NCBI RefSeq assembly: GCF_029203285.1 | Contig: NZ_CP115669.1 | Coordinates: forward strand, 3,782,001-3,846,000 | DNA length: 64,000 nucleotides | Direction: 5' to 3' | Source: Pseudomonas sp. PSE14 | GTDB taxonomy: Bacteria > Pseudomonadota > Gammaproteobacteria > Pseudomonadales > Pseudomonadaceae | Translations under genes and position numbers: made by a program | Notes under the pieces: generated by a model | What the model was told of the DNA's origin: nothing | Databases searched by the model: none | What the model saw: the letters and a program-made list of their open reading frames with translations, nothing else | Part shown: one piece after another, positions 1 through 64,000 of the stretch | Layout of the letters: each line of letters starts with the position of its first letter | Numbering within the stretch: the first letter of the stretch is position 1

Positions 1-63
1 CACCTCTTTGCTACCATCCCGGCAAAGAGCGCCCCGCGCCACCAAAACTAGGAATACCGCCTG

Positions 64-798
64 ATGAGCCATCCGTTCGACATCGCGGAAATCGCCGCGA
101 GCTATGCCAGCAAATCCCCCCAGGACGTCCTGAAGTTCGCCTTCGAGCACTTCGGCGACGACCTGTGGATCTCCTTCAGCGGCGCCGAGGATGTGGTGCT
201 GGTGGACATGGCCTGGAAGCTCAACAAGAACGTGAAGGTCTTCAGTCTGGATACCGGGCGCCTGCACCCCGAGACCTACCGCTTCATCGAGCAGGTGCGC
301 GAGCACTACGGCATCGCCATCGAAGTGATGTCGCCCGATCCGCGCCTGCTGGAGGCCTTCGTCAAGGAAAAGGGCCTGTTCAGCTTCTACAAGGACGGCC
401 ACGGCGAGTGCTGCGGCATCCGCAAGATCGAGCCGCTCAAGCGCAAGCTGTCCACCGTCACCGCCTGGGCCACCGGCCAGCGCAAGGACCAGAGCCCCGG
501 CACCCGCAGCCAGGTCGCGGTGGTGGAACTCGACGGCGCCTTCTCCACCCCGGAAAAGCCGCTGTTCAAATTCAACCCGCTGGCCAACATGAGCAGCGAG
601 GAAGTCTGGGCCTACATCCGCATGCTGGAAATTCCCTACAACAGCCTGCACGAGCGCGGCTTCATCAGCATCGGCTGCGAGCCCTGCACCCGCCCGGTAC
701 TGCCCAACCAGCACGAGCGCGAAGGCCGCTGGTGGTGGGAGGAAGCCACGCAGAAGGAATGCGGTCTGCACGCTGGCAATTTGATCAGCAAGGCCTGA
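64..798 (+). CDS. cysH: Assimilatory (phospho)adenylylsulfate reductase CysH, APS-reductase type
   Basis: Reduces activated sulfate to sulfite in cytoplasmic cysteine biosynthesis. The 244-residue protein has the PAPS-reductase ATP-pyrophosphatase-like core (SFSGAEDVV near residues 37-45) and the C-terminal ECGLH catalytic motif (Cys233). A CC pair at 116-117 and CEPC at 205-208 are the four cysteines that ligate a [4Fe-4S] cluster in APS reductases, so APS rather than PAPS is the likely substrate. The only start with a full N-terminus is the ATG used. CysB, the regulator of this pathway, lies about 2.5 kb downstream on the other strand. Confidence 0.96.
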
Positions 799-882
799 GG
801 CCTTACCCTCGGCTGACGGAAATTTCTACGTCAGCCCGCAGCCAGGATCGGACGCCTGCATGCCTGCGGCGGAGCCGATCCC

Positions 883-1227
883 ATGCGCATCACCCTGGTG
901 AAGAAAGTCCTGGCCAACGGCCAGGACTGCCGCAAGTGCCGCGAAGTCCACGAACGTCTGGAGAAAGGCGGTTATCTGGACCGCATCGACCGCACCCTGG
1001 TCGCCGACGAGCGCAACCCCGGCAGTGCCGGCTGGATGGTTGCCGCGCAGTACGGCGTGGACACCGCCCCCTTCTTCGTGGTCCGCCACGATGACGGCCG
1101 CGAGGTCGTCTACACCGTGTTCATGAGCTTCCTCCATGAAGTGCTGGAAGGCCGTGGCGAGCTGCCGCTGGACTCCCGCGAGGCGCTGGCGGAGCTGGCC
1201 AGCCGGGACGATCTCGACCGTCTCTGA
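883..1227 (+). CDS. Small thioredoxin-fold protein with CRKC motif
   Basis: A 114-residue cytoplasmic protein with a Cys-X-X-Cys pair at residues 16-19 (CRKC) close to the N-terminus, and a TAPFF segment resembling the cis-proline loop of thioredoxin folds. It follows cysH by 84 bp on the same strand and may be co-transcribed. A redox role linked to sulfur metabolism is inferred from position and the CXXC pair only; no specific family name can be given. Confidence 0.8.
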   Translation: MRITLVKKVLANGQDCRKCREVHERLEKGGYLDRIDRTLVADERNPGSAGWMVAAQYGVDTAPFFVVRHDDGREVVYTVFMSFLHEVLEGRGELPLDSREALAELASRDDLDRL

Positions 1228-1302
1228 AGCGGCATACTTGACGCTTTCTTGATCCCCTCCGGGCAATACTGAGCGCCCCTGTAGCGCACAAGGATGTCGG
1301 CC

Positions 1303-2487
1303 ATGCCCGACGGTTCGGAACCTTCCCGCCCCCGCATCCCCGGCACCGTCTGGGCGCTGGGCTTCGTCAGCCTGTTCATGGACGTCTCCTCGGAGCTGCT
1401 GCACAGCCTGCTGCCGCTGTTCCTGGTCGGCAGCCTGGGGCTGAGCATGGTCACCGTCGGCCTGATCGAAGGCATCGCCGAGGCCAGTGCGCTGATCGTC
1501 AAGGTGTTCTCCGGCGCCATCAGCGACTTCCTAGGCCGGCGCAAGGGTCTGGTGCTGTTCGGCTATGGCCTGGCTGCGCTGTCCAAGCCTCTGTTTCCGC
1601 TGGCCACCTCCGGCGAAGCCATCTTCACCGCGCGCCTGCTCGACCGCATCGGCAAAGGCATTCGCGGCGCCCCACGCGATGCGCTGATCGCCGATGTGGC
1701 ACCGCCTTCCATCCGCGGCGCCTGCTTCGGCCTGCGTCAATCGATGGATACCGTCGGCGCCTTCGCAGGCCCCTTGCTGGCGATCGCCCTGATGCTCTGG
1801 CTGGGCAACAACCTGCCGCTGGTGTTCTGGTTCGCCTGCATCCCGGCGGGCCTCGCGGTGTTGGCGATCATCTTCTTCGTCAAAGAGCCGGAGCATGCCG
1901 CCGGCCGTCACCGCTTCCGCTCACCGATCCATCGCGATGCGCTGCGCAGCTTCCCGGCGCGCTACTGGTGGGTGGTCGGGATCGGCGCGGTGTTCACCCT
2001 CGCCCGCTTCAGCGAGGCCTTCCTGGTGCTGCGCGCGCAGAACCTGGGCCTGCCGATGGCCTGGACGCCGGTGGTGATGGTGGTGATGTCGCTGCTGTTC
2101 ATGCTCTCGGCCTACCCGGTGGGATGGTGGTCGGACCGCACCGACCGCACCGGTCTGCTGGCCATCGGCATGCTTCTGCTGGTGGCGGCGGACCTGCTGC
2201 TGGCCTGGGCAGACTCCACTCCCTTGATGCTGCTTGGCGTGGCTGTCTGGGGTTTGCACATGGGCTTCACCCAGGGCCTGCTGGCCACCCTGATCGCCGA
2301 CACCACACCGGCCGATCTGAAAGGTACCGCCTTCGGCGTGTTCAACCTCGCCAGTGGCCTCGCCATGCTGCTGGCCAGTGTGCTGGCTGGTTGGCTCTGG
2401 CAGAGTTTCGGTGCCAGCTCCACGTTCCTCACAGGGGCGGGCCTGGCTTTCGTCGCGTTGCTGCTGTTGCGCTGGCGTATTCGCTGA
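1303..2487 (+). CDS. MFS transporter, about 12 membrane helices
   Basis: Integral inner-membrane permease of about 394 residues. It has the typical major facilitator layout of two six-helix halves and an MFS loop motif (DFLGRRKG) between helices 2 and 3. Two in-frame ATGs exist (1294 and 1303); the second is preferred because the AAGGA ribosome-binding site directly abuts the first. Substrate unknown. A rho-independent terminator follows at once, so the cysH-side transcription unit probably ends here. Confidence 0.85.
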   Translation: MPDGSEPSRPRIPGTVWALGFVSLFMDVSSELLHSLLPLFLVGSLGLSMVTVGLIEGIAEASALIVKVFSGAISDFLGRRKGLVLFGYGLAALSKPLFPLATSGEAIFTARLLDRIGKGIRGAPRDALIADVAPPSIRGACFGLRQSMDTVGAFAGPLLAIALMLWLGNNLPLVFWFACIPAGLAVLAIIFFVKEPEHAAGRHRFRSPIHRDALRSFPARYWWVVGIGAVFTLARFSEAFLVLRAQNLGLPMAWTPVVMVVMSLLFMLSAYPVGWWSDRTDRTGLLAIGMLLLVAADLLLAWADSTPLMLLGVAVWGLHMGFTQGLLATLIADTTPADLKGTAFGVFNLASGLAMLLASVLAGWLWQSFGASSTFLTGAGLAFVALLLLRWRIR

Positions 2488-2493
2488 GACGAA

Positions 2494-2515
2494 AAGCCCG
2501 GCATCTACCGGGCTT
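2494..2515 (+). terminator. Rho-independent terminator after the MFS gene
   Basis: Perfect 8-bp stem AAGCCCGG/CCGGGCTT with a 6-nt loop, starting 7 bp after the MFS stop codon and followed by a T-rich run. Confidence 0.8.
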
Positions 2516-2541
2516 CTTCATTGGTGCGCATGTGATCCAAC

Positions 2542-2574
2542 GTAGGGCGCATAACGCCTCAAGCGTTATCCGCC
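2542..2574. repeat. Short palindromic intergenic repeat, GTAGGGCG...CGCC type
   Basis: Imperfect palindrome (GGCGCATAACGC / GCGTTATCCGCC) preceded by GTA. Relatives occur at 9119-9147, 14333-14360, 31358-31385, 31484-31510 and 59100-59126, all between genes. Confidence 0.7.
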
Positions 2575-2589
2575 ATCCGCGCTTTGGCT

Positions 2590-2960
2590 TCAGGTGTCTA
2601 CGCGTCGCTTCGGCGTGTGCGAGGACTTCTTGTTTCGCCCCCTCGGGCGAGTCACTTCTTCCAAACGTCGGAAGGCCGCCCCCAAAGAAGTAACCAAGAA
2701 GGCTTGCCCCTGCATCCGGGTCCGGCTTCGCCGGACTGATTCGCTTCGCTCACCCTTCGGGCCAGCCTTCGGCTGTTACTTCGCTGCGCTTCGTTTCCCT
2801 CGCTCCATCGAAATTTCAGGGGCACGCGTCGACGGGCCATCCATGGCCCAACGACGCTCTCGCGGCATCCATGCCGCTCAACCCCTGAAACTCCGACTCC
2901 ACTCTGCCTCCTGAAGGGGCGCTCCGGCGTGTGCGGATGTTTCTCTGGAAGCCTTTGAGG
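2590..2960. repeat. Long degenerate intergenic repeat with nested hairpins
   Basis: About 370 bp with no credible gene, made of nested inverted segments such as CTTCTTCCAAACGTCGGAAG, TCCGGCTTCGCCGGA and GGGCCATCCATGGCCC. Open frames across it have low-complexity translations. The layout resembles a long structured intergenic repeat widespread in Pseudomonas; that assignment is from memory. Confidence 0.55.
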
Positions 2961-3032
2961 GCCAAAGCCAAAGCAGAAGCTGCGCTCCCGTAGGAGCAAC
3001 TGTCTTCTTCCAGGAAGTCCGTGCCGATGCAT

Positions 3033-3208
3033 CCCCCTCACCCCAGCCCTCTCCCGTTGGGAGAGGGTTAGGGTGAGGGCCGTCCGGAGTGCAGATGTAT
3101 GTCGTAGGAGCGGACCTTGTCCGCGAAATCCATCGCGGCAAAATCCGCGCTGATAGGGAAACGCCTGGGTTTGTCGCCAAACTGTAGGAGCGAGCTTGCT
3201 CGCGAACC
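3033..3208. repeat. Cluster of three palindromic repeats, including two REP units
   Basis: An inverted repeat of CCCTCACCCCAGCCCTCTCCC type lies at 3033-3079. It is followed by REP units at 3104-3128 (GTAGGAGCGGACCTTGTCC) and 3184-3208 (GTAGGAGCGAGCTTGCTCGC). The same families recur at 16.0, 20.9, 27.0, 31.6, 52.1, 58.9 and 60.1 kb. Confidence 0.85.
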
Positions 3209-3267
3209 ATGGTCAATAACGCGCAGCGATATCCGCCGGCTCCACACCTGGAAAACATCCCAATAAG

Positions 3268-3303
3268 AAACGCCGCGACTCTCTTGAGAATCGCGGCGTT
3301 TTG
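3268..3303 (-). terminator. Terminator downstream of cysB
   Basis: Long stem (AAACGCCGCGA pairing with TCGCGGCGTTT, extended by CTCTC/GAGA) about 40 bp after the cysB stop. Read on the minus strand it ends in a T-containing run. Confidence 0.8.
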
Positions 3304-3343
3304 GGGACGAGCAGACGACAGCAAATGCCAGACGCGAACCTGA

Positions 3344-4360
<1,017 letters not shown>

Positions 4361-4371
4361 TTATGTTTTAT

Positions 4372-4387
4372 AACCATATTAATGGTT
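4372..4387. promoter_or_regulatory. AT-rich inverted repeat upstream of cysB
   Basis: AACCAT-ATTA-ATGGTT lies in an AT-rich patch 54 bp upstream of the cysB start. LysR-type regulators usually bind such sites near their own promoters. Autoregulation is inferred. Confidence 0.45.
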
Positions 4388-4484
4388 TAAGGAATAAAAC
4401 TAGACGTTTTTTTTAGCTCTGCATGCCATTCGTCTAAAGCCATACGGAAATTCCGGTCTTATCCGACGCATTGTCACACTGCGT

Positions 4485-4970
4485 TCAACGGTGCAGCAGC
4501 ATCGGTACCAGGTACACCGGCACCTCCGCCAATTGCACCAGACGCCCCGCGGTGCGCCCCAGCGGCGTGTTCAGCCCCTCCCCGTGGCTGTGGCTGCCGG
4601 CGACGATCAGGTCCACCCCCAGACGCCGCGCCTCGTCGAGGATCACCATCGGCGGGTCCCCCTGGATGACCCGTACGGAGTGGATCAGCTCGGCATCCTG
4701 ACGCAGCTCCCCCAGCTCGTCGCGGAACCCTTCCATCACGCGCTGCTCGATGCTGCCCATGACGTTGTGCAGGCCATTGGCGCGCATTTCGTTGAGGGTG
4801 TTCTCGTCCAGGTAGGTCTGCAGCACCGACTCGGCGAACAGTCCGAGCGGCTCCACGGCGTGCACCACGTACAACTGGACCCCATAGGCACGGGCCAGCG
4901 AGAGAGCATGCTGGAGGACATAAGGCGCGTAGAGGCCAAGGTCGGTAGCGTAAAGAATCGATCGGATCAT
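4485..4970 (-). CDS. Universal stress protein (UspA family)
   Basis: A 161-residue single Usp domain. The N-terminus (MIRSILYATDLG) is the first Usp strand, and the C-terminal segment GSHSHGEGLNTPLGRT fits the nucleotide-binding pattern G-x2-G-x9-G-[ST], so it is likely of the ATP-binding type. Monocistronic between cysB and a 5'-nucleotidase gene. Confidence 0.9.
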   Translation of the reverse strand: MIRSILYATDLGLYAPYVLQHALSLARAYGVQLYVVHAVEPLGLFAESVLQTYLDENTLNEMRANGLHNVMGSIEQRVMEGFRDELGELRQDAELIHSVRVIQGDPPMVILDEARRLGVDLIVAGSHSHGEGLNTPLGRTAGRLVQLAEVPVYLVPMLLHR

Positions 4971-5064
4971 GCGGCCTCCTCGACTGCCTGCGCGGCGGGC
5001 CTATCAGCAGCGTAGCAGCAGAACGCGCGGCGCTCCGCAGGGACCGACTGTCGCGGCCTGGCGG

Positions 5065-5976
5065 CTATCCGGCGGTCTGCTTTTCGTTGCTTACGCCGTG
5101 CGGCACATGCCCGGTGGCGACCACCTCGCGAGCCTTCTCGCAATGCCCCGCCTGGTCGTCGAAGAACACGTCGGCGGCGAAGGCTTCGAGGAACGCGGCC
5201 TTGTCCAGGCCACCGAGGAACAGCGACTCGTCGAGGCGGATATCCCATTCGCGCAGCGTGCGGATCACCCGCTCATGCGCCGGCGCCGAACGGGCGGTGA
5301 CCAGCGCGGTGCGAATCGGGCAGGACTCCTGCGGGAACGCCTGCTGCACCCGGTTGAGCGCGGCGAGGAAGGGCTTGAACGGACCGCCGCCCAGGGGCTC
5401 GCGGGCGGACTCGCGCTCATGGGTCTGGAACGCCTCCAGCCCGCCCTGCTGGTAGACGCGCTCGGAAGCGTCGGAGAACAGCACCGCATCGCCATCGAAG
5501 GCGAAGCGCAGCTCCCCATTGCTCTCGCGCCGGGTCCCACCGGAAAGGATGGTGGCAGCAGCAAAACCGGCATCCAAGGCACTGCGTACGTCGTCGATAT
5601 GGGTGGAGAGGAACAGGTGGCAGTTGAATGCTTTCAGGTAGGGATAGGGGCTGCGGCCACCGACGAAGGCGGCGCGGGAAATGCCCAGGCCGTAGTGCTG
5701 GATCGAGTTGAACACCCGCAGGCCGGTATCGGCGCTGTTGCGCGAAACCAGGATGACCTCCACCGGTGCGCTGTCCGAGTCGCCGTTGAGCGCCAGCAGC
5801 TTCTGCACCAGGGCGAAGGCATCGCCGGGCGGCAGCACTTCGTCCTCTCGGGCGATCTGGTACTGGCGATAGGCTTCAACGCCCTCGCGCTCATACACCT
5901 GGTGGCTCTCGCGCAGGTCGAACAGCGCCCGCGAGGAAATCGCCACCACCAGCTTATCGCCCAGTCCCTTCGCCAT
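5065..5976 (-). CDS. Cytosolic 5'-nucleotidase family protein
   Basis: A 303-residue protein whose sequence recalls the bacterial relatives of cytosolic 5'-nucleotidase 1: an N-terminal KLVVAISSRALFDL strand, a central EVILVSRNSADTGLRVFNSI segment and a C-terminal DVFFDDQAGHC segment that can supply metal-binding aspartates. It probably dephosphorylates nucleoside monophosphates. It is the first of three minus-strand genes with short gaps and may share a transcript with the reductase upstream. Confidence 0.75.
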   Translation of the reverse strand: MAKGLGDKLVVAISSRALFDLRESHQVYEREGVEAYRQYQIAREDEVLPPGDAFALVQKLLALNGDSDSAPVEVILVSRNSADTGLRVFNSIQHYGLGISRAAFVGGRSPYPYLKAFNCHLFLSTHIDDVRSALDAGFAAATILSGGTRRESNGELRFAFDGDAVLFSDASERVYQQGGLEAFQTHERESAREPLGGGPFKPFLAALNRVQQAFPQESCPIRTALVTARSAPAHERVIRTLREWDIRLDESLFLGGLDKAAFLEAFAADVFFDDQAGHCEKAREVVATGHVPHGVSNEKQTAG

Positions 5977-5997
5977 GTCGCTCTCCGAGGTATTGGC

Positions 5998-6948
5998 TCA
6001 ATGAGCCTGGTTGCGCGCGTCGATGAAACGCAGGGCGCGGTAGAGCGCCTCGATTTTCGGCAGCTCGCGCCCGGCCTTGCGTGCAGCCTCCAGGGGCGCG
6101 GCGTAGATCGCGCCCAGCTCCAGCGGTCGATGCTGCGCGAAGTCGTGATACATGCTCGGCAGGTAATCCGGCATGGCGTCGGTCGAGGCCAGCATCGCGC
6201 CGACGATGTTCGGCGGCAGCGAATGCCCGCAAGCCTTCGCGCCGGCCACTACCTCCTCCATCAGCTCGGCCACCAGGGCGCGGCTGTCGGGGTTGTCCAT
6301 GATCGCCCGGGTGCCGCTGTCGAGCAGTACCGAAAGACCGTTGTAGGGGATGTTCCACACCAGTTTCTGCCAGCGTGCATGTTCGAGGCTGGGCATGGCG
6401 TTGGAGCCCAGTTCGGCGCTGCGGAACAGCTCGACGCCCTCCTCGACGATGGCCAGGCGCTCCGGCTCACCCACTGCGGGGCCCGAGTGGTAACCGATGT
6501 TCACCGCGCCGAAAGCCTGGTGCTCGATGACACCCGGCGCGCTGCGGTGCACGCAGATGAAGCAGAGGCCACCCAGCAGATGCAGGTGGTCGGGCAGCAG
6601 CGCCCGCAGCTCGTCCTCGACCGCCAGGCCGTTCTGCAGCAGCAGGACCCTGGCGCCACGGGCGGCCGCCTGGGCGATCAGGGGCGCCAGGCTGGCATTG
6701 CTGGTGGTCTTGGCGCCGACCAGCAGCCAGTCGCAAGGCGGCATGCGCGCGGCGTCGTCATAGGCATTCACCGGTGCCAGGCTCAGCTCGCCGTAAACCT
6801 GGCTGTTCAGGCGCAGACCGTTCTCCACCACCGCCGGGTACTCGCTGCGCAGCAGGAAATGCACGTCGTGGCCGGCGCGGGCCAGCATCAGGCCATAGAA
6901 ACCGCCGATGGCGCCGGTTCCAATGATGCCGATTCGCAGATTCATCAA
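5998..6948 (-). CDS. Ketopantoate reductase-like protein (PanE/ApbA family)
   Basis: NADPH-dependent 2-dehydropantoate 2-reductase family, 316 residues. The N-terminal Rossmann motif IGIIGTGAIGG (residues 6-16) and the catalytic-lysine region WQKLVWNIPYNG are visible. Pseudomonas usually has several PanE-like paralogues, so a role in pantothenate synthesis is likely but not certain. The start codon overlaps the stop of the upstream thioredoxin-like gene by 4 bp (ATGA), indicating translational coupling. Confidence 0.85.
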   Translation of the reverse strand: MMNLRIGIIGTGAIGGFYGLMLARAGHDVHFLLRSEYPAVVENGLRLNSQVYGELSLAPVNAYDDAARMPPCDWLLVGAKTTSNASLAPLIAQAAARGARVLLLQNGLAVEDELRALLPDHLHLLGGLCFICVHRSAPGVIEHQAFGAVNIGYHSGPAVGEPERLAIVEEGVELFRSAELGSNAMPSLEHARWQKLVWNIPYNGLSVLLDSGTRAIMDNPDSRALVAELMEEVVAGAKACGHSLPPNIVGAMLASTDAMPDYLPSMYHDFAQHRPLELGAIYAAPLEAARKAGRELPKIEALYRALRFIDARNQAH

Positions 6949-7280
6949 GGCAACTCCTCAGCCGGGCGCGACAGGCCAGCGCGCAAGGCGTCGATCAGCG
7001 ATTCTGGACGCAGGGCGGCATGGACCGGGCCGAGAAAATGACCGTCGCGCACCAGGAACATCGCCGGCAGGTGGAACACGCCATAGCGCGCCACCAACCC
7101 GCCGCTGCGACCGGCGTCGATCCAGCACAGGCGATCCACCGGGAGGCCGAACTCCGGCAGCTTCGCCCGCGCCCAGCGGCAGGAGGAGCAGCCCTCGCTG
7201 GTGAACACCAGCAGCGACACGCCCGGCAGGGAAAGCAGCCGGCGGTCGGCGTCCAGGTCGGTCAGCTCAAGGGCCGGCAC
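6945..7280 (-). CDS. Thioredoxin-like protein with CSSC motif
   Basis: About 111 residues with a thioredoxin fold: FTSEGCSSCRWARAKL carries the redox pair, and the segment FHLPAMFLVRDG matches the cis-proline strand. A longer frame reaches an ATG at 7331, but that codon would overlap the start of the divergent PilZ gene. The internal GTG at 7280 is therefore preferred and leaves about 50 bp for divergent promoters. Coupled by a 4-bp overlap to the PanE-like gene. Confidence 0.75.
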   Translation of the reverse strand: MPALELTDLDADRRLLSLPGVSLLVFTSEGCSSCRWARAKLPEFGLPVDRLCWIDAGRSGGLVARYGVFHLPAMFLVRDGHFLGPVHAALRPESLIDALRAGLSRPAEELP

Positions 7281-7329
7281 TATACTCAAGTGGCCAATAC
7301 TAGAAAGATTGCGGTCGGAGCATTCCGTC

Positions 7330-7749
7330 ATGCGGCAGTTCCTGCGTCACCCCTGTGACCTTCCGGTTGAACTGGTCATTCGCAAGCAGACCTTCCTGCC
7401 GCGCCAGCGACTGCACAATATCAGCCTCGGCGGTGTGGCGTGCAACTCGCCACGGGGCTTTCGTCGCGGCACGTCCATCGAGCTGCGCATTCCCCTGCTG
7501 GGCGACTCGGCGCGCTACCCGGGCGTAGTGGCCTGGAGCCGCAAGCAGAACAGCGACTACATCGTCGGCATTGCCTTCATCGACGAAGACACGCTGTTCC
7601 GCGCCCGCATGGTCGAGCAGGTATGCCAGATAGAGCGCTACCGGCGGCAGCGCGAACAGGAGACGGGCGCCGCGCTGTCGTTCGAGGAACTCGCCCTGGA
7701 ATGGATCGCGCACAACGCCCAGGACTTCCCATTGTTTTGCGCAGTCTGA
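7330..7749 (+). CDS. PilZ-domain protein, probable c-di-GMP receptor
   Basis: A 139-residue cytoplasmic protein. The N-terminus has RQFLR, matching RxxxR, and NISLGG, matching (D/N)xSxxG, the two c-di-GMP-binding motifs of PilZ domains; the following beta-barrel is intact. The 40-residue C-terminal helix (VEQVCQIERYRRQREQE) is probably an output or dimerisation segment. It is divergent from the thioredoxin-like gene. The partner is unknown. Confidence 0.85.
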   Translation: MRQFLRHPCDLPVELVIRKQTFLPRQRLHNISLGGVACNSPRGFRRGTSIELRIPLLGDSARYPGVVAWSRKQNSDYIVGIAFIDEDTLFRARMVEQVCQIERYRRQREQETGAALSFEELALEWIAHNAQDFPLFCAV

Positions 7750-7928
7750 CGCCGCTCGCGCAGAAAGTCGCGCAAATGCCCGTGGTCCGGGCATTTTCCT
7801 GCCAAAGGCCATTGTCGAGCCAGCGTCGGACCGGTTAAGGTTCGGGTTCCCCTTAGCGAATATCTGCCTGCGCCCCATCGCACGGGGATTTCTGGCGGCC
7901 GGCACCCGTGACCTGATTGAGTACCACG

Positions 7929-9005
7929 ATGGCTGATTTACAGATCGACGACCTTAACGTTGCCTCCAACGAGACCCTGATCACGCCGGAGCAGCTCAAG
8001 CGCGAAATCCCCCTGACCGACGCCGCCCTGCGCACCGTCGCCAACGGCCGCCAGGTCGTCCGCGACATCCTCGATGGCAAGGACCACCGCCTGTTCGTGG
8101 TGATCGGCCCCTGCTCGATCCACGACATCAAGGCCGCCCACGAATACGCCGAGCGCCTGAAGGTACTGGCCGCGGAGGTCTCCGATACCCTGTTCCTGGT
8201 GATGCGCGTGTACTTCGAAAAGCCGCGCACCACCGTGGGCTGGAAGGGGCTGATCAACGACCCCTACCTGGATGACTCCTTCAAGATCCAGGACGGCCTG
8301 CATATCGGCCGCCAGCTGCTGCGCGACCTCGCCGAGATGGGCCTGCCCACCGCCACCGAAGCGCTCGACCCGATCTCCCCGCAGTACCTGCAGGACCTGA
8401 TCAGCTGGTCGGCCATCGGCGCGCGCACCACCGAATCCCAGACCCACCGCGAGATGGCCTCGGGCCTGTCCTCGGCGGTCGGCTTCAAGAACGGCACCGA
8501 CGGCAGCCTGACCGTGGCGATCAACGCCCTGCAGTCGGTTTCCAGCCCGCACCGCTTCCTGGGTATCAACCAGGAAGGCGGCGTCTCCATCGTCACCACC
8601 AAGGGCAATGCCTACGGCCACGTGGTGCTGCGCGGCGGCAACGGCAAGCCGAACTACGATTCGGTCAGCGTCGCCCTGTGCGAACAGGAACTGACCAAGG
8701 CGAAGATCCCGCTGAACGTGATGGTCGACTGCAGCCACGCCAACTCCAACAAGGACCCGGCGCTGCAGCCGCTGGTGATGGACAACGTCGCCAACCAGAT
8801 CGCCGAAGGCAACAACTCCATCGTCGGCCTGATGGTGGAAAGCCACCTGGGCTGGGGCAGCCAGCCGATCCCGAAAGATCTCTGCCAGCTGCAGTACGGT
8901 GTTTCCATCACCGACGCCTGCATCGACTGGGACACCACCGAGAAGGCCGTGCGCAGCATGCATGCCAAGCTCAAGGACGTCCTGCCCAAGCGTCAGCGCG
9001 GCTGA
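7929..9005 (+). CDS. 3-deoxy-7-phosphoheptulonate (DAHP) synthase, class I
   Basis: Condenses phosphoenolpyruvate with erythrose 4-phosphate, the first step of aromatic amino acid synthesis. The 358-residue AroF/G/H-type protein contains VVIGPCSIHD, MRVYFEKPRTT, the family GARTTESQTHRE segment and VDCSHANSNKDP. Which aromatic amino acid inhibits it cannot be read confidently. The ATG at 7929 is preferred over an in-frame TTG at 7917. A strong terminator follows. Confidence 0.95.
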   Translation: MADLQIDDLNVASNETLITPEQLKREIPLTDAALRTVANGRQVVRDILDGKDHRLFVVIGPCSIHDIKAAHEYAERLKVLAAEVSDTLFLVMRVYFEKPRTTVGWKGLINDPYLDDSFKIQDGLHIGRQLLRDLAEMGLPTATEALDPISPQYLQDLISWSAIGARTTESQTHREMASGLSSAVGFKNGTDGSLTVAINALQSVSSPHRFLGINQEGGVSIVTTKGNAYGHVVLRGGNGKPNYDSVSVALCEQELTKAKIPLNVMVDCSHANSNKDPALQPLVMDNVANQIAEGNNSIVGLMVESHLGWGSQPIPKDLCQLQYGVSITDACIDWDTTEKAVRSMHAKLKDVLPKRQRG

Positions 9006-9019
9006 GGTTTGCGGTAATG

Positions 9020-9047
9020 AAAAAGCCGGGCCGATGCCCGGCTTTTT
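9020..9047 (+). terminator. Terminator after the DAHP synthase gene
   Basis: Perfect 12-bp stem AAAAAGCCGGGC/GCCCGGCTTTTT with a 4-nt loop, 14 bp after the stop codon. Confidence 0.92.
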
Positions 9048-9084
9048 CGTGCCCAGGCATCCGCGCCTGCCATGAGGTGTTTTT

Positions 9085-9152
9085 GTAGGATGGCGTGGAG
9101 CGAAGCGATACCCATGATGGCGGATAACGCTTGAGGCGTTATCCGCCCTACA
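9085..9152. repeat. Palindromic intergenic repeat unit
   Basis: Begins GTAGGATGGCG and ends in a palindrome with arms GGCGGATAACGC and GCGTTATCCGCC. It sits between two terminators, outside any gene, and is related to the unit at 2542-2574. Confidence 0.7.
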
Positions 9153-9179
9153 AGTTGATGGGGCGGGCATATGGCAAAG

Positions 9180-9208
9180 AAAAAGCCGGGCAATGAGCCC
9201 GGCTTTTT
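9180..9208 (-). terminator. Terminator downstream of the GNAT gene
   Basis: Stem AAAAAGCCGGGC/GCCCGGCTTTTT with a 5-nt loop, 20 bp past the acetyltransferase stop. A-tracts and T-tracts on both sides let it act in either direction. Confidence 0.88.
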
Positions 9209-9227
9209 CATTTCTGCGATCCGCGAA

Positions 9228-9512
9228 TCAGAGCGCGGTATCGGTATGGCGCTGGCGGCGTTCCAGGTAGCGCTCCACATAGGAGCACGACGGGATCACG
9301 CTGTAGCCCTTGCGCTCGGCGTACTGCAGGGCGTGCTCGGTCAGAGCAGCGGCGATGCCGCGGCCGCGCAGGGTATCCGGGACGAAGGTGCGGTAGATGT
9401 CGAGCGTCTGCTTGCCCAGATCCATATAGGCCAGATAGGCGCGATGGCCGTCCACCGTCGTGACGAACTGGTGGCTGGTTTCATCGTGATGGATGGACAA
9501 CGACTCACTCAC
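9228..9512 (-). CDS. Small GNAT-family N-acetyltransferase (YjdJ-like)
   Basis: A 94-residue minimal acetyltransferase. The acetyl-CoA-binding motif is DTLRGRGIAAALTEHAL, and the C-terminal SYVERYLER is typical of the very short YjdJ-type GNATs. Substrate unknown. It is read in the same direction as the 424-codon gene upstream, 21 bp away, and may share its transcript. Confidence 0.88.
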   Translation of the reverse strand: MSESLSIHHDETSHQFVTTVDGHRAYLAYMDLGKQTLDIYRTFVPDTLRGRGIAAALTEHALQYAERKGYSVIPSCSYVERYLERRQRHTDTAL

Positions 9513-9533
9513 TTGCTCTCTCCTTCTGGGGCC

Positions 9534-10808
9534 TCACAACATGACCCGCACCTGATTGATCTTGTTCAGGCGGAGGAACATTTCCGCCGAGCCGGTCCCG
9601 ATCAGGACAGTGATATAGGCTCGACCGTTCTCCACCTTGTGCAGCACACCCTGGTAATAGGCACCATCAAACGTGATGAACTGCAGGCGCTTGCCGGTGT
9701 ACTGGGCAAGGCTGTCAACATTAACGAACTCATATTGCTGCGTTCTAGCTTCCGACTCAACCGTTTCTTCAGCCGAAACCTTTTGAAGGTCGTTTTCCGG
9801 CGTGATTTTGTGTTTAAGCGGATCGACCCAGGTAAAACCCAATTGGGTCACAGCCTCCTGGTTGACCAGAACGCTCGGTCGCAGCATCCCGATGACATCC
9901 TTGGGCTCGAAGAACTGTAGACCATCCCAGGCCATCCCCTCGCTGGGGGTCAGTTCGATGCGCAGCGAACGGGGATCGCTCAGGTAGCGGCCGTAGGCCT
10001 CGAGCACCGGCTTGTCGAGGGCGATGCGCTGCTGGCGCAGGGACTTGTCGAACTGCTCCAGCGACAGCGCCAGATAAGCCTTCTGATCGAGGCCGAGCTT
10101 GCTGCGGCAGAACTCGGTGACCCGGCGCTGGTACTGGTTGTCGTCCATCTCCACGGTGACCTGCGCGACCCGTGGCGGGTTCACGCGCATGTCGCCCGGA
10201 CGCTCGGACACGTTGATCAGCGACATGCTCAGGCGCAAGTCCAGCATGTCGCGGGCGTCGTTGCGCAGGTTGAAGGTGAGCTTCTGCGCGCCGGGCTCGA
10301 AGCGGTAGGAGAACTCCAGGTCCGATTGCAGGGAGCGATAGCCCATCTGCAACAGTTCATCGACGCCGATATTACGGACGTTGCCGCAGACCACTTCGCT
10401 CATCGCGGTGAAGGCGCTCTTCTCGGCGGGTACGGCATACAACTGCTGCACGAACGGGCCGGCCACCTCCAGCTCCACGCCTTGCAGCTCCAGGGCCATC
10501 TGCTCGGGCAGCTTGCGCTCGGCCAGGCGCTCCTTGAAGCTCAGCAGCTCGCGCAAGCCGTTGAACTTCAACTGGGCATGGGCCACCTTGAGGCTGTCAT
10601 GGGCCATGGGCACCCTGATCACGACGTTCTTGAGCCCGACCCGACCGTCGAAGGACGAGGAAATACCGCCGTAGCTGATCTCCATCATCGGCGACAGCTG
10701 CGCAATCGCATCATCGACGATGCTGCGCACGGACAGCCACAGCGACGCCTTGATGATCACGGCGACGGCGACCAGGGCCAGGAAGATCCATTTGACGAGT
10801 TTCGACAT
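9534..10808 (-). CDS. Uncharacterised exported or membrane-anchored protein, 424 aa
   Basis: Not recognised as a characterised family. Residues 5-26 form one hydrophobic helix (WIFLALVAVAVIIKASLWL), an uncleaved anchor or signal, followed by about 400 mainly polar residues with alternating beta-strand character (ISYGGISSSFDGRVGLKNVVI). It probably faces the periplasm. A C-terminal segment (YYQGVLHKVENGRAYITVLIG) looks like an Sm-type or small barrel. The GNAT gene follows 21 bp later. Confidence 0.75.
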   Translation of the reverse strand: MSKLVKWIFLALVAVAVIIKASLWLSVRSIVDDAIAQLSPMMEISYGGISSSFDGRVGLKNVVIRVPMAHDSLKVAHAQLKFNGLRELLSFKERLAERKLPEQMALELQGVELEVAGPFVQQLYAVPAEKSAFTAMSEVVCGNVRNIGVDELLQMGYRSLQSDLEFSYRFEPGAQKLTFNLRNDARDMLDLRLSMSLINVSERPGDMRVNPPRVAQVTVEMDDNQYQRRVTEFCRSKLGLDQKAYLALSLEQFDKSLRQQRIALDKPVLEAYGRYLSDPRSLRIELTPSEGMAWDGLQFFEPKDVIGMLRPSVLVNQEAVTQLGFTWVDPLKHKITPENDLQKVSAEETVESEARTQQYEFVNVDSLAQYTGKRLQFITFDGAYYQGVLHKVENGRAYITVLIGTGSAEMFLRLNKINQVRVML

Positions 10809-11016
10809 GCAGCAGTCCTTGCGAGAGCGGGAGGCATCACGGGCAATAGTGGCAGCTTAACAGCACTGTCGAACGCCCTCCACGACGGCCTCCCGGAAAT
10901 GCGTACGACTCCCCACAAGCCCCGGATTCCGGGTGACTCACCGGTCAGCCAAAGTGCTTTACGCCCGCCTCCCCCGTCAGTATGTTCTGGCCCACTTCCA
11001 ACCAAGGACTACCGCC

Positions 11017-11706
11017 ATGAGTGAGCTGATCACCTACCAACTCGAAGACGGCATCGCCACCCTGACCCTGAACAACGGCAAGGTGAACGCGATCTCCCCC
11101 GCCGTCATCGAGGCCTTCAATCAGGCGCTGGATCAGGCGGAACAGGATCGGGCAGTGGTCATCGTCACCGGTCAGCCGGGCATTCTCTCCGGCGGCTACG
11201 ACCTGAAGGTGATGACCTCCGGCCCGGAGAACGCCGTGAACCTGGTGGCCGCCGGTTCCACCCTGGCGCGCCGCATGCTCTCCCACCCCTACCCGGTCAT
11301 CGTCGCCTGCACCGGCCATGCGGTGGCCAAGGGCGCTTTCATCCTGCTCTCGGCGGATTACCGCATCGGCGTCGACGGCCCCTTCCAGATCGGCCTGAAC
11401 GAAGTCGCCATCGGCATGACCATGCACCACGTGGGCATCGAACTGGCCCGCGACCGCCTGCGCCGCTCGGCCTTCACCCGCTCGGTGATCAACGCCGAGA
11501 TGTTCAACCCGCGCGATGCCGTGGACGCCGGTTTCCTCGACAAGGTGGTACCGGCCGAGCAACTGCAGGAGGCAGCCCTGGAAGCGGCACGCCACCTGAA
11601 GAAGCTCAACATGACCGCTCACCGCAACACTAAGCTGAAAGTGCGCAAGCAACTGCTGGAGACCCTCGACCGCTCCATCGAGCAGGACAAGCAGCACCTC
11701 GCCTGA
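11017..11706 (+). CDS. Crotonase/enoyl-CoA hydratase family protein
   Basis: A 229-residue crotonase fold. The oxyanion-hole segments are LSGGYDLKVM and CTGHAVAKGAFILLSADYRIG. One of the two usual catalytic glutamates is not obvious, so hydratase chemistry is uncertain and isomerase or thioesterase activity is possible. The start at 11017 follows an AAGGA ribosome-binding site; the upstream extension of the frame lacks family similarity. Single gene ended by a terminator. Confidence 0.88.
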   Translation: MSELITYQLEDGIATLTLNNGKVNAISPAVIEAFNQALDQAEQDRAVVIVTGQPGILSGGYDLKVMTSGPENAVNLVAAGSTLARRMLSHPYPVIVACTGHAVAKGAFILLSADYRIGVDGPFQIGLNEVAIGMTMHHVGIELARDRLRRSAFTRSVINAEMFNPRDAVDAGFLDKVVPAEQLQEAALEAARHLKKLNMTAHRNTKLKVRKQLLETLDRSIEQDKQHLA

Positions 11707-11721
11707 CCCCAAGCGAGAAAG

Positions 11722-11747
11722 AGCCCGGCCCCACGCCGGGCTTTTTT
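11722..11747 (+). terminator. Terminator after the crotonase gene
   Basis: Stem AGCCCGGC/GCCGGGCT with a 5-nt loop followed by TTTTT, 15 bp past the stop. Confidence 0.9.
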
Positions 11748-11883
11748 ATGCCCGGGACTTTCATTGCGCCAGCCAACTGTTGCGTTTTTGTAAAAACTCA
11801 TTAAGCCGAACTGCTATTTTTCAAAAATTATTGCGTATTAACCTATGGATGAACCCAAAGCAACACCATCGGAGGTGTTCATC

Positions 11884-12069
11884 ATGAAACTCAAGGTTAT
11901 CGCCGCAACCCTCTTCGCCGCTGCCACTGCCATCGCCGCCCAGGCCAGCTTCGCCGAGGAATCCCCGCTGATGCAGAACCGCATGCTCAACCTGACCCAG
12001 AGCGCTCAGCAACAACCAGCCGAGCAGGCAGCCAGCCACACCGTGGAAGCCACTGCCAAACAAGGCTGA
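11884..12069 (+). CDS. Small secreted protein, 61 aa
   Basis: Strong ribosome-binding site GGAGGT eight bases before the ATG. Residues 1-22 form a classic signal peptide (KLKVIAATLFAAATAIAAQA, with cleavage probably just before or within ASFA-E). The mature part is about 40 residues, rich in Gln, Ala and Glu and without cysteine. It has its own terminator and an AT-rich upstream region, so it is a monocistronic small exported protein of unknown function. Confidence 0.8.
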   Translation: MKLKVIAATLFAAATAIAAQASFAEESPLMQNRMLNLTQSAQQQPAEQAASHTVEATAKQG

Positions 12070-12118
12070 TACCGACCTCGCCAGCAGCAGGTGACATCAT
12101 GCCCTCCAGCCCGATGCG

Positions 12119-12145
12119 AAAAGCCCGGCTTGCGGCCGGGCTTTT
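12119..12145 (+). terminator. Terminator after the small secreted protein gene
   Basis: Perfect stem AAAAGCCCGGC/GCCGGGCTTTT with a 5-nt loop. It also faces the stop of the convergent macro-domain gene and is probably bidirectional. Confidence 0.9.
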
Positions 12146-12164
12146 CGAGGGCGACAGGGCGGCG

Positions 12165-12662
12165 TCACTCAGCGGCGGCCACTCCCTTGCGGTAGACCTC
12201 GTAGACCACCACTGCGATGCCCAGATCGCCCAGGTAACGCTCCACCAACGGTTTCACATCCTTCCAGTCGAGCCCGCCCACACCGGTAGCCAGACAAGGC
12301 AGCGCCAGGCTGCTCACCCGTTCGCTCTGCAGGTAGCGGGCAAGTTCCTTCAGGCAGTGCCCGACATTCTCCAGTGTCGCCTTCGCCGGTCGCGCGCCGC
12401 GTCCGGAACCCTGCATGTCCTGGGTCAGCAGATTGGCGATGCATCGGGTGCCACCGTCCGCATCGACGCCCGACCAGACCCAGATCGAACCCGGCTCCGG
12501 CGCATCCGAATGGGCGGCGTGGCGATAGTCGCGCACCATCGACGGCCAGCGCTCGCGCAGTGCCAGCGCCAGGCCGGAGTCGAAGTGGTCCTGGGGTGCA
12601 ATGCCGTGCGCGATGACCTGGGCCTTGCTGAGCAGAATGTCGCCTTCAACGTATCGAATCAT
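12165..12662 (-). CDS. Macro-domain protein (ADP-ribose binding or hydrolysing)
   Basis: A 165-residue single macro domain: MIRYVEGDILLSKAQVIAHGI opens the fold, and GSGRGARPAKATLENVG and LPCLATGVGGLDW line the ligand pocket, the last being the characteristic glycine-rich loop. Likely roles are removal of ADP-ribose from proteins or nucleic acids, or handling of O-acetyl-ADP-ribose. No partner toxin lies nearby. Confidence 0.88.
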   Translation of the reverse strand: MIRYVEGDILLSKAQVIAHGIAPQDHFDSGLALALRERWPSMVRDYRHAAHSDAPEPGSIWVWSGVDADGGTRCIANLLTQDMQGSGRGARPAKATLENVGHCLKELARYLQSERVSSLALPCLATGVGGLDWKDVKPLVERYLGDLGIAVVVYEVYRKGVAAAE

Positions 12663-12940
12663 AAAGCGTTCCTTGTGTTCGGAATGTCCGTGGCAGCGTT
12701 GCGCTACCCCCTGATTTCCACGTTACGCCCGGCGGCCTCCCCATTTTTGACGCGGGTCAAACGCCCATGAACGCTGTCCAGCTCTCGGAAACTTCCGAGT
12801 ACTCCGCCCGCACTCCACGGCGGCATGCACCCCGGCCCGCCATCAATTTCCCTGATACTCGAAAGCAACCGGCTTCGTTATTCAACGGGCAGGACGACGG
12901 CGACACTGAGCCATCGCTTCCCGCCACCCGAGCCATCACC

Positions 12941-13162
12941 ATGAATCGCCAGGCCCATCGCTACGCTCGCAACGGCGCCCTCGCCGCCCTGGGGCTCTAC
13001 ACCATGGTGATCCTGGTGGTCATGGCGCTGGCTGCCGGCTACGACAGCGTCCGTCGCGCACCGGTGGACAATGTCGACAGGGCCGGGCTCTTCACCCGCA
13101 TCAACCAGGCGCTGCCCGTGGCACTGCAAGGCCTGCAGAGCGCCCTGAATCCCCACTCCTGA
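12941..13162 (+). CDS. Small single-span membrane protein, 73 aa
   Basis: One transmembrane helix (GALAALGLYTMVILVVMALAAGY, residues about 12-34) followed by a polar C-terminus rich in Leu and Asn. The frame is open from 12767, but the upstream 58 residues are low-complexity and lack a ribosome-binding site; the internal ATG at 12941 just before the basic N-terminus and helix is preferred. No family recognised. Confidence 0.6.
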   Translation: MNRQAHRYARNGALAALGLYTMVILVVMALAAGYDSVRRAPVDNVDRAGLFTRINQALPVALQGLQSALNPHS

Positions 13163-13269
13163 TGCCTTTTGGCTGGCGCAGCCGGCGAGCTTGTCCAACA
13201 CTGTCCGCGTGAGAGTCTGCGTCGCGGGACGAACTGTCCCGCGCGCCAGCCAGTTGCGGGGGGTTCACC

Positions 13270-14241
13270 ATGGGCCGTGTCATCGCATCCGCCGTCTACA
13301 GCAAAGGCCGCAAGGTCTCCGATATTCCCCTGGAGGACGGTTACCGCTGGGCTTGCCAGCCCGACCATTTTGTCTGGACGGGGTTACAGGAGCCGACACC
13401 GGAAGAAATGTTCAACCTGCAGCGGCAGTTCAACCTGCACGAACTGGCCGTCTCCGACGCCCTGGAAAAGCACAGCCGACCGAAGCTGGAGACCTTTGGC
13501 GACGCGCTGTTCATGGTGATCTATTCGCCAATCCGTGCTGACAGCCGATTGATGTTCGTGGAAACCCACCTGTTCGCCGGCGTCGGCTACATCATCAGCG
13601 CCCGCCACGGCTTCTCGCAGTCTTACTCTCAGGTGCGCCAGCGCTGCGAGGCTCGGCCGTTGCTGCTGGCCCACGGCACCGACTTCGTGCTCTATGCCCT
13701 GCTGGACTTCGTAGTCAGCAACTACGAGCCGGTGGTGGAAGCCATCCGCGGAGAAATCGAGGAAGTCGAGCAGCAGGTACTGCGCAAATCGCTGACCCAG
13801 GAGCAGATCGAGAAGATCTACGGCCTGCGCCGCGAGGTGCTCAAGCTCAAGCACTATGCCGCGCCCATGGTGGAGATCTGCCAGGAACTGCAGCGCCTGG
13901 ACTTCCCCTTCATCGACAAACAGATGCGCCCCTATTTCCGAGACGTGGCGATCCATGTGAATCGCCTGCTGGAAGATCTCACCACCCTGCGCGACGTGGC
14001 CACCCAGACTATCGAGGTCGGGCTGGCGCTGGAGTCTTCACGGCAGAGCGTGGTGCAGCGCAAGTTCGCTGCCTGGGCGGCGATCCTCGCCTTTCCCACG
14101 GCGGTGGCCGGCATCTACGGGATGAATTTCGAATACATCCCGGAGCTGCATTGGCACTACGGCTACTTCCTGATCATGGGGCTGCTGGTGCTGGGGTGCG
14201 TCGGGCTGTACATCAGCTTCAAGCAGGCGGAGTGGCTCTAG
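13270..14241 (+). CDS. CorA-family divalent-cation transporter
   Basis: Magnesium or cobalt channel of the inner membrane, 323 residues. A large cytoplasmic alpha/beta domain with long coiled helices precedes two C-terminal transmembrane segments (AAWAILAFPTAVAGIYGM and FLIMGLLVLGCVGLYISF). The signature GMN is present in YGMNFEYIPE at the end of the first helix. The start follows a GGGGGGTT ribosome-binding site. Confidence 0.92.
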   Translation: MGRVIASAVYSKGRKVSDIPLEDGYRWACQPDHFVWTGLQEPTPEEMFNLQRQFNLHELAVSDALEKHSRPKLETFGDALFMVIYSPIRADSRLMFVETHLFAGVGYIISARHGFSQSYSQVRQRCEARPLLLAHGTDFVLYALLDFVVSNYEPVVEAIRGEIEEVEQQVLRKSLTQEQIEKIYGLRREVLKLKHYAAPMVEICQELQRLDFPFIDKQMRPYFRDVAIHVNRLLEDLTTLRDVATQTIEVGLALESSRQSVVQRKFAAWAAILAFPTAVAGIYGMNFEYIPELHWHYGYFLIMGLLVLGCVGLYISFKQAEWL

Positions 14242-14332
14242 CCGACGACGCATGGACGTTGTACGCCGTTTGCCCGTGATCTCAGGGCACTCCGCTCTCG
14301 ATCCCGGCGCCGACCACGAACCAAGGTGTATC

Positions 14333-14360
14333 GGCGTACAACCGCGAGCGGTCGTACGCC
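14333..14360. repeat. Palindromic intergenic repeat
   Basis: GGCGTACAACCG-cgag-CGGTCGTACGCC, 12-bp arms with one mismatch. It has the same arms as the perfect copy at 31358-31385. Confidence 0.75.
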
Positions 14361-14377
14361 CTACGCCCCGGGAAAAC

Positions 14378-14407
14378 GAAAACGCCGCTCGAAGGAGCGG
14401 CGTTTTC
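14378..14407. terminator. Bidirectional terminator between the corA-like and amidotransferase genes
   Basis: Perfect 13-bp stem GAAAACGCCGCTC/GAGCGGCGTTTTC with a 4-nt loop, between two convergent genes. Confidence 0.92.
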
Positions 14408-14424
14408 ATGGGGCACGGCGGGAA

Positions 14425-15162
14425 TCAGGCGGCGTTCTGCTTCTTCTCGCGGCCCTGCTGCACGAAGCGCATCATCCACTCGCCCACCACAGTGCCCTGG
14501 TGCGGGCGCGCGAGGCTGTCGATACCGGACTGGAACACCGGCTCGCTGAAGACGTGCTTGCGCAGTTCCAGGATGGCCTGGGAGTAGTCGCTCTGGAACT
14601 CGGGGTGGCCCTGGAAGCACAGAACCTGGTCACCGATGGCGTAGGCCGCGTTCGGGCAGAAGTCACTGGAAGCGATACGGCGCGCGCCATGGGGCAGCTC
14701 GGTGACCTGGTCCTGGTGGCTGACCAGCAGGGTCAGGCCATCGCCCAGCGACGGGCTCATCCACTCCGGCTGTTCCTCGATGCGGTAGTCGTGGATGCCC
14801 ACGCCCCAGCCCTGATCCGCACGCTCGGCCTTGCCGCCGAGGACCAGCGCCAGCAGCTGGTGGCCGAAGCACACGCCCAGCAGCTTGTCACCGCGCTCAT
14901 AGAGCTTCAGCACGTAGTCCTTGAGGGTCTGGATCCAGGGATCAGTGCCAAACGAGTCCGCCTTGCTGCCTGTCACCAGGTACGCGTCGAACTTCTCATC
15001 TTCGGGCGGATAATGCCCTTCCACCACGTTGTAGACCTTGAACTCGGCCGGAACGGGTTGCTTGGCGAACAGTTGCTGGAACATCCAGCCATAGCCTTTG
15101 TACTGGTCGATCAGCTCGGGGCGGAGGATGTCGGTTTCCAGAATGCAGATGTGCAACGACAT
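14425..15162 (-). CDS. Class I glutamine amidotransferase
   Basis: A 245-residue GMP-synthase-type amidotransferase domain: the nucleophile elbow GVCFGHQLLA carries the catalytic Cys, and CFQGHPEFQ the catalytic His with Glu nearby. No synthetase partner domain or gene is present, so it may act on gamma-glutamyl compounds such as those of polyamine breakdown, as some stand-alone members do. An inverted repeat sits 30 bp upstream of the start. Confidence 0.88.
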   Translation of the reverse strand: MSLHICILETDILRPELIDQYKGYGWMFQQLFAKQPVPAEFKVYNVVEGHYPPEDEKFDAYLVTGSKADSFGTDPWIQTLKDYVLKLYERGDKLLGVCFGHQLLALVLGGKAERADQGWGVGIHDYRIEEQPEWMSPSLGDGLTLLVSHQDQVTELPHGARRIASSDFCPNAAYAIGDQVLCFQGHPEFQSDYSQAILELRKHVFSEPVFQSGIDSLARPHQGTVVGEWMMRFVQQGREKKQNAA

Positions 15163-15192
15163 GCAGGGGTGATTCCTGGGGGGTTAGCGGCT

Positions 15193-15208
15193 GATAAGAA
15201 TGGTTATC
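15193..15208. promoter_or_regulatory. GATAA-N6-TTATC inverted repeat upstream of the amidotransferase
   Basis: Perfect 5-bp arms with a 6-bp centre, 30 bp upstream of the amidotransferase start. It loosely resembles half of a Fur box, but one unit is not enough to name the regulator. Confidence 0.3.
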
Positions 15209-15366
15209 CTGGCACTGATGGAACGCGCGTGAAAATTACGCCCTATTTTTTCACCACGCAAGATACCGTGGCCGATTCTTGCGTAGGAATTTCAGGGGAA
15301 ATACCGGAAAAACCGACTTCCTTCAATTGCACGGACGCACAGGGGTGACGGCCGGTTGGCAAGGAT

Positions 15367-15921
15367 TCAGCTCAGGGACAGCGCTCGCAGGATCGAGTTC
15401 GCGTCCAGCACCTGGGCATATTCGCCTTGCAGGTTGGCCAGGGACATGGCGTGGACCTCCTCCGCGTTGCGCAGCACGCCGTTGAAATCGCGCTTGTCGA
15501 AGGCGAAGCAGGCGTCTGCCACGACCTGCGTGACGAAGCCCAGGTTGCCCGCCGAACGCGCCGTGGCCTCCACCGAGTTGTTGGTGCTGACGCCACAGAT
15601 CACCACCGAGTCGATGCCGCGCACCCGCAGCCAACGCTCCAGGCCGCTATTGATGAAGGCATCAGGGACGTTCTTCTCCAGCACCTGTTCGTGGTCCAGC
15701 GGTGCCAGCTCCGGCTGGAACTCCGCCCCCGGTTGCCCCGGCCAGAATGGCGAGCCCGGTGTACGGGAGATGTGCCGCACGTGAACCACCGGCCAGCCGG
15801 CCTGGCGCCAGGCTGCCAGCAACTCACCGATACGCTGTTCGGCCTGCGGGTTGTTGCGCGGCTCAGGGCTTTCGCGCATGCCTTGCTGCTGGTCGATGAT
15901 CAACAGGGCGGGAACGGTCAT
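15367..15921 (-). CDS. Isochorismatase-like cysteine hydrolase
   Basis: A 184-residue isochorismatase fold: the N-terminal Asp is in LLIIDQQQGM, the Lys in VLEKNVPDAF, and the nucleophile region is VVICGVSTNNSVEATAR, where the usual Cys of this family sits in ICG. Likely an amide or C-N hydrolase (nicotinamidase-like); substrate unknown. Monocistronic with a terminator downstream of the facing gene. Confidence 0.87.
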   Translation of the reverse strand: MTVPALLIIDQQQGMRESPEPRNNPQAEQRIGELLAAWRQAGWPVVHVRHISRTPGSPFWPGQPGAEFQPELAPLDHEQVLEKNVPDAFINSGLERWLRVRGIDSVVICGVSTNNSVEATARSAGNLGFVTQVVADACFAFDKRDFNGVLRNAEEVHAMSLANLQGEYAQVLDANSILRALSLS

Positions 15922-15976
15922 CGGTGCGGTCCTTGCGAGTCGGAAGGCCCCATCCTACGGCTTGCACCGGCAAGAA

Positions 15977-16001
15977 AAAACCGGCCACCAGGGCCGGTTT
16001 T
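15977..16001. terminator. Hairpin with terminator features upstream of the isochorismatase-like gene
   Basis: Stem AAAACCGGCC/GGCCGGTTTT with a 5-nt loop between the divergently arranged 15.9-kb gene start and the 16.1-kb gene end. Read on the minus strand it terminates the beta-oxidation operon before the isochorismatase gene. Confidence 0.8.
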
Positions 16002-16016
16002 GTGAAGTGACGACTT

Positions 16017-16083
16017 GTAGGAGCGAGCGTGCTCGGGAACGGCCCCGCAGCGGGGGTGGTTCGCGAGCAAGCTCGCTCCTACA
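16017..16083. repeat. Inverted pair of REP units (REPIN/BIME)
   Basis: GTAGGAGCGAGCGTGCTCG and its inverted partner CGAGCAAGCTCGCTCCTAC face each other across about 20 bp, just past the end of the beta-oxidation operon. Confidence 0.88.
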
Positions 16084-16090
16084 CGTACGC

Positions 16091-18235
16091 TCAGAACTGC
16101 TCGTTGCGCGCCGCCTTCTCCAATAGCAGCGCCGGCGGCAGGAAGCGCTCGCCGTACTGCTCGGCCAGGTACTCGGCGCGGGCGATGAAGTCCTTCAGGC
16201 CGTACTGGTTGATGAACTGCAGCGCGCCGCCGCTCCAGGCCGCGAAGCCGATGCCGAAGATCGAACCGATGTTGGCGTCAGCGGTGGAGGTCAGCACGCC
16301 CTCCTCCACGCAGCGTACCGTCTCGATGGCCTGCACGAAGAGGATGCGGTCGCGCACGTCCTCGGCGGAAATCTGTGCGTCAGCCTTCTCGAAGCGCTGC
16401 TTCAGCTCCGGCCACAAGTGCTTCTTGCCATTGGCGGGATAGTCGTAGAAACCGGCGCCAGCGGCTTTGCCCGGGCGTTTGTACTCGTTGACCATCAGAT
16501 CCACCACGGCGAAGGCCGGGTGCTTGGGCAGTTGCTTGCCTTCGGCCTCCAGGTCCTTGCGGGTCTGCTCGCGGATGTGGCTCATCAGGCTCAAGGACAC
16601 TTCGTCGCTGATCGCCAGCGGGCCTACCGGCATGCCAGCCTGGCGCGCCTGGTTCTCGATCATCGCCGCCGACACGCCCTCGCCCAGCATGGCCAGGCCT
16701 TCGTTGGTGAAGGTGCCGAACACACGGGAGGTGAAGAAGCCACGGCTGTCGTGGACGACGATCGGGGTCTTCTTGATCTGCAGGACGTAGTCGAAGGCGC
16801 GGGCCAGGGTGGCATCGTCAGTCTTCTCGCCACGGATGATCTCCACCAGCGGCATCTTGTCCACCGGGCTGAAGAAGTGCAGGCCGATGAATTTCTGCGG
16901 CTGCGCCACGGCTTCGGCCAGGCCGGTGATCGGCAGGGTCGAGGTGTTGGAGGCGATCACCGCGTCCGGCAGCGCGGCGGACTCCGCAGCGGCGCTGACC
17001 TTCGCTTTCAAGCCACGGTCCTCGAACACGGCTTCGATGATCAGGTCGCAACCTTCGAAGTCGGAATCATTGGCGGTGGGTTTGATCCGTGCGAGGAAGG
17101 CATCGCGCTTCTCGGCGGTCATCTGGCCCTTGCCCAATTTCTTGTCCAGCAGCCCGGCCGAGTAGGCCTTGCCCTTCTGGGCCGCTTCGAGGGAAACGTC
17201 CTTGAGCACCACCTCGATACCGGCGGCGGCCGAGACGTAGGCGATGCCCGCGCCCATCATGCCGGCGCCGATGACGCCGACCTTCTTCGTCAGGGTCACG
17301 GGATAGCCCTGCGGACGGGACTTGCCGGCGTTGATCTCGTTGAGCTGGAACCAGAAGGTACCAATCATGTTCTTCGCCACCTGGCCGGTGGTGAGCTCGG
17401 TGAAGTAGCGCGCCTCGATCAGTTGCGCGGTGTCGAAGTCCACCTGCGCGCCTTCGACGGCGGCGCACATGATCTTCTCAGGCGCCGGGAAGCAGCCCTT
17501 GGTCTTGTCGCGCAGCACGGACGGCGCAATCGCCAGCATCTGCGCCACGTTCGGACTTGCCGGCGTGCCGCCGGGGATCTTGTAGCCGGCGGTGTCCCAC
17601 GGCTGCTTGGCGGCCGGGTTGGCGGCGATCCACTCGCGGGCCTTGGCCAGCATGTCTTCCCGGCTGGAGGCCAATTGGTGGATCAGGCCGGCCTTGAGCG
17701 CCTGTTCCGGGCGCACTTTCTTGCCTTCGGCCAGGTACGGCAGGGCCTTCTCCAGACCGAGCAGGCGCACCATGCGCACGACCCCGCCGCCGCCGGGCAG
17801 CAGGCCCAGGGTGACTTCCGGCAGACCGAGCTGGACGTGGCTTTCGTCCAGAGCGATGCGGTGGTGGCAGGCCAGGCAGATTTCCCAGCCGCCGCCCAGG
17901 GCCGCGCCGTTGATGGCGGCGACCACGGGTTTGCCGAGGGTTTCCAGGCGACGCAGCTGGCCCTTGAGGACCAGGATGCCGTCATAGAAAGCCTGGGCAT
18001 CGAGCTGGGTGACTTTGATCAGTTCGTTGAGGTCGCCGCCGGCGAAGAAGGTCTTCTTCGCGGAGGTGATCACCACGCCGGCGATCGAATCCTTCTCGGC
18101 TTCCAGGCGCGCCACGGTGGCGGCCATGGCCTCGCGGTACGCACCGTTCATGGTGTTGGCGCTCTGGCCGGGCATGTCCATGGTCAGGACGACGATGTTG
18201 TCCTGGCCTTTTTCAAAGCGGATGGCGTCGGTCAT
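16091..18235 (-). CDS. FadB/FadJ-like fused enoyl-CoA hydratase / 3-hydroxyacyl-CoA dehydrogenase
   Basis: A 714-residue beta-oxidation multienzyme. Residues about 1-190 are a crotonase domain (INGAALGGGWEICLACHHRI and PEVTLGLLPGGGG). The NAD-binding Rossmann motif VGVIGAGMMGAGIAYV starts near residue 318, and the FIGLHFFSPVDKMPLVEII segment carries the dehydrogenase catalytic His. The thiolase gene lies 15 bp upstream, so the pair can run full beta-oxidation cycles. Order and size differ from the main fadBA operon, suggesting a paralogue for particular chain lengths. Confidence 0.93.
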   Translation of the reverse strand: MTDAIRFEKGQDNIVVLTMDMPGQSANTMNGAYREAMAATVARLEAEKDSIAGVVITSAKKTFFAGGDLNELIKVTQLDAQAFYDGILVLKGQLRRLETLGKPVVAAINGAALGGGWEICLACHHRIALDESHVQLGLPEVTLGLLPGGGGVVRMVRLLGLEKALPYLAEGKKVRPEQALKAGLIHQLASSREDMLAKAREWIAANPAAKQPWDTAGYKIPGGTPASPNVAQMLAIAPSVLRDKTKGCFPAPEKIMCAAVEGAQVDFDTAQLIEARYFTELTTGQVAKNMIGTFWFQLNEINAGKSRPQGYPVTLTKKVGVIGAGMMGAGIAYVSAAAGIEVVLKDVSLEAAQKGKAYSAGLLDKKLGKGQMTAEKRDAFLARIKPTANDSDFEGCDLIIEAVFEDRGLKAKVSAAAESAALPDAVIASNTSTLPITGLAEAVAQPQKFIGLHFFSPVDKMPLVEIIRGEKTDDATLARAFDYVLQIKKTPIVVHDSRGFFTSRVFGTFTNEGLAMLGEGVSAAMIENQARQAGMPVGPLAISDEVSLSLMSHIREQTRKDLEAEGKQLPKHPAFAVVDLMVNEYKRPGKAAGAGFYDYPANGKKHLWPELKQRFEKADAQISAEDVRDRILFVQAIETVRCVEEGVLTSTADANIGSIFGIGFAAWSGGALQFINQYGLKDFIARAEYLAEQYGERFLPPALLLEKAARNEQF

Positions 18236-18250
18236 TTTTATTCTCCGGCC

Positions 18251-19456
18251 TCAAACCCTTTCGATAATCGTCGCGATGCCCATGCCGCCGCCCACGCAGA
18301 GGGTGGCCAGGCCGTAGCGCAGGTTGCGCCGCTCCAGCTCGTCCAGCAGTGTGCCGAGGATCATGCAGCCGGTGGCGCCCAGCGGGTGGCCCATGGCGAT
18401 GGAGCCGCCGTTGACGTTGACCTTGCTCTCGGGCACGCCCATGTCCTTCATGAACTTCATCACTACCGAGGCGAAGGCTTCGTTCACCTCATAAAGGTCG
18501 ATGTCCTCGGCCTTGAGGCCCGCCTTGGCCAGCGCCTTGCGGGTGGCCGGCGCAGGGCCGGTGAGCATGATGGTCGGGTCGGTGCTGGTCACCGCGGTGG
18601 CGACGATGCGCCCGCGCGCCTTCAGGCCCAGCTCGCGGCCCTTGGCTTCGGAGCCGATGAGCATGGCGGCGGCGCCGTCGACGATGCCGGAGCTGTTGCC
18701 CGGCGTGTGCACGTGCTCGATGCGCTCGACGAAGCTGTATTTGCGCAGCGCGGTAGCGTCGAAACCCATCTGCCCCATCATCTCGAAGCTGGGCTTGAGC
18801 GCACCAAGGCCTTCGAGGGTGGAGTCGCCGCGGATGAATTCATCGTGGTCGAGCAGAACGATGCCGTTCTGGTCGGTCACCGGCACCAGGGACCTGCCGA
18901 ACAGTCCTTCGGCGCGGGCCTTGGCGGCCTTCTGCTGGGAGCGCAGGGCGAAGGCATCCACATCGGCGCGGCTGAAGCCCTCCAGGGTGGCGATCAGGTC
19001 GGCGCCGATGCCCTGGGGCACGAAGCTGGTGTGCAGGTTGGTTTCCGGGTCCAGCGCCCAGGGACCGCCGTCGGAGCCCATGGGCACGCGGGACATGGAT
19101 TCCACGCCGCCGACCACCACCAGGTCCTCGAAGCCCGAGCGCACCTTCATGGCGCCCAGGTTGACCGCTTCCAGGCCCGAGGCGCAGAAGCGGTTGATCT
19201 GCACGCCGGCAACCTGCTCGTCCCAGTCGGCCACCAGCGCGGCGGTCTTGGCGATGTCCGCACCCTGGTCGCCCACCGGGGTCACGCAGCCCAGGACGAT
19301 GTCGTCGACCTGGGCGGTATCGAGCTGGTTGCGCTGTTGCAACGCGCGCAGGACGCCGGCCATCAGGTTGACCGGCTTGACGCTGTGCAGCGCGCCGTCC
19401 TTCTTGCCTTTGCCGCGGGGAGTACGCACCGCGTCGTAAATGAATGCTTCGGTCAT
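18251..19456 (-). CDS. Acetyl-CoA acyltransferase (thiolase, FadA-like)
   Basis: Thiolytic cleavage of 3-ketoacyl-CoA, 401 residues. The acylated nucleophile Cys91 is in [13 protein letters not shown], the His in [13 protein letters not shown], and the second Cys in [10 protein letters not shown]. The ATG at 19456 ([10 protein letters not shown]) has an AAGAGAG ribosome-binding site; a longer frame reaches 19483 but adds no family sequence. First gene of the two-gene beta-oxidation operon. Confidence 0.93.
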
Positions 19457-19570
19457 GGCGTTCTCTCTTAGAGTTGTCGTCACGCAGGCGTGGCGTGTCG
19501 GCCTACCTTAGCGGCGTGGCGGACACCGACAATGACCGCAGCGCTCAGGCGCATTGACCGTCACGCTCAA

Positions 19571-19599
19571 CCTCCGACCGGCGGCCCTGGGGTCGGAGG
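19571..19599. other. Strong hairpin in a 425-bp intergenic region
   Basis: CCTCCGACC and GGTCGGAGG form a perfect 9-bp stem around an 11-nt loop, with no T-tract beside it. It lies between the thiolase start (19456) and a small membrane-protein gene (19882). Apart from this hairpin nothing else is evident there; a 5' regulatory role is possible. Confidence 0.4.
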
Positions 19600-19881
19600 C
19601 TCTGGAAAAGGCCTGCGCAAGAAGCCGGACAAACGGTCGATCTGCGGGCCAGAGCTGTCACACCGGGGTCATATAGATGGAATATGCCTGGAACTGCAGG
19701 ATTTGTTGCCAGATGGTCTAAGCCCACGCCGCACTAGGCTTAGACTCCATTTTGCAGACACTGCGAAAAGTGCCGCTGCCGGGTTTTGCCGGGGCGGTCA
19801 GAAGCCAGGGCGCAGTCTCCACTGCCGACAGGCCGTGAGTGCGGATCGGAACCGCGCCAACAACAAGAAAGGCGGAAGGCC

Positions 19882-19986
19882 ATGATGGATCATCAACAAT
19901 CAAGAAAATGGCGTCAGGCTAGCCTGATCGTCTTTGCCACCACAGTGGTGCTGATCATCCCCAATCTGAGTCGTCTGGTCGGCTAG
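19882..19986 (+). CDS. Very small single-span membrane protein, 34 aa
   Basis: Ribosome-binding site GGCGGAAGG six bases before ATGATG. The peptide starts with a polar basic stretch (MMDHQQSRKWRQ) followed by one hydrophobic helix (ASLIVFATTVVLIIPNL). This is the arrangement of many small inner-membrane regulatory proteins. No homologue named. Confidence 0.6.
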   Translation: MMDHQQSRKWRQASLIVFATTVVLIIPNLSRLVG

Positions 19987-20121
19987 GGACAACAAACCGG
20001 CGATCCCGTTGCTGCGCACCGCGTGCCGCCACTCGCGAGCCACGGTCAACGCAGCGCGGGAGTCACCTCCTCTCTTCTGCTATGGTTCGGCGGCCCTCTC
20101 CGTTCACGGAACCGAACCTCC

Positions 20122-20994
20122 ATGCGCCCACTGCTGCTGTCCTTGCTTCTGCTCTGCCCCACGACTTTCGCCGCCACCCTGACCCTGGAACTGCCCACTG
20201 GCCAGCACCGCCTGAGCACCGAACAGTTGCTGGCCAACCCCAAGGCGCAGGACATCGAGATTCCCGCTGACGTCTCCTACAACCGCACCATGCATTACCG
20301 CGCGGTGCCCCTGGCCGCGCTGCTGGAGGGCGTGAAGTCCAGCGACCACCTTCAAGCCGTGGCGCTGGATGGTTTCGCCGCCGAACTGCCGGCCGCGCCG
20401 CTGCTGGCGAGCCAGGGCTCGCGCGCCTGGCTGGCCATCGAGGAGCCGAACAAGCCCTGGCCGGAGCTGGCCGCCGGCAAGCCCTCGGCCGGCCCGTTCT
20501 ACCTGGTCTGGACCGACCCCAAGGTCGCTGGCATCGGGCCCGAGCAGTGGCCCTTCCAGGTCGCCAGCATCCGCTACCTGAAGCCGCTGGCCGAACGCTT
20601 CCCCGCCCTGCTGCCGGCCAAGGACGCGTCGAAGCAGGTGCGCTCGGGCTTCGCCCAGTTCCAGAAGAACTGCCTGGCCTGCCACCGCCTCAATGGCGCC
20701 GGCGACTCGCAGTTCGGCCCGGACCTGAACGTGCCGCACAACCCGACCGAGTACTTCGCCAGCGGCTATCTGAAGCAGTACATCCGCGACCCGCAGAGCC
20801 TTCGGCACTGGCCGGAAGCGCGGATGAAAGGCTTCGCGCCGGAAGTGATCAGCGACCAGGAGCTGGATCAGATCGTGGCTTACCTCAAGCACATGGCAGG
20901 GCGGAAGGTGAAGGCCGGAGCTGATCGGCAAGGTCGGTGCGGCGACGGTTCGCGAGCAAGCTCACTCCTACCTGAAATATCGTGCCAGGGCTAA
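20122..20994 (+). CDS. Exported cytochrome c-like protein with C-terminal heme domain
   Basis: A 290-residue periplasmic protein. Residues 1-18 are a signal peptide (LLLSLLLLCPTTFA). An N-terminal domain of about 150 residues resembles oxidoreductase molybdopterin-type folds (FYLVWTDPKVAGIGPEQWPF), and a C-terminal cytochrome c domain has heme motif CLACH (Cys184-His188) with Met in the MKGF region as a possible distal ligand. The last about 17 residues are encoded by a REP palindrome (20946-20971) that supplies the reading frame to the stop, so the tail is probably not native to the family. Confidence 0.82.
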   Translation: MRPLLLSLLLLCPTTFAATLTLELPTGQHRLSTEQLLANPKAQDIEIPADVSYNRTMHYRAVPLAALLEGVKSSDHLQAVALDGFAAELPAAPLLASQGSRAWLAIEEPNKPWPELAAGKPSAGPFYLVWTDPKVAGIGPEQWPFQVASIRYLKPLAERFPALLPAKDASKQVRSGFAQFQKNCLACHRLNGAGDSQFGPDLNVPHNPTEYFASGYLKQYIRDPQSLRHWPEARMKGFAPEVISDQELDQIVAYLKHMAGRKVKAGADRQGRCGDGSRASSLLPEISCQG

Positions 20995-21124
20995 CCCTCT
21001 CCCCCGCCCTGGCTGCGCGCCCCGCTCCGAAGGGAGAGGGAGCTATCCGTGCCGGCTGACGCTAAAGTTTCAGCCGGCGCCAAACCAGTCCCCTCTCCCT
21101 TCAGGGAGAGGGTTAGGGAGAGGG
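20946..21124. repeat. REP unit plus CCCTCTCCC-type inverted repeat
   Basis: A REP unit at 20946-20971 overlaps the 3' end of the cytochrome gene. It is followed at about 20995-21124 by an element with CCCTCTCCC...GGGAGAGGG ends, about 130 bp, related to the 31.5-kb and 58.9-kb copies. No gene lies between 20995 and 21220. Confidence 0.8.
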
Positions 21125-21220
21125 CAATCCAGGCACGGACTCTCAGAGAAAGACAGTTGCTCCTACGAAAGCACGCGGAGTGGCGGAGGTCCGCTCGCGC
21201 CCCCGCCCGAACACCGAGCG

Positions 21221-21955
21221 TCAGTGCCAGTAATCCCCCGGCGGCGCCGGCAGTTCGCCCAGCAACTGCCGCAACCCTGCGCCCCATTGCCCGCGGATGC
21301 CCTCGAAGTACGGGTCGCCCTCCTGGATGCGGTACCCCGCCGGCACCTGCAGGCTGCCCTCGCGGTACACCAGCAGGTCCAGCGGCATGCCCACCGAAAG
21401 GTTGCTGCGGATGGTCGAGTCGAAGCTGATCAGCGCACAGCGCAGGGCCTGCTCCAGCGGGGTGGCGTAGCTCATGGCGCGGTCGATGATCGGCTTGCCG
21501 TACTTGCTCTCGCCGATCTGGAAGTACGGCGTGTCGCGGGTGGATTCGATGAAGTTGCCCTGCGGGTAGACGTTGAACAGGCGCGGCACTTCTTCGCCGA
21601 TCTGCCCGCCGACCAGGAAGGAGCTGCCCAGGTCGACCCCCTGGTTCTGCCCGATGTTCTCGTCGTGGTCGACCACCTCGCGCAGCGTCGAGCCCACCAG
21701 CCGGGCTGCCTCGAACAGATTCTCGACATTGCCCAGGTTCGCCTCGTCGCTGCCCATGCGCTGGCGCAGCACGCTGATCACCGACTGCGAGGTAGCCAGG
21801 TTGCCGGCGCTCTGCACCACGATCAGGCGCTCGCCGGGCGTGCCGAAGATATGCAGCTTGCGGAATACGGCGATGTTGTCGACGCCAGCGTTGGTGCGCG
21901 AATCGGAAACGAAGACCAGGCCCTGGGCAAGGTTCATGGCGACGCAATAGGTCAT
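21221..21955 (-). CDS. Anbu (proteasome-like ancestral beta subunit) peptidase
   Basis: A 244-residue Ntn-hydrolase of the Anbu family. The N-terminus M-TYCVAMNLAQGLVFVSDSRTN puts Thr2 in the nucleophile position after Met removal. An Asp in SDSRTN and a Lys in FRKLHIFG fit the catalytic positions of proteasome beta subunits. Anbu proteins assemble into open helical or ring-like structures. It is the last gene of a four-gene operon with ATP-grasp, alpha-E and transglutaminase proteins, a known conserved association; the substrate is unknown. Confidence 0.93.
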   Translation of the reverse strand: MTYCVAMNLAQGLVFVSDSRTNAGVDNIAVFRKLHIFGTPGERLIVVQSAGNLATSQSVISVLRQRMGSDEANLGNVENLFEAARLVGSTLREVVDHDENIGQNQGVDLGSSFLVGGQIGEEVPRLFNVYPQGNFIESTRDTPYFQIGESKYGKPIIDRAMSYATPLEQALRCALISFDSTIRSNLSVGMPLDLLVYREGSLQVPAGYRIQEGDPYFEGIRGQWGAGLRQLLGELPAPPGDYWH

Positions 21956-22034
21956 AGCGGTCTCATGACTGTCTTTTTGGCGGAGGGAACTGGCACCGAT
22001 CTTATGCCGGTGCCGGTCCGCGCGCCACGCATCC

Positions 22035-22844
22035 TCACTGCTGCGCCTGCTGCATCTGTTGCAGGTGCCCCGGCGCCACGGTGACGCGGGCGTGCATCTG
22101 CTCGCCGCCGCCGCCCCGACGCATGCCGCGCACCGGGCAGGCGTCGAGGTAGTCCAGGCCGACGGCCAGTTTCAGGTGGCGCTCCGGGCGATCCAGCACG
22201 TTGGTCACGTCGAAGCTGTACCAGGCGTCATCCAACCAGGCTTCGGCCCAGGCGTGGCTGGCCAGGTGCTCCTCGGCGTCGGTGTAGAGGTAACCGGAGA
22301 CATAGCGCGCCGGCACGCCCAGGTGACGCAGGCAGGCGAGGAAGGCGTGGGCATGGTCCTGGCAGACGCCCTGCCCCGCGGCGAAGGCTTCGGCGGCGGT
22401 GCTGTCGACCTGGGTCGAGCCGGGCACGTAGACGATGCGCTCGTGCAACGCCTGCATCAGCTTGATCATTGCCTTGCGGTCGCGCTGTTCCGCGCACTGG
22501 GCGCGGGCGAATTCCTGCAGCGCACCGTCGGCCAGGGTCAGGCGGGTGCTGCGCAGAAAGGGCAGCGGCGACAGGTGATCGTGCTCACGTTCGTTCTCCA
22601 CGTCGATCTCCACGTGGCCATGGGCGGCGATGACGATGGCTTCGTGGGGCTCGTCCAGGGTCAGTACGTGGAGGATGTTGCCGTAGGCATCGCGCTGCGG
22701 ATGTGCCGGGCGCGGCAGGTGCAACTGCCAGTCGAGCACGTGCTGGCGTTCACTTTCCTGCGGGGTCAGGCGCAGGTACTGGATGCTCGCGCGCACCTGG
22801 TCTTCGTAGCGGTAGGTGGTGTCATGGCGGATGGAGAGTTTCAT
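22035..22844 (-). CDS. Transglutaminase-like protease of the Anbu operon
   Basis: A 269-residue protein with an N-terminal beta domain (SIRHDTTYRYEDQVRASIQY) and a transglutaminase core: Cys in GQGVCQDHAHAF, His in SHAWAEAWLDD and Asp in FDVTN, the usual triad. Probably cytoplasmic, as no signal peptide is seen. The start overlaps the alpha-E stop by 4 bp, so translation is coupled; 79 bp separate it from anbu. Confidence 0.92.
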   Translation of the reverse strand: MKLSIRHDTTYRYEDQVRASIQYLRLTPQESERQHVLDWQLHLPRPAHPQRDAYGNILHVLTLDEPHEAIVIAAHGHVEIDVENEREHDHLSPLPFLRSTRLTLADGALQEFARAQCAEQRDRKAMIKLMQALHERIVYVPGSTQVDSTAAEAFAAGQGVCQDHAHAFLACLRHLGVPARYVSGYLYTDAEEHLASHAWAEAWLDDAWYSFDVTNVLDRPERHLKLAVGLDYLDACPVRGMRRGGGGEQMHARVTVAPGHLQQMQQAQQ

Positions 22845-23791
22845 GCGGCCTCCAGGTACGAGCTGTGAATGGCGTTGGCGAGCTGGCGTACCAGCCCAAT
22901 GTGATCAGTGATCCAGGGATGCAGGCCGCTGCCCAGCACCTCGTCGATGCCGGTATAGCGCACCCGCGCCTCCAGCTCGGCGGCCAGGCGCTGGGCCGGG
23001 CGGCCGTTGGCGCCGGGCAGGCTGGCGAGGATCTGGCGCAGCTCCTCGGCGCAGGCCAGCAGCGAACGCGGCACGTCCTCGCGCAGCAGCAGGAGTTCGG
23101 CGATGTTCCGTACGTTGAGCGCATCGCGGTAAAGCTCGGTGTAACCCTCGAAGGCCGACAGCGCGCGCAGCAGCGCCGTCCATTGGTAGTAGCCGCGCGC
23201 CGAACCCTCGGCCGGGCCGGCGCCGCGCTCGCCCAGCACCTGCTGGCGCGCATCGAGCAGGCGCAGGGTGTTGTCGGCGCGCTCAATGTAGGTGCCCAGG
23301 CGGATGAAGTGAAAGGCGTCGTTGCGCATGCTGGTGCCGAGGGTGGCACCGCGGAACAGGTGGGAGCGGTCCTTCACCCATTCGCAGAAGTGACTGATGC
23401 CGTAGCGCAGCAGACCCTGTTGGGCGATGTCGCGCATCTCCAGCCAGGTAGCGTTGATGTTCTCCCACATGTCGGTGGTGATGCGCCCGCGCACCGCATG
23501 GGCGCCGGCGCGTGCGGCGCCGAAGCAGGAGTAGATGCTCGCCGGATTCTGCGCATCCAGGGCAAAGAAATTCAGCATGCGCTCGGCGTGCAGCTCGCCG
23601 TGTCGGGCGAGGTAGGCGTCGAGGTTGCCGGTGATCTGCAGCGGCATGGCCAGTTCCTCCAGGCCATTGCCACGGTCGTCCTGGGGCATCAGCGACAGCG
23701 AGTAGGACACGTCGAGCATGCGCGCGAGGTTCTCGGCACGCTCCAGGTAGCGCGACATCCAGTACAGGTCGGAAGCGGTACGGCTCAGCAT
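22841..23791 (-). CDS. Alpha-E domain protein (DUF403) of the Anbu operon
   Basis: A 316-residue all-helical protein opening MLSRTASDLYWMSRYLERAENLAR, the typical start of the alpha-E family. Its ribosome-binding site (AAGGA) lies inside the left arm of a 24-bp inverted repeat, and a 57-codon ORF stops 18 bp before its ATG. Function in the Anbu and ATP-grasp system unresolved; some relatives are linked to peptide ligation or glutamate-like modification. Confidence 0.92.
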   Translation of the reverse strand: MLSRTASDLYWMSRYLERAENLARMLDVSYSLSLMPQDDRGNGLEELAMPLQITGNLDAYLARHGELHAERMLNFFALDAQNPASIYSCFGAARAGAHAVRGRITTDMWENINATWLEMRDIAQQGLLRYGISHFCEWVKDRSHLFRGATLGTSMRNDAFHFIRLGTYIERADNTLRLLDARQQVLGERGAGPAEGSARGYYQWTALLRALSAFEGYTELYRDALNVRNIAELLLLREDVPRSLLACAEELRQILASLPGANGRPAQRLAAELEARVRYTGIDEVLGSGLHPWITDHIGLVRQLANAIHSSYLEAA

Positions 23792-23796
23792 GATGC

Positions 23797-24059
23797 GGTG
23801 TGTCCTTACAGTTAATGGCGAACCACGTTGGTGATGGGGGCCTGCCAGGCTAGACGCGGGACGCCGGTGATGGTCGTCCCCTCACCTAGTTCCGCAACGA
23901 CGCATGGCAGGCTCACAGCGCCAACCCGCAGGGCTGTGCCCCAAAAGGCGCAAGCTGGCAAAACTCCTGTTTCATCGGTATTCACTGAAACCTCCTTCTC
24001 ATCTGCGCCTTGCGTCTTTTGGGGCGCAGCGGGGTCGTCATTAACTGTGAGGACGCACC
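23797..24059. repeat. Nested inverted-repeat segment inside the Anbu operon
   Basis: Outer arms at 23797-23820 and 24036-24059 are 24 bp long and match at 21 positions as inverted repeats. Inner arms at 23933-23954 and 24009-24030 are 22 bp with two mismatches. The loop between the inner arms (23955-24008) contains AAGGAGG and the GTG of a small ORF; the outer left arm contains the alpha-E ribosome-binding site. Either a small non-autonomous insertion or an RNA control segment. Confidence 0.75.
23812..23985 (-). CDS. Candidate 57-aa small protein between ATP-grasp and alpha-E genes
   Basis: GTG start six bases after AAGGAGG on the minus strand; 57 codons ending in TAA within the outer inverted-repeat arm, 18 bp before the alpha-E ATG. 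The translation begins VNTDETGVLPACAFWG and ends WQAPITNVVRH, with two Cys and no membrane helix. Third-position GC is lower than in the neighbouring genes, so it may be a recent insertion or a leader peptide rather than a conserved protein. Confidence 0.4.
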   Translation of the reverse strand: MNTDETGVLPACAFWGTALRVGAVSLPCVVAELGEGTTITGVPRLAWQAPITNVVRH

Positions 24060-24061
24060 GC

Positions 24062-25471
24062 CTACTCCACCACCCAGGTGTCCTTGGTACCGCCGCCCTG
24101 CGACGAGTTGACCACCAGTGAGCCTTCGCGCAGCGCCACGCGGGTCAGGCCGCCGGGCACCAGGCGCACGTTGTCCGGCGCGGACAGCACGAAGGGCCGC
24201 AGATCGATGTGGCGCGGCGCAATGCCGTTCTCGACGAAGGTCGGACAGGTCGACAGGCTCAGCGTTGGCTGTGCGATGTAGGCCTCCGGACGCGCCATCA
24301 GCCGCGCACGGAAGGCTTCGATCTCGGCCGTGCTCGACGCCGGGCCGACCAGCATGCCGTAGCCGCCGGAACCCTGGGCTTCCTTGACCACCAGTTCGGG
24401 CAGGTGCGCCAGCACGTGGGACAGGTCCTGCGGGCGGCGGCATTGCCAGGTCGGCACGTTGTGCAGGATGGGTTCCTGGTCCAGGTAGAAACGGATCATC
24501 TCCGGCACGTAGGGGTAGATGGACTTGTCGTCGGCCACGCCGGTGCCGATGGCGTTGGCCAGCACCACGTTGCCGGCGCGGTAGGCGGCCAGCAGGCCGG
24601 GCACGCCGAGCATGGAGTCGGGGTTGAAGGCCAGCGGGTCGAGGAAGTCGTCGTCCACCCGGCGGTAGATCACATCCACCGGCATCGGGCCGGCGGTGGT
24701 ACGCATGTAGACGCGCTCGTCGCGGACGAACAGGTCGGCGCCCTCCACCAGCTCCACGCCCATTTCGCGAGCGAGGAAGGCATGTTCGAAATAGGCGCTG
24801 TTGAAGCGGCCGGGCGTCAGCACCACCACACAGGGCTGCTCCACTTGGCTGGCCTGGCGCAGGGTGTCGAGCAACAGGTTCGGGTAGTGGTCGATGGGCG
24901 CGATGCGCTGGGCGCCGAACAGTTCGGGGAACAGGCGCATCATCATCTTGCGGTTCTCCAGCATGTAGGAGACGCCGCTGGGGGTACGCAGGTTGTCTTC
25001 GAGGACGTAGTAGGCGCCGTTGCCATCGCGCACCAGGTCGATGCCGGCGATGTGCGCGTAGACGTTGCCGGGCACGTCCAGGCCCTGCATGGCCAGTTGG
25101 TACTGGTCGTTGGCCAGGACCTGCTCGGGCGGGATCAGGCCTTCCTTGAGGATGCGCTGGTCGTGGTAAAGGTCGGCGAGGAACAGGTTGAGCGCCTGCA
25201 CGCGCTGGATGCAGCCGGACTCGATGGTCTTCCACTCGCTGGCGGGGATGCTGCGCGGGATGGTGTCGAAGGGAATCAGGCGTTCGGTGCCCTGGTCGTC
25301 GCCGTAGAGGGTGAAGGTGATCCCGGCGCGATAGAACAGCAGGTCGGCCTCGCGACGACGCTGTTGCAGCTGTTCTCCGGGCATGTCCGCCAGCCAGCGG
25401 GCGAACTCCGTGTAGTGCGGTCGGCAGGCGCCAGCGGCGTCATGCATTTCGTCATAGAACACCCGAGCCAT
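24062..25471 (-). CDS. Circularly permuted type-2 ATP-grasp protein of the Anbu operon
   Basis: A 469-residue permuted ATP-grasp (DUF404/DUF407) protein. Visible landmarks are VEQPCVVVLTPGRFNSAYFEH, VANAIGTGVADDKSIYPYVPEM-like nucleotide-binding strands and KEAQGSGGYGMLVGP, a glycine-rich ATP loop. The family is expected to form an amide bond with ATP. First gene of the operon; ribosome-binding site AAGGAG before ATG, with a sigma-54-type promoter at 25516-25530 about 45 bp upstream. Confidence 0.93.
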   Translation of the reverse strand: MARVFYDEMHDAAGACRPHYTEFARWLADMPGEQLQQRRREADLLFYRAGITFTLYGDDQGTERLIPFDTIPRSIPASEWKTIESGCIQRVQALNLFLADLYHDQRILKEGLIPPEQVLANDQYQLAMQGLDVPGNVYAHIAGIDLVRDGNGAYYVLEDNLRTPSGVSYMLENRKMMMRLFPELFGAQRIAPIDHYPNLLLDTLRQASQVEQPCVVVLTPGRFNSAYFEHAFLAREMGVELVEGADLFVRDERVYMRTTAGPMPVDVIYRRVDDDFLDPLAFNPDSMLGVPGLLAAYRAGNVVLANAIGTGVADDKSIYPYVPEMIRFYLDQEPILHNVPTWQCRRPQDLSHVLAHLPELVVKEAQGSGGYGMLVGPASSTAEIEAFRARLMARPEAYIAQPTLSLSTCPTFVENGIAPRHIDLRPFVLSAPDNVRLVPGGLTRVALREGSLVVNSSQGGGTKDTWVVE

Positions 25472-25515
25472 CTTCTACTCCTTGCTGCCGCTTGTCCTCG
25501 GTTGGGAAGACCATC

Positions 25516-25530
25516 GCAAGGCCCGTGCCA
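25516..25530 (-). promoter_or_regulatory. Sigma-54 promoter of the Anbu operon
   Basis: On the minus strand TGGCACGGGCCTTGC matches the RpoN consensus TGGCACG-N4-TTGC exactly, with GG and GC ten bases apart. A start site about 12 bases downstream would give a leader of some 30 nt before the ATP-grasp ATG. Confidence 0.85.
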
Positions 25531-25548
25531 GAGGTCGATTTCCTTTTG

Positions 25549-25561
25549 ATTCAACGGTTTG
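25549..25561. promoter_or_regulatory. IHF-like site between the NtrC box and the sigma-54 promoter
   Basis: ATTCAACGGTTTG fits the IHF core WATCAA-N4-TTR with one mismatch and lies between activator and promoter sites, where IHF bends DNA for sigma-54 activation. Single weak match, so tentative. Confidence 0.4.
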
Positions 25562-25582
25562 CAAAGACCAACCGAACGCCTC

Positions 25583-25597
25583 GCACCCCCTTGGTGC
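25583..25597. promoter_or_regulatory. NtrC-like binding site
   Basis: GCACC-CCCTT-GGTGC is a perfect match to the core of the NtrC box (GCACC-N5-GGTGC). It lies about 85 bp upstream of the predicted Anbu-operon start site, and upstream of the divergent transporter operon. Confidence 0.65.
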
Positions 25598-25650
25598 GCT
25601 TTGTCGGCCGGTGCGTCCCGGCACGCCCCGTTTGGGGCCGCAAAGGCCAA

Positions 25651-25666
25651 CGGGCGGGGCTTTGCA
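25651..25666 (+). promoter_or_regulatory. Weak sigma-54 promoter candidate for the ABC transporter operon
   Basis: CGGGCGGGGCTTTGCA has the GG and GC ten bases apart and the TTTGCA -12 box, but CAC of the -24 box is replaced. It would give a leader of about 140 nt before the binding-protein gene. Confidence 0.35.
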
Positions 25667-25819
25667 GGGCGCAGGGGGCTTTCTTGTCAGTCTCTGGGGC
25701 CGGAACTACGCTGCAAGAGCCCCCTCCCGATAGGGCACATCGCTATCAACCAGATGCCGACCTTACGGCGCGGTTCGGCCGCAGAGGCTCCGACAACGAA
25801 GAACAACAGGAGTCGATTC

Positions 25820-26992
25820 ATGTCATCAGTGCAATTGTCTTCAGGGAAACTCGCGGCGCTGGCCTTCGCCGGCATCAGCCTGCTCAGCAGCGCCTCCCTC
25901 CAGGCCGCCGAGGCGCTCAAGCAACTGGGCCAGCCCGAAGGCGCCCTCGACATCATCGCCTGGCCCGGCTATATCGAACGCGGCGAGAGTGACAAGAACT
26001 ACGACTGGGTGACCCAGTTCGAGAAGGACACCGGCTGCAAGGTCAACGTGAAGACCGCCGCCACTTCCGACGAGATGGTCAGCCTGATGGCCAAGGGCGG
26101 CTACGATCTGGTCACCGCCTCGGGCGATGCCTCGCTGCGCCTGGTTTATGGCAAGCGCGTGCAGCCGATCAACATCGCCCTGGTCCCCAACTGGAAAAAC
26201 GTCGATCCGCGCCTGCAGAACGCGCCGTGGCACACGGTGGACGGCACGCACTACGGCACGCCCTACCAGTGGGGCCCGAACGTGCTGATGTACAACACCA
26301 AGGTATTCCCCAAGGCGCCGCTGAGCTGGAGCGTGGTGTTCAGCGAGCAGAAGCTGCCCGACGGCAAGAGCAACAAGGGCCGCGTGCAGGCCTACGACGG
26401 ACCGATCTACATCGCCGACGCCGCCCTGTACCTGAAGACCACCAACCCTGCCCTCGGCATCCAGGACCCCTACGAACTCAACGAGGAACAGTACGCCGCC
26501 ACCCTCAAGCTGCTGCGCGACCAGCAGAAGCTGATCCACCGCTACTGGCATGACGCGACGGTGCAGATGAGCGACTTCAAGAACGAGGGCGTGGCCGCCT
26601 CCGGCTCCTGGCCGTACCAGGTCAACGCACTGGTGGGCGAGAAGCAGCCGATCGAATCGACCATCCCGGTCGAAGGGGTGACCGGCTGGGCCGACACCAC
26701 CATGATGCACGTCGACGCCAAGCACCCGACCTGCGCCTACAAGTGGCTGAACTGGTCGCTGGAGCCCAAGGTGCAGGGCGACGTGGCCGCCTGGTTCGGC
26801 TCGGTACCCGCCTCCCCCGCCGGCTGCACCGGCAGCCAGTTGCTCGGCCCGCAGGGCTGCGCCACCAATGGCTACGACCAGTTCGACCGCATCGCCTTCT
26901 GGAAGACCCCGCAGGCCAAGTGCGCCCAGGGGCAGTGCGTGCCGTACAGTCGCTGGACGCAGGACTACATTGCGATCATGGGCGGGAGGTGA
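25820..26992 (+). CDS. ABC transporter periplasmic binding protein, spermidine/putrescine (PotD/PotF) type
   Basis: A 390-residue exported protein. A signal peptide of about 28 residues (KLAALAFAGISLLSSASLQA) is followed by DIIAWPGYIERGESDKNYDW, the first strand of PotD/PotF-type binding proteins. ATG at 25820 follows ACAGGAG; the open frame extends upstream to 25559 but only across the control region. Ligand (polyamine or related compound) inferred from the downstream transporter genes and dehydrogenase. Confidence 0.88.
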   Translation: MSSVQLSSGKLAALAFAGISLLSSASLQAAEALKQLGQPEGALDIIAWPGYIERGESDKNYDWVTQFEKDTGCKVNVKTAATSDEMVSLMAKGGYDLVTASGDASLRLVYGKRVQPINIALVPNWKNVDPRLQNAPWHTVDGTHYGTPYQWGPNVLMYNTKVFPKAPLSWSVVFSEQKLPDGKSNKGRVQAYDGPIYIADAALYLKTTNPALGIQDPYELNEEQYAATLKLLRDQQKLIHRYWHDATVQMSDFKNEGVAASGSWPYQVNALVGEKQPIESTIPVEGVTGWADTTMMHVDAKHPTCAYKWLNWSLEPKVQGDVAAWFGSVPASPAGCTGSQLLGPQGCATNGYDQFDRIAFWKTPQAKCAQGQCVPYSRWTQDYIAIMGGR

Positions 26993-27017
26993 CGCCCGCT
27001 CGCGCAGTTACCGACCT

Positions 27018-27044
27018 GTAGGAGCGAGCTTGCTCGCTCCTACG
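27018..27044. repeat. REP unit
   Basis: GTAGGAGCGAGCTTGCTCG directly followed by CTCCTACG, a compact palindrome in the 145-bp gap between the binding-protein and ATPase genes of the transporter operon. It may stabilise or attenuate the transcript there. Confidence 0.85.
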
Positions 27045-27137
27045 AAGAGCCCTCACCTTTCCCGCACGCCGCCAAGCACCCTCGCCCCCATGCGCTACCT
27101 TTTCTGATGCAGCCCCGCCACTCAGGTAGCCAGCAGC

Positions 27138-28157
27138 ATGACCACAGCCGTCCAGTTCACCGAGGTGAGCCGTCACTACGGCGACGTGCGCGCCGTCGAC
27201 CGGGTGTCCATCGAGATCCGTGACGGCGAGTTCTTCTCCATGCTCGGCCCGTCGGGCTCCGGCAAGACCACCTGCCTGCGCCTGATCGCCGGCTTCGAGC
27301 AGCCAACCTCAGGCTCCATCCGCATCCACGGCCAGGAAGCCGCCGGGCTGCCGCCCTATGAGCGCGATGTCAACACGGTGTTCCAGGACTATGCGCTGTT
27401 CCCGCACATGAACGTGCTGGACAACGTGGCCTACGGGCTCAAGGTCAAAGGCGTCGGCAAGGCCGAACGCCTGAAGCGTGCCGAAGAGGCCCTGGGCATG
27501 GTCGCCCTGGGTGGCTACGGCAGTCGCAAGCCGGCGCAGCTCTCCGGCGGCCAGCGCCAGCGCGTCGCGTTAGCCCGCGCCCTGGTCAATCGCCCCCGTG
27601 TGCTGCTGCTGGACGAACCCCTCGGCGCGCTGGACCTCAAGCTGCGCGAGCAAATGCAGGTGGAGCTGAAGAAACTGCAGCGCCAGCTGGGCATCACCTT
27701 CATCTTCGTCACCCACGACCAGGGCGAGGCGCTGTCCATGTCCGACCGCGTGGCGGTGTTCAACAAGGGCCGCATCGAGCAGGTCGACACCCCGCGCAAC
27801 CTCTACATGAAACCGGCCACGCGCTTCGTCGCCGAATTCGTCGGCACCGCCAACGTGCTGCGCGGGGACCTGGCCCAGCGCCTGCTCGGCGAAACCCGGC
27901 CGCACTCGCTGCGCCCCGAACACGTACGCTTCGGCCGCGCCGGCGACGGCGAACTGGAAGTCAGCGGCACCCTGTTCGACGTGCAGTACATGGGCGCCAG
28001 CAGCCGCTACGAGATCGAGCTGGACAACGGCGGCCGCCTGGTCGCCGCGCTGCCCAACGGCGAGCGCGAGGAACGCCGGCCGCAACCGGGCGAGCCGGTC
28101 ACCGCCTGCTGGGCGCGCAGCGCACTGGTGCCGCTACTGGAGGAACCGGCGCCATGA
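27138..28157 (+). CDS. ABC transporter ATPase, PotA-like
   Basis: A 339-residue cytoplasmic ATPase: Walker A GPSGSGKTT, Q-loop FQDYALFPHM, signature LSGGQRQRVALARAL, Walker B VLLLDEPLGALD and switch His in FVTHDQ. The C-terminal about 100 residues form a TOBE domain typical of polyamine, sulfate and thiosulfate importers. The stop overlaps the next start by 4 bp. Confidence 0.95.
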   Translation: MTTAVQFTEVSRHYGDVRAVDRVSIEIRDGEFFSMLGPSGSGKTTCLRLIAGFEQPTSGSIRIHGQEAAGLPPYERDVNTVFQDYALFPHMNVLDNVAYGLKVKGVGKAERLKRAEEALGMVALGGYGSRKPAQLSGGQRQRVALARALVNRPRVLLLDEPLGALDLKLREQMQVELKKLQRQLGITFIFVTHDQGEALSMSDRVAVFNKGRIEQVDTPRNLYMKPATRFVAEFVGTANVLRGDLAQRLLGETRPHSLRPEHVRFGRAGDGELEVSGTLFDVQYMGASSRYEIELDNGGRLVAALPNGEREERRPQPGEPVTACWARSALVPLLEEPAP

Positions 28158-29065
28158 GCCCGATGCGCGGCGTCTCCAGCTTCCTCTACCGGCGCAGCAC
28201 GCTGTATCTGCTGATGCTGCTGATACCGCCGCTGCTGTGGTTCGGGGTGATCTACATCGGCTCGCTGTTCGCCCTGCTCTGGCAGAGCTTCTACACCTTC
28301 GACGACTTCACCATGGCGGTGACGCCGGAGCTGACCTTCGCCAACTACAAGGCGCTGATCAACCCCGCCAACTACGACATCGTGCTGCGCACCCTGGGCA
28401 TGGCCATCAGCGTCTCCATCGCCAGCGCCATCCTCGCCTTCCCCATCGCCTACTACATGGCGCGGTTCGCCGGGCCCAAGGAAAAAGCCTTCTTCTACAT
28501 CGCGGTGATGCTGCCGATGTGGGCCAGCTACATCGTCAAGGCCTACGCCTGGACGGTGATCCTGGCCAAGGGTGGCATCCTCTACTGGGTGATCGAGCGC
28601 CTGCACCTGCTTGGCGCGCTGGGCCTGCTGCTGGATGTGCCCGGCGTGGGCGGCAACACCCTGTCCACCTCGCACATCGGGCGTTTCTGGGTGTTCACCT
28701 ACATCTGGCTGCCGTTCATGATCCTGCCGATCCAGGCGTCGCTGGAGCGCCTGCCGCCGTCGCTGCTGCAGGCCTCGGCGGACCTCGGTGCGCACCCGCG
28801 GCAGACTTTCTTCCAGGTGGTCCTGCCGCTGGCCTTCCCCGGCGTGGTGGCCGGCTCGATCTTCACCTTCAGCCTGACCCTGGGCGACTTCATCATCCCG
28901 CAGCTGGTGGGCCCCAGCGGGTTGTTCATCGGCACCATGGTCTACGTGCAACAGGGCGCGATCGGCAACATGCCCCTGGCGGCCGCCTTCACCCTGGTGC
29001 CCATCGTGCTGATCGCCGTCTACCTGTCCATCGCCAAGCGGCTGGGGGCCTTCGATGCGCTCTGA
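28154..29065 (+). CDS. ABC transporter permease 1, PotB-like
   Basis: A 303-residue membrane protein with about six helices and the cytoplasmic EAA loop [27 protein letters not shown] that docks on the ATPase. Overlaps the ATPase gene (ATGA) and the next permease by 11 bp. Confidence 0.93.
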
Positions 29066-29864
29066 CGATCGGCCCTCCTGGTTCCTGCGCCTGGCCGCCT
29101 GGGGCGGGCTGGTGTTCCTGCATTTCCCGATCCTGGTGATCCTGCTCTACGCCTTCAACACCGAGGAGTCGGCCTACAGTTTCCCGCTGCAGGGCTTCAC
29201 CCTGAAGTGGTTCAGCATCGCCTTCGCCCGCGGCGACGTGCTCGACGCCATCTGGCTGTCGGTGAAGATCGCCTGCGTGGCCACGCTGATCGCCATGGTC
29301 CTCGGCACCCTGGCCGCCGGCGCGCTGTACCGCCGCGACTTCTTCGGCAAGGAGAGCATCTCGCTGATGCTGATCCTGCCGATCGCCCTGCCCGGCATCA
29401 TCACCGGTATCGCCCTGCTCTCGGCGTTCAAGACCCTCGGCATCGACCCCGGCTTCCTCACCATCGTCATCGGCCATGCCACCTTCTGCGTGGTGATCGT
29501 CTACAACAACGTGATCGCCCGCTTCCGCCGCACCTCCTTCAGCCTGATCGAGGCGAGCATGGACCTGGGCGCCGACGGCTGGCAGACCTTCCGCTACATC
29601 ATCCTGCCGAACATCGCCACGGCGCTACTGGCCGGCGGCATGCTGGCCTTCGCCCTGTCCTTCGACGAGATCATCGTCACCACCTTCACCGCCGGCCACG
29701 AGCGCACCCTGCCACTGTGGCTGCTCAACCAGCTGACCCGCCCGCGCGACGTGCCGATCACCAACGTCGTCGCCATGCTGGTGATGCTCGCCACCATGCT
29801 GCCGATCCTCGGTGCCTACTACCTGACCCGGGGCACCAGCGACGTGGCGGGGAGCGGCAAGTAA
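29055..29864 (+). CDS. ABC transporter permease 2, PotC-like
   Basis: A 269-residue six-helix permease with EAA loop [23 protein letters not shown]. With the first permease it forms the channel of a polyamine-type importer. Confidence 0.93.
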
Positions 29865-29902
29865 CCCGCGAATCCATCAACCGCACCTGCACGGAGGACG
29901 CG

Positions 29903-31327
29903 ATGCAAACCAAACTCCTGATCAACGGCCAGTTCGTCGCCGGCGAAGGCGAGAAGCTGGACATCCTCAACCCCGCCACCGGCGAGGTGCTCGGCCAGAT
30001 CGCCGAAGCCAGCGAAGCCCAGGTGGACACCGCCGTGCGCGCCGCCGACAAGGCCTTCGACAGCTGGTCGCAGAGCGCGCCGAAAGACCGCGCCATGCTC
30101 CTGCTGCGCCTGGCCGACCGCATCGAGGAACACGCCGAGGAACTGGCCCGCCTGGAATCCGACAACTGCGGCAAGCCCTACGCCGCCGCGCTGAACGACG
30201 AGATCCCGGCCATCGCCGACGTGTTCCGCTTCTTCGCCGGCGCCTGCCGCGTGATGCCCGGCTCCGCCGCCGGCGAATACCTGCCCGGCTTCACCTCGAT
30301 GATCCGCCGCGACCCGGTGGGCGTGATCGCCTCCATTGCCCCCTGGAACTACCCGCTGATGATGGCCGCGTGGAAACTCGGCCCGGCCCTGGCCGCTGGC
30401 AACTGCGTGGTACTCAAGCCCTCGGAGCAGACCCCGCTGACCGCCCTGCGGGTGGCCGAATTCATTGCCGAACTGTTCCCCGCCGGGGTGGTGAACCTGG
30501 TCTTCGGCCGCGGCCCGACCGTGGGCTCTCCGCTGGTGAGCCACGACCTGGTGCGCATGGTTTCCCTCACCGGCTCCGTGGGCACCGGCAAGGCAATCAT
30601 CCGGAGCGCCGCCGACAGCGTAAAGCGCCTGCACATGGAACTGGGCGGCAAGGCCCCGGTGATCGTCTTCGACGACGCGGACCTGGCGGACGTGGTGGCC
30701 GGCATCCGCACCTTCGGCTTCTACAACGCAGGCCAGGACTGCACCGCCGCCTGCCGCATCTACGCCGGCAAGAAGATCTACGACAACTTCGTCGCCGACC
30801 TGGCCAGCGCAGTCGGTAGCCTTAAGACCGGCCTGCAGAACGATCCGAACACCGAGCTCGGCCCGCTCATCACCGCGGCGCAGCGCGAGCGCGTCTCCGG
30901 CTTCGTCGAACGGGCCAAGGCGAGCCCGCACATCCGCATCGCTACCGGCGGCAATATCGTCAGCGGCAAGGGTTTCTTCTATGAGCCAACGGTGGTGGCC
31001 AATGCCGAGCAGGACGACGAGATCGTCCGCCGCGAGGTATTCGGTCCGGTGGTCTCGGTGACGCCCTTCAGCGATGCGGACGAGGCGATCCGCTGGGCCA
31101 ACGACTCCGACTACGGCCTCGCCTCCTCGGTCTGGACCCGCGACGTCGGCCGCGCCTCACGGGTGGCCGCGCGCCTGCAGTATGGCTGCACCTGGGTGAA
31201 TACCCACTTCATGTTGTGCAGCGAGATGCCCCACGGCGGCTTCAAGCAGTCGGGCTACGGCAAGGACCTGTCGATGTACGGCCTGGAGGACTACACGGTG
31301 GCGCGGCACATCATGATCAAGCATTGA
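29903..31327 (+). CDS. Aldehyde dehydrogenase, 4-aminobutyraldehyde dehydrogenase type
   Basis: NAD(P)-dependent oxidation of an aminoaldehyde, 474 residues. General base Glu246 is in HMELGGKAP and nucleophile Cys280 in [14 protein letters not shown] motif [12 protein letters not shown]. The protein resembles PatD/YdcW-type gamma-aminobutyraldehyde dehydrogenases, which fits the polyamine-type transporter genes 38 bp upstream: uptake and breakdown of putrescine to 4-aminobutyrate. The start at 29903 follows GGAGGACG; the open frame extends far upstream only as a shadow of the permease gene. Confidence 0.9.
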
Positions 31328-31353
31328 AGCACTGGGGAACTGCCTGCGCATTC

Positions 31354-31693
31354 GTAGGGCGTACAACCGTTCGCGGTTGTACGCCGATACACCATGAACG
31401 TCGGCTGGCTCATGGTCGAGCTCGAAGCGCTGGGTGACAGGTGTTCCGATTGAAGTCCGTGCGACCGGAAGCCAAGGTCAAACGGCGTATAACGTCGAAC
31501 GTTATACGCCCTACGTTTCTGGACAGTCTGTGCCGGTGCCTCCCCTCACCCCAGCCCTCTCCCTCAGGGAGAGGGGGCAGACCGTGTCGGCTGATGCCAA
31601 GGTTTCATCCTGCACCGAACGGTCCCCTCTCCCGCTTGCGGGAGAGGGTTAGGGTGAGGGGCTCTTGATCTCGTAGGAGCGGACTCCGTCCGC
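31354..31693. repeat. Repeat cluster downstream of the transporter operon
   Basis: Contains a perfect palindrome at 31358-31385 (GGCGTACAACCG-TTCG-CGGTTGTACGCC) and a perfect palindrome at 31484-31510 (GGCGTATAACGT-CGA-ACGTTATACGCC). A 151-bp composite at 31543-31693 has CCCTCACCC...GGGTGAGGG ends plus a REP unit, and a near-identical inverted copy lies at 58839-58990. No gene in this gap of 387 bp. Confidence 0.85.
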
Positions 31694-31714
31694 AACGCAA
31701 CGACGCAGCGACGA

Positions 31715-32419
31715 TCAAACCAACCCGGCCAGCTTCAACCAATGGCTGTAGAACCCTTCCGCCACGCGGTTCATCGCCGCGACCTTCTGCGGCAGTTCGG
31801 CCAGCATTACCTCCGCGCTTTCCTGGCTCGGCTGGCTGGGGTCAAGATATTCCGGCCAACCCTTGATCCAACCGCTCACCAGCTCCTCGGTCATCTCCGG
31901 GTGCCCCTGCAGGCCAAGGATGCGCTCGCCGAAGCTGAACGCCTGGTTCTCGCACCAGGGACTGGAGAGCAGGTGCGTCGCGCCCTCGGGCAGGTCGAAG
32001 GTGTCGCCATGCCACTGGTAGATCGGGAATTCGTCCGGCAGGTGCGCCAGCCACGGGCTCTGCGACTCCAGCCGACGCATCGGCTGCCAACCCATTTCGG
32101 TATAGGGCAGGCGGCGGATGTCCGCGCCCAGCGCCTTGGCCAGCAACTGGCCGCCCAGGCAGTGGCCGATCATCGGCACGTCGCGCTCGATGAACCGGCG
32201 GATCGCCGCGATCTCCGCGCGCAGCCACGGCGTATCGTCATTGACGCTCATCGGCCCGCCCATGATGGCGACCGCCTTCGGCCGCTCCAGGTCATAGCCC
32301 TGCAGCTCGTCGAGGTCGGCGCGGCGCACCTCGAACGACAGGCCGCAACGGTCCAGCACCGTGGCCAGGTGGCCCGGCGGGCAGAAATCGACGTGGGTCA
32401 GAATCAGAATATCGGTCAT
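31715..32419 (-). CDS. Class I glutamine amidotransferase; its start is the insertion site of the element
   Basis: A 234-residue amidotransferase: nucleophile Cys87 in MIGHCLGGQLLA and His in LGLQGHPEM. Probably acts on gamma-glutamyl or related substrates; partner unknown. Codons 1 to 8 lie in a 23-bp direct repeat (32397-32419) that recurs at 44344-44366. Its present ribosome-binding site (GTAGGTG, upstream of TTTT-ATG) comes from the inserted element; the original site (GGAGGTGACC-ATG) is still present beside the right copy. Confidence 0.92.
   Translation of the reverse strand: MTDILILTHVDFCPPGHLATVLDRCGLSFEVRRADLDELQGYDLERPKAVAIMGGPMSVNDDTPWLRAEIAAIRRFIERDVPMIGHCLGGQLLAKALGADIRRLPYTEMGWQPMRRLESQSPWLAHLPDEFPIYQWHGDTFDLPEGATHLLSSPWCENQAFSFGERILGLQGHPEMTEELVSGWIKGWPEYLDPSQPSQESAEVMLAELPQKVAAMNRVAEGFYSHWLKLAGLV
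32397..32419. other. attL core (23-bp direct repeat, left copy)
   Basis: Identical at all 23 positions to 44344-44366; flanking bases on both sides differ. Read on the minus strand it is the ATG and next seven-plus codons of the amidotransferase, beginning ATGACCGATATTCTG. Confidence 0.9.
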
Positions 32420-32471
32420 AAAACACCTACAAACCTATAAGCAGCGTAGCCACTGGGCCAGCAAGCCTCAT

Positions 32472-32495
32472 AGTAGTACAATCGAGTAGTACAAT
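32472..32495. promoter_or_regulatory. Tandem integrase arm-type repeats, left end
   Basis: AGTAGTACAAT occurs twice (32472-32482 and 32485-32495), 13 bp apart, 52 bp inside the attL core and just upstream of the integrase gene. The same pair recurs at the right end. Confidence 0.75.
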
Positions 32496-32523
32496 TCGGT
32501 GTACCACCAGCAGGAACAGAGCC

Positions 32524-34002
32524 TTGGCAGACAACCTAGTCCAGAAGCGTAACGAATCGACGTGGTATGTGCGTCTCGCTGTACCCGCTGACGTACAGCG
32601 AGCCATTGGAAAGAAGATTCTGACCCAATCCTTGAAGACTGGCCTTCGCAGTGTGGCTATGGAGCGTCGATTGCCTGTGCTAGCCGAATGGAAAGCACTG
32701 ATTGCCAAAGCTAGAGGCAACATCGCTGAAGGCCACTGGAAGGATGCAAGCCACACTGCTAGCAGGTTCATTGCCGGTGCCACTGATGAACGCCTGCTGC
32801 AAAGCATGGGGCGTACAAACGAAGCAGCAGACGTTCTAGCCGACTTCAACACTGTTCGGGAACTGGTGGGGCGGCATCTTAGCGATGGAAAGGCCACAGG
32901 CTTTTCAGCAGACATTGCAAGAAAGCTATCGGCACTCAAAGCCCTTGAGCCAACTGACACGTCCACGCTTGAGGCCAAGATGGCCTACGCCAATGCAGCA
33001 GACGAGACACTGAAGGCGCTGGGACTGGAAAGCATTGCCGCCATTGCCAAACTCAACCCAATACACACGCAAGAAGCATCGGAAATCATCGCTGACCACA
33101 AATCGTATCGACCGGCGAGCCCAATCACAGCGGCCAAGCTGAAGGCGTTCCGCACCTTCAAGGAGAATCAGGGAAGTCCGCTCCGCACCCTCGACAACCT
33201 TCAGGCCAAGCTGAAAAACCTGTCCGCTTTTCTCAAGGATCAAGCGCTACCGCTGACCTTCACCAGCGTGGAGGCATGGCTAGACTCGCTCAAGGTGAGC
33301 AGTCGCACCAAAGGGCAATACCTGTGGGCCGGGAGTGAATTCTGGAAATGGGCGATAAAGCACGACGATAGTTGGCGTAATCAGTACCAAGGACAGCCCA
33401 GCCCGTTCAAGGATCACGACATCCCCAAAGAAAGTAAGCTGAACAAAAGAGCCGAACGTATCGCCTTCACCATCGACGATGTGAAACAACTTCGAAACGC
33501 CGCCTCACCTACCCTCGCCAACGTCATCACCATTGCGGCTTACACCGGAGCACGCATTGAAGAACTGTGCAAACTGAAGATTGAAGATGTGGCAAAGGTG
33601 GATGGACTCGCCGCATTCAACATCACCGACAGCAAGACAGCAGCAGGAATCCGCAGCGTTCCGATACACCCCCACATCGCTGTACTGGTGGACCAGCTCA
33701 AGCAAGCATCAGAGGATGGGTATCTGATTAAATCCCCCAAAGGAGGAACATATGGACGCAAATCACAAGGCTTCGTGAACCAGTTCTCCACATTGAAGAA
33801 GAAAGAGGGATTCGGGCCACAACACACATTCCATAGCTTCCGCAAAACTTTCATTACCGAACTTTTACACAAGGATGTGGCAGGGCCAGTGATTGCATCT
33901 ATAGTTGGGCATGAGACAGGCACCGTAACGTTTGATGTGTACACCCAAGGCGCAAGTATGAAGCAGAAGATGGCCGCAGTGGTGAAGCTGAGCTTCCAAT
34001 AG
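32524..34002 (+). CDS. Tyrosine recombinase (integrase) of the element
   Basis: A 492-residue integrase: an N-terminal segment RNESTWYVRLAVPADVQRAIG (DUF6538-like) and arm/core-binding regions precede the catalytic domain, where Arg344 (TGARIEEL), His437 and Arg440 (HSFRKTF), His463 (VGHETG) and nucleophile Tyr473 (DVYTQG) are all present. Starts with TTG after CAGGAACAGAG. Lies 104 bp from attL, so it very likely catalyses integration at the amidotransferase start codon. Confidence 0.94.
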   Translation: MADNLVQKRNESTWYVRLAVPADVQRAIGKKILTQSLKTGLRSVAMERRLPVLAEWKALIAKARGNIAEGHWKDASHTASRFIAGATDERLLQSMGRTNEAADVLADFNTVRELVGRHLSDGKATGFSADIARKLSALKALEPTDTSTLEAKMAYANAADETLKALGLESIAAIAKLNPIHTQEASEIIADHKSYRPASPITAAKLKAFRTFKENQGSPLRTLDNLQAKLKNLSAFLKDQALPLTFTSVEAWLDSLKVSSRTKGQYLWAGSEFWKWAIKHDDSWRNQYQGQPSPFKDHDIPKESKLNKRAERIAFTIDDVKQLRNAASPTLANVITIAAYTGARIEELCKLKIEDVAKVDGLAAFNITDSKTAAGIRSVPIHPHIAVLVDQLKQASEDGYLIKSPKGGTYGRKSQGFVNQFSTLKKKEGFGPQHTFHSFRKTFITELLHKDVAGPVIASIVGHETGTVTFDVYTQGASMKQKMAAVVKLSFQ

Positions 34003-34020
34003 AAACAAGGAGCGATACAA

Positions 34021-34263
34021 ATGAGCAAATATGACAAGGTGCAGCTAAAGTATCTATTCGACATCCTTGCGAATGGATTGGATGTCGAAGTGATCAAGAA
34101 GCGATTAGAAGAAGGGAAAGGAGTTTGCAAACCTAGCGTTATTGAACTGGAGAAGCTCAAAGAGTTTGAAAAGCTCGGTTGGTGTACGCTGATTGAGGAA
34201 AGTGACGAAAGGGTGCGATGGACGATTAATGGAGAGCTTAGAAGGATATATGAACTGTGGTGA
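34021..34263 (+). CDS. Small protein of the element, 80 aa
   Basis: Follows the integrase by 18 bp with AAGGAG before ATG, so the two probably share a transcript. Charged, helical, no membrane segment; WTINGELRRIYELW at the end. Position next to an integrase would suit an excisionase or accessory factor, but no helix-turn-helix can be claimed. Confidence 0.65.
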   Translation: MSKYDKVQLKYLFDILANGLDVEVIKKRLEEGKGVCKPSVIELEKLKEFEKLGWCTLIEESDERVRWTINGELRRIYELW

Positions 34264-34571
34264 TAGAATCGCCGTGAGTAACAGCCATAGGGATAAATTC
34301 TACAACTCCCAACTTTTTCCGGAAACAAAGTGCAACATTCAGTGAGAATGGATTCTCAAACCTGAAAATATTGGCTCCCTATCGAATGCATTTAACAGGG
34401 AACGACGGGGGCATCCCCAAAAGTGAATATTTATGGAAATATCTAGCGAGGGATTCAATACTAGATGGGGCCTAGAAGGCTTCTGCAAGCTCGATAGTGA
34501 AACGAAACACTATTAGGCAATACCTTTCCATACCCTCAAGCAATCATCGCTGCAATCGCACTGTAGACGCC
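34264..34571. other. Gene-free gap of 308 bp
   Basis: Between the convergent 80-codon and 137-codon genes. AT-rich, no ORF with a ribosome-binding site, no obvious terminator or long repeat seen. Confidence 0.5.
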
Positions 34572-34985
34572 TTATCCTCTCAATAGCAAATCAACAAATG
34601 CTTCAGTCATCCGATAGCGGGGAGTGTTGGCCGTGGTTACGTCAGTGATGAAGCCTAGCTCCTGTAAATGGTGAGTGGCTGCAATCAGATTGGGGTGCTT
34701 TACGGGGCAGTACTCAAAGCTAGGTTCGGTTGTAGCCGCAATTATCAAACCGTCTTTCACAACGAAGAACACTCGTACATGCTCATTGGTGGCTAAATCA
34801 GCTCGCATCTCAGCGATCAAAGCGGGGTAGCGGCGTTCTATGTCGGCCCACTGCTGAGCCTGAGCTTTCTTGGCCTGCTTGTCCCTGCGGATGTCAGTGT
34901 ACTTGTCACCTAGATAGGTGCCGACAGCACCAGTGAAGCCACCAACGACAAAGCCCACTGTGGTTGAAAACCAATCAAGCTCCAT
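34572..34985 (-). CDS. Membrane-anchored protein of the element, 137 aa
   Basis: An N-terminal helix (TTVGFVVGGFTGAVGTYLG, residues 8-26) is followed by a basic, coiled segment and a C-terminal domain ending in a possible winged-helix-like stretch (HLQELGFITDVTTANTPRYRMTEAF). Ribosome-binding site GAGAGG. It follows the small recombinase gene by 20 bp and may share its transcript. Unknown family. Confidence 0.7.
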   Translation of the reverse strand: MELDWFSTTVGFVVGGFTGAVGTYLGDKYTDIRRDKQAKKAQAQQWADIERRYPALIAEMRADLATNEHVRVFFVVKDGLIIAATTEPSFEYCPVKHPNLIAATHHLQELGFITDVTTANTPRYRMTEAFVDLLLRG

Positions 34986-35005
34986 TCCATCCTCTCCCTG
35001 CTCTG

Positions 35006-35560
35006 TCAGATGATGAACTCATGATAGGTGGCGTCAATCTCGGCTTGCGTCAGGCCGATGTAGGCCATCGTTACAGCCGGGCTGCTGTGATTCAACACCT
35101 TGGCAATCTTCTCGATTGATACACCAGCAGCGTGCATCAACCATCCACGAGTCTTACGCATCGAGTGCGTACCAAGCTGGATACCCAATTCATCCCCTAC
35201 AGCCTTGAATGCACACGCTACGGCCACACGGGAAACAGGCTTGCCCTTCGCCCTGTTGCTATCCACTTCGAACAGATAGGTATGGTCGGGGTGAGCCTCC
35301 CGACGCTTCTGCACGATGGCTACAGCCTTCTCGTTCAGGTCAATATTCCGTGTCTTGCCCGTCTTGCTCTCCTTCACGATGAGGCGACCAGACAGCGCTT
35401 GTTCATATGTCACGTCAAGAAGGTCGCTGATCCTCAAAGCCACCTGCAAACCGAACATCCACAGATCGGCATACAAGGTGTTGCCCTTAGCATTCAAGGT
35501 GAGCTTATGGGCAATCGTCTCCACTTCACCCTTGGTTTTTACAGCTTCAACGATGTTCAC
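35006..35560 (-). CDS. Small tyrosine recombinase (FimB-like size)
   Basis: About 184 residues, a catalytic domain with almost no arm-binding part. Catalytic positions seen: Arg in VALRISDLL, Lys in VKESKTGK, His-X-X-Arg in THSMRKTRGW, His in LNHSSPAVTM and Tyr in AYIGLT. The GTG at 35560 is preferred because AGGGGG lies just before it; the frame continues to 35599. Such short enzymes invert or resolve DNA rather than integrate elements. A cluster of matching repeats lies immediately upstream. Confidence 0.88.
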   Translation of the reverse strand: MNIVEAVKTKGEVETIAHKLTLNAKGNTLYADLWMFGLQVALRISDLLDVTYEQALSGRLIVKESKTGKTRNIDLNEKAVAIVQKRREAHPDHTYLFEVDSNRAKGKPVSRVAVACAFKAVGDELGIQLGTHSMRKTRGWLMHAAGVSIEKIAKVLNHSSPAVTMAYIGLTQAEIDATYHEFII

Positions 35561-35584
35561 CCTACACCCCCTGAATTTCCTGAC

Positions 35585-35695
35585 ATTCCTAATTAACACA
35601 AAATCTGTGTAGGTCGGATGATATCGTAAATGGACGTAGAGTCAATCAGCTCTATAGATTCCTAATTTACACAATTTAATTCTGTTAATTAGAAG
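35585..35695. repeat. Repeat cluster upstream of the small recombinase
   Basis: ATTCCTAATTWACACA occurs twice in direct orientation, at 35585-35600 and 35658-35673, exactly 73 bp apart. An inverted imperfect relative (TTCTGTTAATTAGAAG) is at 35680-35695. Likely binding or recombination sites for the adjacent recombinase, or its operators. Confidence 0.65.
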
Positions 35696-35830
35696 CTAAG
35701 GGCACGAACCCTCCTGTTGGCGGGGATGGGGAAACCCAACTTCCAACTTCAGAAGCCGGGGTTGAGGTAGGGCTGGGGAAAATGAGAATGGCTTGCAAAA
35801 AGGCAGGATGGCACATGCTTATTTGAAGAA

Positions 35831-35876
35831 TTGATCACTTTTTGATCAATAACAGACTAAGGATCGAATTGATCAA
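35831..35876. repeat. Three TTGATCA palindrome copies
   Basis: TTGATCA at 35831-35837, TTGATCAA at 35842-35849 and TTGATCAA at 35869-35876, in the 400-bp gap before the DUF4145-like gene. Possible operator sites; nothing else was seen in 35696-36002. Confidence 0.4.
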
Positions 35877-36002
35877 ATAATAACCAAGCGCTCCCCTTGC
35901 AAACACTGGCCTTGCCCTAAACAATGCAGCAAACGGCCAGCACCAAACATGAGCTAAGTCAGCGCTTCTCGGTCTGTTAATCACCTGTTAGGGAGTGACT
36001 AA

Positions 36003-36647
36003 ATGATTCTCTTAGCGACATCTTTTCAAGTAGATCGAGTGCCAACGACATGCCCTTGGTGTCAGCACGCAATACATCCTGAATTTAAGTCATATGTTCT
36101 ATTGAAGAACGGGCTTGGTAAAACTGCCAATGTATTTTTCCAATGCGTTGCGGCTGATTGCCTGAAGGGATTCATTGGCGAATATTACCAAAACACTAAT
36201 TATTACTGCTTGACTCAGGTATTCCCGCAGCTTCCAGTTCGCCCACACGTAGATGAAGAGGTTGCTGAAATCTCAAACGGGTTTGTTCAGATATACCAGC
36301 AAGCAGGCATAGCGGACTCGACAGGTCTCGATCAAATTTGCGGTGTAGGCTACAGAAAGGCACTTGAGTTTCTCATCAAAGATTATTGCTGCCACAAACA
36401 ACCAGATAGAGAAGAGGAAATCAAAAACGCCACACTCTCACAGGTTATCAATAATTATGTTGATAATGGCAACATCAAAGCCTGTGCTGTTAGGGCCGTA
36501 TGGCTTGGCAATGATGAAACCCACTACGTCAGGAAGTGGGAAGACAAAGATATCAATGATTTGAAGATGCTTATAAATCTGACATGTGCTTGGATTAAGA
36601 CTGAGGCCTTAACGGAGAAGTACATGAAAGAGATGGAAAAGAGCTGA
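36003..36647 (+). CDS. DUF4145-like protein with N-terminal zinc motif
   Basis: A 214-residue soluble protein. CPWC near residue 18 and a second Cys pair (CVAADC) near residues 47-53 can bind zinc. The helical C-terminal part (GVGYRKALEFLIKDY) looks like DUF4145. Such proteins are frequent in prophages and defence regions, but the activity is unknown. First of three same-strand genes with short gaps. Confidence 0.65.
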   Translation: MILLATSFQVDRVPTTCPWCQHAIHPEFKSYVLLKNGLGKTANVFFQCVAADCLKGFIGEYYQNTNYYCLTQVFPQLPVRPHVDEEVAEISNGFVQIYQQAGIADSTGLDQICGVGYRKALEFLIKDYCCHKQPDREEEIKNATLSQVINNYVDNGNIKACAVRAVWLGNDETHYVRKWEDKDINDLKMLINLTCAWIKTEALTEKYMKEMEKS

Positions 36648-36665
36648 TTAAGGAGAATGTCCCTT

Positions 36666-37238
36666 ATGGAGTTCTTGCAAGCGTATGGGAAAGAAATAAT
36701 CGCGGCAATATTGACTCTTGCGGCGCCGTTCATATCGCGCTGGCTTACGCCAAGCACTAAGCTTCAATACTACACGATGCATGAATATACGTATCTGATT
36801 CCCCAGCCATTACTAGATGAGCATGGAGAAGTGGTGCAGCAAACTCAAATGGCTCATGCTAAGACCATTGTAGTTAAAAACATAGGAAGCCAAGCTGCGA
36901 AAAACTTAGAAGTGGTATTCAATTGGAAGCCAATGTTCTTGAATACTTGGCCATCAAGAAAATACAGCATTCACGATTCTCCTGATGGCAGGCACTCTAT
37001 TATTTATGAAAGTCTGGCGCCAAAAGACCTAGTAGGGTTTGAATTGCTAGCTGTAAATGTCCCGCTCCCCGGTGTTCTTTCCATTCGATGCGAGCAGGTC
37101 GCTGCGAAGGAGATACTTATTCAACACATTCAAAGATATGGGCAATGGACCAATTGGGCGATTTTAGCGCTAATGACATTTGGTGGCTTTACAATTGTCT
37201 ACTTAATCCTGTGGGCGCTCCAAAAGCTGTTTCTTTAA
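36666..37238 (+). CDS. Membrane protein of the element, 190 aa, two spans
   Basis: An N-terminal hydrophobic stretch (GKEIIAAILTLAAPFI) and a C-terminal helix (WAILALMTFGGFTIVYLILWAL) frame a soluble beta-rich middle. The ATG at 36666 gives a ten-base spacing to AAGGAG; an ATG at 36657 would abut it. Nineteen bases after the DUF4145-like gene. Family not recognised. Confidence 0.7.
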   Translation: MEFLQAYGKEIIAAILTLAAPFISRWLTPSTKLQYYTMHEYTYLIPQPLLDEHGEVVQQTQMAHAKTIVVKNIGSQAAKNLEVVFNWKPMFLNTWPSRKYSIHDSPDGRHSIIYESLAPKDLVGFELLAVNVPLPGVLSIRCEQVAAKEILIQHIQRYGQWTNWAILALMTFGGFTIVYLILWALQKLFL

Positions 37239-37276
37239 AAGCCAGCCTTAAAGCTCTCTAGGATACGAGGCGATAA

Positions 37277-37999
37277 ATGAAAGCTCACCACTCCGGCAAA
37301 ATTAGAGATAAGTCAACGATGGTGGCAGCTAGTGTTGCCTTTCTCATAAGCACTGGGTGCGTCGTTGTCTGGCTCTATTATTTCCACTCTACTGAAATTA
37401 GTCGTGATCCGAATGCTTGGGGCGTGTTTGCAACATACTTTAGCGGAATCTTGACTCCAATATTGACATTTGGAAGTGTTCTTTGGGCAGTTAAATCACT
37501 TAAGGCTCAGATTCAGTCCAGTCAGCAAGATAGAGAAATAGCAGAAGACGAAGTAAGGTTTCGACATGCTGTTGAATGTCTGGAAAGGGGGTTCAACTCC
37601 ATAAAAACTGTAGTAGGGCCAGATCAAAATCACTTCGTAAGGCTGGAGTGGCTTACGTCGGCACGGTGGCTAGAGGCTGGAGCGGCTACGGCTGAGCTTC
37701 TTGTTACTGATGTGTATAAAGAACTATACGAGAGTCATAAGGAGCTTTGGAAGAATAGTTTCAGAGAGCTAATAAACCCTTCGGCCAATCCTGTGCTAAA
37801 TCAGCCGAGCATATATGGGCAGGTAGGTCTAGGAAGACATTCTATTTTAGGTTTAGAGCCTCACTCGGTGTATGTGGTCTTTGCATTCATGACTTGGAAT
37901 CGAGATGATGAGATTGATGAGGTTGAAATAAATATTGATGACATCTCTCCGGCGTATATAGGCCCGAGACTCTATTTGCAAGGGTTTTCCAGGGATTAG
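37277..37999 (+). CDS. Two-span membrane protein, phage-abortive-infection-like
   Basis: A 240-residue protein with two adjacent N-terminal helices (MVAASVAFLISTGCVVVWLYYF and FATYFSGILTPILTFGSVLWAV) and a coiled stretch (KAQIQSSQQDREIAEDEV), then a soluble C-terminal domain. The pattern WG-F--YFSGILTPILTF recalls the conserved membrane hairpin of putative phage abortive infection proteins. Its stop overlaps the stop of the convergent 66-codon gene by 4 bp. Anti-phage role inferred. Confidence 0.6.
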   Translation: MKAHHSGKIRDKSTMVAASVAFLISTGCVVVWLYYFHSTEISRDPNAWGVFATYFSGILTPILTFGSVLWAVKSLKAQIQSSQQDREIAEDEVRFRHAVECLERGFNSIKTVVGPDQNHFVRLEWLTSARWLEAGAATAELLVTDVYKELYESHKELWKNSFRELINPSANPVLNQPSIYGQVGLGRHSILGLEPHSVYVVFAFMTWNRDDEIDEVEINIDDISPAYIGPRLYLQGFSRD

Positions 38000-38196
38000 C
38001 CTGCTGCCAGAGGAATAAGGCTGTATCGCACTAACAACCACTCTTCACACATCTCCTGTGTAAAGCCATGAACTAACCTTGATAGTAGCTCTGCGACAAT
38101 CCAAGGCATCGACCATAGGACTGATTCCCCATAACGTTCATGAATGTATTGCCTTGCGGCCTCATTCATATCTTGGGCCTCTAATATATGCTCCAT
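37996..38196 (-). CDS. Small protein, 66 aa
   Basis: Preceded by AGAGGATTTAATTT-ATG. Acidic, Trp-rich and helical, with no cysteine pair and no clear membrane span. Unknown function; downstream of the HNH-like gene on the same strand. Confidence 0.55.
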   Translation of the reverse strand: MEHILEAQDMNEAARQYIHERYGESVLWSMPWIVAELLSRLVHGFTQEMCEEWLLVRYSLIPLAAG

Positions 38197-38215
38197 AAAT
38201 TAAATCCTCTATTGG

Positions 38216-38248
38216 TCGGGCGTAGGCGATTGCCTTACTAACGCCCGA
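38216..38248 (-). other. Inverted repeat upstream of the 66-aa gene
   Basis: TCGGGCGT and ACGCCCGA form an 8-bp stem with a nested GGC/GCC pair in the 17-nt loop, 20 bp upstream of the 66-codon ORF. Terminator or regulator site between the HNH-like gene and the 66-aa gene; no T-tract is obvious. Nothing else seen in 38250-38477. Confidence 0.4.
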
Positions 38249-38477
38249 TTGTTGCAAATAGTAACACCGTCATCAGACGGCAGATGAATACCAACACTGT
38301 TGGCAATATGTGTTGTTAGTGGAAACGGGGAATCGTGAGTAACGACCCCGAATCACTAACTTATTGATACGCCCGCTAGCGGGTTGATGATTGTACAAGC
38401 AGTGTAAAACGCTGGAAGCCTCTATATTACTGGCTTGTAGACTATTTACTCCAGCATAGCTGTAGCAGCGATATACA

Positions 38478-39623
38478 TCAGAAAGGACATTCTTCAGGAT
38501 CGAATGCGAATGTCTTTACTGGTAGTGGAATAGTATTAGCACCAACAACAGGGAGCGGAATGAAACTTTCAACCACTCTCGATTGTGCCTCTTCTTCCAT
38601 AACCTTACGTTGCAAGGCGTCCAACTCAACAGACAATGCAGCAAGGGGAGTTTGCCAATTATCACTGCCGTGGAATGCATCGAAGGCAAGCTTAGAGAAA
38701 CTATCACGGAAGTATTCCAGTTCTTCAGAAAGGTCATGATTGTTATATGACCACATGGTTTGCATCACATGACCATCAAGCCAATCAAGTTTGTTAGAGA
38801 ACTCCAAAAACCCCACAAAGCCAAACCTAATTGCTTCGTGGACAGCAACGTACTCTTCACTATAGCCAGAAGTTCTGTATCTGTAATTGCTAACTTGTCG
38901 TTCACGAACATCAGCGTCAATCTCAGCCAATTCTTTATTGCCCATTTCAATCAACTGAGTTTCTGTGTGGTCATCAGAACGGTTCAGGATGAAAGCAATA
39001 TACTTCTCTCGCTGACTTGGTTGAATCTTCTTCTGTTTAATCACACGAAGAACAACCTCTTCACCAATCTTGTTCAAGATGCGTTTAATTGCTTGAGCAC
39101 GAGTGATGTTCGGTGGAATGTTCTTCACTACGTCGGAGCGAGGAATAAATACACCAGCGCTGTTGAAGTGGTTTACACCGTGTTTACGATTAAGGTCAGC
39201 AGATGCAACCACAATATTCTTTGGATGCAGAAGCCCAAGAACATCACCACCATTCACACTAGCAATGTGGCACTTTTCAAATTGACGACTATCGGGATTG
39301 TAACCGTTAGCAGCGTTACAGAATCGGAAGATGTCATAAAGTTCAGAGAGTTCTTTCTCTCCAACACCATTAAGAATCTGATCTGTTCCTGCTCTGATTA
39401 GCTCTAAAATGAGCCAACTAAAGAAAGCTCCACTATAAGCATCAGGCTTACGTTTTAGCGTGGAAACGGTTTTAGTTGGAGCACTACGGGCACGAGTGGA
39501 ACAGTCTTCACTGCAATACTTGCGTGATAGGCCACGCTTCATTGCCCTCATATCTTTACGACAGAATTGGCAATAGCCGGCTTTGATTGTTTTAGGTTGC
39601 TTGCTTGGTTTCAGGCCCGACAC
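38478..39623 (-). CDS. HNH-like nuclease with N-terminal zinc ribbon
   Basis: About 381 residues. The zinc ribbon is CQFCRKD...YCSEDC near the N-terminus. A central CHIASVNGGDVLGLLHPKNI segment followed by LNRKHG fits an HNH/beta-beta-alpha-metal core (CHI, L-HP-N, NR-HG). The GTG at 39623 follows AGGAGG by nine bases; upstream in-frame ATGs at 39632 and 39647 lack spacing. The 45-codon zinc-ribbon ORF overlaps its start in another frame. Confidence 0.68.
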   Translation of the reverse strand: MSGLKPSKQPKTIKAGYCQFCRKDMRAMKRGLSRKYCSEDCSTRARSAPTKTVSTLKRKPDAYSGAFFSWLILELIRAGTDQILNGVGEKELSELYDIFRFCNAANGYNPDSRQFEKCHIASVNGGDVLGLLHPKNIVVASADLNRKHGVNHFNSAGVFIPRSDVVKNIPPNITRAQAIKRILNKIGEEVVLRVIKQKKIQPSQREKYIAFILNRSDDHTETQLIEMGNKELAEIDADVRERQVSNYRYRTSGYSEEYVAVHEAIRFGFVGFLEFSNKLDWLDGHVMQTMWSYNNHDLSEELEYFRDSFSKLAFDAFHGSDNWQTPLAALSVELDALQRKVMEEEAQSRVVESFIPLPVVGANTIPLPVKTFAFDPEECPF

Positions 39624-39729
39624 GGTTGCCATCCTCCTGATAAGCACTTCTGCATTTGCCCGAACAGAACGGGCGATTCTTTGTTGCCATGAATGGCGAG
39701 TTGCAATATTTACAGTTGCAAAACTTCAT
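39592..39729 (-). CDS. Small zinc-ribbon protein, 45 aa
   Basis: ATG after AAAGGAAAAACAGAA. It begins MKFCNCKYCNSPFMA and continues with PFCSGKCRSAY: two Cys-X2-3-Cys pairs, a complete zinc ribbon. It ends 32 bp inside the HNH-like gene in a different frame, so the two are coupled. The same type of peptide appears at 43532-43672. Confidence 0.6.
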   Translation of the reverse strand: MKFCNCKYCNSPFMATKNRPFCSGKCRSAYQEDGNRVGPETKQAT

Positions 39730-39894
39730 TTCTGTTTTTCCTTTGGTAGTTGTTTAAAAGTTGCATTCCACAAATTCAGAATGCACGAAGCCCACCGTGA
39801 CCAGTGACTTCCTTTGAAGTTTGGTCAAGTGAGCGAGTTGGAACTTGCGAAGTAGCGGAAGTTAATGCTACAACTTTAAAAAAGCAAGCATTAT

Positions 39895-40125
39895 TTATTT
39901 TGGCTTTGAAAGATAATCTTGGACAGCAAGGCGACTCTCTCTAATTGCTGTTGCCGTGACAATCTTCTCAATCTGTTCCTGACGTGAGAGATTGTCTTGC
40001 AACATTTGTGAATAGAGATAGATGCCTTGTTCGTTGTACTTTTCTAATTGGTTGAGTTTGTGTTCAATGTGGACGCTGTGAATCAGAATGATGAAGCAAA
40101 GCAGCCCGAAGGCTGCTTGTTTCAT
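39895..40125 (-). CDS. Small membrane-anchored coiled-coil protein, 76 aa
   Basis: An N-terminal helix (AFGLLCFIILIHSVHI) then a polar coiled-coil-like stretch (LNQLEKYNEQGIYLYSQML). The start overlaps the tape-measure gene stop by 4 bp (ATGA). Size and anchor would suit a spanin-like or chaperone role, unproven. Confidence 0.62.
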   Translation of the reverse strand: MKQAAFGLLCFIILIHSVHIEHKLNQLEKYNEQGIYLYSQMLQDNLSRQEQIEKIVTATAIRESRLAVQDYLSKPK

Positions 40126-42194
40126 TTCTTTCCCTCTGCGGCGTTAATCATTGCTCTACGGTAAATAGTCTGCATAGCATCTTCATGGTGCTGTCCAAAG
40201 TCATCTCTGATCTTATCGCCAATCACATTAGCAAGTTCTTCAGGTCCGCTAATGAAGTTAGGGACATTGACCACGACATCACCAAACGTTACAGATGCGT
40301 CAATGTGGTTTTCATTGTTATTGTTGAATGTCTGCTTTAAAGCCTGTATAGCCGCTGCTGGTGCTTGATCTTGATTAGCCATAAGCAATGCCTTCCCTTG
40401 TGGGGAAAACCTGTCAGCGAAGCTTAGAAGAGCCTTACCAAGCTCACCAAAAGCCGGGTTAGCTTCTTGTTGTGGAGCTTCCAAACTAATTGGACGATTG
40501 GCTAGCATCTCGTCGCGTTTGTTGCGTTCCAATGTTGCACCGGGATTCAATCGTGGATTGAGTCTGATACCAGATTGTTTGTTATTGAATCTGTCTGTAT
40601 TAGGTGTGTCCCTACTACCGCTCAAGGCTTCATATAGCTTCACTGTCTGTTTGTTCAACCATGTATCAAAGCCCATCATAGAGCGCTTCAAATCTTCCGT
40701 AGCGACGACAAGTTCTTTCTCAGATTGAATACGTTGTCTAACAGCAGAGTTAATCTCTGTCTCACCGTACAAACGCAGTGTTTGAAGTGTTTTCTCGTTC
40801 TCCAAACGTTGGGATTCGGCTGCAATAGATTGCTTCTGTTTCTCCAAAGCAGGCATGTTGGCTTTTAGGAAGTTTTCCAAACCTTTTTCGAAGTCAGCAG
40901 CAACTACTTTCTTCTTACTAACATCCTCTTTGAATCGTGCAGCCAGCTTACCGGCTGGCAGCTTTAGCTTTACACGGTCGGCGTATGCCTGACGAATGTA
41001 AGGAGCAATCACCGGAGCACTATCGAACAAGTCGTTAACGTCAGCCCCTTCCGGCATTCCCTTAGCTCTAATCTGGTTTAGCTGGTAGTTAGCACGTTCG
41101 GATTGCTGAGCAGTCATGCCAGCAGCGGTAAAGGCTCCTACTTGTGTTTCGAACACCTGCACAGCTTTGGTTAGCGTTGCACCGATGGATGTTTGAGCAA
41201 GAATAAACTTACGGAATTCTTGTGCCGCAGGTAGATCAATGGCACTACCGTATTCTTGTCCAATACGTAGGAACTGATCCTTAATAAACTTGCGGTTATC
41301 GGGATTTTGGCCCCCTGCTTGATCTAATACGTTCTGAAACTGTTCAGCATCACTGGCACGTGTTTGGGATTGTTCCAGACGATCACCAAGACGATTGATG
41401 ACAGCTTGCAGGCTGTATACAGCAGCACCAATGCCAGCAATAGGCCCCAATCCAGAAAGGGCGAAGATGCCCATCCCGTTATTGTTGTTCTGGCGTTCCT
41501 CTTGTCTACGTTCCCACGCTTGCTGACGTTGCAAGGCCCAGCGATGACGTTCTGTACGTTGTTGGTCTACAACATCCTTACGACGTTCAGCAGCAGCACG
41601 CGAAGCCTGACGGGCTTGGAATTCAATTGCCTGACGTTGACCACGTTCACGCAATTGTTGAATCTGATGCTCAATCTTTTGAGCCCCAGTCATTAGATTA
41701 ACTCTACGTTGTTCCAACAACACTGTACGGGCTTGTTGTTGCTTCAACATCTCTGTTAGTCGAAGCTGTTTAATACGTGCTGTTTCAGCAGACATATCAG
41801 CTTTGCGTTGCTGCTTTGCCAACTGGGCAAACAACAATTGTTGATCACGAATCCCAGCAGTGGCAACGTTAGAGGCTTCTTTATTACCTGTGTACGTCAG
41901 CTTCGATTGTTTCAACGTTGCTGCAAACTGAGCACGCTTAACATTAGTGAGTGCGGTTTCAAGCTGTAGTTCACGATTGAGCGAATGACGTTTACGACCA
42001 TCAAGTTTCTCTCTTTGGGCGGCTGCTGCCTTCCCAACTCCATTAAGCTTTGATTCTGCTTTAGCTACTGCATCTTGAAGCGGCTTTAGAGAATTCTGGA
42101 CTCTATCCAATGCTCTCTGAAACTGCTTCAATCCACTGTTATTTACATGCCACTCTAGAGTGCCGTAGAGCTTGGCGATTTGCTCGGTATACAT
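40122..42194 (-). CDS. Tape-measure-like phage tail protein
   Basis: A 690-residue protein. The N-terminus (QIAKLYGTLEWHVNNSGLKQF) and long Gln/Arg/Ala-rich coiled coil (about residues 40-235) match tape measure proteins. A hydrophobic stretch (GMGIFALSGLGPIAGIGAAVYSLQAV, about 238-265) is typical, and residues about 275-410 resemble the tape-measure core domain. It is short for a siphophage tape measure. Upstream small genes are consistent with a tail block, but head and tail-tip genes are absent. Confidence 0.8.
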   Translation of the reverse strand: MYTEQIAKLYGTLEWHVNNSGLKQFQRALDRVQNSLKPLQDAVAKAESKLNGVGKAAAAQREKLDGRKRHSLNRELQLETALTNVKRAQFAATLKQSKLTYTGNKEASNVATAGIRDQQLLFAQLAKQQRKADMSAETARIKQLRLTEMLKQQQARTVLLEQRRVNLMTGAQKIEHQIQQLRERGQRQAIEFQARQASRAAAERRKDVVDQQRTERHRWALQRQQAWERRQEERQNNNNGMGIFALSGLGPIAGIGAAVYSLQAVINRLGDRLEQSQTRASDAEQFQNVLDQAGGQNPDNRKFIKDQFLRIGQEYGSAIDLPAAQEFRKFILAQTSIGATLTKAVQVFETQVGAFTAAGMTAQQSERANYQLNQIRAKGMPEGADVNDLFDSAPVIAPYIRQAYADRVKLKLPAGKLAARFKEDVSKKKVVAADFEKGLENFLKANMPALEKQKQSIAAESQRLENEKTLQTLRLYGETEINSAVRQRIQSEKELVVATEDLKRSMMGFDTWLNKQTVKLYEALSGSRDTPNTDRFNNKQSGIRLNPRLNPGATLERNKRDEMLANRPISLEAPQQEANPAFGELGKALLSFADRFSPQGKALLMANQDQAPAAAIQALKQTFNNNNENHIDASVTFGDVVVNVPNFISGPEELANVIGDKIRDDFGQHHEDAMQTIYRRAMINAAEGKK

Positions 42195-42529
42195 TAACTC
42201 ACCTCAATAGTCTTTCTGCTTCTATTAGCACTATGTTTACCTTGTACAGCTCCAAGGGGGATAACATTCTTCATCACTTTAATAATATCCCTTTGAAGTC
42301 GGGCAACTACGGTGGCGCCTCTTTCTTCAAGTTTGGAAATGCTCAATCGTAGAATAATGTCACGACTGGCTTTGAGTGATACAAAAGTGCTTCCATCTTG
42401 CGACTTGATCCATTTGTATTCAGGATTGCCAAGATTGTTATAACGTAGATAGTCACGCAAGTGATGAAGTGCTTTGCATACATCAACACCAGCAGGCATT
42501 TGCAAACATGCTCTGTATGCGTCCATCAT
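42194..42529 (-). CDS. Protein upstream of the tape measure, 111 aa
   Basis: Ends in the base where the tape-measure ATG begins and starts in an ATGATG that overlaps the TGA of the 58-codon gene. Basic, mixed alpha/beta (ASRDIILRLSISKLEERGATVVARLQ); no family recognised. Position fits a tail completion or chaperone protein. Confidence 0.7.
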   Translation of the reverse strand: MMDAYRACLQMPAGVDVCKALHHLRDYLRYNNLGNPEYKWIKSQDGSTFVSLKASRDIILRLSISKLEERGATVVARLQRDIIKVMKNVIPLGAVQGKHSANRSRKTIEVS

Positions 42530-42702
42530 TGTTTCCCTGCTGCTGCTTTATAAATCACATACAACTCTTCCAAGCTTGCTAATGGGAGATTGTCTACATC
42601 GATCCCCGGTAGCCAAGCTTTCAAAGCTTTCTCCATTTCTTGCTCTTTCTGAAGCTGCACAGGATTGTGTGCTTTCAGGATGATTTTACGTGTTGCGTCC
42701 AC
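42526..42702 (-). CDS. Small protein in the tail block, 58 aa
   Basis: GTG eight bases after GGAG. MDATRKIILKAHNPVQ to EELYVIYKAAAGKQ, then TGA overlapping the ATG of the next gene. Its place directly before a tape-measure gene recalls the small tail-assembly chaperone of lambda-like phages; no frameshift signal was seen. Confidence 0.6.
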   Translation of the reverse strand: MDATRKIILKAHNPVQLQKEQEMEKALKAWLPGIDVDNLPLASLEELYVIYKAAAGKQ

Positions 42703-42707
42703 TGTAT

Positions 42708-43205
42708 TTACTCCGAACGTTCTGCTTTGTATTTATCGTCAAATGCAGCCAAATACGCTTCTTCGGCTGCTAGTTCCGCTGCTAGCTTCTCAGCACGGTA
42801 TTGCATCAAGGCTTCTTCACGAAGACGCTGATAATTAGCCTGTTCGGCTTCAGCTAGTTCCTTTGTGTATTCATCAAGAACTTTCGCATAAATCTTCTTC
42901 AGCTCACGCTCTTGGGTCTTCAGAGGTTTGCGGAATGTGCAATTGAATTCCGGCCAGATTCCGGCAAGGATGTTTCCAGCGATGAATACACCGCTACCAT
43001 CTACAAATGTGTAGCCTGCTTCAGTCCATGCTTGAAGTTCGCTAAGAAGGTTTGCGATGGCGTCGTTTTCAACACTCACGCGAACTAGAGCCCCGCCATT
43101 AAGGCTAAGTGCAGCAATGCTGTTTTCATATTCTTCTTTAGCGACCTCACAGCGGAAGTCGTATTCATCTTTATTATATTGAAATGGCTTTGCGGTTAAT
43201 GTCAT
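42708..43205 (-). CDS. Coiled-coil protein in the tail block, 165 aa
   Basis: ATG at 43205 after AAAGGAAAAC; the frame extends to 43502 but only through the adjacent gene. An N-terminal beta part (FQYNKDEYDFRCEVAKEEYE) and a long Glu/Ala/Lys helix at the C-terminus (EYTKELAEAEQANYQRLREE). Five bases separate its stop from the 58-codon gene start. Unknown family. Confidence 0.68.
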   Translation of the reverse strand: MTLTAKPFQYNKDEYDFRCEVAKEEYENSIAALSLNGGALVRVSVENDAIANLLSELQAWTEAGYTFVDGSGVFIAGNILAGIWPEFNCTFRKPLKTQERELKKIYAKVLDEYTKELAEAEQANYQRLREEALMQYRAEKLAAELAAEEAYLAAFDDKYKAERSE

Positions 43206-43218
43206 ATTTAGTTTTCCT

Positions 43219-43539
43219 TTATTTAACAAGAGATAGTCGAGTTGGTTGTTTCTTTGGTGGAAGTGGCAATAGATTTCTTGGCACAGCATATTCAGGATGT
43301 CTGATTTGAATGTCACGGAAGATGAACACTGTTCGTGCGTTAACACGTTCCCATGCAAGAGGGAAGACAGTTCCATCAATAGTGGTTGATGTTGGCAAAC
43401 CAGATGCACAATTAGGGGGAATGGCAACTGAATAAACAAAGCCATTAAGTGTTGACGTATAAGCGAGGTATACGGCGTTCCCTTGAGTCGTAAGCCAAGC
43501 ATCCAGACTGGCGAAACTTACGGGTTCATTTCTAATCAT
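43219..43539 (-). CDS. Small protein in the tail block, 106 aa
   Basis: Mostly beta (SFASLDAWLTTQGNAVYLAYT), ends in a basic PPKKQPTRLSLVK. Overlaps the zinc-ribbon gene by 8 bp. Possible minor virion protein, by position only. Confidence 0.65.
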   Translation of the reverse strand: MIRNEPVSFASLDAWLTTQGNAVYLAYTSTLNGFVYSVAIPPNCASGLPTSTTIDGTVFPLAWERVNARTVFIFRDIQIRHPEYAVPRNLLPLPPKKQPTRLSLVK

Positions 43540-43672
43540 TATCTGTCTCTTGTCGTAGTTGTCGCTTTAGACGGCGGTGATGAATTAATCTGCAAGCAGA
43601 GCTACAGAACTTTTTAGGTTTGTTATTGCTGCGTGTGGTTTTCCCACAGCAAAGGCATACACCTTCACGCAT
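43532..43672 (-). CDS. Small zinc-ribbon protein, 46 aa
   Basis: AGGAG ten bases before ATG. MREGVCLCCGKTTRSN is followed by KKFCSSACRLIHHRRLKR: CXXC and CSSAC pairs form a zinc ribbon with a basic tail, probably nucleic-acid binding. First gene of the leftward tail block; a terminator lies between it and the upstream promoter. Confidence 0.7.
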   Translation of the reverse strand: MREGVCLCCGKTTRSNNKPKKFCSSACRLIHHRRLKRQLRQETDND

Positions 43673-43725
43673 AAGAAAGAATCTCCTATGTGAATTAATT
43701 GAAACGTTATTAATGACGAACAACA

Positions 43726-43752
43726 AAAACCCCCTGTTCGGGGGCCTTTGAC
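43726..43752 (-). terminator. Rho-independent terminator ahead of the tail block
   Basis: On the minus strand GCCCCC-GAACA-GGGGGT is followed by TTTTGTT. It ends the candidate RNA that starts near 43983, and would also block host read-through from the right. Confidence 0.75.
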
Positions 43753-43983
43753 TTCGTAGTATGAGAATTAAGCTAGCCGGTTTTATCGCAGACGCCGGCT
43801 TCGTATCTAAAGGATGAACTTTTCTGCTATCAGTTCCAGCCACATTACTGATGGAATGTGTAGGAGGATGGATAACCCTTGGCTTAATGACGTAATGAAG
43901 GGATTACGTTTGATATGAAGGAGTGTTCAGAAGAGGTATTGCAGGAGAGGAATGAAGCGCAACTCAGGAAGAACTACCAATCT
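43726..43983 (-). ncRNA. Candidate non-coding or leader RNA, about 260 nt
   Basis: Bounded by a consensus promoter (43990-44017) and a terminator (43726-43752), with no ORF longer than 12 codons starting with ATG in the transcribed strand. Contains AGCCGG...CCGGCT, a second hairpin of 6-bp arms around 14 nt. Could be a small RNA, or an attenuated leader for the leftward genes. Confidence 0.45.
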
Positions 43984-43989
43984 AATAAT

Positions 43990-44017
43990 ATTATACACCA
44001 TTATTACCAAAAGTCAA
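43990..44017 (-). promoter_or_regulatory. Sigma-70 consensus promoter in the element
   Basis: On the minus strand TTGACT (44012-44017) and TATAAT (43990-43995) are separated by 16 bp: near-perfect -35 and -10 boxes in AT-rich DNA. It reads leftward into the terminator at 43726. Confidence 0.7.
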
Positions 44018-44265
44018 GTATGTCAAGCTCTTTATTTAAACTTTCAGCGTAACTACTGGGCTGTAGCGATATCAAGTAAGCGCATTATTCATAATCACCG
44101 GAAGTGCAACTAACAATACACTTGGAATGGTTCTTGATCGTGCTGTAAGAATGACTGAACCGGCATCGTGCCTGTAGTCTGCCTCAGAGAAGGGATGCAC
44201 CTACAGTCTCCGTCGCTCCCCTACCCCACTGCCGGCTCCAGCGCCCCAGCTTAATGACGGTCTTG

Positions 44266-44289
44266 AGTGGTACAATTGAGTAGTACAAT
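44266..44289. promoter_or_regulatory. Tandem integrase arm-type repeats, right end
   Basis: AGTGGTACAAT (44266-44276) and AGTAGTACAAT (44279-44289), 13 bp apart, 54 bp inside the attR core; they mirror the left pair in spacing and share its orientation. No gene was seen from 44018 to 44333. Confidence 0.75.
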
Positions 44290-44333
44290 CAAGACAGAAG
44301 ACAATTCATAAGTCGTTGTAATTTAAAGACTTT

Positions 44334-44366
44334 TCAATTTAACGTCAGAATCAGAATATCGGTCAT
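44334..44366 (-). pseudogene. Severed 5' end of the amidotransferase gene (10-codon ghost ORF)
   Basis: ATG in the attR core preceded by GGAGGTGACC; reads MTDILILT and then LN and a stop in element DNA. It is the native start of the 31715-32419 gene, left behind by integration. Excision would rejoin it to the gene. Confidence 0.85.
44344..44366. other. attR core (23-bp direct repeat, right copy)
   Basis: Perfect copy of 32397-32419. To its right, on the minus strand, the bases GGAGGTGACC precede the ATG, the original ribosome-binding site of the amidotransferase. Confidence 0.9.
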
Positions 44367-44520
44367 GGTCACCTCCGCACGGCAGTCTGCCGCATCGGGG
44401 AGGTGTCATAAACCCCAGCGTACCCGCGCGGAAACCGCGCCGTCATGGTGGGTGACGGCGCGTATGCGGTTGCGGGTAGACAATCACAGCCGTCAGTCGA
44501 CGGCTCGGAACGCGTTGCTG

Positions 44521-44862
44521 CTAGGGACGCAGGGAGTTCACTTCCTGGGTCACGCCCCAGCCGTCCAGAACACCTCCCAGCGGCGCCACGACTTCCTCCA
44601 GGTCGTGCTCGAAAGCGCCGATGCCCGCATGGGTCGCGAACATCACCTTGCTGATCTGCAGGCTCCAGCCGCCATCGTCGCGGGCTTCGACCTGCGCCCT
44701 CAGCGACTCGCCCCGGAATTGCCGGGCGGCCTTACGGGCGTTCTGTTCATCGGGAAAGATGGCGAAAAAGTCGATGGGATGTATACGAGCGAAATCGAAA
44801 CCACCTTCCTTCATCCGGCGCAGCACGTTGACGCTGATATCCTCCGAGAGGGGCTTTTCCAT
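44521..44862 (-). CDS. RraB-like regulator of ribonuclease E activity
   Basis: About 113 residues of the RraB domain type (ribonuclease E inhibitor): FDFARIHPIDFFAIFPDEQNARKAARQF and ADTHAGIGAFE-like C-terminal strands. ATG at 44862 after AAAGGAGG; a GTG three codons earlier abuts the ribosome-binding site. Two hairpins (GCGCCGTC/GACGGCGC near 44430-44455, GCCGTC/GACGGC near 44490) lie between it and the element. Confidence 0.7.
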   Translation of the reverse strand: MEKPLSEDISVNVLRRMKEGGFDFARIHPIDFFAIFPDEQNARKAARQFRGESLRAQVEARDDGGWSLQISKVMFATHAGIGAFEHDLEEVVAPLGGVLDGWGVTQEVNSLRP

Positions 44863-45089
44863 GGTACGCACCTCCTTTCGAGACGTTCAGAGTTTATTCC
44901 CCGCCAACGAACGCACCCCGACCTGGGGCAAGGATGCGTTCCGGGCACCTCTATGTGCCACGGGAAACGCCAAGCGAATCAACGTCCCCCAATTGCAGCC
45001 AAATCCGCCGAACACGCTGAAAGGCACTTTCCCTTGGCGGATTCCCAAGGCCACTTCACCAGCGTAGCGCCTCTACCGGCGAGTTGCCG

Positions 45090-45998
45090 CTACTTCACCG
45101 CGTCGGCCCCGGCAACGGCGACAGGCGGCAATTCGGCACGACGGGTGCCCAGCACCAGCGCGGCGAGCACCAGCAGCATGCCCAGAGCGTGGCCGACACT
45201 GAAATGCTCGCCCAGCAGCGACACCCCGACCAGCGCGGAGCTGACCGGCATCAGGCCGGTGAACAGCCCGGCGACATTGGCCGGCACCTGTGCGATACCG
45301 CGGTACCAGAGCAGGAAGGACAGCACGCTGGCGCTCAGCGCGTAGAACAGCAGCCAACCCCAGGTCGCCGCACCAGGCAGGCTCCAATCGAATTCCAGCG
45401 CCTGCGGCACGGCCAGCGGCAGGAATAGCAGCAGCCCGGCCAGGTTGACGCCGAAAGCCATGGCCCAGGGCCGCACACTGAGCGACAGCCGGCGCGAGAA
45501 CACCGCGAACAGCGCTTCGGCCAGCACCGCGCCGAGCACCAGCAGGTTGCCGGCGACACTGCCGCTGCCGGTTTCCGGGTGTTCCAGCAGGTTCAGCGCG
45601 GCGATGCCCGACACCGCCAGCACGATCGCCAACAACTGCGGTGCACTGATCCGCTCGCGCAGCCAGAGCCAGGCCAGCAGCGCGATCACGCTCGGCGTGG
45701 CGCTGGTGATGATTCCGGCGCTGGTCGCCGAGGTCAGCAGCACGCCGTGCAACATGCACAGGCTGAACAGGAAGCAACCGAAGAACGCCTGCAGGAACAG
45801 CCCGCCGCAGGCCCGGCGATCCAGCCCCCGGCGGGCGTCGCGGAGGAACATGCCCGGCAGCAGCACCAGGCTGGCGATGAGGAAGCGCAAGGCCGCGAAC
45901 AGGTAGAGCGGGACTTCGGCGAGGATCAGCTTGCCGATGGCGATATTGCCCCCGACGAGCAGCATCGACAGGGCCAGGCAGGCATAGGCGAATGGCAT
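45090..45998 (-). CDS. EamA-family (DMT) permease
   Basis: A 302-residue, ten-helix drug/metabolite transporter with two EamA repeats (LVGGNIAIGKLILAEVPLYLFAALRFLIA at the start). The internal ATG at 45998 is chosen because the upstream frame extension is not hydrophobic or family-like. Exported compound unknown. Confidence 0.85.
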   Translation of the reverse strand: MPFAYACLALSMLLVGGNIAIGKLILAEVPLYLFAALRFLIASLVLLPGMFLRDARRGLDRRACGGLFLQAFFGCFLFSLCMLHGVLLTSATSAGIITSATPSVIALLAWLWLRERISAPQLLAIVLAVSGIAALNLLEHPETGSGSVAGNLLVLGAVLAEALFAVFSRRLSLSVRPWAMAFGVNLAGLLLFLPLAVPQALEFDWSLPGAATWGWLLFYALSASVLSFLLWYRGIAQVPANVAGLFTGLMPVSSALVGVSLLGEHFSVGHALGMLLVLAALVLGTRRAELPPVAVAGADAVK

Positions 45999-46098
45999 GA
46001 CGGCATCCTTGCATCGGGTGGTGGACCGTCCCGGCGGGACGACGTTCCAGCATCCGGGCCGGCACCTCTGCGCGCAAGAACGGAAACAACCTGAAACA

Positions 46099-46773
46099 CT
46101 ATCCCCCCAGGGCAATGCACAGCCCGGTCATCGCCACGCCCAGCGCGGTGAAACCCAGCGCCCCCGGCCAGGGCGAATCGCCGGCCCAACGCGCCAGCAG
46201 CCAGCCGAGCATGAACAGCATGACCACGCCGATAGCCTGGGCCAGCCGCAGCGCCAGCAGGTCGTCCGGCACCAACCAGAGCGGCAGGATCATCGGCAGG
46301 GTGATTCCTGTGACCAGCAGCACGATCAGCAGGGCCGCCAACCACACCTCGGCGCCGCCGCGCGGCGGCTCGCCAGTCCCCAGAGACGACCCCATCAGGC
46401 GCTGGCGCAGGCGCCAGACCTCGTCCGGTTGCAGGACGGCCACCAGCCGGGGCGGCAGGAAGTCGTCGAGTCCGTCGCGGAAATCCGTGTCGTTCGAGAT
46501 GCCACGCAAGGCCCGCAGGCGGCCATGTCGGTGAGTCCTCTCCACCCGCAGGCGCACCAGCAGCATCAGCGCGTCCACCAGGCCCCAGGCCAGGTTGCAG
46601 CCCAGCGCGGCGACGATCAGGTCCTGCCGGCTCGCCCCGCCACTGGCGGCGGAAATCACCGAGATGATGGTCAGGGTCATGATCACCCCGTAGGTCATCT
46701 CGCTGACCCGGTCGAAGGGTGTGGTGATGTCCTGCAGCACACGCTGCCAGGCGCTGTCGTGGTGTTCCTGCAT
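46099..46773 (-). CDS. VIT1/CCC1-like membrane protein
   Basis: A 224-residue protein with an N-terminal pair of helices (RVSEMTYGVIMTLTIISVISAASGG and LIVAALGCNLAWGLVDALMLLV), a charged middle loop and three C-terminal helices. The first part resembles the vacuolar iron transporter (VIT) family, but the metal-site residues cannot be confirmed, so transport of iron or manganese is only suggested. Confidence 0.65.
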   Translation of the reverse strand: MQEHHDSAWQRVLQDITTPFDRVSEMTYGVIMTLTIISVISAASGGASRQDLIVAALGCNLAWGLVDALMLLVRLRVERTHRHGRLRALRGISNDTDFRDGLDDFLPPRLVAVLQPDEVWRLRQRLMGSSLGTGEPPRGGAEVWLAALLIVLLVTGITLPMILPLWLVPDDLLALRLAQAIGVVMLFMLGWLLARWAGDSPWPGALGFTALGVAMTGLCIALGG

Positions 46774-46806
46774 GGGTCGGCCTCCTTCGCCGCCCGTGCA
46801 GTCTAC

Positions 46807-47568
46807 TCAGGCGCGGCTGAGCCAGGCCATCACCCAGCGGTTAAGCGATGGCGGCGACAACTGGCCGGACCAGTACATCGCCCGGAACAGCGCGCCGATG
46901 GGACGGTGCACCGCCCTGCTCCCGGCCTGGCGCCAGGCCGCTTCGGCGATGTCCTCGGCACTCAGGGTCACGCCCAGGCGGCGTAGCACCGGCGGCTCGA
47001 CGATCTGGCTGGCGACCATCGGCGTGCGCACGAAGGGCGGCATCAGGTCGGCGACGCGGATGCCATGTTCGCGCCATTCCAGCTCCAGCGCCTCGGTCAG
47101 CCCGCGCACGGCGAACTTCGACGCCGAGTAGCTGGCCATCTGCGGCACGCCATACAGCCCGGAGGCAGAGCCCATGTTCAGCACCTGCGCGCCCGGCGTG
47201 CGCTTGAGGTACGGCAGCGCGGCGTAGCAGCAGTTGAGCACGCCCTGCACGTTGATCGCGATGATGCGCTGGTGATCGGCCAGGCTGATGTCCTCGAAGC
47301 GGCCGAAACGCAGGATGCCCGCGCAGTTGAACAGCAGGCGCAGACCGCCGTCGCAGTCTTCGGCGTACTCACGCACCGCGGCAGCCACCGCCTCGGCATC
47401 GGTGACATCCAGCGCTCGCCGCCAGGCGCCACCCAGCTCCATGGCAAGCGCCGCCAGCGGCTCGGGGCTCAGGTCGATCAGGCCCACGCGCCAGCCACGC
47501 TGGTGGAACAGTTTCGCGGTGGCGGCGCCAATGCCCGAGGCGGCGCCGCTGATCAGGATGTTGTTCAT
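46807..47568 (-). CDS. Short-chain dehydrogenase/reductase
   Basis: A 253-residue SDR: GAASGIGAATAKLF is the TGxxxGxG cofactor motif, FNCAGIL the NNAG-like strand, and YSASKFAVRGL the YxxxK active site. Overlaps the hydrolase gene by 4 bp and probably acts with the neighbouring hydrolase and flavin monooxygenase on a hydroxylated or ester intermediate. Confidence 0.93.
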   Translation of the reverse strand: MNNILISGAASGIGAATAKLFHQRGWRVGLIDLSPEPLAALAMELGGAWRRALDVTDAEAVAAAVREYAEDCDGGLRLLFNCAGILRFGRFEDISLADHQRIIAINVQGVLNCCYAALPYLKRTPGAQVLNMGSASGLYGVPQMASYSASKFAVRGLTEALELEWREHGIRVADLMPPFVRTPMVASQIVEPPVLRRLGVTLSAEDIAEAAWRQAGSRAVHRPIGALFRAMYWSGQLSPPSLNRWVMAWLSRA

Positions 47569-48512
47569 CGACGCACTCCCTGCAGATGTTGGGCAACGAA
47601 ATCGGCGGCGTCCTGCAGCGCGCGGTCGGCCACCTTCAGCACCCCGGCATGGGCCTGGAACACATGCCAGCAGTTGGCAAAGCGCTGCAGTTTCACCACG
47701 GCACCATAGCGCCGCGCGGCATCGACGAAACGCAGGCTGTCATTGCGCAGCACTTCATCCTCGCCAACCTGGATCAGCAACGGCGGCAGGCCGCTGAGAT
47801 CGGCGTACAGCGGCGACAGCTGCGCGTCGGTCCGGGGCACTCCAGGCGGGCAGAACATCGCCATGGCGCTGTCCATCCAGGCGCGGGTGATCAAGGGGTC
47901 GCCCGCCGCCGGCACATGCAGATGCTCGGCGGTGAGGTCGGTCACCGGCGAGAAGGTCACCAGCGCGCCGGGCATTGACAGGCCGAGCGCTTTGGCTTGC
48001 AGCGCGAGCTGCAGGGTCAGGTGGCCGCCGGCGGAATCCCCGGCAATGGCGATGGCCGCCGCCGGGATACCCTTGTCCAGCAGCGCGCGGTAGGCCGCCA
48101 CGGCGTCGTCGCGCTGGGCCGGAAACGGATGCTCCGGCGCCAGGCGGTAATCCAGCACCCAGACCTCCGCCCGGCAGCGCCGCGCCAGGTTGGCGGTGAT
48201 GGCGCGGTGGGTGGCCGGCGACCCCACCAGGTAGGCGCCGCCATGCAGGTAGAGGATCACCCTTCCCTCCCCACCCTCGCGGGGCCGCCAGACCTCGCAG
48301 GGCAGCCCGCCCAGGGTCGTCTGCTCGCGCAGCAGGCCACGGGGCGTCAGGGTCGCGGCGGTCAGCCCGCGCAGCAATGCGCGCTGCGCCTTCACCGGCA
48401 GCTGCGGGCCCATCAGGCCACGGAACAGCAGGTTGAGCAGGCCGCGCAAGACGGCGGTCAGGACTTTCTGGCCAAGGGACAGCGGCATCACGGGCTCAAC
48501 GGATGCAGTCAT
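47565..48512 (-). CDS. Alpha/beta hydrolase of the HSL family
   Basis: A 315-residue esterase: HGGAYLVGSP is the oxyanion motif, GDSAGGHLTL the nucleophile elbow with catalytic Ser, and Asp in VGEDEVLRND and His in ANCWHVF complete the triad. Overlaps the SDR start by 4 bp and the monooxygenase gene by 17 bp. Could cleave the ester made by a Baeyer-Villiger-type step. Confidence 0.92.
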   Translation of the reverse strand: MTASVEPVMPLSLGQKVLTAVLRGLLNLLFRGLMGPQLPVKAQRALLRGLTAATLTPRGLLREQTTLGGLPCEVWRPREGGEGRVILYLHGGAYLVGSPATHRAITANLARRCRAEVWVLDYRLAPEHPFPAQRDDAVAAYRALLDKGIPAAAIAIAGDSAGGHLTLQLALQAKALGLSMPGALVTFSPVTDLTAEHLHVPAAGDPLITRAWMDSAMAMFCPPGVPRTDAQLSPLYADLSGLPPLLIQVGEDEVLRNDSLRFVDAARRYGAVVKLQRFANCWHVFQAHAGVLKVADRALQDAADFVAQHLQGVRR

Positions 48513-49971
48513 AGTCGGCGAACTCCGGCTGACGGGTCAGTTGACGGTAGCGGAAGGTGAAACCCGGCCAGTTGACGGTATTGCGGCCGCTGGCGGTCTT
48601 GTACCAGCTGTTGCAACCGCGCTCCCAGATGGTGTGGCCCAGCTCATGTTGCAGGTGCTGGTTGAAACGCTGCTGCACCTGGGGTTTCACGTCCAGGTAC
48701 TTCAGGCCCTCGCGGCGGATGCGCTGCAGGCAGGCCAGCACGTAGGGGAACTGGCTTTCCAGCATGTAGATGATCGAGCTGTGCCCCAGGTTGGTGTTCG
48801 GCCCGTAGAGGATGAACAGGTTGGGGAAGCCGCTGACGCTGATGCCCTTGTAGGCTTCCGCGCCATCCTTCCAGGCCTGATTCAGCTCGCGCCCGCCCAG
48901 GCCCTGGACACGCATCGGCGCCAGGAACTCGGTGGCGGCGAAACCGGTGCCGTAGATGAGGGTATCCACCGGATGGCGCTGGCCGTCGCGGGTGACGATG
49001 GCGTCCTCGGTGACTTCGCGAATGCCCGTATCGACCAGCTTCACATTGCTGCGCGCCAGCGCCGGGTAGTAGTCGTTGCTGATCAGGATGCGCTTGCAGC
49101 CCAGCGGGTAATCCGGCTCCAACCGCGCGCGCAGGCCCGCGTCGGGAATGCCGCGCCGCAGGTGGCGATGGAAGCTCAGGCGCATCACCTTCATCAGCGG
49201 CGGGAACACGGTGAAGGCCAACGCCCGCGCTTCGTGCTGGACATACTTGAGCCCCCGGTCCAGGCGTTGCAGCCACGGCAGGCGCGCCTTCAGGTGGCGC
49301 TCCCAGTCGGCGTAGGGGCGGTCCGGCTTGGGAATCACGTAGGCCGCGCTGCGCTGGAACAGCAGCAGCTCGGCGACCTTCGGCGCGATCTGTGGCACGA
49401 ACTGGATGGCGCTGGCACCGGTGCCAACCACCGCTACACGACTGCCTTCCAGCGGCGCCTCGGCGTCCCATTGCGCGGAATGGAAGGCCCTGCCTTTGAA
49501 GCGTTCGATACCCGGCAAGTGCGGAATCAGCGGACGGCTCAGTTGGCCGAGCGCGCAGACCAGCGACTGGGCGCGCAACTCCTCGCCATTGGCGCAGGTC
49601 ACCCGCCACTCCCCGGCCGCTTCGTCGAAGCCCGCCGCGCTGACCTCGCAGTGGAAGCGGATACGTTCGCGCAGGCCGTACTTGTCCGCGCAGTGCCGGG
49701 CGTAGTCGAGGATTTCCGCCTGCGGCGCGAACTTGCGCGACCAGTCGGCCTTGGGTTCGAAGGAGAAGGAATACAGGTGCGAAGGCACGTCGCAGGCGGC
49801 GCCCGGATAGCGGTTCTCGCGCCAACAACCGCCAACGTCGCCGGCCTTCTCGAGGATCAGGAAGTCGTCGATACCCGCCTGTTTCAGACGGATCGCCAGG
49901 CCCAGGCCGGCGAAGCCGGCACCGATGATCAGCACGCGCACGGCAGCCGACCCGGGGGAAGTGTTTGTCAT
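48496..49971 (-). CDS. Flavin-containing monooxygenase, Baeyer-Villiger type
   Basis: A 491-residue FAD/NADPH enzyme: GAGFAGLGLAIRL is the FAD motif, GTGASAIQF the NADPH motif, and FKGRAFHSAQWD fits the BVMO fingerprint FxGxxxHxxxW. With the coupled hydrolase and SDR it can oxidise a ketone, hydrolyse the ester and oxidise the alcohol. An AraC-type regulator is divergent. Confidence 0.92.
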   Translation of the reverse strand: MTNTSPGSAAVRVLIIGAGFAGLGLAIRLKQAGIDDFLILEKAGDVGGCWRENRYPGAACDVPSHLYSFSFEPKADWSRKFAPQAEILDYARHCADKYGLRERIRFHCEVSAAGFDEAAGEWRVTCANGEELRAQSLVCALGQLSRPLIPHLPGIERFKGRAFHSAQWDAEAPLEGSRVAVVGTGASAIQFVPQIAPKVAELLLFQRSAAYVIPKPDRPYADWERHLKARLPWLQRLDRGLKYVQHEARALAFTVFPPLMKVMRLSFHRHLRRGIPDAGLRARLEPDYPLGCKRILISNDYYPALARSNVKLVDTGIREVTEDAIVTRDGQRHPVDTLIYGTGFAATEFLAPMRVQGLGGRELNQAWKDGAEAYKGISVSGFPNLFILYGPNTNLGHSSIIYMLESQFPYVLACLQRIRREGLKYLDVKPQVQQRFNQHLQHELGHTIWERGCNSWYKTASGRNTVNWPGFTFRYRQLTRQPEFADYDCIR

Positions 49972-50102
49972 TGTTGTGCTCCCGGTGGTGTTTCCCGCCC
50001 GATGGCGGATGGGAACATCCTAGGGCTTCATTCGTCACTGGGTTATGGCATAGTCGGACATAAAATTGTGACTTTCGGTCACTTTGTCCGACGAGGATTC
50101 TC

Positions 50103-51119
50103 ATGCCTGCCTCTCCTCCCTGGTCGCCCCGCCGCAGCGCCGTCAGCGTGCAACTGCTGACGCAGTTCGCCCTGGACCACGGCCTGAACCTGGAACAGTG
50201 CCTGGGCGGCACCGGCCTGGACATCGGCGTGCTCGCCGATCCCGGCGCGGACGTGGACGCGGAGCAGGAGCTGAGCCTGGTGCGCAACCTGGCCCGGCAC
50301 CTGGGGCACATCCCCGGCATCGGCCTCAAAGCCGGGCTGCGCTACCACCTCAACACCTATGGTATCTGGGGCTTCGCCCTGCTCAGCAGCGCCACCTTCC
50401 TCAGCGCCGCGCGCCTGGGGCTGCGCTACCTCGACCTGACCTACGCCTTCCACCGCATGCGCCTGGAGGAGCACGACGGCGAGGCGCACCTGCTGCTGGA
50501 CGACACCGCCATCCCGGAGGACCTGCGTGACTTCCTGATCGAGCGCGACGGCGGCGGCGTGCTGCGCATCCAGCGCGACCTGACCAACCAGCCGGCGCCC
50601 GTGCGCCAGGTCAGCTTCCGCCGCGAAGCCCCCAGCGACGTGCAGCCCTACATCGATGAGTTGGGCGTACGGCCGCTGTTCGGCCAGGCGGAGAACCGCA
50701 TCGTCTTCGACAGCCGCATCCTCGAACTGCCACTACCGGGCGCCAACCCGGAGGTGGCGCTGCGCTGCGAGGAGCAATGCCGCGCCCTGCTCGCCCGCCG
50801 CCAGGTGCGCACCGGGCTGTCCGGGCAGATCCGCGACCGCTTGCTGGCCACGCCAGGCCGGCTGCCGGACATGGAACAGATGGCCGAGGCCATGCACATG
50901 ACCTCGCGTACCCTGCGCCGTCGCCTGGAGGCCGAAGGCAGCAGCTTCCGCGCGCTGGTGGACGAGGTGCGCCAGGCGCTGGCCGAGGAACTGCTGGCCA
51001 CGGGCGTGATTCGTCTGGAGGAGATCGCCGAGCGGCTCGGCTATGGGGAGGTGTCGAACTTCATTCACGCCTTCCGCCGCTGGAAAGGTGTGACGCCGGG
51101 GCGTTTCCGCCGCGGCTAG
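50103..51119 (+). CDS. AraC-family transcriptional regulator
   Basis: A 338-residue regulator with an N-terminal arabinose-binding-like half (DUF4844-type layout as in OruR/ArgR relatives) and two C-terminal helix-turn-helices: MEQMAEAMHMTSRTLRRRLEAEG and IRLEEIAERLGYGEVSNFIHAFRRW. It probably activates the divergent monooxygenase-hydrolase-SDR cluster; 131 bp separate the two starts. Confidence 0.92.
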   Translation: MPASPPWSPRRSAVSVQLLTQFALDHGLNLEQCLGGTGLDIGVLADPGADVDAEQELSLVRNLARHLGHIPGIGLKAGLRYHLNTYGIWGFALLSSATFLSAARLGLRYLDLTYAFHRMRLEEHDGEAHLLLDDTAIPEDLRDFLIERDGGGVLRIQRDLTNQPAPVRQVSFRREAPSDVQPYIDELGVRPLFGQAENRIVFDSRILELPLPGANPEVALRCEEQCRALLARRQVRTGLSGQIRDRLLATPGRLPDMEQMAEAMHMTSRTLRRRLEAEGSSFRALVDEVRQALAEELLATGVIRLEEIAERLGYGEVSNFIHAFRRWKGVTPGRFRRG

Positions 51120-51174
51120 CGAAGAGCAGTCGACGATCCTGCGAGCCAAGGCCGCAGCAGATCGTCGAGAGGTT

Positions 51175-51960
51175 TCAGAAGACCAGCTTGTAGCCGATCG
51201 ATGCCAGCATCACCGCCAGGCACGGACGCAGCACGCCATCCGGAATGCGGCCGGCCAGGTGGCTGCCGACGTAGATGCCCGGCAGCGAGCCGATCAGCAG
51301 GTAGCCGAGCAGGCCCCAGTCCATGTTGCCCATGCTGGCATGGCCGAGGCCGGCGACCAGGGTGAGCGGTACGGCGTGGGCGATCTCGGTGCCCACCAGA
51401 CGGCGGGTGGCGAGGAAGGGATAGAGCATGAACAGCGCCACGGTACCCAGCGCGCCGGCGCCGATGGAAGTCAGCGCGACCATGGCGCCGAGGATGGCAC
51501 CGGTGACGACGGTCAGGGTGTTCAGCTTCGGGCCGCTGAAGTGGAAGCTGTCGCCGGCATGGCGCTGGGCGAAGGCCAGCACCTGCTTCTTGAACAGCAC
51601 CGCCAGCGCAGTGAGCAGCAGGACGATGCCCAGGGCATGCTTGATGATGCTGTTCATCGCCGCGGTATCGGCATTCAGGCTGTGCAGGAACAGCAGGGTC
51701 AGCGCCGCTGCCGGCACGCTGCCGAGGGCGAGCCAGCCGGTGATGCGCCAGTCGATGTTGTCGTTCTTGCGGTGAACCAGGACGCCGCCGGACTTGGTGA
51801 TGGCGGCATACAGCAGGTCGGTGCCGACCGCCGCGGCGGGATTGATGCCGAACCAGAGCAGGATGGGGGTCATCAGCGAGCCACCGCCAACGCCGGTCAT
51901 ACCGACGATGAAACCCACAACAAGACCCGCGATTACGAAACCGATATTGCCAACATCCAT
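51175..51960 (-). CDS. TauE/SafE-family sulfite or sulfonate exporter
   Basis: A 261-residue membrane protein with about eight helices in two repeats: LVVGFIVGMTGVGGGSLMTP and GAILGAMVALTSIGAGALGTV. The frame continues to 51990 with a GTG; the ATG at 51960 (MDVGNIGF) is preferred. An inverted repeat (AGACC-GTTGT-GGTCT near 52036-52050) and AT-rich DNA lie upstream. Function as anion exporter from family. Confidence 0.88.
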   Translation of the reverse strand: MDVGNIGFVIAGLVVGFIVGMTGVGGGSLMTPILLWFGINPAAAVGTDLLYAAITKSGGVLVHRKNDNIDWRITGWLALGSVPAAALTLLFLHSLNADTAAMNSIIKHALGIVLLLTALAVLFKKQVLAFAQRHAGDSFHFSGPKLNTLTVVTGAILGAMVALTSIGAGALGTVALFMLYPFLATRRLVGTEIAHAVPLTLVAGLGHASMGNMDWGLLGYLLIGSLPGIYVGSHLAGRIPDGVLRPCLAVMLASIGYKLVF

Positions 51961-52125
51961 CTGCGAGTCCTGACTGGCGTAACTGATCACCTCGTGGTGT
52001 GGGCGGCAGGATAACGACTTTTCTTATAATCCATTAGACCGTTGTGGTCTTAATTTATAACCGGTTTATACGGAAGCTTCTGCAGGAAAATCCCCGCCCC
52101 GAGAGTCTGGCACGAGGTTTTCCAC

Positions 52126-52184
52126 GTAGGAGCGAACAGCACCGGCGCCGGGTCCCAAAGGTTCGCGAGCAAGCTCGCTCCTGC
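52126..52184. repeat. Inverted pair of REP units
   Basis: GTAGGAGCGAACAGC at 52126 faces GGTTCGCGAGCAAGCTCGC at 52160-52184, in the gap between the TauE-like and sulfatase genes. The left unit is degenerate. Confidence 0.75.
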
Positions 52185-52202
52185 AGGAAATCAGCAGGCA
52201 TG

Positions 52203-52229
52203 AAAAAGGGGCCCAAAGGCCCCCTTTTC
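52203..52229 (-). terminator. Terminator downstream of the sulfatase gene
   Basis: AAAAGGGGCC pairs with GGCCCCCTTTT around a short loop, 15 bp past the stop; T-tracts on either strand. Confidence 0.85.
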
Positions 52230-52243
52230 CTCTCACCCGGCGA

Positions 52244-54319
52244 TCACTTGGTGCCCGACTTGGGATCCACCACGCCAGCGGTGTTGTCCAGCAGGCTCTT
52301 GGTCGCGGTCTGGATGAAGGACTCCAGGCGCAGGCGCAGGGACTCCTGGTCCGGCGCGTTTTCCACGCGGGTCACGCCGAAGTCCTTGCCGACCTTGTAG
52401 TCGTAGACGCGGATATCGCCTTCCTTGGGTTTGATCAGGATGCGGTTGCCGTTGATGATCGCCACCACCTGCTCGCTGCCGGAGGGCTTGATCACGCCGA
52501 TTCCCTTGTCGCCTTCGGGCAGGTTCAGCAGGTCGCGGCCCCAGCACTGGTTGCGAGTCTCGCCGCCCAGGCGGCCCATGATGGTCGGCACGATGTCGAT
52601 CTGGGTGCCGACGGTGTCGCGGGTGGCGCCGAACTTCTCCTGGATGCCCGGAGCGATCATCAGGAAGGGCACGTTGAAGCGGAACAGGTCCATTTCGGTC
52701 AGCTGGTCCGGCGCGCCGAAGCCGTGGTCACCCACCACGATGAACAGGGTGTCCTTGTAGTACGGCGACTTCTTGGCCTTCTCGAAGAACTGCCCCAGCG
52801 ACCAGTCGGAATAGCGCATGGCGGTCAGGTGCTCGTCGAGGCTGCCGTGGCCGGTCACGCGCTCCACCGGCAGGTCCTTCGGCAGTGCGTAGGGCACGTG
52901 GTTGGAGAGGCTCTGCAGCAGGGCGTAGAACGGCTTGCCGGTGGACTCGAGCTTGTCCAACTCCTCGTTGCCGCGGGCGAACATGTCCTGGTCGGACACA
53001 CCCCAGGTCGGGTCGGAGAACACCGGGTTCACGAAGTCGTTACGGCCGATGAAGGTGGTCATGCCCTGGTTGGCGAAGAAGCCGGACTGGTTGTCCCAGG
53101 CGAAGTCGCCGTTGTAGACGTAGACATCTTCATACTTGCGCGCCGACAGCAGCTGCGGCAGGCCGGAGAACTTGTGGCCACCCTCGGGCGTCTGCATCAG
53201 GTATTCGAAGCCCGGCAGGTTGGGGAAGCACGCCATGGTGGCGAACATGCCCTGGTGGGTGTGGGTGCCGTTGGAGAAGAACTGGGTGAACAGCAGGCCT
53301 TCCTTCGACAGCTTGTCGAAGTACGGAGTGATGTTGCCCTCCCCGCCCAGCGCACCGACGAAGTGGCCGGCGAAGCTTTCCAGCAGGATCACCACCACGT
53401 TCTTGACCGGCAGGGTGCCACCGGCCGGCGGGGTGAAGTCGCGGCGAATGGCGGCGGTATCGGCATCGACCAGCTTGTCGTTCGCCGTGAGCAGCATCTG
53501 GCGCACGGTGTCGCGGGCTTGGTCATTGGGCAGCGTGGATTTCCAGATATTCGCGCGGTCCTCGCCGAAGCGGTCCTCGGCGGCCTTGATCAGCGTCATG
53601 GTGCCGTTGAGGCCCAGGTGGTTGGCGAACATCGAGTCGGTGGTGAAGGCATCGCCCCAGCGCAGCGGCGGGCCCTGGCGCAGGGTGCCACGGGCGGCGA
53701 CGACGCACAGCACGACCACCACCAGCATCACGGCGATACGGATGTACCAGGCGGCAACGGCGGAGCCTGCGGCGCTCGGGCGGGTCGCACGGTCGATGCC
53801 GCGGAACAGCAGGTACAGCAGCCAGGTGGCGAAGGCCCAGGCCAGCAGGTAGCGGACCACCGGGTAGCCGTACCAGATCATGCTCATGACGGTCTTGGGG
53901 TCTTCGGCCATGTACTGGAACACCAGGCTGTTCAGGCGCTGGTGGAATTCACGGTAGAAGTCCATCTCCACCACGCCGAGGAACAGCGTGACGCTCGCGG
54001 TCAGGGTCAGCCAGGCCTTCCACAGCCAGCGCCAACCCATGGCGCGGGCACTGAGGAGGGCGAAGACCAGCGGGGCAACGATGTAGACCACCACGCGGAT
54101 GTCGAAACGCATGCCGGTGATGAACGCTTCGACGAAGGTGGAGGCCGGCGTGGTGCCGATCAGCTCGCGGTTGTAGATGAACAGCGCAAGACGCGTCAGG
54201 GAGAACATCGCCATCAGCGCAAGGACGCTGAGCGCAGTGAACGCCAGATGGCTGGAGACGGTGGGCCGCGTGAGGCTCGCACCGTTCTGGCGATTGGTCA
54301 GGACTTCTGGTTGGCCCAT
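52244..54319 (-). CDS. LTA-synthase/sulfatase-family membrane phosphotransferase
   Basis: A 691-residue protein: five hydrophobic N-terminal segments (about residues 30-210), then an extracytoplasmic alkaline-phosphatase-like domain starting at VVILLESFAGHFVGALGG, with nucleophile Thr in NGTHTHQGMF and metal-binding VGDHGFGAPDQ. In Gram-negatives the family transfers phosphoglycerol or phosphoethanolamine to glycans or lipids. ATG at 54319 precedes MGQPEVL; the upstream extension is not family-like. Confidence 0.9.
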   Translation of the reverse strand: MGQPEVLTNRQNGASLTRPTVSSHLAFTALSVLALMAMFSLTRLALFIYNRELIGTTPASTFVEAFITGMRFDIRVVVYIVAPLVFALLSARAMGWRWLWKAWLTLTASVTLFLGVVEMDFYREFHQRLNSLVFQYMAEDPKTVMSMIWYGYPVVRYLLAWAFATWLLYLLFRGIDRATRPSAAGSAVAAWYIRIAVMLVVVVLCVVAARGTLRQGPPLRWGDAFTTDSMFANHLGLNGTMTLIKAAEDRFGEDRANIWKSTLPNDQARDTVRQMLLTANDKLVDADTAAIRRDFTPPAGGTLPVKNVVVILLESFAGHFVGALGGEGNITPYFDKLSKEGLLFTQFFSNGTHTHQGMFATMACFPNLPGFEYLMQTPEGGHKFSGLPQLLSARKYEDVYVYNGDFAWDNQSGFFANQGMTTFIGRNDFVNPVFSDPTWGVSDQDMFARGNEELDKLESTGKPFYALLQSLSNHVPYALPKDLPVERVTGHGSLDEHLTAMRYSDWSLGQFFEKAKKSPYYKDTLFIVVGDHGFGAPDQLTEMDLFRFNVPFLMIAPGIQEKFGATRDTVGTQIDIVPTIMGRLGGETRNQCWGRDLLNLPEGDKGIGVIKPSGSEQVVAIINGNRILIKPKEGDIRVYDYKVGKDFGVTRVENAPDQESLRLRLESFIQTATKSLLDNTAGVVDPKSGTK

Positions 54320-54644
54320 TTCTAGGTTCCGTTTTGAACGTGTGGGTTCGAAGGCGCGCCGCCCGTGCGGGGCCCTGCGTAAGCGCGAAAAAACTGCGGC
54401 ATTACACCGCAAAAGCAGCGGCGGCGCATTCTATTCGGCGCCGCTGAAGCCGACATTAAGGCGACGCGAACAATCGTTTCGGAATGATACGAGCGCCCGG
54501 CAACAGCGCTACGACCGCCGGATGGCGGGCACAGTGCCGGACGGCGGGTGAAGAAACTGTCATGACCGACCGCCGGCCTGCCGGTATGGCGCCGCAACCC
54601 GCTGGGGGAAACGGCGCATAGCCTTGCCGCCGGCTGCGCGGAAA
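54320..54644. other. Gene-free region of 325 bp with two hairpins
   Basis: Contains TGCGG-cattaca-CCGCA (about 54395-54411) and CAGCGGCG...CGCCGCTG (about 54415-54446). No ORF with a ribosome-binding site seen, no T-tract terminator. Probably the promoter region of the sulfatase gene. Confidence 0.5.
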
Positions 54645-55505
<861 letters not shown>

Positions 55506-55660
55506 GGGCTGGGCTCCCGTCGGGACAAGACAATAGGAGGGGACGGCCGCGCCGCCCCGAAAGAGGCGCGCATTCTACGTGCCCGACGATGACAGGTCGA
55601 ACCCCGTCGTCAGCCGAACTCATGACCGGCAGTTTGAAAGTCAGCGCCGGGAGGACAGCC

Positions 55661-55690
55661 ATGCCCGCAACAGGTAAGGTCGCTGCATGA
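55661..55690 (+). CDS. Possible 9-residue leader peptide before alkA
   Basis: GGGAGG eight bases before ATG; MPATGKVAA then TGA overlapping the alkA ATG. Could translationally couple alkA; could also be chance, since alkA has its own AAGG. Confidence 0.3.
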   Translation: MPATGKVAA

Positions 55691-56592
55691 AAAACACATC
55701 CCCGACACCCCGGATCATCCACCTGCCCTACCGCGCCCCCTGGAGCTGGCAGCAGTTCCACGAGCACTTCGCCCTGCGCAGCCTGGGCGGCGTGGAGTGC
55801 CTGTCGCCCGAGCGCTACGCCCGTAGCGTGCGCATCGGCGATGAGGCCGGCTGGTTCAGCGTGCGCCCGCTGGAGGACCGCGCCGAGCTGGAACTGGAAA
55901 TCCACCTCGCCCCACAGCATGCCGAAACACTGGCGGCACGGGTGCGCAAGATGTTCGACCTGGACAGCGACCCCGGCCATATCGCCCAGCACCTGGGCAA
56001 CGACCCGCTGCTCAGCCCGCTCATCCGGCAAGCGCCGGGGTTACGCCTGCCCACCGCGTTCGACCCGTTCGAACAGGCAGTGCGCGCTATCGTCGGCCAA
56101 CAGGTGACCGTGAAGGCGGCGGTGACCATCGTCGGCCGGCTTGTCCAGCGCCTGGGCGAGGTGCTGCCCGGTGAAACCGAGGGCCAGCCGAGCCGCCTGT
56201 TCCCCACGCCCCAAGCCCTGGCCGACGCCGATCTCGCCGGCATCGGCATGCCCGGCAAGCGCGTGGAAACCCTGCAACGCTTCGCCGCCGCCTGCGCCAA
56301 CGGCACCCTGGCCCTGCATATCGACGACGGCGCCGACGACCTGGTGAAGCGTCTCTGCGCCCTGCCCGGTATCGGCCCCTGGACCGCCGAGTACGTCGCC
56401 CTGCGCGCCTTCGGCGATCCGGACGCCTTCCCCACGGCTGACCTGGGCCTGCTCAAGTCGCCGGTCTGGGGCGTGGAGGGCATCAACGCCCGCGACCTGC
56501 AACGCCGCGCCGAAGCCTGGCGGCCGTGGCGCGCCTACGCCGCCGTCTATCTGTGGCACGCTTACTCCCAGGGCGGCCGCACCGGAGGATGA
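55687..56592 (+). CDS. alkA: DNA-3-methyladenine glycosylase II
   Basis: Base-excision glycosylase for alkylated DNA, 301 residues. N-terminal AlkA_N-like domain, then helix-hairpin-helix GPD domain: LPGIGPWTAEYVALRAFGDPDAFPTADLGLLK, where the Asp of PTADLGL is the catalytic residue. The next alkyltransferase gene starts 2 bp beyond the stop. Confidence 0.94.
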   Translation: MKNTSPTPRIIHLPYRAPWSWQQFHEHFALRSLGGVECLSPERYARSVRIGDEAGWFSVRPLEDRAELELEIHLAPQHAETLAARVRKMFDLDSDPGHIAQHLGNDPLLSPLIRQAPGLRLPTAFDPFEQAVRAIVGQQVTVKAAVTIVGRLVQRLGEVLPGETEGQPSRLFPTPQALADADLAGIGMPGKRVETLQRFAAACANGTLALHIDDGADDLVKRLCALPGIGPWTAEYVALRAFGDPDAFPTADLGLLKSPVWGVEGINARDLQRRAEAWRPWRAYAAVYLWHAYSQGGRTGG

Positions 56593-56594
56593 CC

Positions 56595-57071
56595 ATGCAC
56601 TACCGCTACCACGACAGCCCCACCGGCCGCCTGCTGCTGGCTGGCGACGAAAGCGGGCTAAGGATGCTCTACATGGACCTGGAGCAGCGGCATTACCCCG
56701 AGCCGGACTGGCAACAGGGCAGCCCGCTGCTGGACGAGGTGGCGCGCCAGCTCGACCAGTACTTCGCCGGCAAGCGCCAGCGCTTCGACGTGCGCCTGAA
56801 CACCGGCGGCACCGAGTTCCAGCGCCAGGTCTGGCAGGCACTGCTGGAGATTCCCTACGGCTACACCACCGTCTATGCCGAACTGGCGCGGCGCATCGGC
56901 CGACCCAAGGCGATCCGTGCGGTGGGCGCGGCGAATGGCGCCAACCCCATCAGCATCATCGTGCCCTGCCACCGGGTGATCGGCAGCAACGGCAGTCTCA
57001 CCGGCTATGCCGGCGGCCTGCCGCGCAAGGAGCTGCTGCTGCGTCTGGAGGGCGCAATCGAAAGGGGCTAG
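56595..57071 (+). CDS. Methylated-DNA-protein-cysteine methyltransferase (Ogt-type)
   Basis: A 158-residue suicidal O6-alkylguanine repair protein. The acceptor Cys is in IIVPCHRVIGSNGSL and the helix-turn-helix region is GTEFQRQVWQALLEIPYG. ATG at 56595 follows GGAGG; an upstream ATG at 56589 overlaps alkA's stop. Operon with alkA. Confidence 0.93.
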   Translation: MHYRYHDSPTGRLLLAGDESGLRMLYMDLEQRHYPEPDWQQGSPLLDEVARQLDQYFAGKRQRFDVRLNTGGTEFQRQVWQALLEIPYGYTTVYAELARRIGRPKAIRAVGAANGANPISIIVPCHRVIGSNGSLTGYAGGLPRKELLLRLEGAIERG

Positions 57072-57601
57072 AAGTCGAAGGCGGTCTGTGCGGCCTGCGG
57101 GTCCTCGAAGCCCTCCAGCGCCAGCATGCGCAGCTTCGACGTGCTCCCGCCCGGCGCGGAGAAACCACCGGTCTTGCCGCCACTGGCCAGCACGCGGTGG
57201 CACGGGATGATCAACGGAATCGGATTGCTGCCCATCGCCTGCCCCACCGCGCGGGACAATCCGACATCGCCCAGGCGGCGGGCGATCTCGCCATAGGTGG
57301 TGGTCTCGCCACGTCCCAGCTGGAGGATGTCGTCATAGACGCGGCGATGGAAATCGCTGACGGCCGACAGGTCCAGCGGCAGGCCGTCGAAGGACACCGC
57401 CTCGCCCCGCGCATAGCCAAGGATCAACTGGCGCGCCTCGTCGATGAACGCCGGCCAGTGGGCGGTCTCGGTGCCGAGTCTGTCGAAGCGTTCGCGCATG
57501 GAATGCACGGAATCACCCGGCAGATAGGTGCGCACGATTCCCCGCGGGCTCCAGGCGAGCCCGAACCAGCCGAGTTCTGTTTCGATCAGGCAGTAATGCA
57601 T
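57068..57601 (-). CDS. Second methylated-DNA-protein-cysteine methyltransferase
   Basis: A 177-residue paralogue: acceptor motif LIIPCHRVLASGGKTGG. N-terminal half (HYCLIETELGWFGLAWSPRG) differs from the first. Convergent to, and overlapping by 4 bp, the first alkyltransferase; not an Ada fusion. Confidence 0.9.
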   Translation of the reverse strand: MHYCLIETELGWFGLAWSPRGIVRTYLPGDSVHSMRERFDRLGTETAHWPAFIDEARQLILGYARGEAVSFDGLPLDLSAVSDFHRRVYDDILQLGRGETTTYGEIARRLGDVGLSRAVGQAMGSNPIPLIIPCHRVLASGGKTGGFSAPGGSTSKLRMLALEGFEDPQAAQTAFDF

Positions 57602-57625
57602 CGCTCGAGTGTCCGCCCCCGGGTG

Positions 57626-58204
57626 CTATCCCGCAAGTCTTTCGCCGGCCAGCATGACCTCGCACCAGCGGCGCAGCTCGGCGCCGATGGCGTTGGCGGG
57701 GTCGCCCTTGCGCTCGAAGGCCCACCATAGCTGCGCGCCCTGCCACTGGCTGGCCATCAGGCGCCCGAGCAGCGGCTGTCGCGCCGGATCGCCACTCAAG
57801 CGCCGGCCCAGTGCCTTCGCCAGCGCCTCGCCCCACTGCGCACCGCGCTTGCGCAACAGCGGATCGCGCATGTCCTCACGCAGGATCAGCAGCCCTTCCG
57901 CGTAATCGGTCTCGCCCTCGCCCACCGGGAACATCGCCACCAGCATCCGCACCGCGCCTTCCGGGTTGAGCTCGGTTGTCTCATCGAGCCGCGCCGTCTG
58001 CGCATCCAGCTGGTCCCAGGCGCGCAGCAGCACGGCGCGGAGGAAGTCGGCCTTGGTAGCGTGGCGCTGCACCAGCGTCGCGGCGGACAGCCCCACTTCC
58101 CGCCCGACGGCGGCGAAGGTCACCGCCTCCGGCCCTTCACGCACCATCAGCGCCATGGCGGCGTCGAGTATCGCTTCGTCGCTGACCGTCTTGGTTCTGG
58201 CCAT
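57626..58204 (-). CDS. TetR-family transcriptional regulator
   Basis: A 192-residue repressor: N-terminal helix-turn-helix ILDAAMALMVREGPEAVTFAAVGREVGLSAATLVQRH. It is divergent from the RibD-like gene and probably binds the palindrome at 58217-58238 that covers both promoters. Confidence 0.92.
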   Translation of the reverse strand: MARTKTVSDEAILDAAMALMVREGPEAVTFAAVGREVGLSAATLVQRHATKADFLRAVLLRAWDQLDAQTARLDETTELNPEGAVRMLVAMFPVGEGETDYAEGLLILREDMRDPLLRKRGAQWGEALAKALGRRLSGDPARQPLLGRLMASQWQGAQLWWAFERKGDPANAIGAELRRWCEVMLAGERLAG

Positions 58205-58216
58205 TCAATCCTCTTT

Positions 58217-58238
58217 TATAAATGAACATTCATTTATA
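58217..58238. promoter_or_regulatory. Palindromic TetR-type operator
   Basis: TATAAATGAA-CA-TTCATTTATA: 10-bp perfect arms with a 2-bp centre in the 66-bp space between the tetR and RibD-like starts; typical size and position for a divergent TetR operator. Confidence 0.75.
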
Positions 58239-58270
58239 TATTGAGCGAATCTTACCGAAGGAGATTCAGC

Positions 58271-58798
58271 ATGGCCAGGATTCTCGGCTACATCGCCAGC
58301 AGCCTCGACGGCTACATCGCCACCCCGGAGCACGGCCTGGACTGGTTGTTCCGGCACGACAAGCTGGAACTGGGCGAGCACCACTACGACCTGTTCATCC
58401 AGCGCATTCGCACCTTGGTCATGGGGCGTGGCACCTATGACTTCCTCGAAGCCGACCCCAGTCCCTGGCCGTACGGTGAGCAGCGGGTGCTGGTGATGAC
58501 GTCACGGCCTATCGAAAACCCGAAGGGCCCGCTGGAAACCCGCAGCGATATCGACGCACTGGTGGCGGAACTGCGTGCGCTGGACGACGGGGACGTGTGG
58601 ATGCTTGGCGGCGGCCAGTTGCAGATGGCCTTTCTGGAGCGCGGGGCGCTGGATGAGCTGGAGGTCTACGTGATACCGGAAATCATCGGGGGCGGCATTC
58701 CGCTCTTTCCGGCCACCGGCTTCCAGGCTTCACCGACATTGGTGTCGGCGAAGATGATCGAGCCAGGGTGCGTGCGGATGCATTACCGGTTTGGTTGA
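58271..58798 (+). CDS. RibD C-terminal/dihydrofolate-reductase-like protein
   Basis: A 175-residue NADPH-type reductase fold: ARILGYIASSLDGYIATPEHG at the start and WMLGGGQLQMAFL and IIGGGIPLF later. Start chosen by AAGGAG nine bases before ATG. Regulated probably by the adjacent TetR protein; substrate unknown. Confidence 0.88.
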   Translation: MARILGYIASSLDGYIATPEHGLDWLFRHDKLELGEHHYDLFIQRIRTLVMGRGTYDFLEADPSPWPYGEQRVLVMTSRPIENPKGPLETRSDIDALVAELRALDDGDVWMLGGGQLQMAFLERGALDELEVYVIPEIIGGGIPLFPATGFQASPTLVSAKMIEPGCVRMHYRFG

Positions 58799-58838
58799 GG
58801 GGGATAGCCGGTTGTCATGGAGTAGGTGGAGGGATTTC

Positions 58839-59126
58839 GCGGACAGAGTCCGCTCCTACAAGATCAAGGGCCCCTCACCCTAACCCTCTCCCGCAAGCGG
58901 GAGAGGGGACTGTTCGGTGCAGGATGAAACCGTAGTGTCAGCCGGCACGGACGGCTCCCTCTCCCTGAGGGAGAGGGCTGGGGTGAGGGGGAAGCGCAGG
59001 CAGGGATTAACCCGGTAGAAGACAGTTGCTCCTACGGAAACTGCCAAGCTTGCAGGGGCAACCATCGTGCTCCCGTAGGGCCGGGAACCAAGATCAAACG
59101 GCGTATAACGTCGAACGTTATACGCC
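58839..59126. repeat. Composite intergenic repeat, inverted copy of the 31.5-kb cluster
   Basis: 58839-58990 is the reverse complement of 31543-31693 with few differences: REP unit, GGGAGAGGG/CCCTCTCCC ends and about 100 bp of middle. It is followed by the palindrome GGCGTATAACGT-CGA-ACGTTATACGCC at 59100-59126, identical to 31484-31510. No gene in this 342-bp gap. Confidence 0.88.
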
Positions 59127-59140
59127 CTACGCGTTCGCTC

Positions 59141-59329
59141 TCAGGTGCGAACTTTGCTGCGCGGCCCGGCGAATGCCCAGACGATCAACCCCAGCACCGG
59201 CAGAACGGCGATCACCAGAACCCAGATGATCTTCTTCGGTATGTCGGCGTCGCTTCTCGCCACGTTGAGGATGGCCCAGATGTCCACGACGAAGATAACC
59301 AGGGCGATCAGTTCGCGCAGGAAACCCAT
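59141..59329 (-). CDS. Small membrane protein with PLDc_N-type domain, 62 aa
   Basis: Two helices (ELIALVIFVVDIWAILNVA and KIIWVLVIAVLPVLGLIVWAF) joined by RSDADIPKK, the pattern of the phospholipase-D-nuclease N-terminal domain (PLDc_N), ending FAGPRSK. ATG at 59329 follows AGAGGG; a TTG two codons earlier is possible. Function unknown. Confidence 0.8.
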   Translation of the reverse strand: MGFLRELIALVIFVVDIWAILNVARSDADIPKKIIWVLVIAVLPVLGLIVWAFAGPRSKVRT

Positions 59330-59401
59330 ATTCAAGATCCCTCTATAGAAAGTTGGTGCGCTGATGATAGCGTCCCGCGCCCCGACAGCGCGAGCGACGG
59401 C

Positions 59402-60085
59402 TCAGACCCGCGCGGGGTCGATCACCGCGAAACTGGCCACGGTGTCGTGCCCTTCCAGCACGCCACCTTCGCGGGCCAGGCCGATGGTCTGCAGGCCGGC
59501 CTGCTGTGCGGCGTCCAGTTCCTGCACTACGTCGGAGAGGAACAGGATCTCCTCGCCGGGCAGGCCGATGGCGGCGGCGATACGCTGGTAGGACTCGGCC
59601 TCTCGTTTGGGCCCGCTAGTGGTGTCGAAATAGCCGGAGAACAGCGGCGTCAGGTCGCCCGCCTCGGAACAGCCGAAGATCAGTTTCTGCGCCTGGATCG
59701 AACCGGAGGAATAGACGTAGAGCTTGAAGCCCTCGGCATGCCAGTGGCGCAGCGCGTCCACGGCGTCCGGGTAGACGTGCCCCTTGAGCTGGCCGGCGCG
59801 GTAGCCCTGCTCCCAGACCATGCCCTGCAGCGCCTTGAGCGGCGTGGCCTTGCGGTCTTCGGCGATCCAGCCCAGGAGAATCTCGATGCAGCGCTCGGTG
59901 TCGGCGCTGACTTCACCGCTGTCGGCGCGTACGGCGGCCAGTTGCTCGGCCACGGCCGGTTCGCTGGCGTGCTCGCGGACGAAGTCCGGCAGGTGCGCGG
60001 CGGCATAGGGGAAGAGCACGTCGAAGACGAAGCTGACCGCGCTGGTGGTGCCTTCGATGTCGGTGAGGATGGCTTTGATCGGCAT
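59402..60085 (-). CDS. mtnC: Acireductone synthase (enolase-phosphatase E1)
   Basis: HAD-superfamily enzyme of methionine salvage, 227 residues. Nucleophile motif is [19 protein letters not shown] and [12 protein letters not shown] are the later HAD motifs. The open frame extends upstream through REP sequence; the ATG at 60085 is correct for the family. The repeats at 60129-60206 separate it from mtnD. Confidence 0.95.
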
Positions 60086-60128
60086 GGAAAACTCCAAAGG
60101 TCCGCCTCTGGCGTAGGCGGGAAGATAT

Positions 60129-60206
60129 GTAGGAGCGAGCTTGCTCGCGAACCGCATGCCGCTGAACTGACCGGCGAGATTGTTCGCGAGCAAGCTCGCT
60201 CCTACG
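60129..60206. repeat. Inverted REP pair between mtnD and mtnC
   Basis: GTAGGAGCGAGCTTGCTCGC at 60129-60153 faces GTTCGCGAGCAAGCTCGC at 60183-60206. The pair lies in the 176-bp gap of the operon and may form a hairpin that modulates mtnC expression. Confidence 0.88.
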
Positions 60207-60261
60207 AAGAGCAAATAACGCCCCGCCTGCCAGTGGCGACTAGGGCAAATTCCCCATTGGA

Positions 60262-60807
60262 TCAGTCTTCCAGCAACGGGAAGCGCTTGGCGATGTCGTC
60301 GCCGGTGAACTTGGCGACCCATCCCTCGGCATTGTTGAACAGGCGGATGGACACGAAGTGCGGACGCTCGCCCATGTCGAACCAATGGCGGGTGCCTGCC
60401 GGCACCGAGATCAGGTCGTTCTTCTCGCACAGCACGGCGTAGACGTGATCCTCGATGTGCAGAGTGAACAACCCGCGACCGGCGACGAAGAAGCGCACCT
60501 CGTCCTCGCCGTGGCGGTGTTCGTCGAGGAACTTGGCGCGAAGTTCGTCCTTCTGCGGGTGATCGGCGGTCAGGCTGACCACGTCCACGGTGACGTAGCC
60601 CTCCTCCTCCTGCAGGCGGCGGATCTCGTGCTGGTAGGCGGCGAGCACCTCCTCCTGGCTGGCGCCGGGGGCGATGGGTGCGTTGGCCTGCCAGCGCTGG
60701 AAGCGCACGCCGACGGCGTTCAGGGTCGAGGCGATGTCCTCGGCATGAGTCAGCAGCTTCAGCGGCTGCTCGGGGCTCGATTCGTGGTAGACGGTCAGGC
60801 TGCTCAT
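60262..60807 (-). CDS. mtnD: Acireductone dioxygenase
   Basis: A cupin metal-dependent dioxygenase of methionine salvage, 181 residues. Metal ligands in [15 protein letters not shown] (two His and Glu) and a later His in GTRHWFDMG. Converts acireductone to the keto acid precursor of methionine. Confidence 0.96.
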
Positions 60808-60835
60808 GGTCGGGCTACTCGATTCTCAAGGTTGT

Positions 60836-61459
60836 TCAGCGGGCGCCACGCAGGCTCAGCACCTTCAGCTCGCACTCGAAGAGGAACTCGAAGGCTTCGA
60901 TCTGGCGCAGCGCGTCGCTCATGCGCGGTCCCCAAGTGTACAGGCCGTGGCCACGGATCAGATAACCGGGGCAGTCGGGATGGGCGTCGAGCCAGGGCTG
61001 CACCTTGACAGCCAGGCGGGCGATGTCCTGGTCGTTGTCGAAGATCGGCACGGTGACGCGGCCTTCGTGGGTGGTGACGCCGGCGAAGGCCTTCTGCAGC
61101 TCGTAGTCTTCCAGCTCCAGGCGGTCGCCAGGCGTGAGACGCGAAAGCACGGTGGCATTCACCGAATGGGTGTGCAGCACCGCGCCGATCTCCGGGCGCC
61201 AGGCGTAGAGCTGGGTGTGCAGGAGGGTTTCCGCAGAGGGCTTCTTGCCCGGCTCCAGGCTGTTGCCGGCCAGATCGGTTTCCAGCACGTCGTCGATACC
61301 GAGCTGGCCCTTGTGCTTGCCCGAGACGGTGAGCAGCGCGCGGTCAGCCGCCAGGCGCGCCGAGTAGTTGCTGCTGGTGGCCGGCGACCAACCGCGGCCG
61401 TAGAGGAAGCGCCCGGCTTCGATGATCTGCTGGGTCAGCTGTTCACGGGTGTCGTTCAT
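60836..61459 (-). CDS. mtnB: Methylthioribulose-1-phosphate dehydratase
   Basis: A class II aldolase-fold dehydratase, 207 residues: GWSPATSSNYSARL opens the fold, LHTHSVNATVLSR holds the zinc His pair and IRGHGLYTWG the third His. First of mtnB-mtnD-mtnC on the minus strand. Overlaps the MFS gene by 17 bp. Confidence 0.95.
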   Translation of the reverse strand: MNDTREQLTQQIIEAGRFLYGRGWSPATSSNYSARLAADRALLTVSGKHKGQLGIDDVLETDLAGNSLEPGKKPSAETLLHTQLYAWRPEIGAVLHTHSVNATVLSRLTPGDRLELEDYELQKAFAGVTTHEGRVTVPIFDNDQDIARLAVKVQPWLDAHPDCPGYLIRGHGLYTWGPRMSDALRQIEAFEFLFECELKVLSLRGAR

Positions 61460-62603
61460 GCGGGTCCTCGTTCAGACGGGTCCAGATGATGAAGGCGGCG
61501 GCCAGCGCGGCCACGCTCGCAATGGCGAAGGTCCAGGCCGGGCCAAGGCTACCCCAGCTGTAGCCGGAGTAAAGCGCACCCAGCGCACCGCCCGTCCCCG
61601 CCAGCGCGGCGTAGAGCGCCTGGCCCTGTCCCTGCTGGCGGGCCTGGAAGCTGCGCTGGACGAAATGAATCGCGGCGGCATGGAAGCTGCCGAAGGTGGC
61701 AGCATGCAGCAACTGGGCGAACAGCAGCACCGGCAGGTGCCCGGCCAGCGTGCCCAACAGTAGCCAGCGCAAGGCCGCCAGCAGGAAACTTGCCGCCAGC
61801 ACCTGGCGTAGGGAAAAGCGCTTGAGCAGGCGCGGCATGACCAGGAACAGCAACACCTCGGCCACCACGCCCAGCGCCCAGAGCTGGCCGATCAGGCCAC
61901 GGGCGTAGCCGAGCGCTTCCAGGTGCAGGGTCAGGAAGGTGTAGTACGGGCCGTGGGACAGCTGCATCAGGCATACGCACAGGTAGAACGCCAATACGCC
62001 GGGGCTGCGCAGTTGCTTGAGGAAGCCGCCGGCATCGGCCTCGTCATGGCGCGCCGGCGGTTGCGCATTGGGCACCCACCAACTGGCGCCGATTATGCCC
62101 AGCATGATTGCCAGCAGCGCCAACGGGTAGGCATCCAGGCTGGCGCGCTCGAACAGCCAGCCCAGGCCGACCACGGTGCAGATGAAACCAATGGAGCCCC
62201 ACAGGCGGATGCGGCTGTAGCTCTCGGTGCGCCCGCTCAGGTGCGCGAGGGTGATCACCTCGAACTGCGGCAGCACGGCATGCCAGAAGAACGCATGCCC
62301 GGCCATCACCAGCGCCAGCCAGGCGTAGCTGTGATCCAGGAAGATGCCGGCGAAGCACAGCGCCGTGCACACCGCGCCGAAGCGCACGATGGCCAGCCGC
62401 TGGCCGCTGCGGTCGCCCAGCCAGCCCCACAGGTTCGGCGCCACGCAGCGCATCAGCATGGGGATGGCGACCAACTCGCCGATGCGCGGCGCCGGGAAGC
62501 CCAGGTGATGGAAATACAGCGCGAGGAACGGCGCCGTCCCACCCAGCAGGCAGAAGTAGAAGAAGTAGAAACTGGACAGCCGCCAGTAGGGAACCTGAGC
62601 CAT
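61443..62603 (-). CDS. MFS permease of the HcaT/phenylpropionate type
   Basis: A 386-residue 12-helix transporter opening RLSSFYFFYFCLLGGTAPFLALYF, with MFS loop WGWLGDRSGQRL. It is coupled to mtnB (17-bp overlap), suggesting import of methylthioribose or a related compound rather than phenylpropionate. Substrate inferred from context. Confidence 0.87.
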   Translation of the reverse strand: MAQVPYWRLSSFYFFYFCLLGGTAPFLALYFHHLGFPAPRIGELVAIPMLMRCVAPNLWGWLGDRSGQRLAIVRFGAVCTALCFAGIFLDHSYAWLALVMAGHAFFWHAVLPQFEVITLAHLSGRTESYSRIRLWGSIGFICTVVGLGWLFERASLDAYPLALLAIMLGIIGASWWVPNAQPPARHDEADAGGFLKQLRSPGVLAFYLCVCLMQLSHGPYYTFLTLHLEALGYARGLIGQLWALGVVAEVLLFLVMPRLLKRFSLRQVLAASFLLAALRWLLLGTLAGHLPVLLFAQLLHAATFGSFHAAAIHFVQRSFQARQQGQGQALYAALAGTGGALGALYSGYSWGSLGPAWTFAIASVAALAAAFIIWTRLNEDPHERHP

Positions 62604-62664
62604 CAGCGGCGGGAGGCACGTGACGCTCCCGCGAACCGGGCGGCTCGCGGGAGGTTCAGGTCAC

Positions 62665-63756
62665 TCAAAGCTGGCCGAGGACCGGGGTACCGACCTTCAC
62701 GTCGGCATTCTGCGCACGATGGCGCAGCAGGTGGTCGAGCAGCACGATGGCCATCATCGCCTCGGCGATGGGGGTGGCGCGGATGCCCACGCACGGGTCG
62801 TGGCGGCCCTTGGTGATCACGTCCACCGGGTTGCCGTTCACGTCGATGGAGCGGCCAGGGGTGGTGATGCTGGAAGTCGGCTTGAGTGCCAGGTGGGCAA
62901 CGATCGGCTGGCCGCTGGAGATGCCGCCGAGGATGCCGCCGGCATTGTTCGACAGGAAGCCTTCCGGGGTCAGCTCGTCGCGATGCTCGGTGCCGCGCTG
63001 GGCGACGCTGGCGAAGCCGGCGCCGATTTCCACGCCTTTCACCGCGTTGATGCTCATCAGCGCATGGGCCAGTTCCGCGTCCAGGCGGTCGAAGATCGGC
63101 TCGCCCAGGCCCGGCGGCACGCCTTCGGCGACCACGGTGATCTTCGCGCCGACCGAATCCTGGTCGCGGCGCAGTTGGTCCATGTAGGCCTCCAGCTCCG
63201 GCACCTTGTCCGGGTCGGGGCTGAAGAAGGCGTTGTCTTCGACGCTGTCCCAGGTCTTGAAGGGGATTTCGATCGGGCCGAGCTGGCTCATGTAGCCGCG
63301 CACGCTGATGCCCATGCCCGCCAGCACCTTCTTGGCGATGGCCCCGGCGGCCACGCGCATGGCGGTCTCGCGCGCCGAGGAACGGCCGCCGCCACGGTAG
63401 TCGCGGATGCCGTACTTGTGGTGGTAGGTGTAGTCGGCGTGGGCCGGGCGGAACAGGTCCTTGATCGCCGAGTAGTCCTTGGACTTCTGGTCGGTGTTGC
63501 GGATCAACAGGCCGATCGGGGTGCCGGTGGTCTTGCCCTCGAACACGCCGGAGAGGATTTCCACCTCGTCGGCTTCCTGGCGCTGGGTGGTGTGGCGGCT
63601 GGTGCCGGGCTTGCGGCGGTCCAGGTCGCGCTGCAGGTCTTCCAGGGAAATCTCCAGGCCGGGCGGGCAGCCGTCGACGATGGCGACCAGCGCCGGGCCG
63701 TGGCTTTCGCCAGCGGTAGTGACGGTGAACAGCTTGCCGTAGGTGTTGCCGGACAT
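62665..63756 (-). CDS. aroC: Chorismate synthase
   Basis: Last common step of aromatic biosynthesis, FMN-dependent elimination of phosphate from EPSP; 363 residues. [16 protein letters not shown] at the N-terminus, [20 protein letters not shown] and the C-terminal [17 protein letters not shown] are family signatures. Confidence 0.97.
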
Positions 63757-63875
63757 GCGAGGCTCCGCGGAAGACAGGGATCGAAAAGGCCGAGCAGTAT
63801 ACCTGCGTCAATCCGCCCTGCGAACCTTCCGCGACGGGGAGAGTCAAAGCGCCATCACCCCGTCTGAAGTCTTCG

Positions 63876-64000
63876 ATGCGCCGTCTCGTCCTCCTCTGTC
63901 TCTGCCTGTTCGCCGGCCTGCTCGGCTCGACCGCGCAAGCCGCTCCCAGCAGCATCCTGCAACGCCCGTATGACCTGGACACCGGCCACGGCGTGCTGCG
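63876..64000 (+). CDS. Exported protein, 5' end only
   Basis: Open from ATG at 63876 to the window end. A signal peptide (RLVLLCLCLFAGLLGSTAQA) then APSSILQRPYDLDTGHGVL. Too short to identify. Divergent from aroC. Confidence 0.6.
   Translation, partial: MRRLVLLCLCLFAGLLGSTAQAAPSSILQRPYDLDTGHGVL

Follow-up and report, generated by a model that had tools for sequence, protein, structure and literature searches.

Mobile islands that integrate at the start of a protein-coding gene were known beforehand from the dusA islands, from SpyCI at mutL and from SXT at prfC. The dusA islands, of which Pseudomonas protegens Pf-5 has one, carry integrases and sit at the 5' end of the gene, to which they supply new 5' sequence; putative promoters are reported for the integrated as well as the empty state, and the gene is restored when the island excises (PMC4482086). 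SpyCI of Streptococcus pyogenes occupies the 5' end of mutL and parts the gene from its upstream transcription (PMC3430984, PMC4129442 and PMC4689407). Growth-dependent switching is reported for SpyCI (PMC4129442), and in one strain mutL is rescued by a promoter within the island's integrase pseudogene (PMC3430984, PMC4129442). SXT/R391 elements use a tyrosine recombinase and an attB near the 5' end of prfC (PMC2654960). The original prediction had contrasted the site with the tRNA genes or gene 3' ends used by most tyrosine integrases; a gene 5' end as target nevertheless has these precedents (PMC4482086, PMC3430984, PMC2654960). Finally, helper-embedded satellites are described as having a doubled motif in attP, and their closely related integrases occur at both a tRNA gene and a protein-coding gene (PMC10111431).

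The island analyzed here lies in a 64,000-nucleotide stretch of the Pseudomonas sp. PSE14 genome (contig NZ_CP115669.1), referred to as the window, to whose first base all coordinates refer. It shares with the dusA islands the possession of an integrase, a target at a protein-gene 5' end and the delivery of new upstream sequence. Its target is an amidotransferase gene instead of dusA and, whereas the dusA islands are described as replacing coding sequence, it leaves the protein unchanged and alters upstream DNA alone. It resembles SpyCI in lying at a gene 5' end but differs in host bacterium, in target and in that switching has been reported for SpyCI. With SXT/R391 it has in common a tyrosine recombinase and an attB near a protein-gene 5' end; SXT is conjugative and approximately 100 kb in size, whereas family scans of 15 open reading frames (ORFs) of the island named no conjugation gene. 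By description, the helper-embedded satellites are similar in the doubled motif of attP and in having integrase kin at both target types, but they are said to break prophage late genes without providing replacement sequence, while the target gene here is left whole.

The island is real and well delimited, and represents a known kind of element at a new target site. Comparison of its two ends revealed a perfect 23-bp direct repeat, with the attL core at 32397-32419 and the attR core, which adjoins the native leader, at 44344-44366 (both read on the minus strand), and a genome search found these two copies of the 23-mer and no other across all 5,977,163 bp. As had been predicted, the repeat is exactly nucleotides 1-23, the start codon and next bases, of a glutamine amidotransferase ORF (31715-32419, minus strand). 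The distance from repeat to repeat is 11,947 bp, the island body between the cores spans 32420-44343, and the GC content in 500-bp windows is 0.42-0.55 inside the island versus 0.62-0.70 outside it. The two nearest amidotransferase relatives, L004 (98% amino acid identity) and L005 (97%), have an empty site in which the joined sequence foretold for uninterrupted genomes is found exactly: GGAGGTGACC, then the 23-mer, then the subsequent bases of the gene. A chance origin of the 23-bp repeat is implausible because both ends of the island also bear a second repeat that is typical of related islands.

This second repeat is a paired arm-type repeat of 24 bp, present on the plus strand at 32472-32495 on the integrase side, as in related islands, and at 44266-44289 on the distal side, the two copies being 92% identical. 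Of the 25 rows scored for it, the integrase-side arms were found in 24 and at least 16 of 20 positions were matched by the distal-side arms in 22, both being raw scores taken without a shuffled control. The arm spacings in the window, 53 bp and -77 bp, fall within the ranges of the relatives (53-63 and -69 to -85), and the paired repeats have at both ends the 13-bp period of islands at tRNA-Ser genes, a period that was picked after the sequences had been inspected. The arm of L092 was left out of the scoring; an arm-like repeat is discernible there by eye.

Beside the left end, an intact gene for a tyrosine integrase of 492 residues with a TTG start (32524-34002, plus strand) contains DUF6538 and Phage_integrase (PF00589, E 2.2e-15) domains, the DUF6538 scan covering this integrase alone. 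The gene is divergent from that of the amidotransferase, its start lies 104 bp from attL, and the R, HxxR, H and Y motifs are visible in the alignment, suggesting that the enzyme may be active. A second, short tyrosine recombinase of 197 residues (35006-35599, minus strand; PF00589) has counterparts with 68-70% identity in L088 and L072; no prominent inverted repeats that could serve as its target were seen. The other products include a 389-residue protein with a zinc-finger-like N-terminus (38478-39647, minus strand), which comparison of the islands showed to be common to related ones, and a tape-measure-like protein of 690 residues (40122-42194, minus strand), which matches TMP_3 with a score of 41.5 bits, just over the cut-off of 41, and for which relatives were found. 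A paper on tail interference was considered as a link to the latter and set aside, since it mentions tape measure proteins in its references only (PMC11364771). Matches to defence systems from Padloc were also set aside as weak (best E 0.00095). Among phage satellites, those of the PICI kind are marked by alpA, a primase, a terminase small subunit and helper dependence. The Pfam and PHROGs matches of the 15 scanned ORFs include a single tape-measure-like gene and none of these hallmark genes, nor was an excisionase recognized among these ORFs.

What is new here is the target of the integrase's relatives. In all 22 relatives found at E ≤ 1e-80 among 398 genomes of the family, with the window's own genome excluded from the count, a core at the 3' end of a tRNA-Ser gene lies beside the integrase gene, with the same kind of paired arms. 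A second core copy is present at the far end in 21 of the 22 in one listing, and in all 22 when only repeats holding GGCGG are kept; ARAGORN called the tRNA-Ser in 19 of these loci, and L032 together with four further loci follows the same pattern. These Pseudomonadaceae islands (L066-L087 and L032), of 4.5-13.5 kb, are like the present one in their homologous integrase and arm spacing but differ in their core, which in the window is the start of the amidotransferase gene. As the arms are shared with the tRNA-Ser group but the core is not, the island seems to belong to a relative of this lineage that has been retargeted. Its integrase is homologous to those of the group with at most 47% identity over the full length, rising to as much as 70%, with L069, over the first 70 residues. 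It forms a long branch of ambiguous position and the outgroups are very distant, and for this reason the proposed direction of the target change, away from tRNA-Ser, rests on the uniform target of the relatives. Derivation of the 23-bp core from tRNA-Ser was rejected, the resemblance being no better than that of shuffled sequences (28% and 60% of which were as good). An occupied tRNA-Ser site as the cause of the change was likewise rejected: the core typical of the group is present at the host tRNA-Ser(CGA), in one copy within the 3,090 bases seen, and the core of tRNA-Ser(GGA) is two bases different from that of L069. This check covered these two genes to at most 1.5 kb, so that an island end farther away would escape it.

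Whole-genome and integrase searches revealed no second genome with an island at the amidotransferase site. The integrase search, with a reach of close relatives, returned 48 stretches matching the pattern from genome contigs and ten from viral contigs, and the search with the tape-measure protein, of equal reach, six from viral contigs; none was confirmed. The 23-mer is absent from viral contigs and occurs in one genome contig (Pseudomonas sp. 30_B), in a set from which near genomes were possibly omitted. By tblastn the integrase matched 44 plasmid records, with a top identity of 40%, and 26 phage records, none with 80% coverage. In the open-access literature searched, we found no report of an amidotransferase gene as an integration target and no paper on DUF6538. 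The finding of the island in just one of the sampled genomes and the lack of a recognized excisionase would suit an island that is by now immobile, its neighbour having settled on a fixed replacement leader, but the open integrase frame with its catalytic motifs, the identical cores and the retention of both arm pairs make this rather unlikely.

At the left end, the amidotransferase frame is retained behind an island-derived GTAGGTG-TTTT-ATG, as originally proposed, and the class-I enzyme of 234 residues (PF00117, E 1.1e-21) is intact and unchanged. The native GGAGGTGACC (44367-44376, minus strand) persists before the ATG at the right end, also as proposed, and is now severed from the gene together with the leader palindrome CGGCAGACTGCCG (44380-44392, minus strand), which takes the form CGGCAGACTGC in 21 of 23 comparable relatives. 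While the swap of upstream DNA stands, the suggestion that the island donates a new ribosome-binding site is not supported in that form: the RBS-like GTAGGTG (32424-32430, minus strand), four bases ahead of the ATG, has a Shine-Dalgarno duplex energy of -7.2 kcal/mol versus -15.2 kcal/mol for the native sequence, and each of the 23 comparable relatives has a stronger match (of 26; L024, L025 and L029 were left out as their start pattern was unmatched). In 15 of 27 tRNA-Ser-targeting relatives, outward-read DNA at the same place has an energy of -7.2 or stronger (raw energies, without a shuffled control) and is followed by no start codon. The RBS-like sequence is thus most likely incidental attP-arm DNA.

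The exact leader swap with an unchanged protein, the 8 kcal/mol gap and the growth-phase precedent at a gene 5' end in S. pyogenes (PMC4129442) could be taken to indicate a selected switch in which conditional excision and reintegration toggle a strong native and a weak island leader, as for SpyCIM1 and mutL. We consider this improbable, given that the island-side sequence is ordinary for tRNA-targeting relatives, no excisionase was recognized among the scanned ORFs, the site was seen occupied in one genome only and a plain insertion accounts for everything seen. It is equally doubtful that the presence or absence of an island from a retargeted tRNA-Ser integrase lineage sets expression of the conserved amidotransferase through a reversible swap of strong and weak translation starts. 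Somewhat more credible, though still tentative, is that the protein is intact on paper while little or none is produced, as the conserved leader is gone, the Shine-Dalgarno match is below that of every comparable relative and a strict scan found no sigma-70-type promoter in the island end. The scan carries little weight, however, as the native leader equally lacks a match, and the gene is intact with dN/dS values of 0.034 against L004 and 0.060 against L005 (0.200 against L008 and 0.146 against L007), although a recent insertion would not yet show decay. Rfam gave no match across 31000-46000.

Taken together, our analysis suggests that the island very probably arose by site-specific entry of a retargeted tRNA-Ser-type element at the amidotransferase start, which cut the gene off from its leader. 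The tyrosine integrase would have recombined the island's attP with the first 23 bases of the gene, and because attP would carry a copy of these bases, the protein was left unchanged. The gene is now separated by 12 kb from its native leader and has the integrase-side attP arm and the divergent integrase gene in front of it, and any lowering of amidotransferase expression would be a side effect and not a selected switch. With the arms and geometry of the tRNA-Ser group and a core at a protein-gene start, the island provides a clean natural case of retargeting, in which the determinants of target choice are open to test through relatives at both sites. It also offers a check on claims that an island has donated expression signals, as tRNA-targeting relatives show that an RBS-like sequence at the end of an island may be nothing more than attP-arm DNA.

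The island is bounded by two identical 23-mers (32397-32419 and 44344-44366), which lie 11,947 bp apart and are the only two copies found in a whole-genome search of 5,977,163 bp. As the original prediction held, this core is the ATG of a 234-aa minus-strand ORF (31715-32419) plus the bases that come after it; the ORF encodes a glutamine amidotransferase of class I (PF00117, E 1.1e-21). GC content in 500-bp windows is 0.42-0.55 within the island versus 0.62-0.70 in the flanks, and a tyrosine integrase gene (PF00589 and DUF6538) begins 104 bp inward of the left core copy. A search of 56 genomes, the host's own among them, detected the amidotransferase in 27 (E<=1e-60). At the loci of the two relatives closest by this protein, L004 (98% amino acid identity) and L005 (97%), GGAGGTGACC is followed by the exact 23-mer and the same downstream bases. 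This is the empty site expected once the outer flanks of the island are joined, so the original observation passed its refutation tests, here applied to species relatives and not to strains. The related locus L008 also carries the exact 23-mer, preceded by GGAGGTGAAC. A degenerate form of the core occurs in 40/398 family genomes, with two copies only in the genome studied here. The island is real and precisely delimited, and it sits at the start codon of a protein gene. At a further related locus, L026 (genome G024), the amidotransferase match starts only at residue 54, yet a form of the start 23-mer sits upstream, which suggests a frameshift.

Insertion leaves the reading frame and protein unaltered and exchanges the upstream DNA, as had been proposed. 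The leader severed from the gene contains CGGCAGACTGC, which 21 of the 23 relatives that could be compared also have (it is absent from L027 and L028; L024, L025, and L029 were not comparable). The native Shine-Dalgarno duplex was calculated at -15.2 kcal/mol (-15.4 to -9.5 across the 23 relatives), versus -7.2 kcal/mol for the island-derived replacement, GTAGGTG-TTTT-ATG. While this RBS-like stretch is in place, the claim that the island donates a new ribosome-binding site fared less well: in pairing energy alone, spacing to the start left aside, 15/27 tRNA-targeting relatives (range -2.9 to -12.4) reached -7.2 or stronger when the first 25 bases inside the core, read outward, were paired with the anti-Shine-Dalgarno end, although no start codon follows there. 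One of these, L069, has GTAGGTGT near the corresponding place. The GTAGGTG stretch is thus most readily taken as plain attP-arm DNA, in which case its resemblance to an RBS would be incidental. With the flanks joined, an RraB-family gene is the native upstream neighbour, at a distance of 154 bp; with the island present, the divergent integrase gene takes its place. A strict sigma-70 scan found no promoter in either setting. Values of dN/dS for the amidotransferase (0.034 versus L004, 0.060 versus L005, 0.200 versus L008, and 0.146 versus L007) give no sign of decay, a picture that a recent insertion would also be expected to produce. A palindrome, CGGCAGACTGCCG, lies ahead of the native Shine-Dalgarno (44380-44392) and is possibly an operator or leader hairpin. 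That the island acts as a regulatory switch of the amidotransferase, as was suggested, we consider very unlikely.

Relatives of the integrase (E<=1e-80) were found in 22 of 398 family genomes, excluding its own, with at most 47% identity over full length and one partial match at 50%. In all 22, a tRNA-Ser 3'-end core (TGGCGGAGAGATAGGGA, TGGCGGTGAAGGAGAGATTCGAA, or a variant) lies just upstream of the integrase, with a second copy at the distal end in 21/22 in an open listing and 22/22 when only GGCGG-holding repeats were kept; ARAGORN called tRNA-Ser at 19 loci, the exceptions being L066, L071, and L082. The same arrangement is seen in L032, a P. aeruginosa record, and, on the integrase side, in L125-L128. 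The L032 island (18631-21820) has annotated TIR-domain and reverse-transcriptase genes, by annotation possibly defence cargo. Paired repeats 53-63 bp inside the core were found on the integrase side in 24/25 rows (the miss, L092, had a wrongly set integrase start) and on the distal side in 22/25 (at least 16/20 positions matching; exceptions L032, L071, and L092), their 13-bp period having been chosen post hoc from sequences already viewed and their scores lacking a shuffled control. In the window they lie at 53 bp (integrase side) and -77 bp (distal). By sequence comparison, arms and geometry appear to agree with the tRNA-Ser group while the core differs, resembling tRNA-Ser no more than shuffles do. 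The host's own tRNA-Ser(CGA) still carries the usual group core. An odd tRNA of unknown type called by ARAGORN within an SDR-like ORF (47312-47401) is probably false. As the relatives all share one target, we infer the direction of target change; in the integrase tree the branch of the window's integrase is long (1.33), with unsettled placement and very distant outgroups.

The island encodes two tyrosine recombinases. The second (197 aa, 35006-35599) has counterparts in L088 and L072 with 68-70% identity, and an operator-like 17-bp direct repeat (94%; 35585-35601 and 35658-35674) lies at its start. One gene is tape-measure-like, scoring 41.5 bits for TMP_3 where the cut-off is 41, and has relatives in 10 other of the 398 genomes (E<=1e-10) and in a 12.7-kb metagenomic scaffold. 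Both in that scaffold and in small Pseudomonadaceae islands it travels with a group of zinc-finger-like proteins and small genes (37996-43843, minus strand, in the window). Its neighbourhood genes recur together with it in L083, L088-L092, L094, and L031; of the BLAST-linked groups, the window shares four, F0 (chained and possibly mixed), F1, F3, and F5. When 15 island ORFs were compared with Pfam and PHROGs, no match was named as a capsid, portal, or terminase, and the tape-measure-like gene was the sole phage structural gene recognised. Spread as a phage satellite is one possibility.

According to excerpts of published accounts, SpyCI islands insert at the 5' end of mutL, with SpyCIM1 switching mutL with growth and a promoter within an integrase pseudogene rescuing mutL in another strain (PMC3430984, PMC4129442, PMC4689407). 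Excerpts of PMC10111431 describe attP as usually bringing replacement sequence so that the target gene keeps working; they also describe an attP in which a motif is doubled, and report a tRNA gene and a protein gene as sites of integrases that are close relatives of each other. Both the phenomenon and target change inside an integrase clade are therefore already in print; a literature search for the amidotransferase gene as an integration target returned no match. The protein-gene start codon is a new target for this integrase group and is known as a kind.
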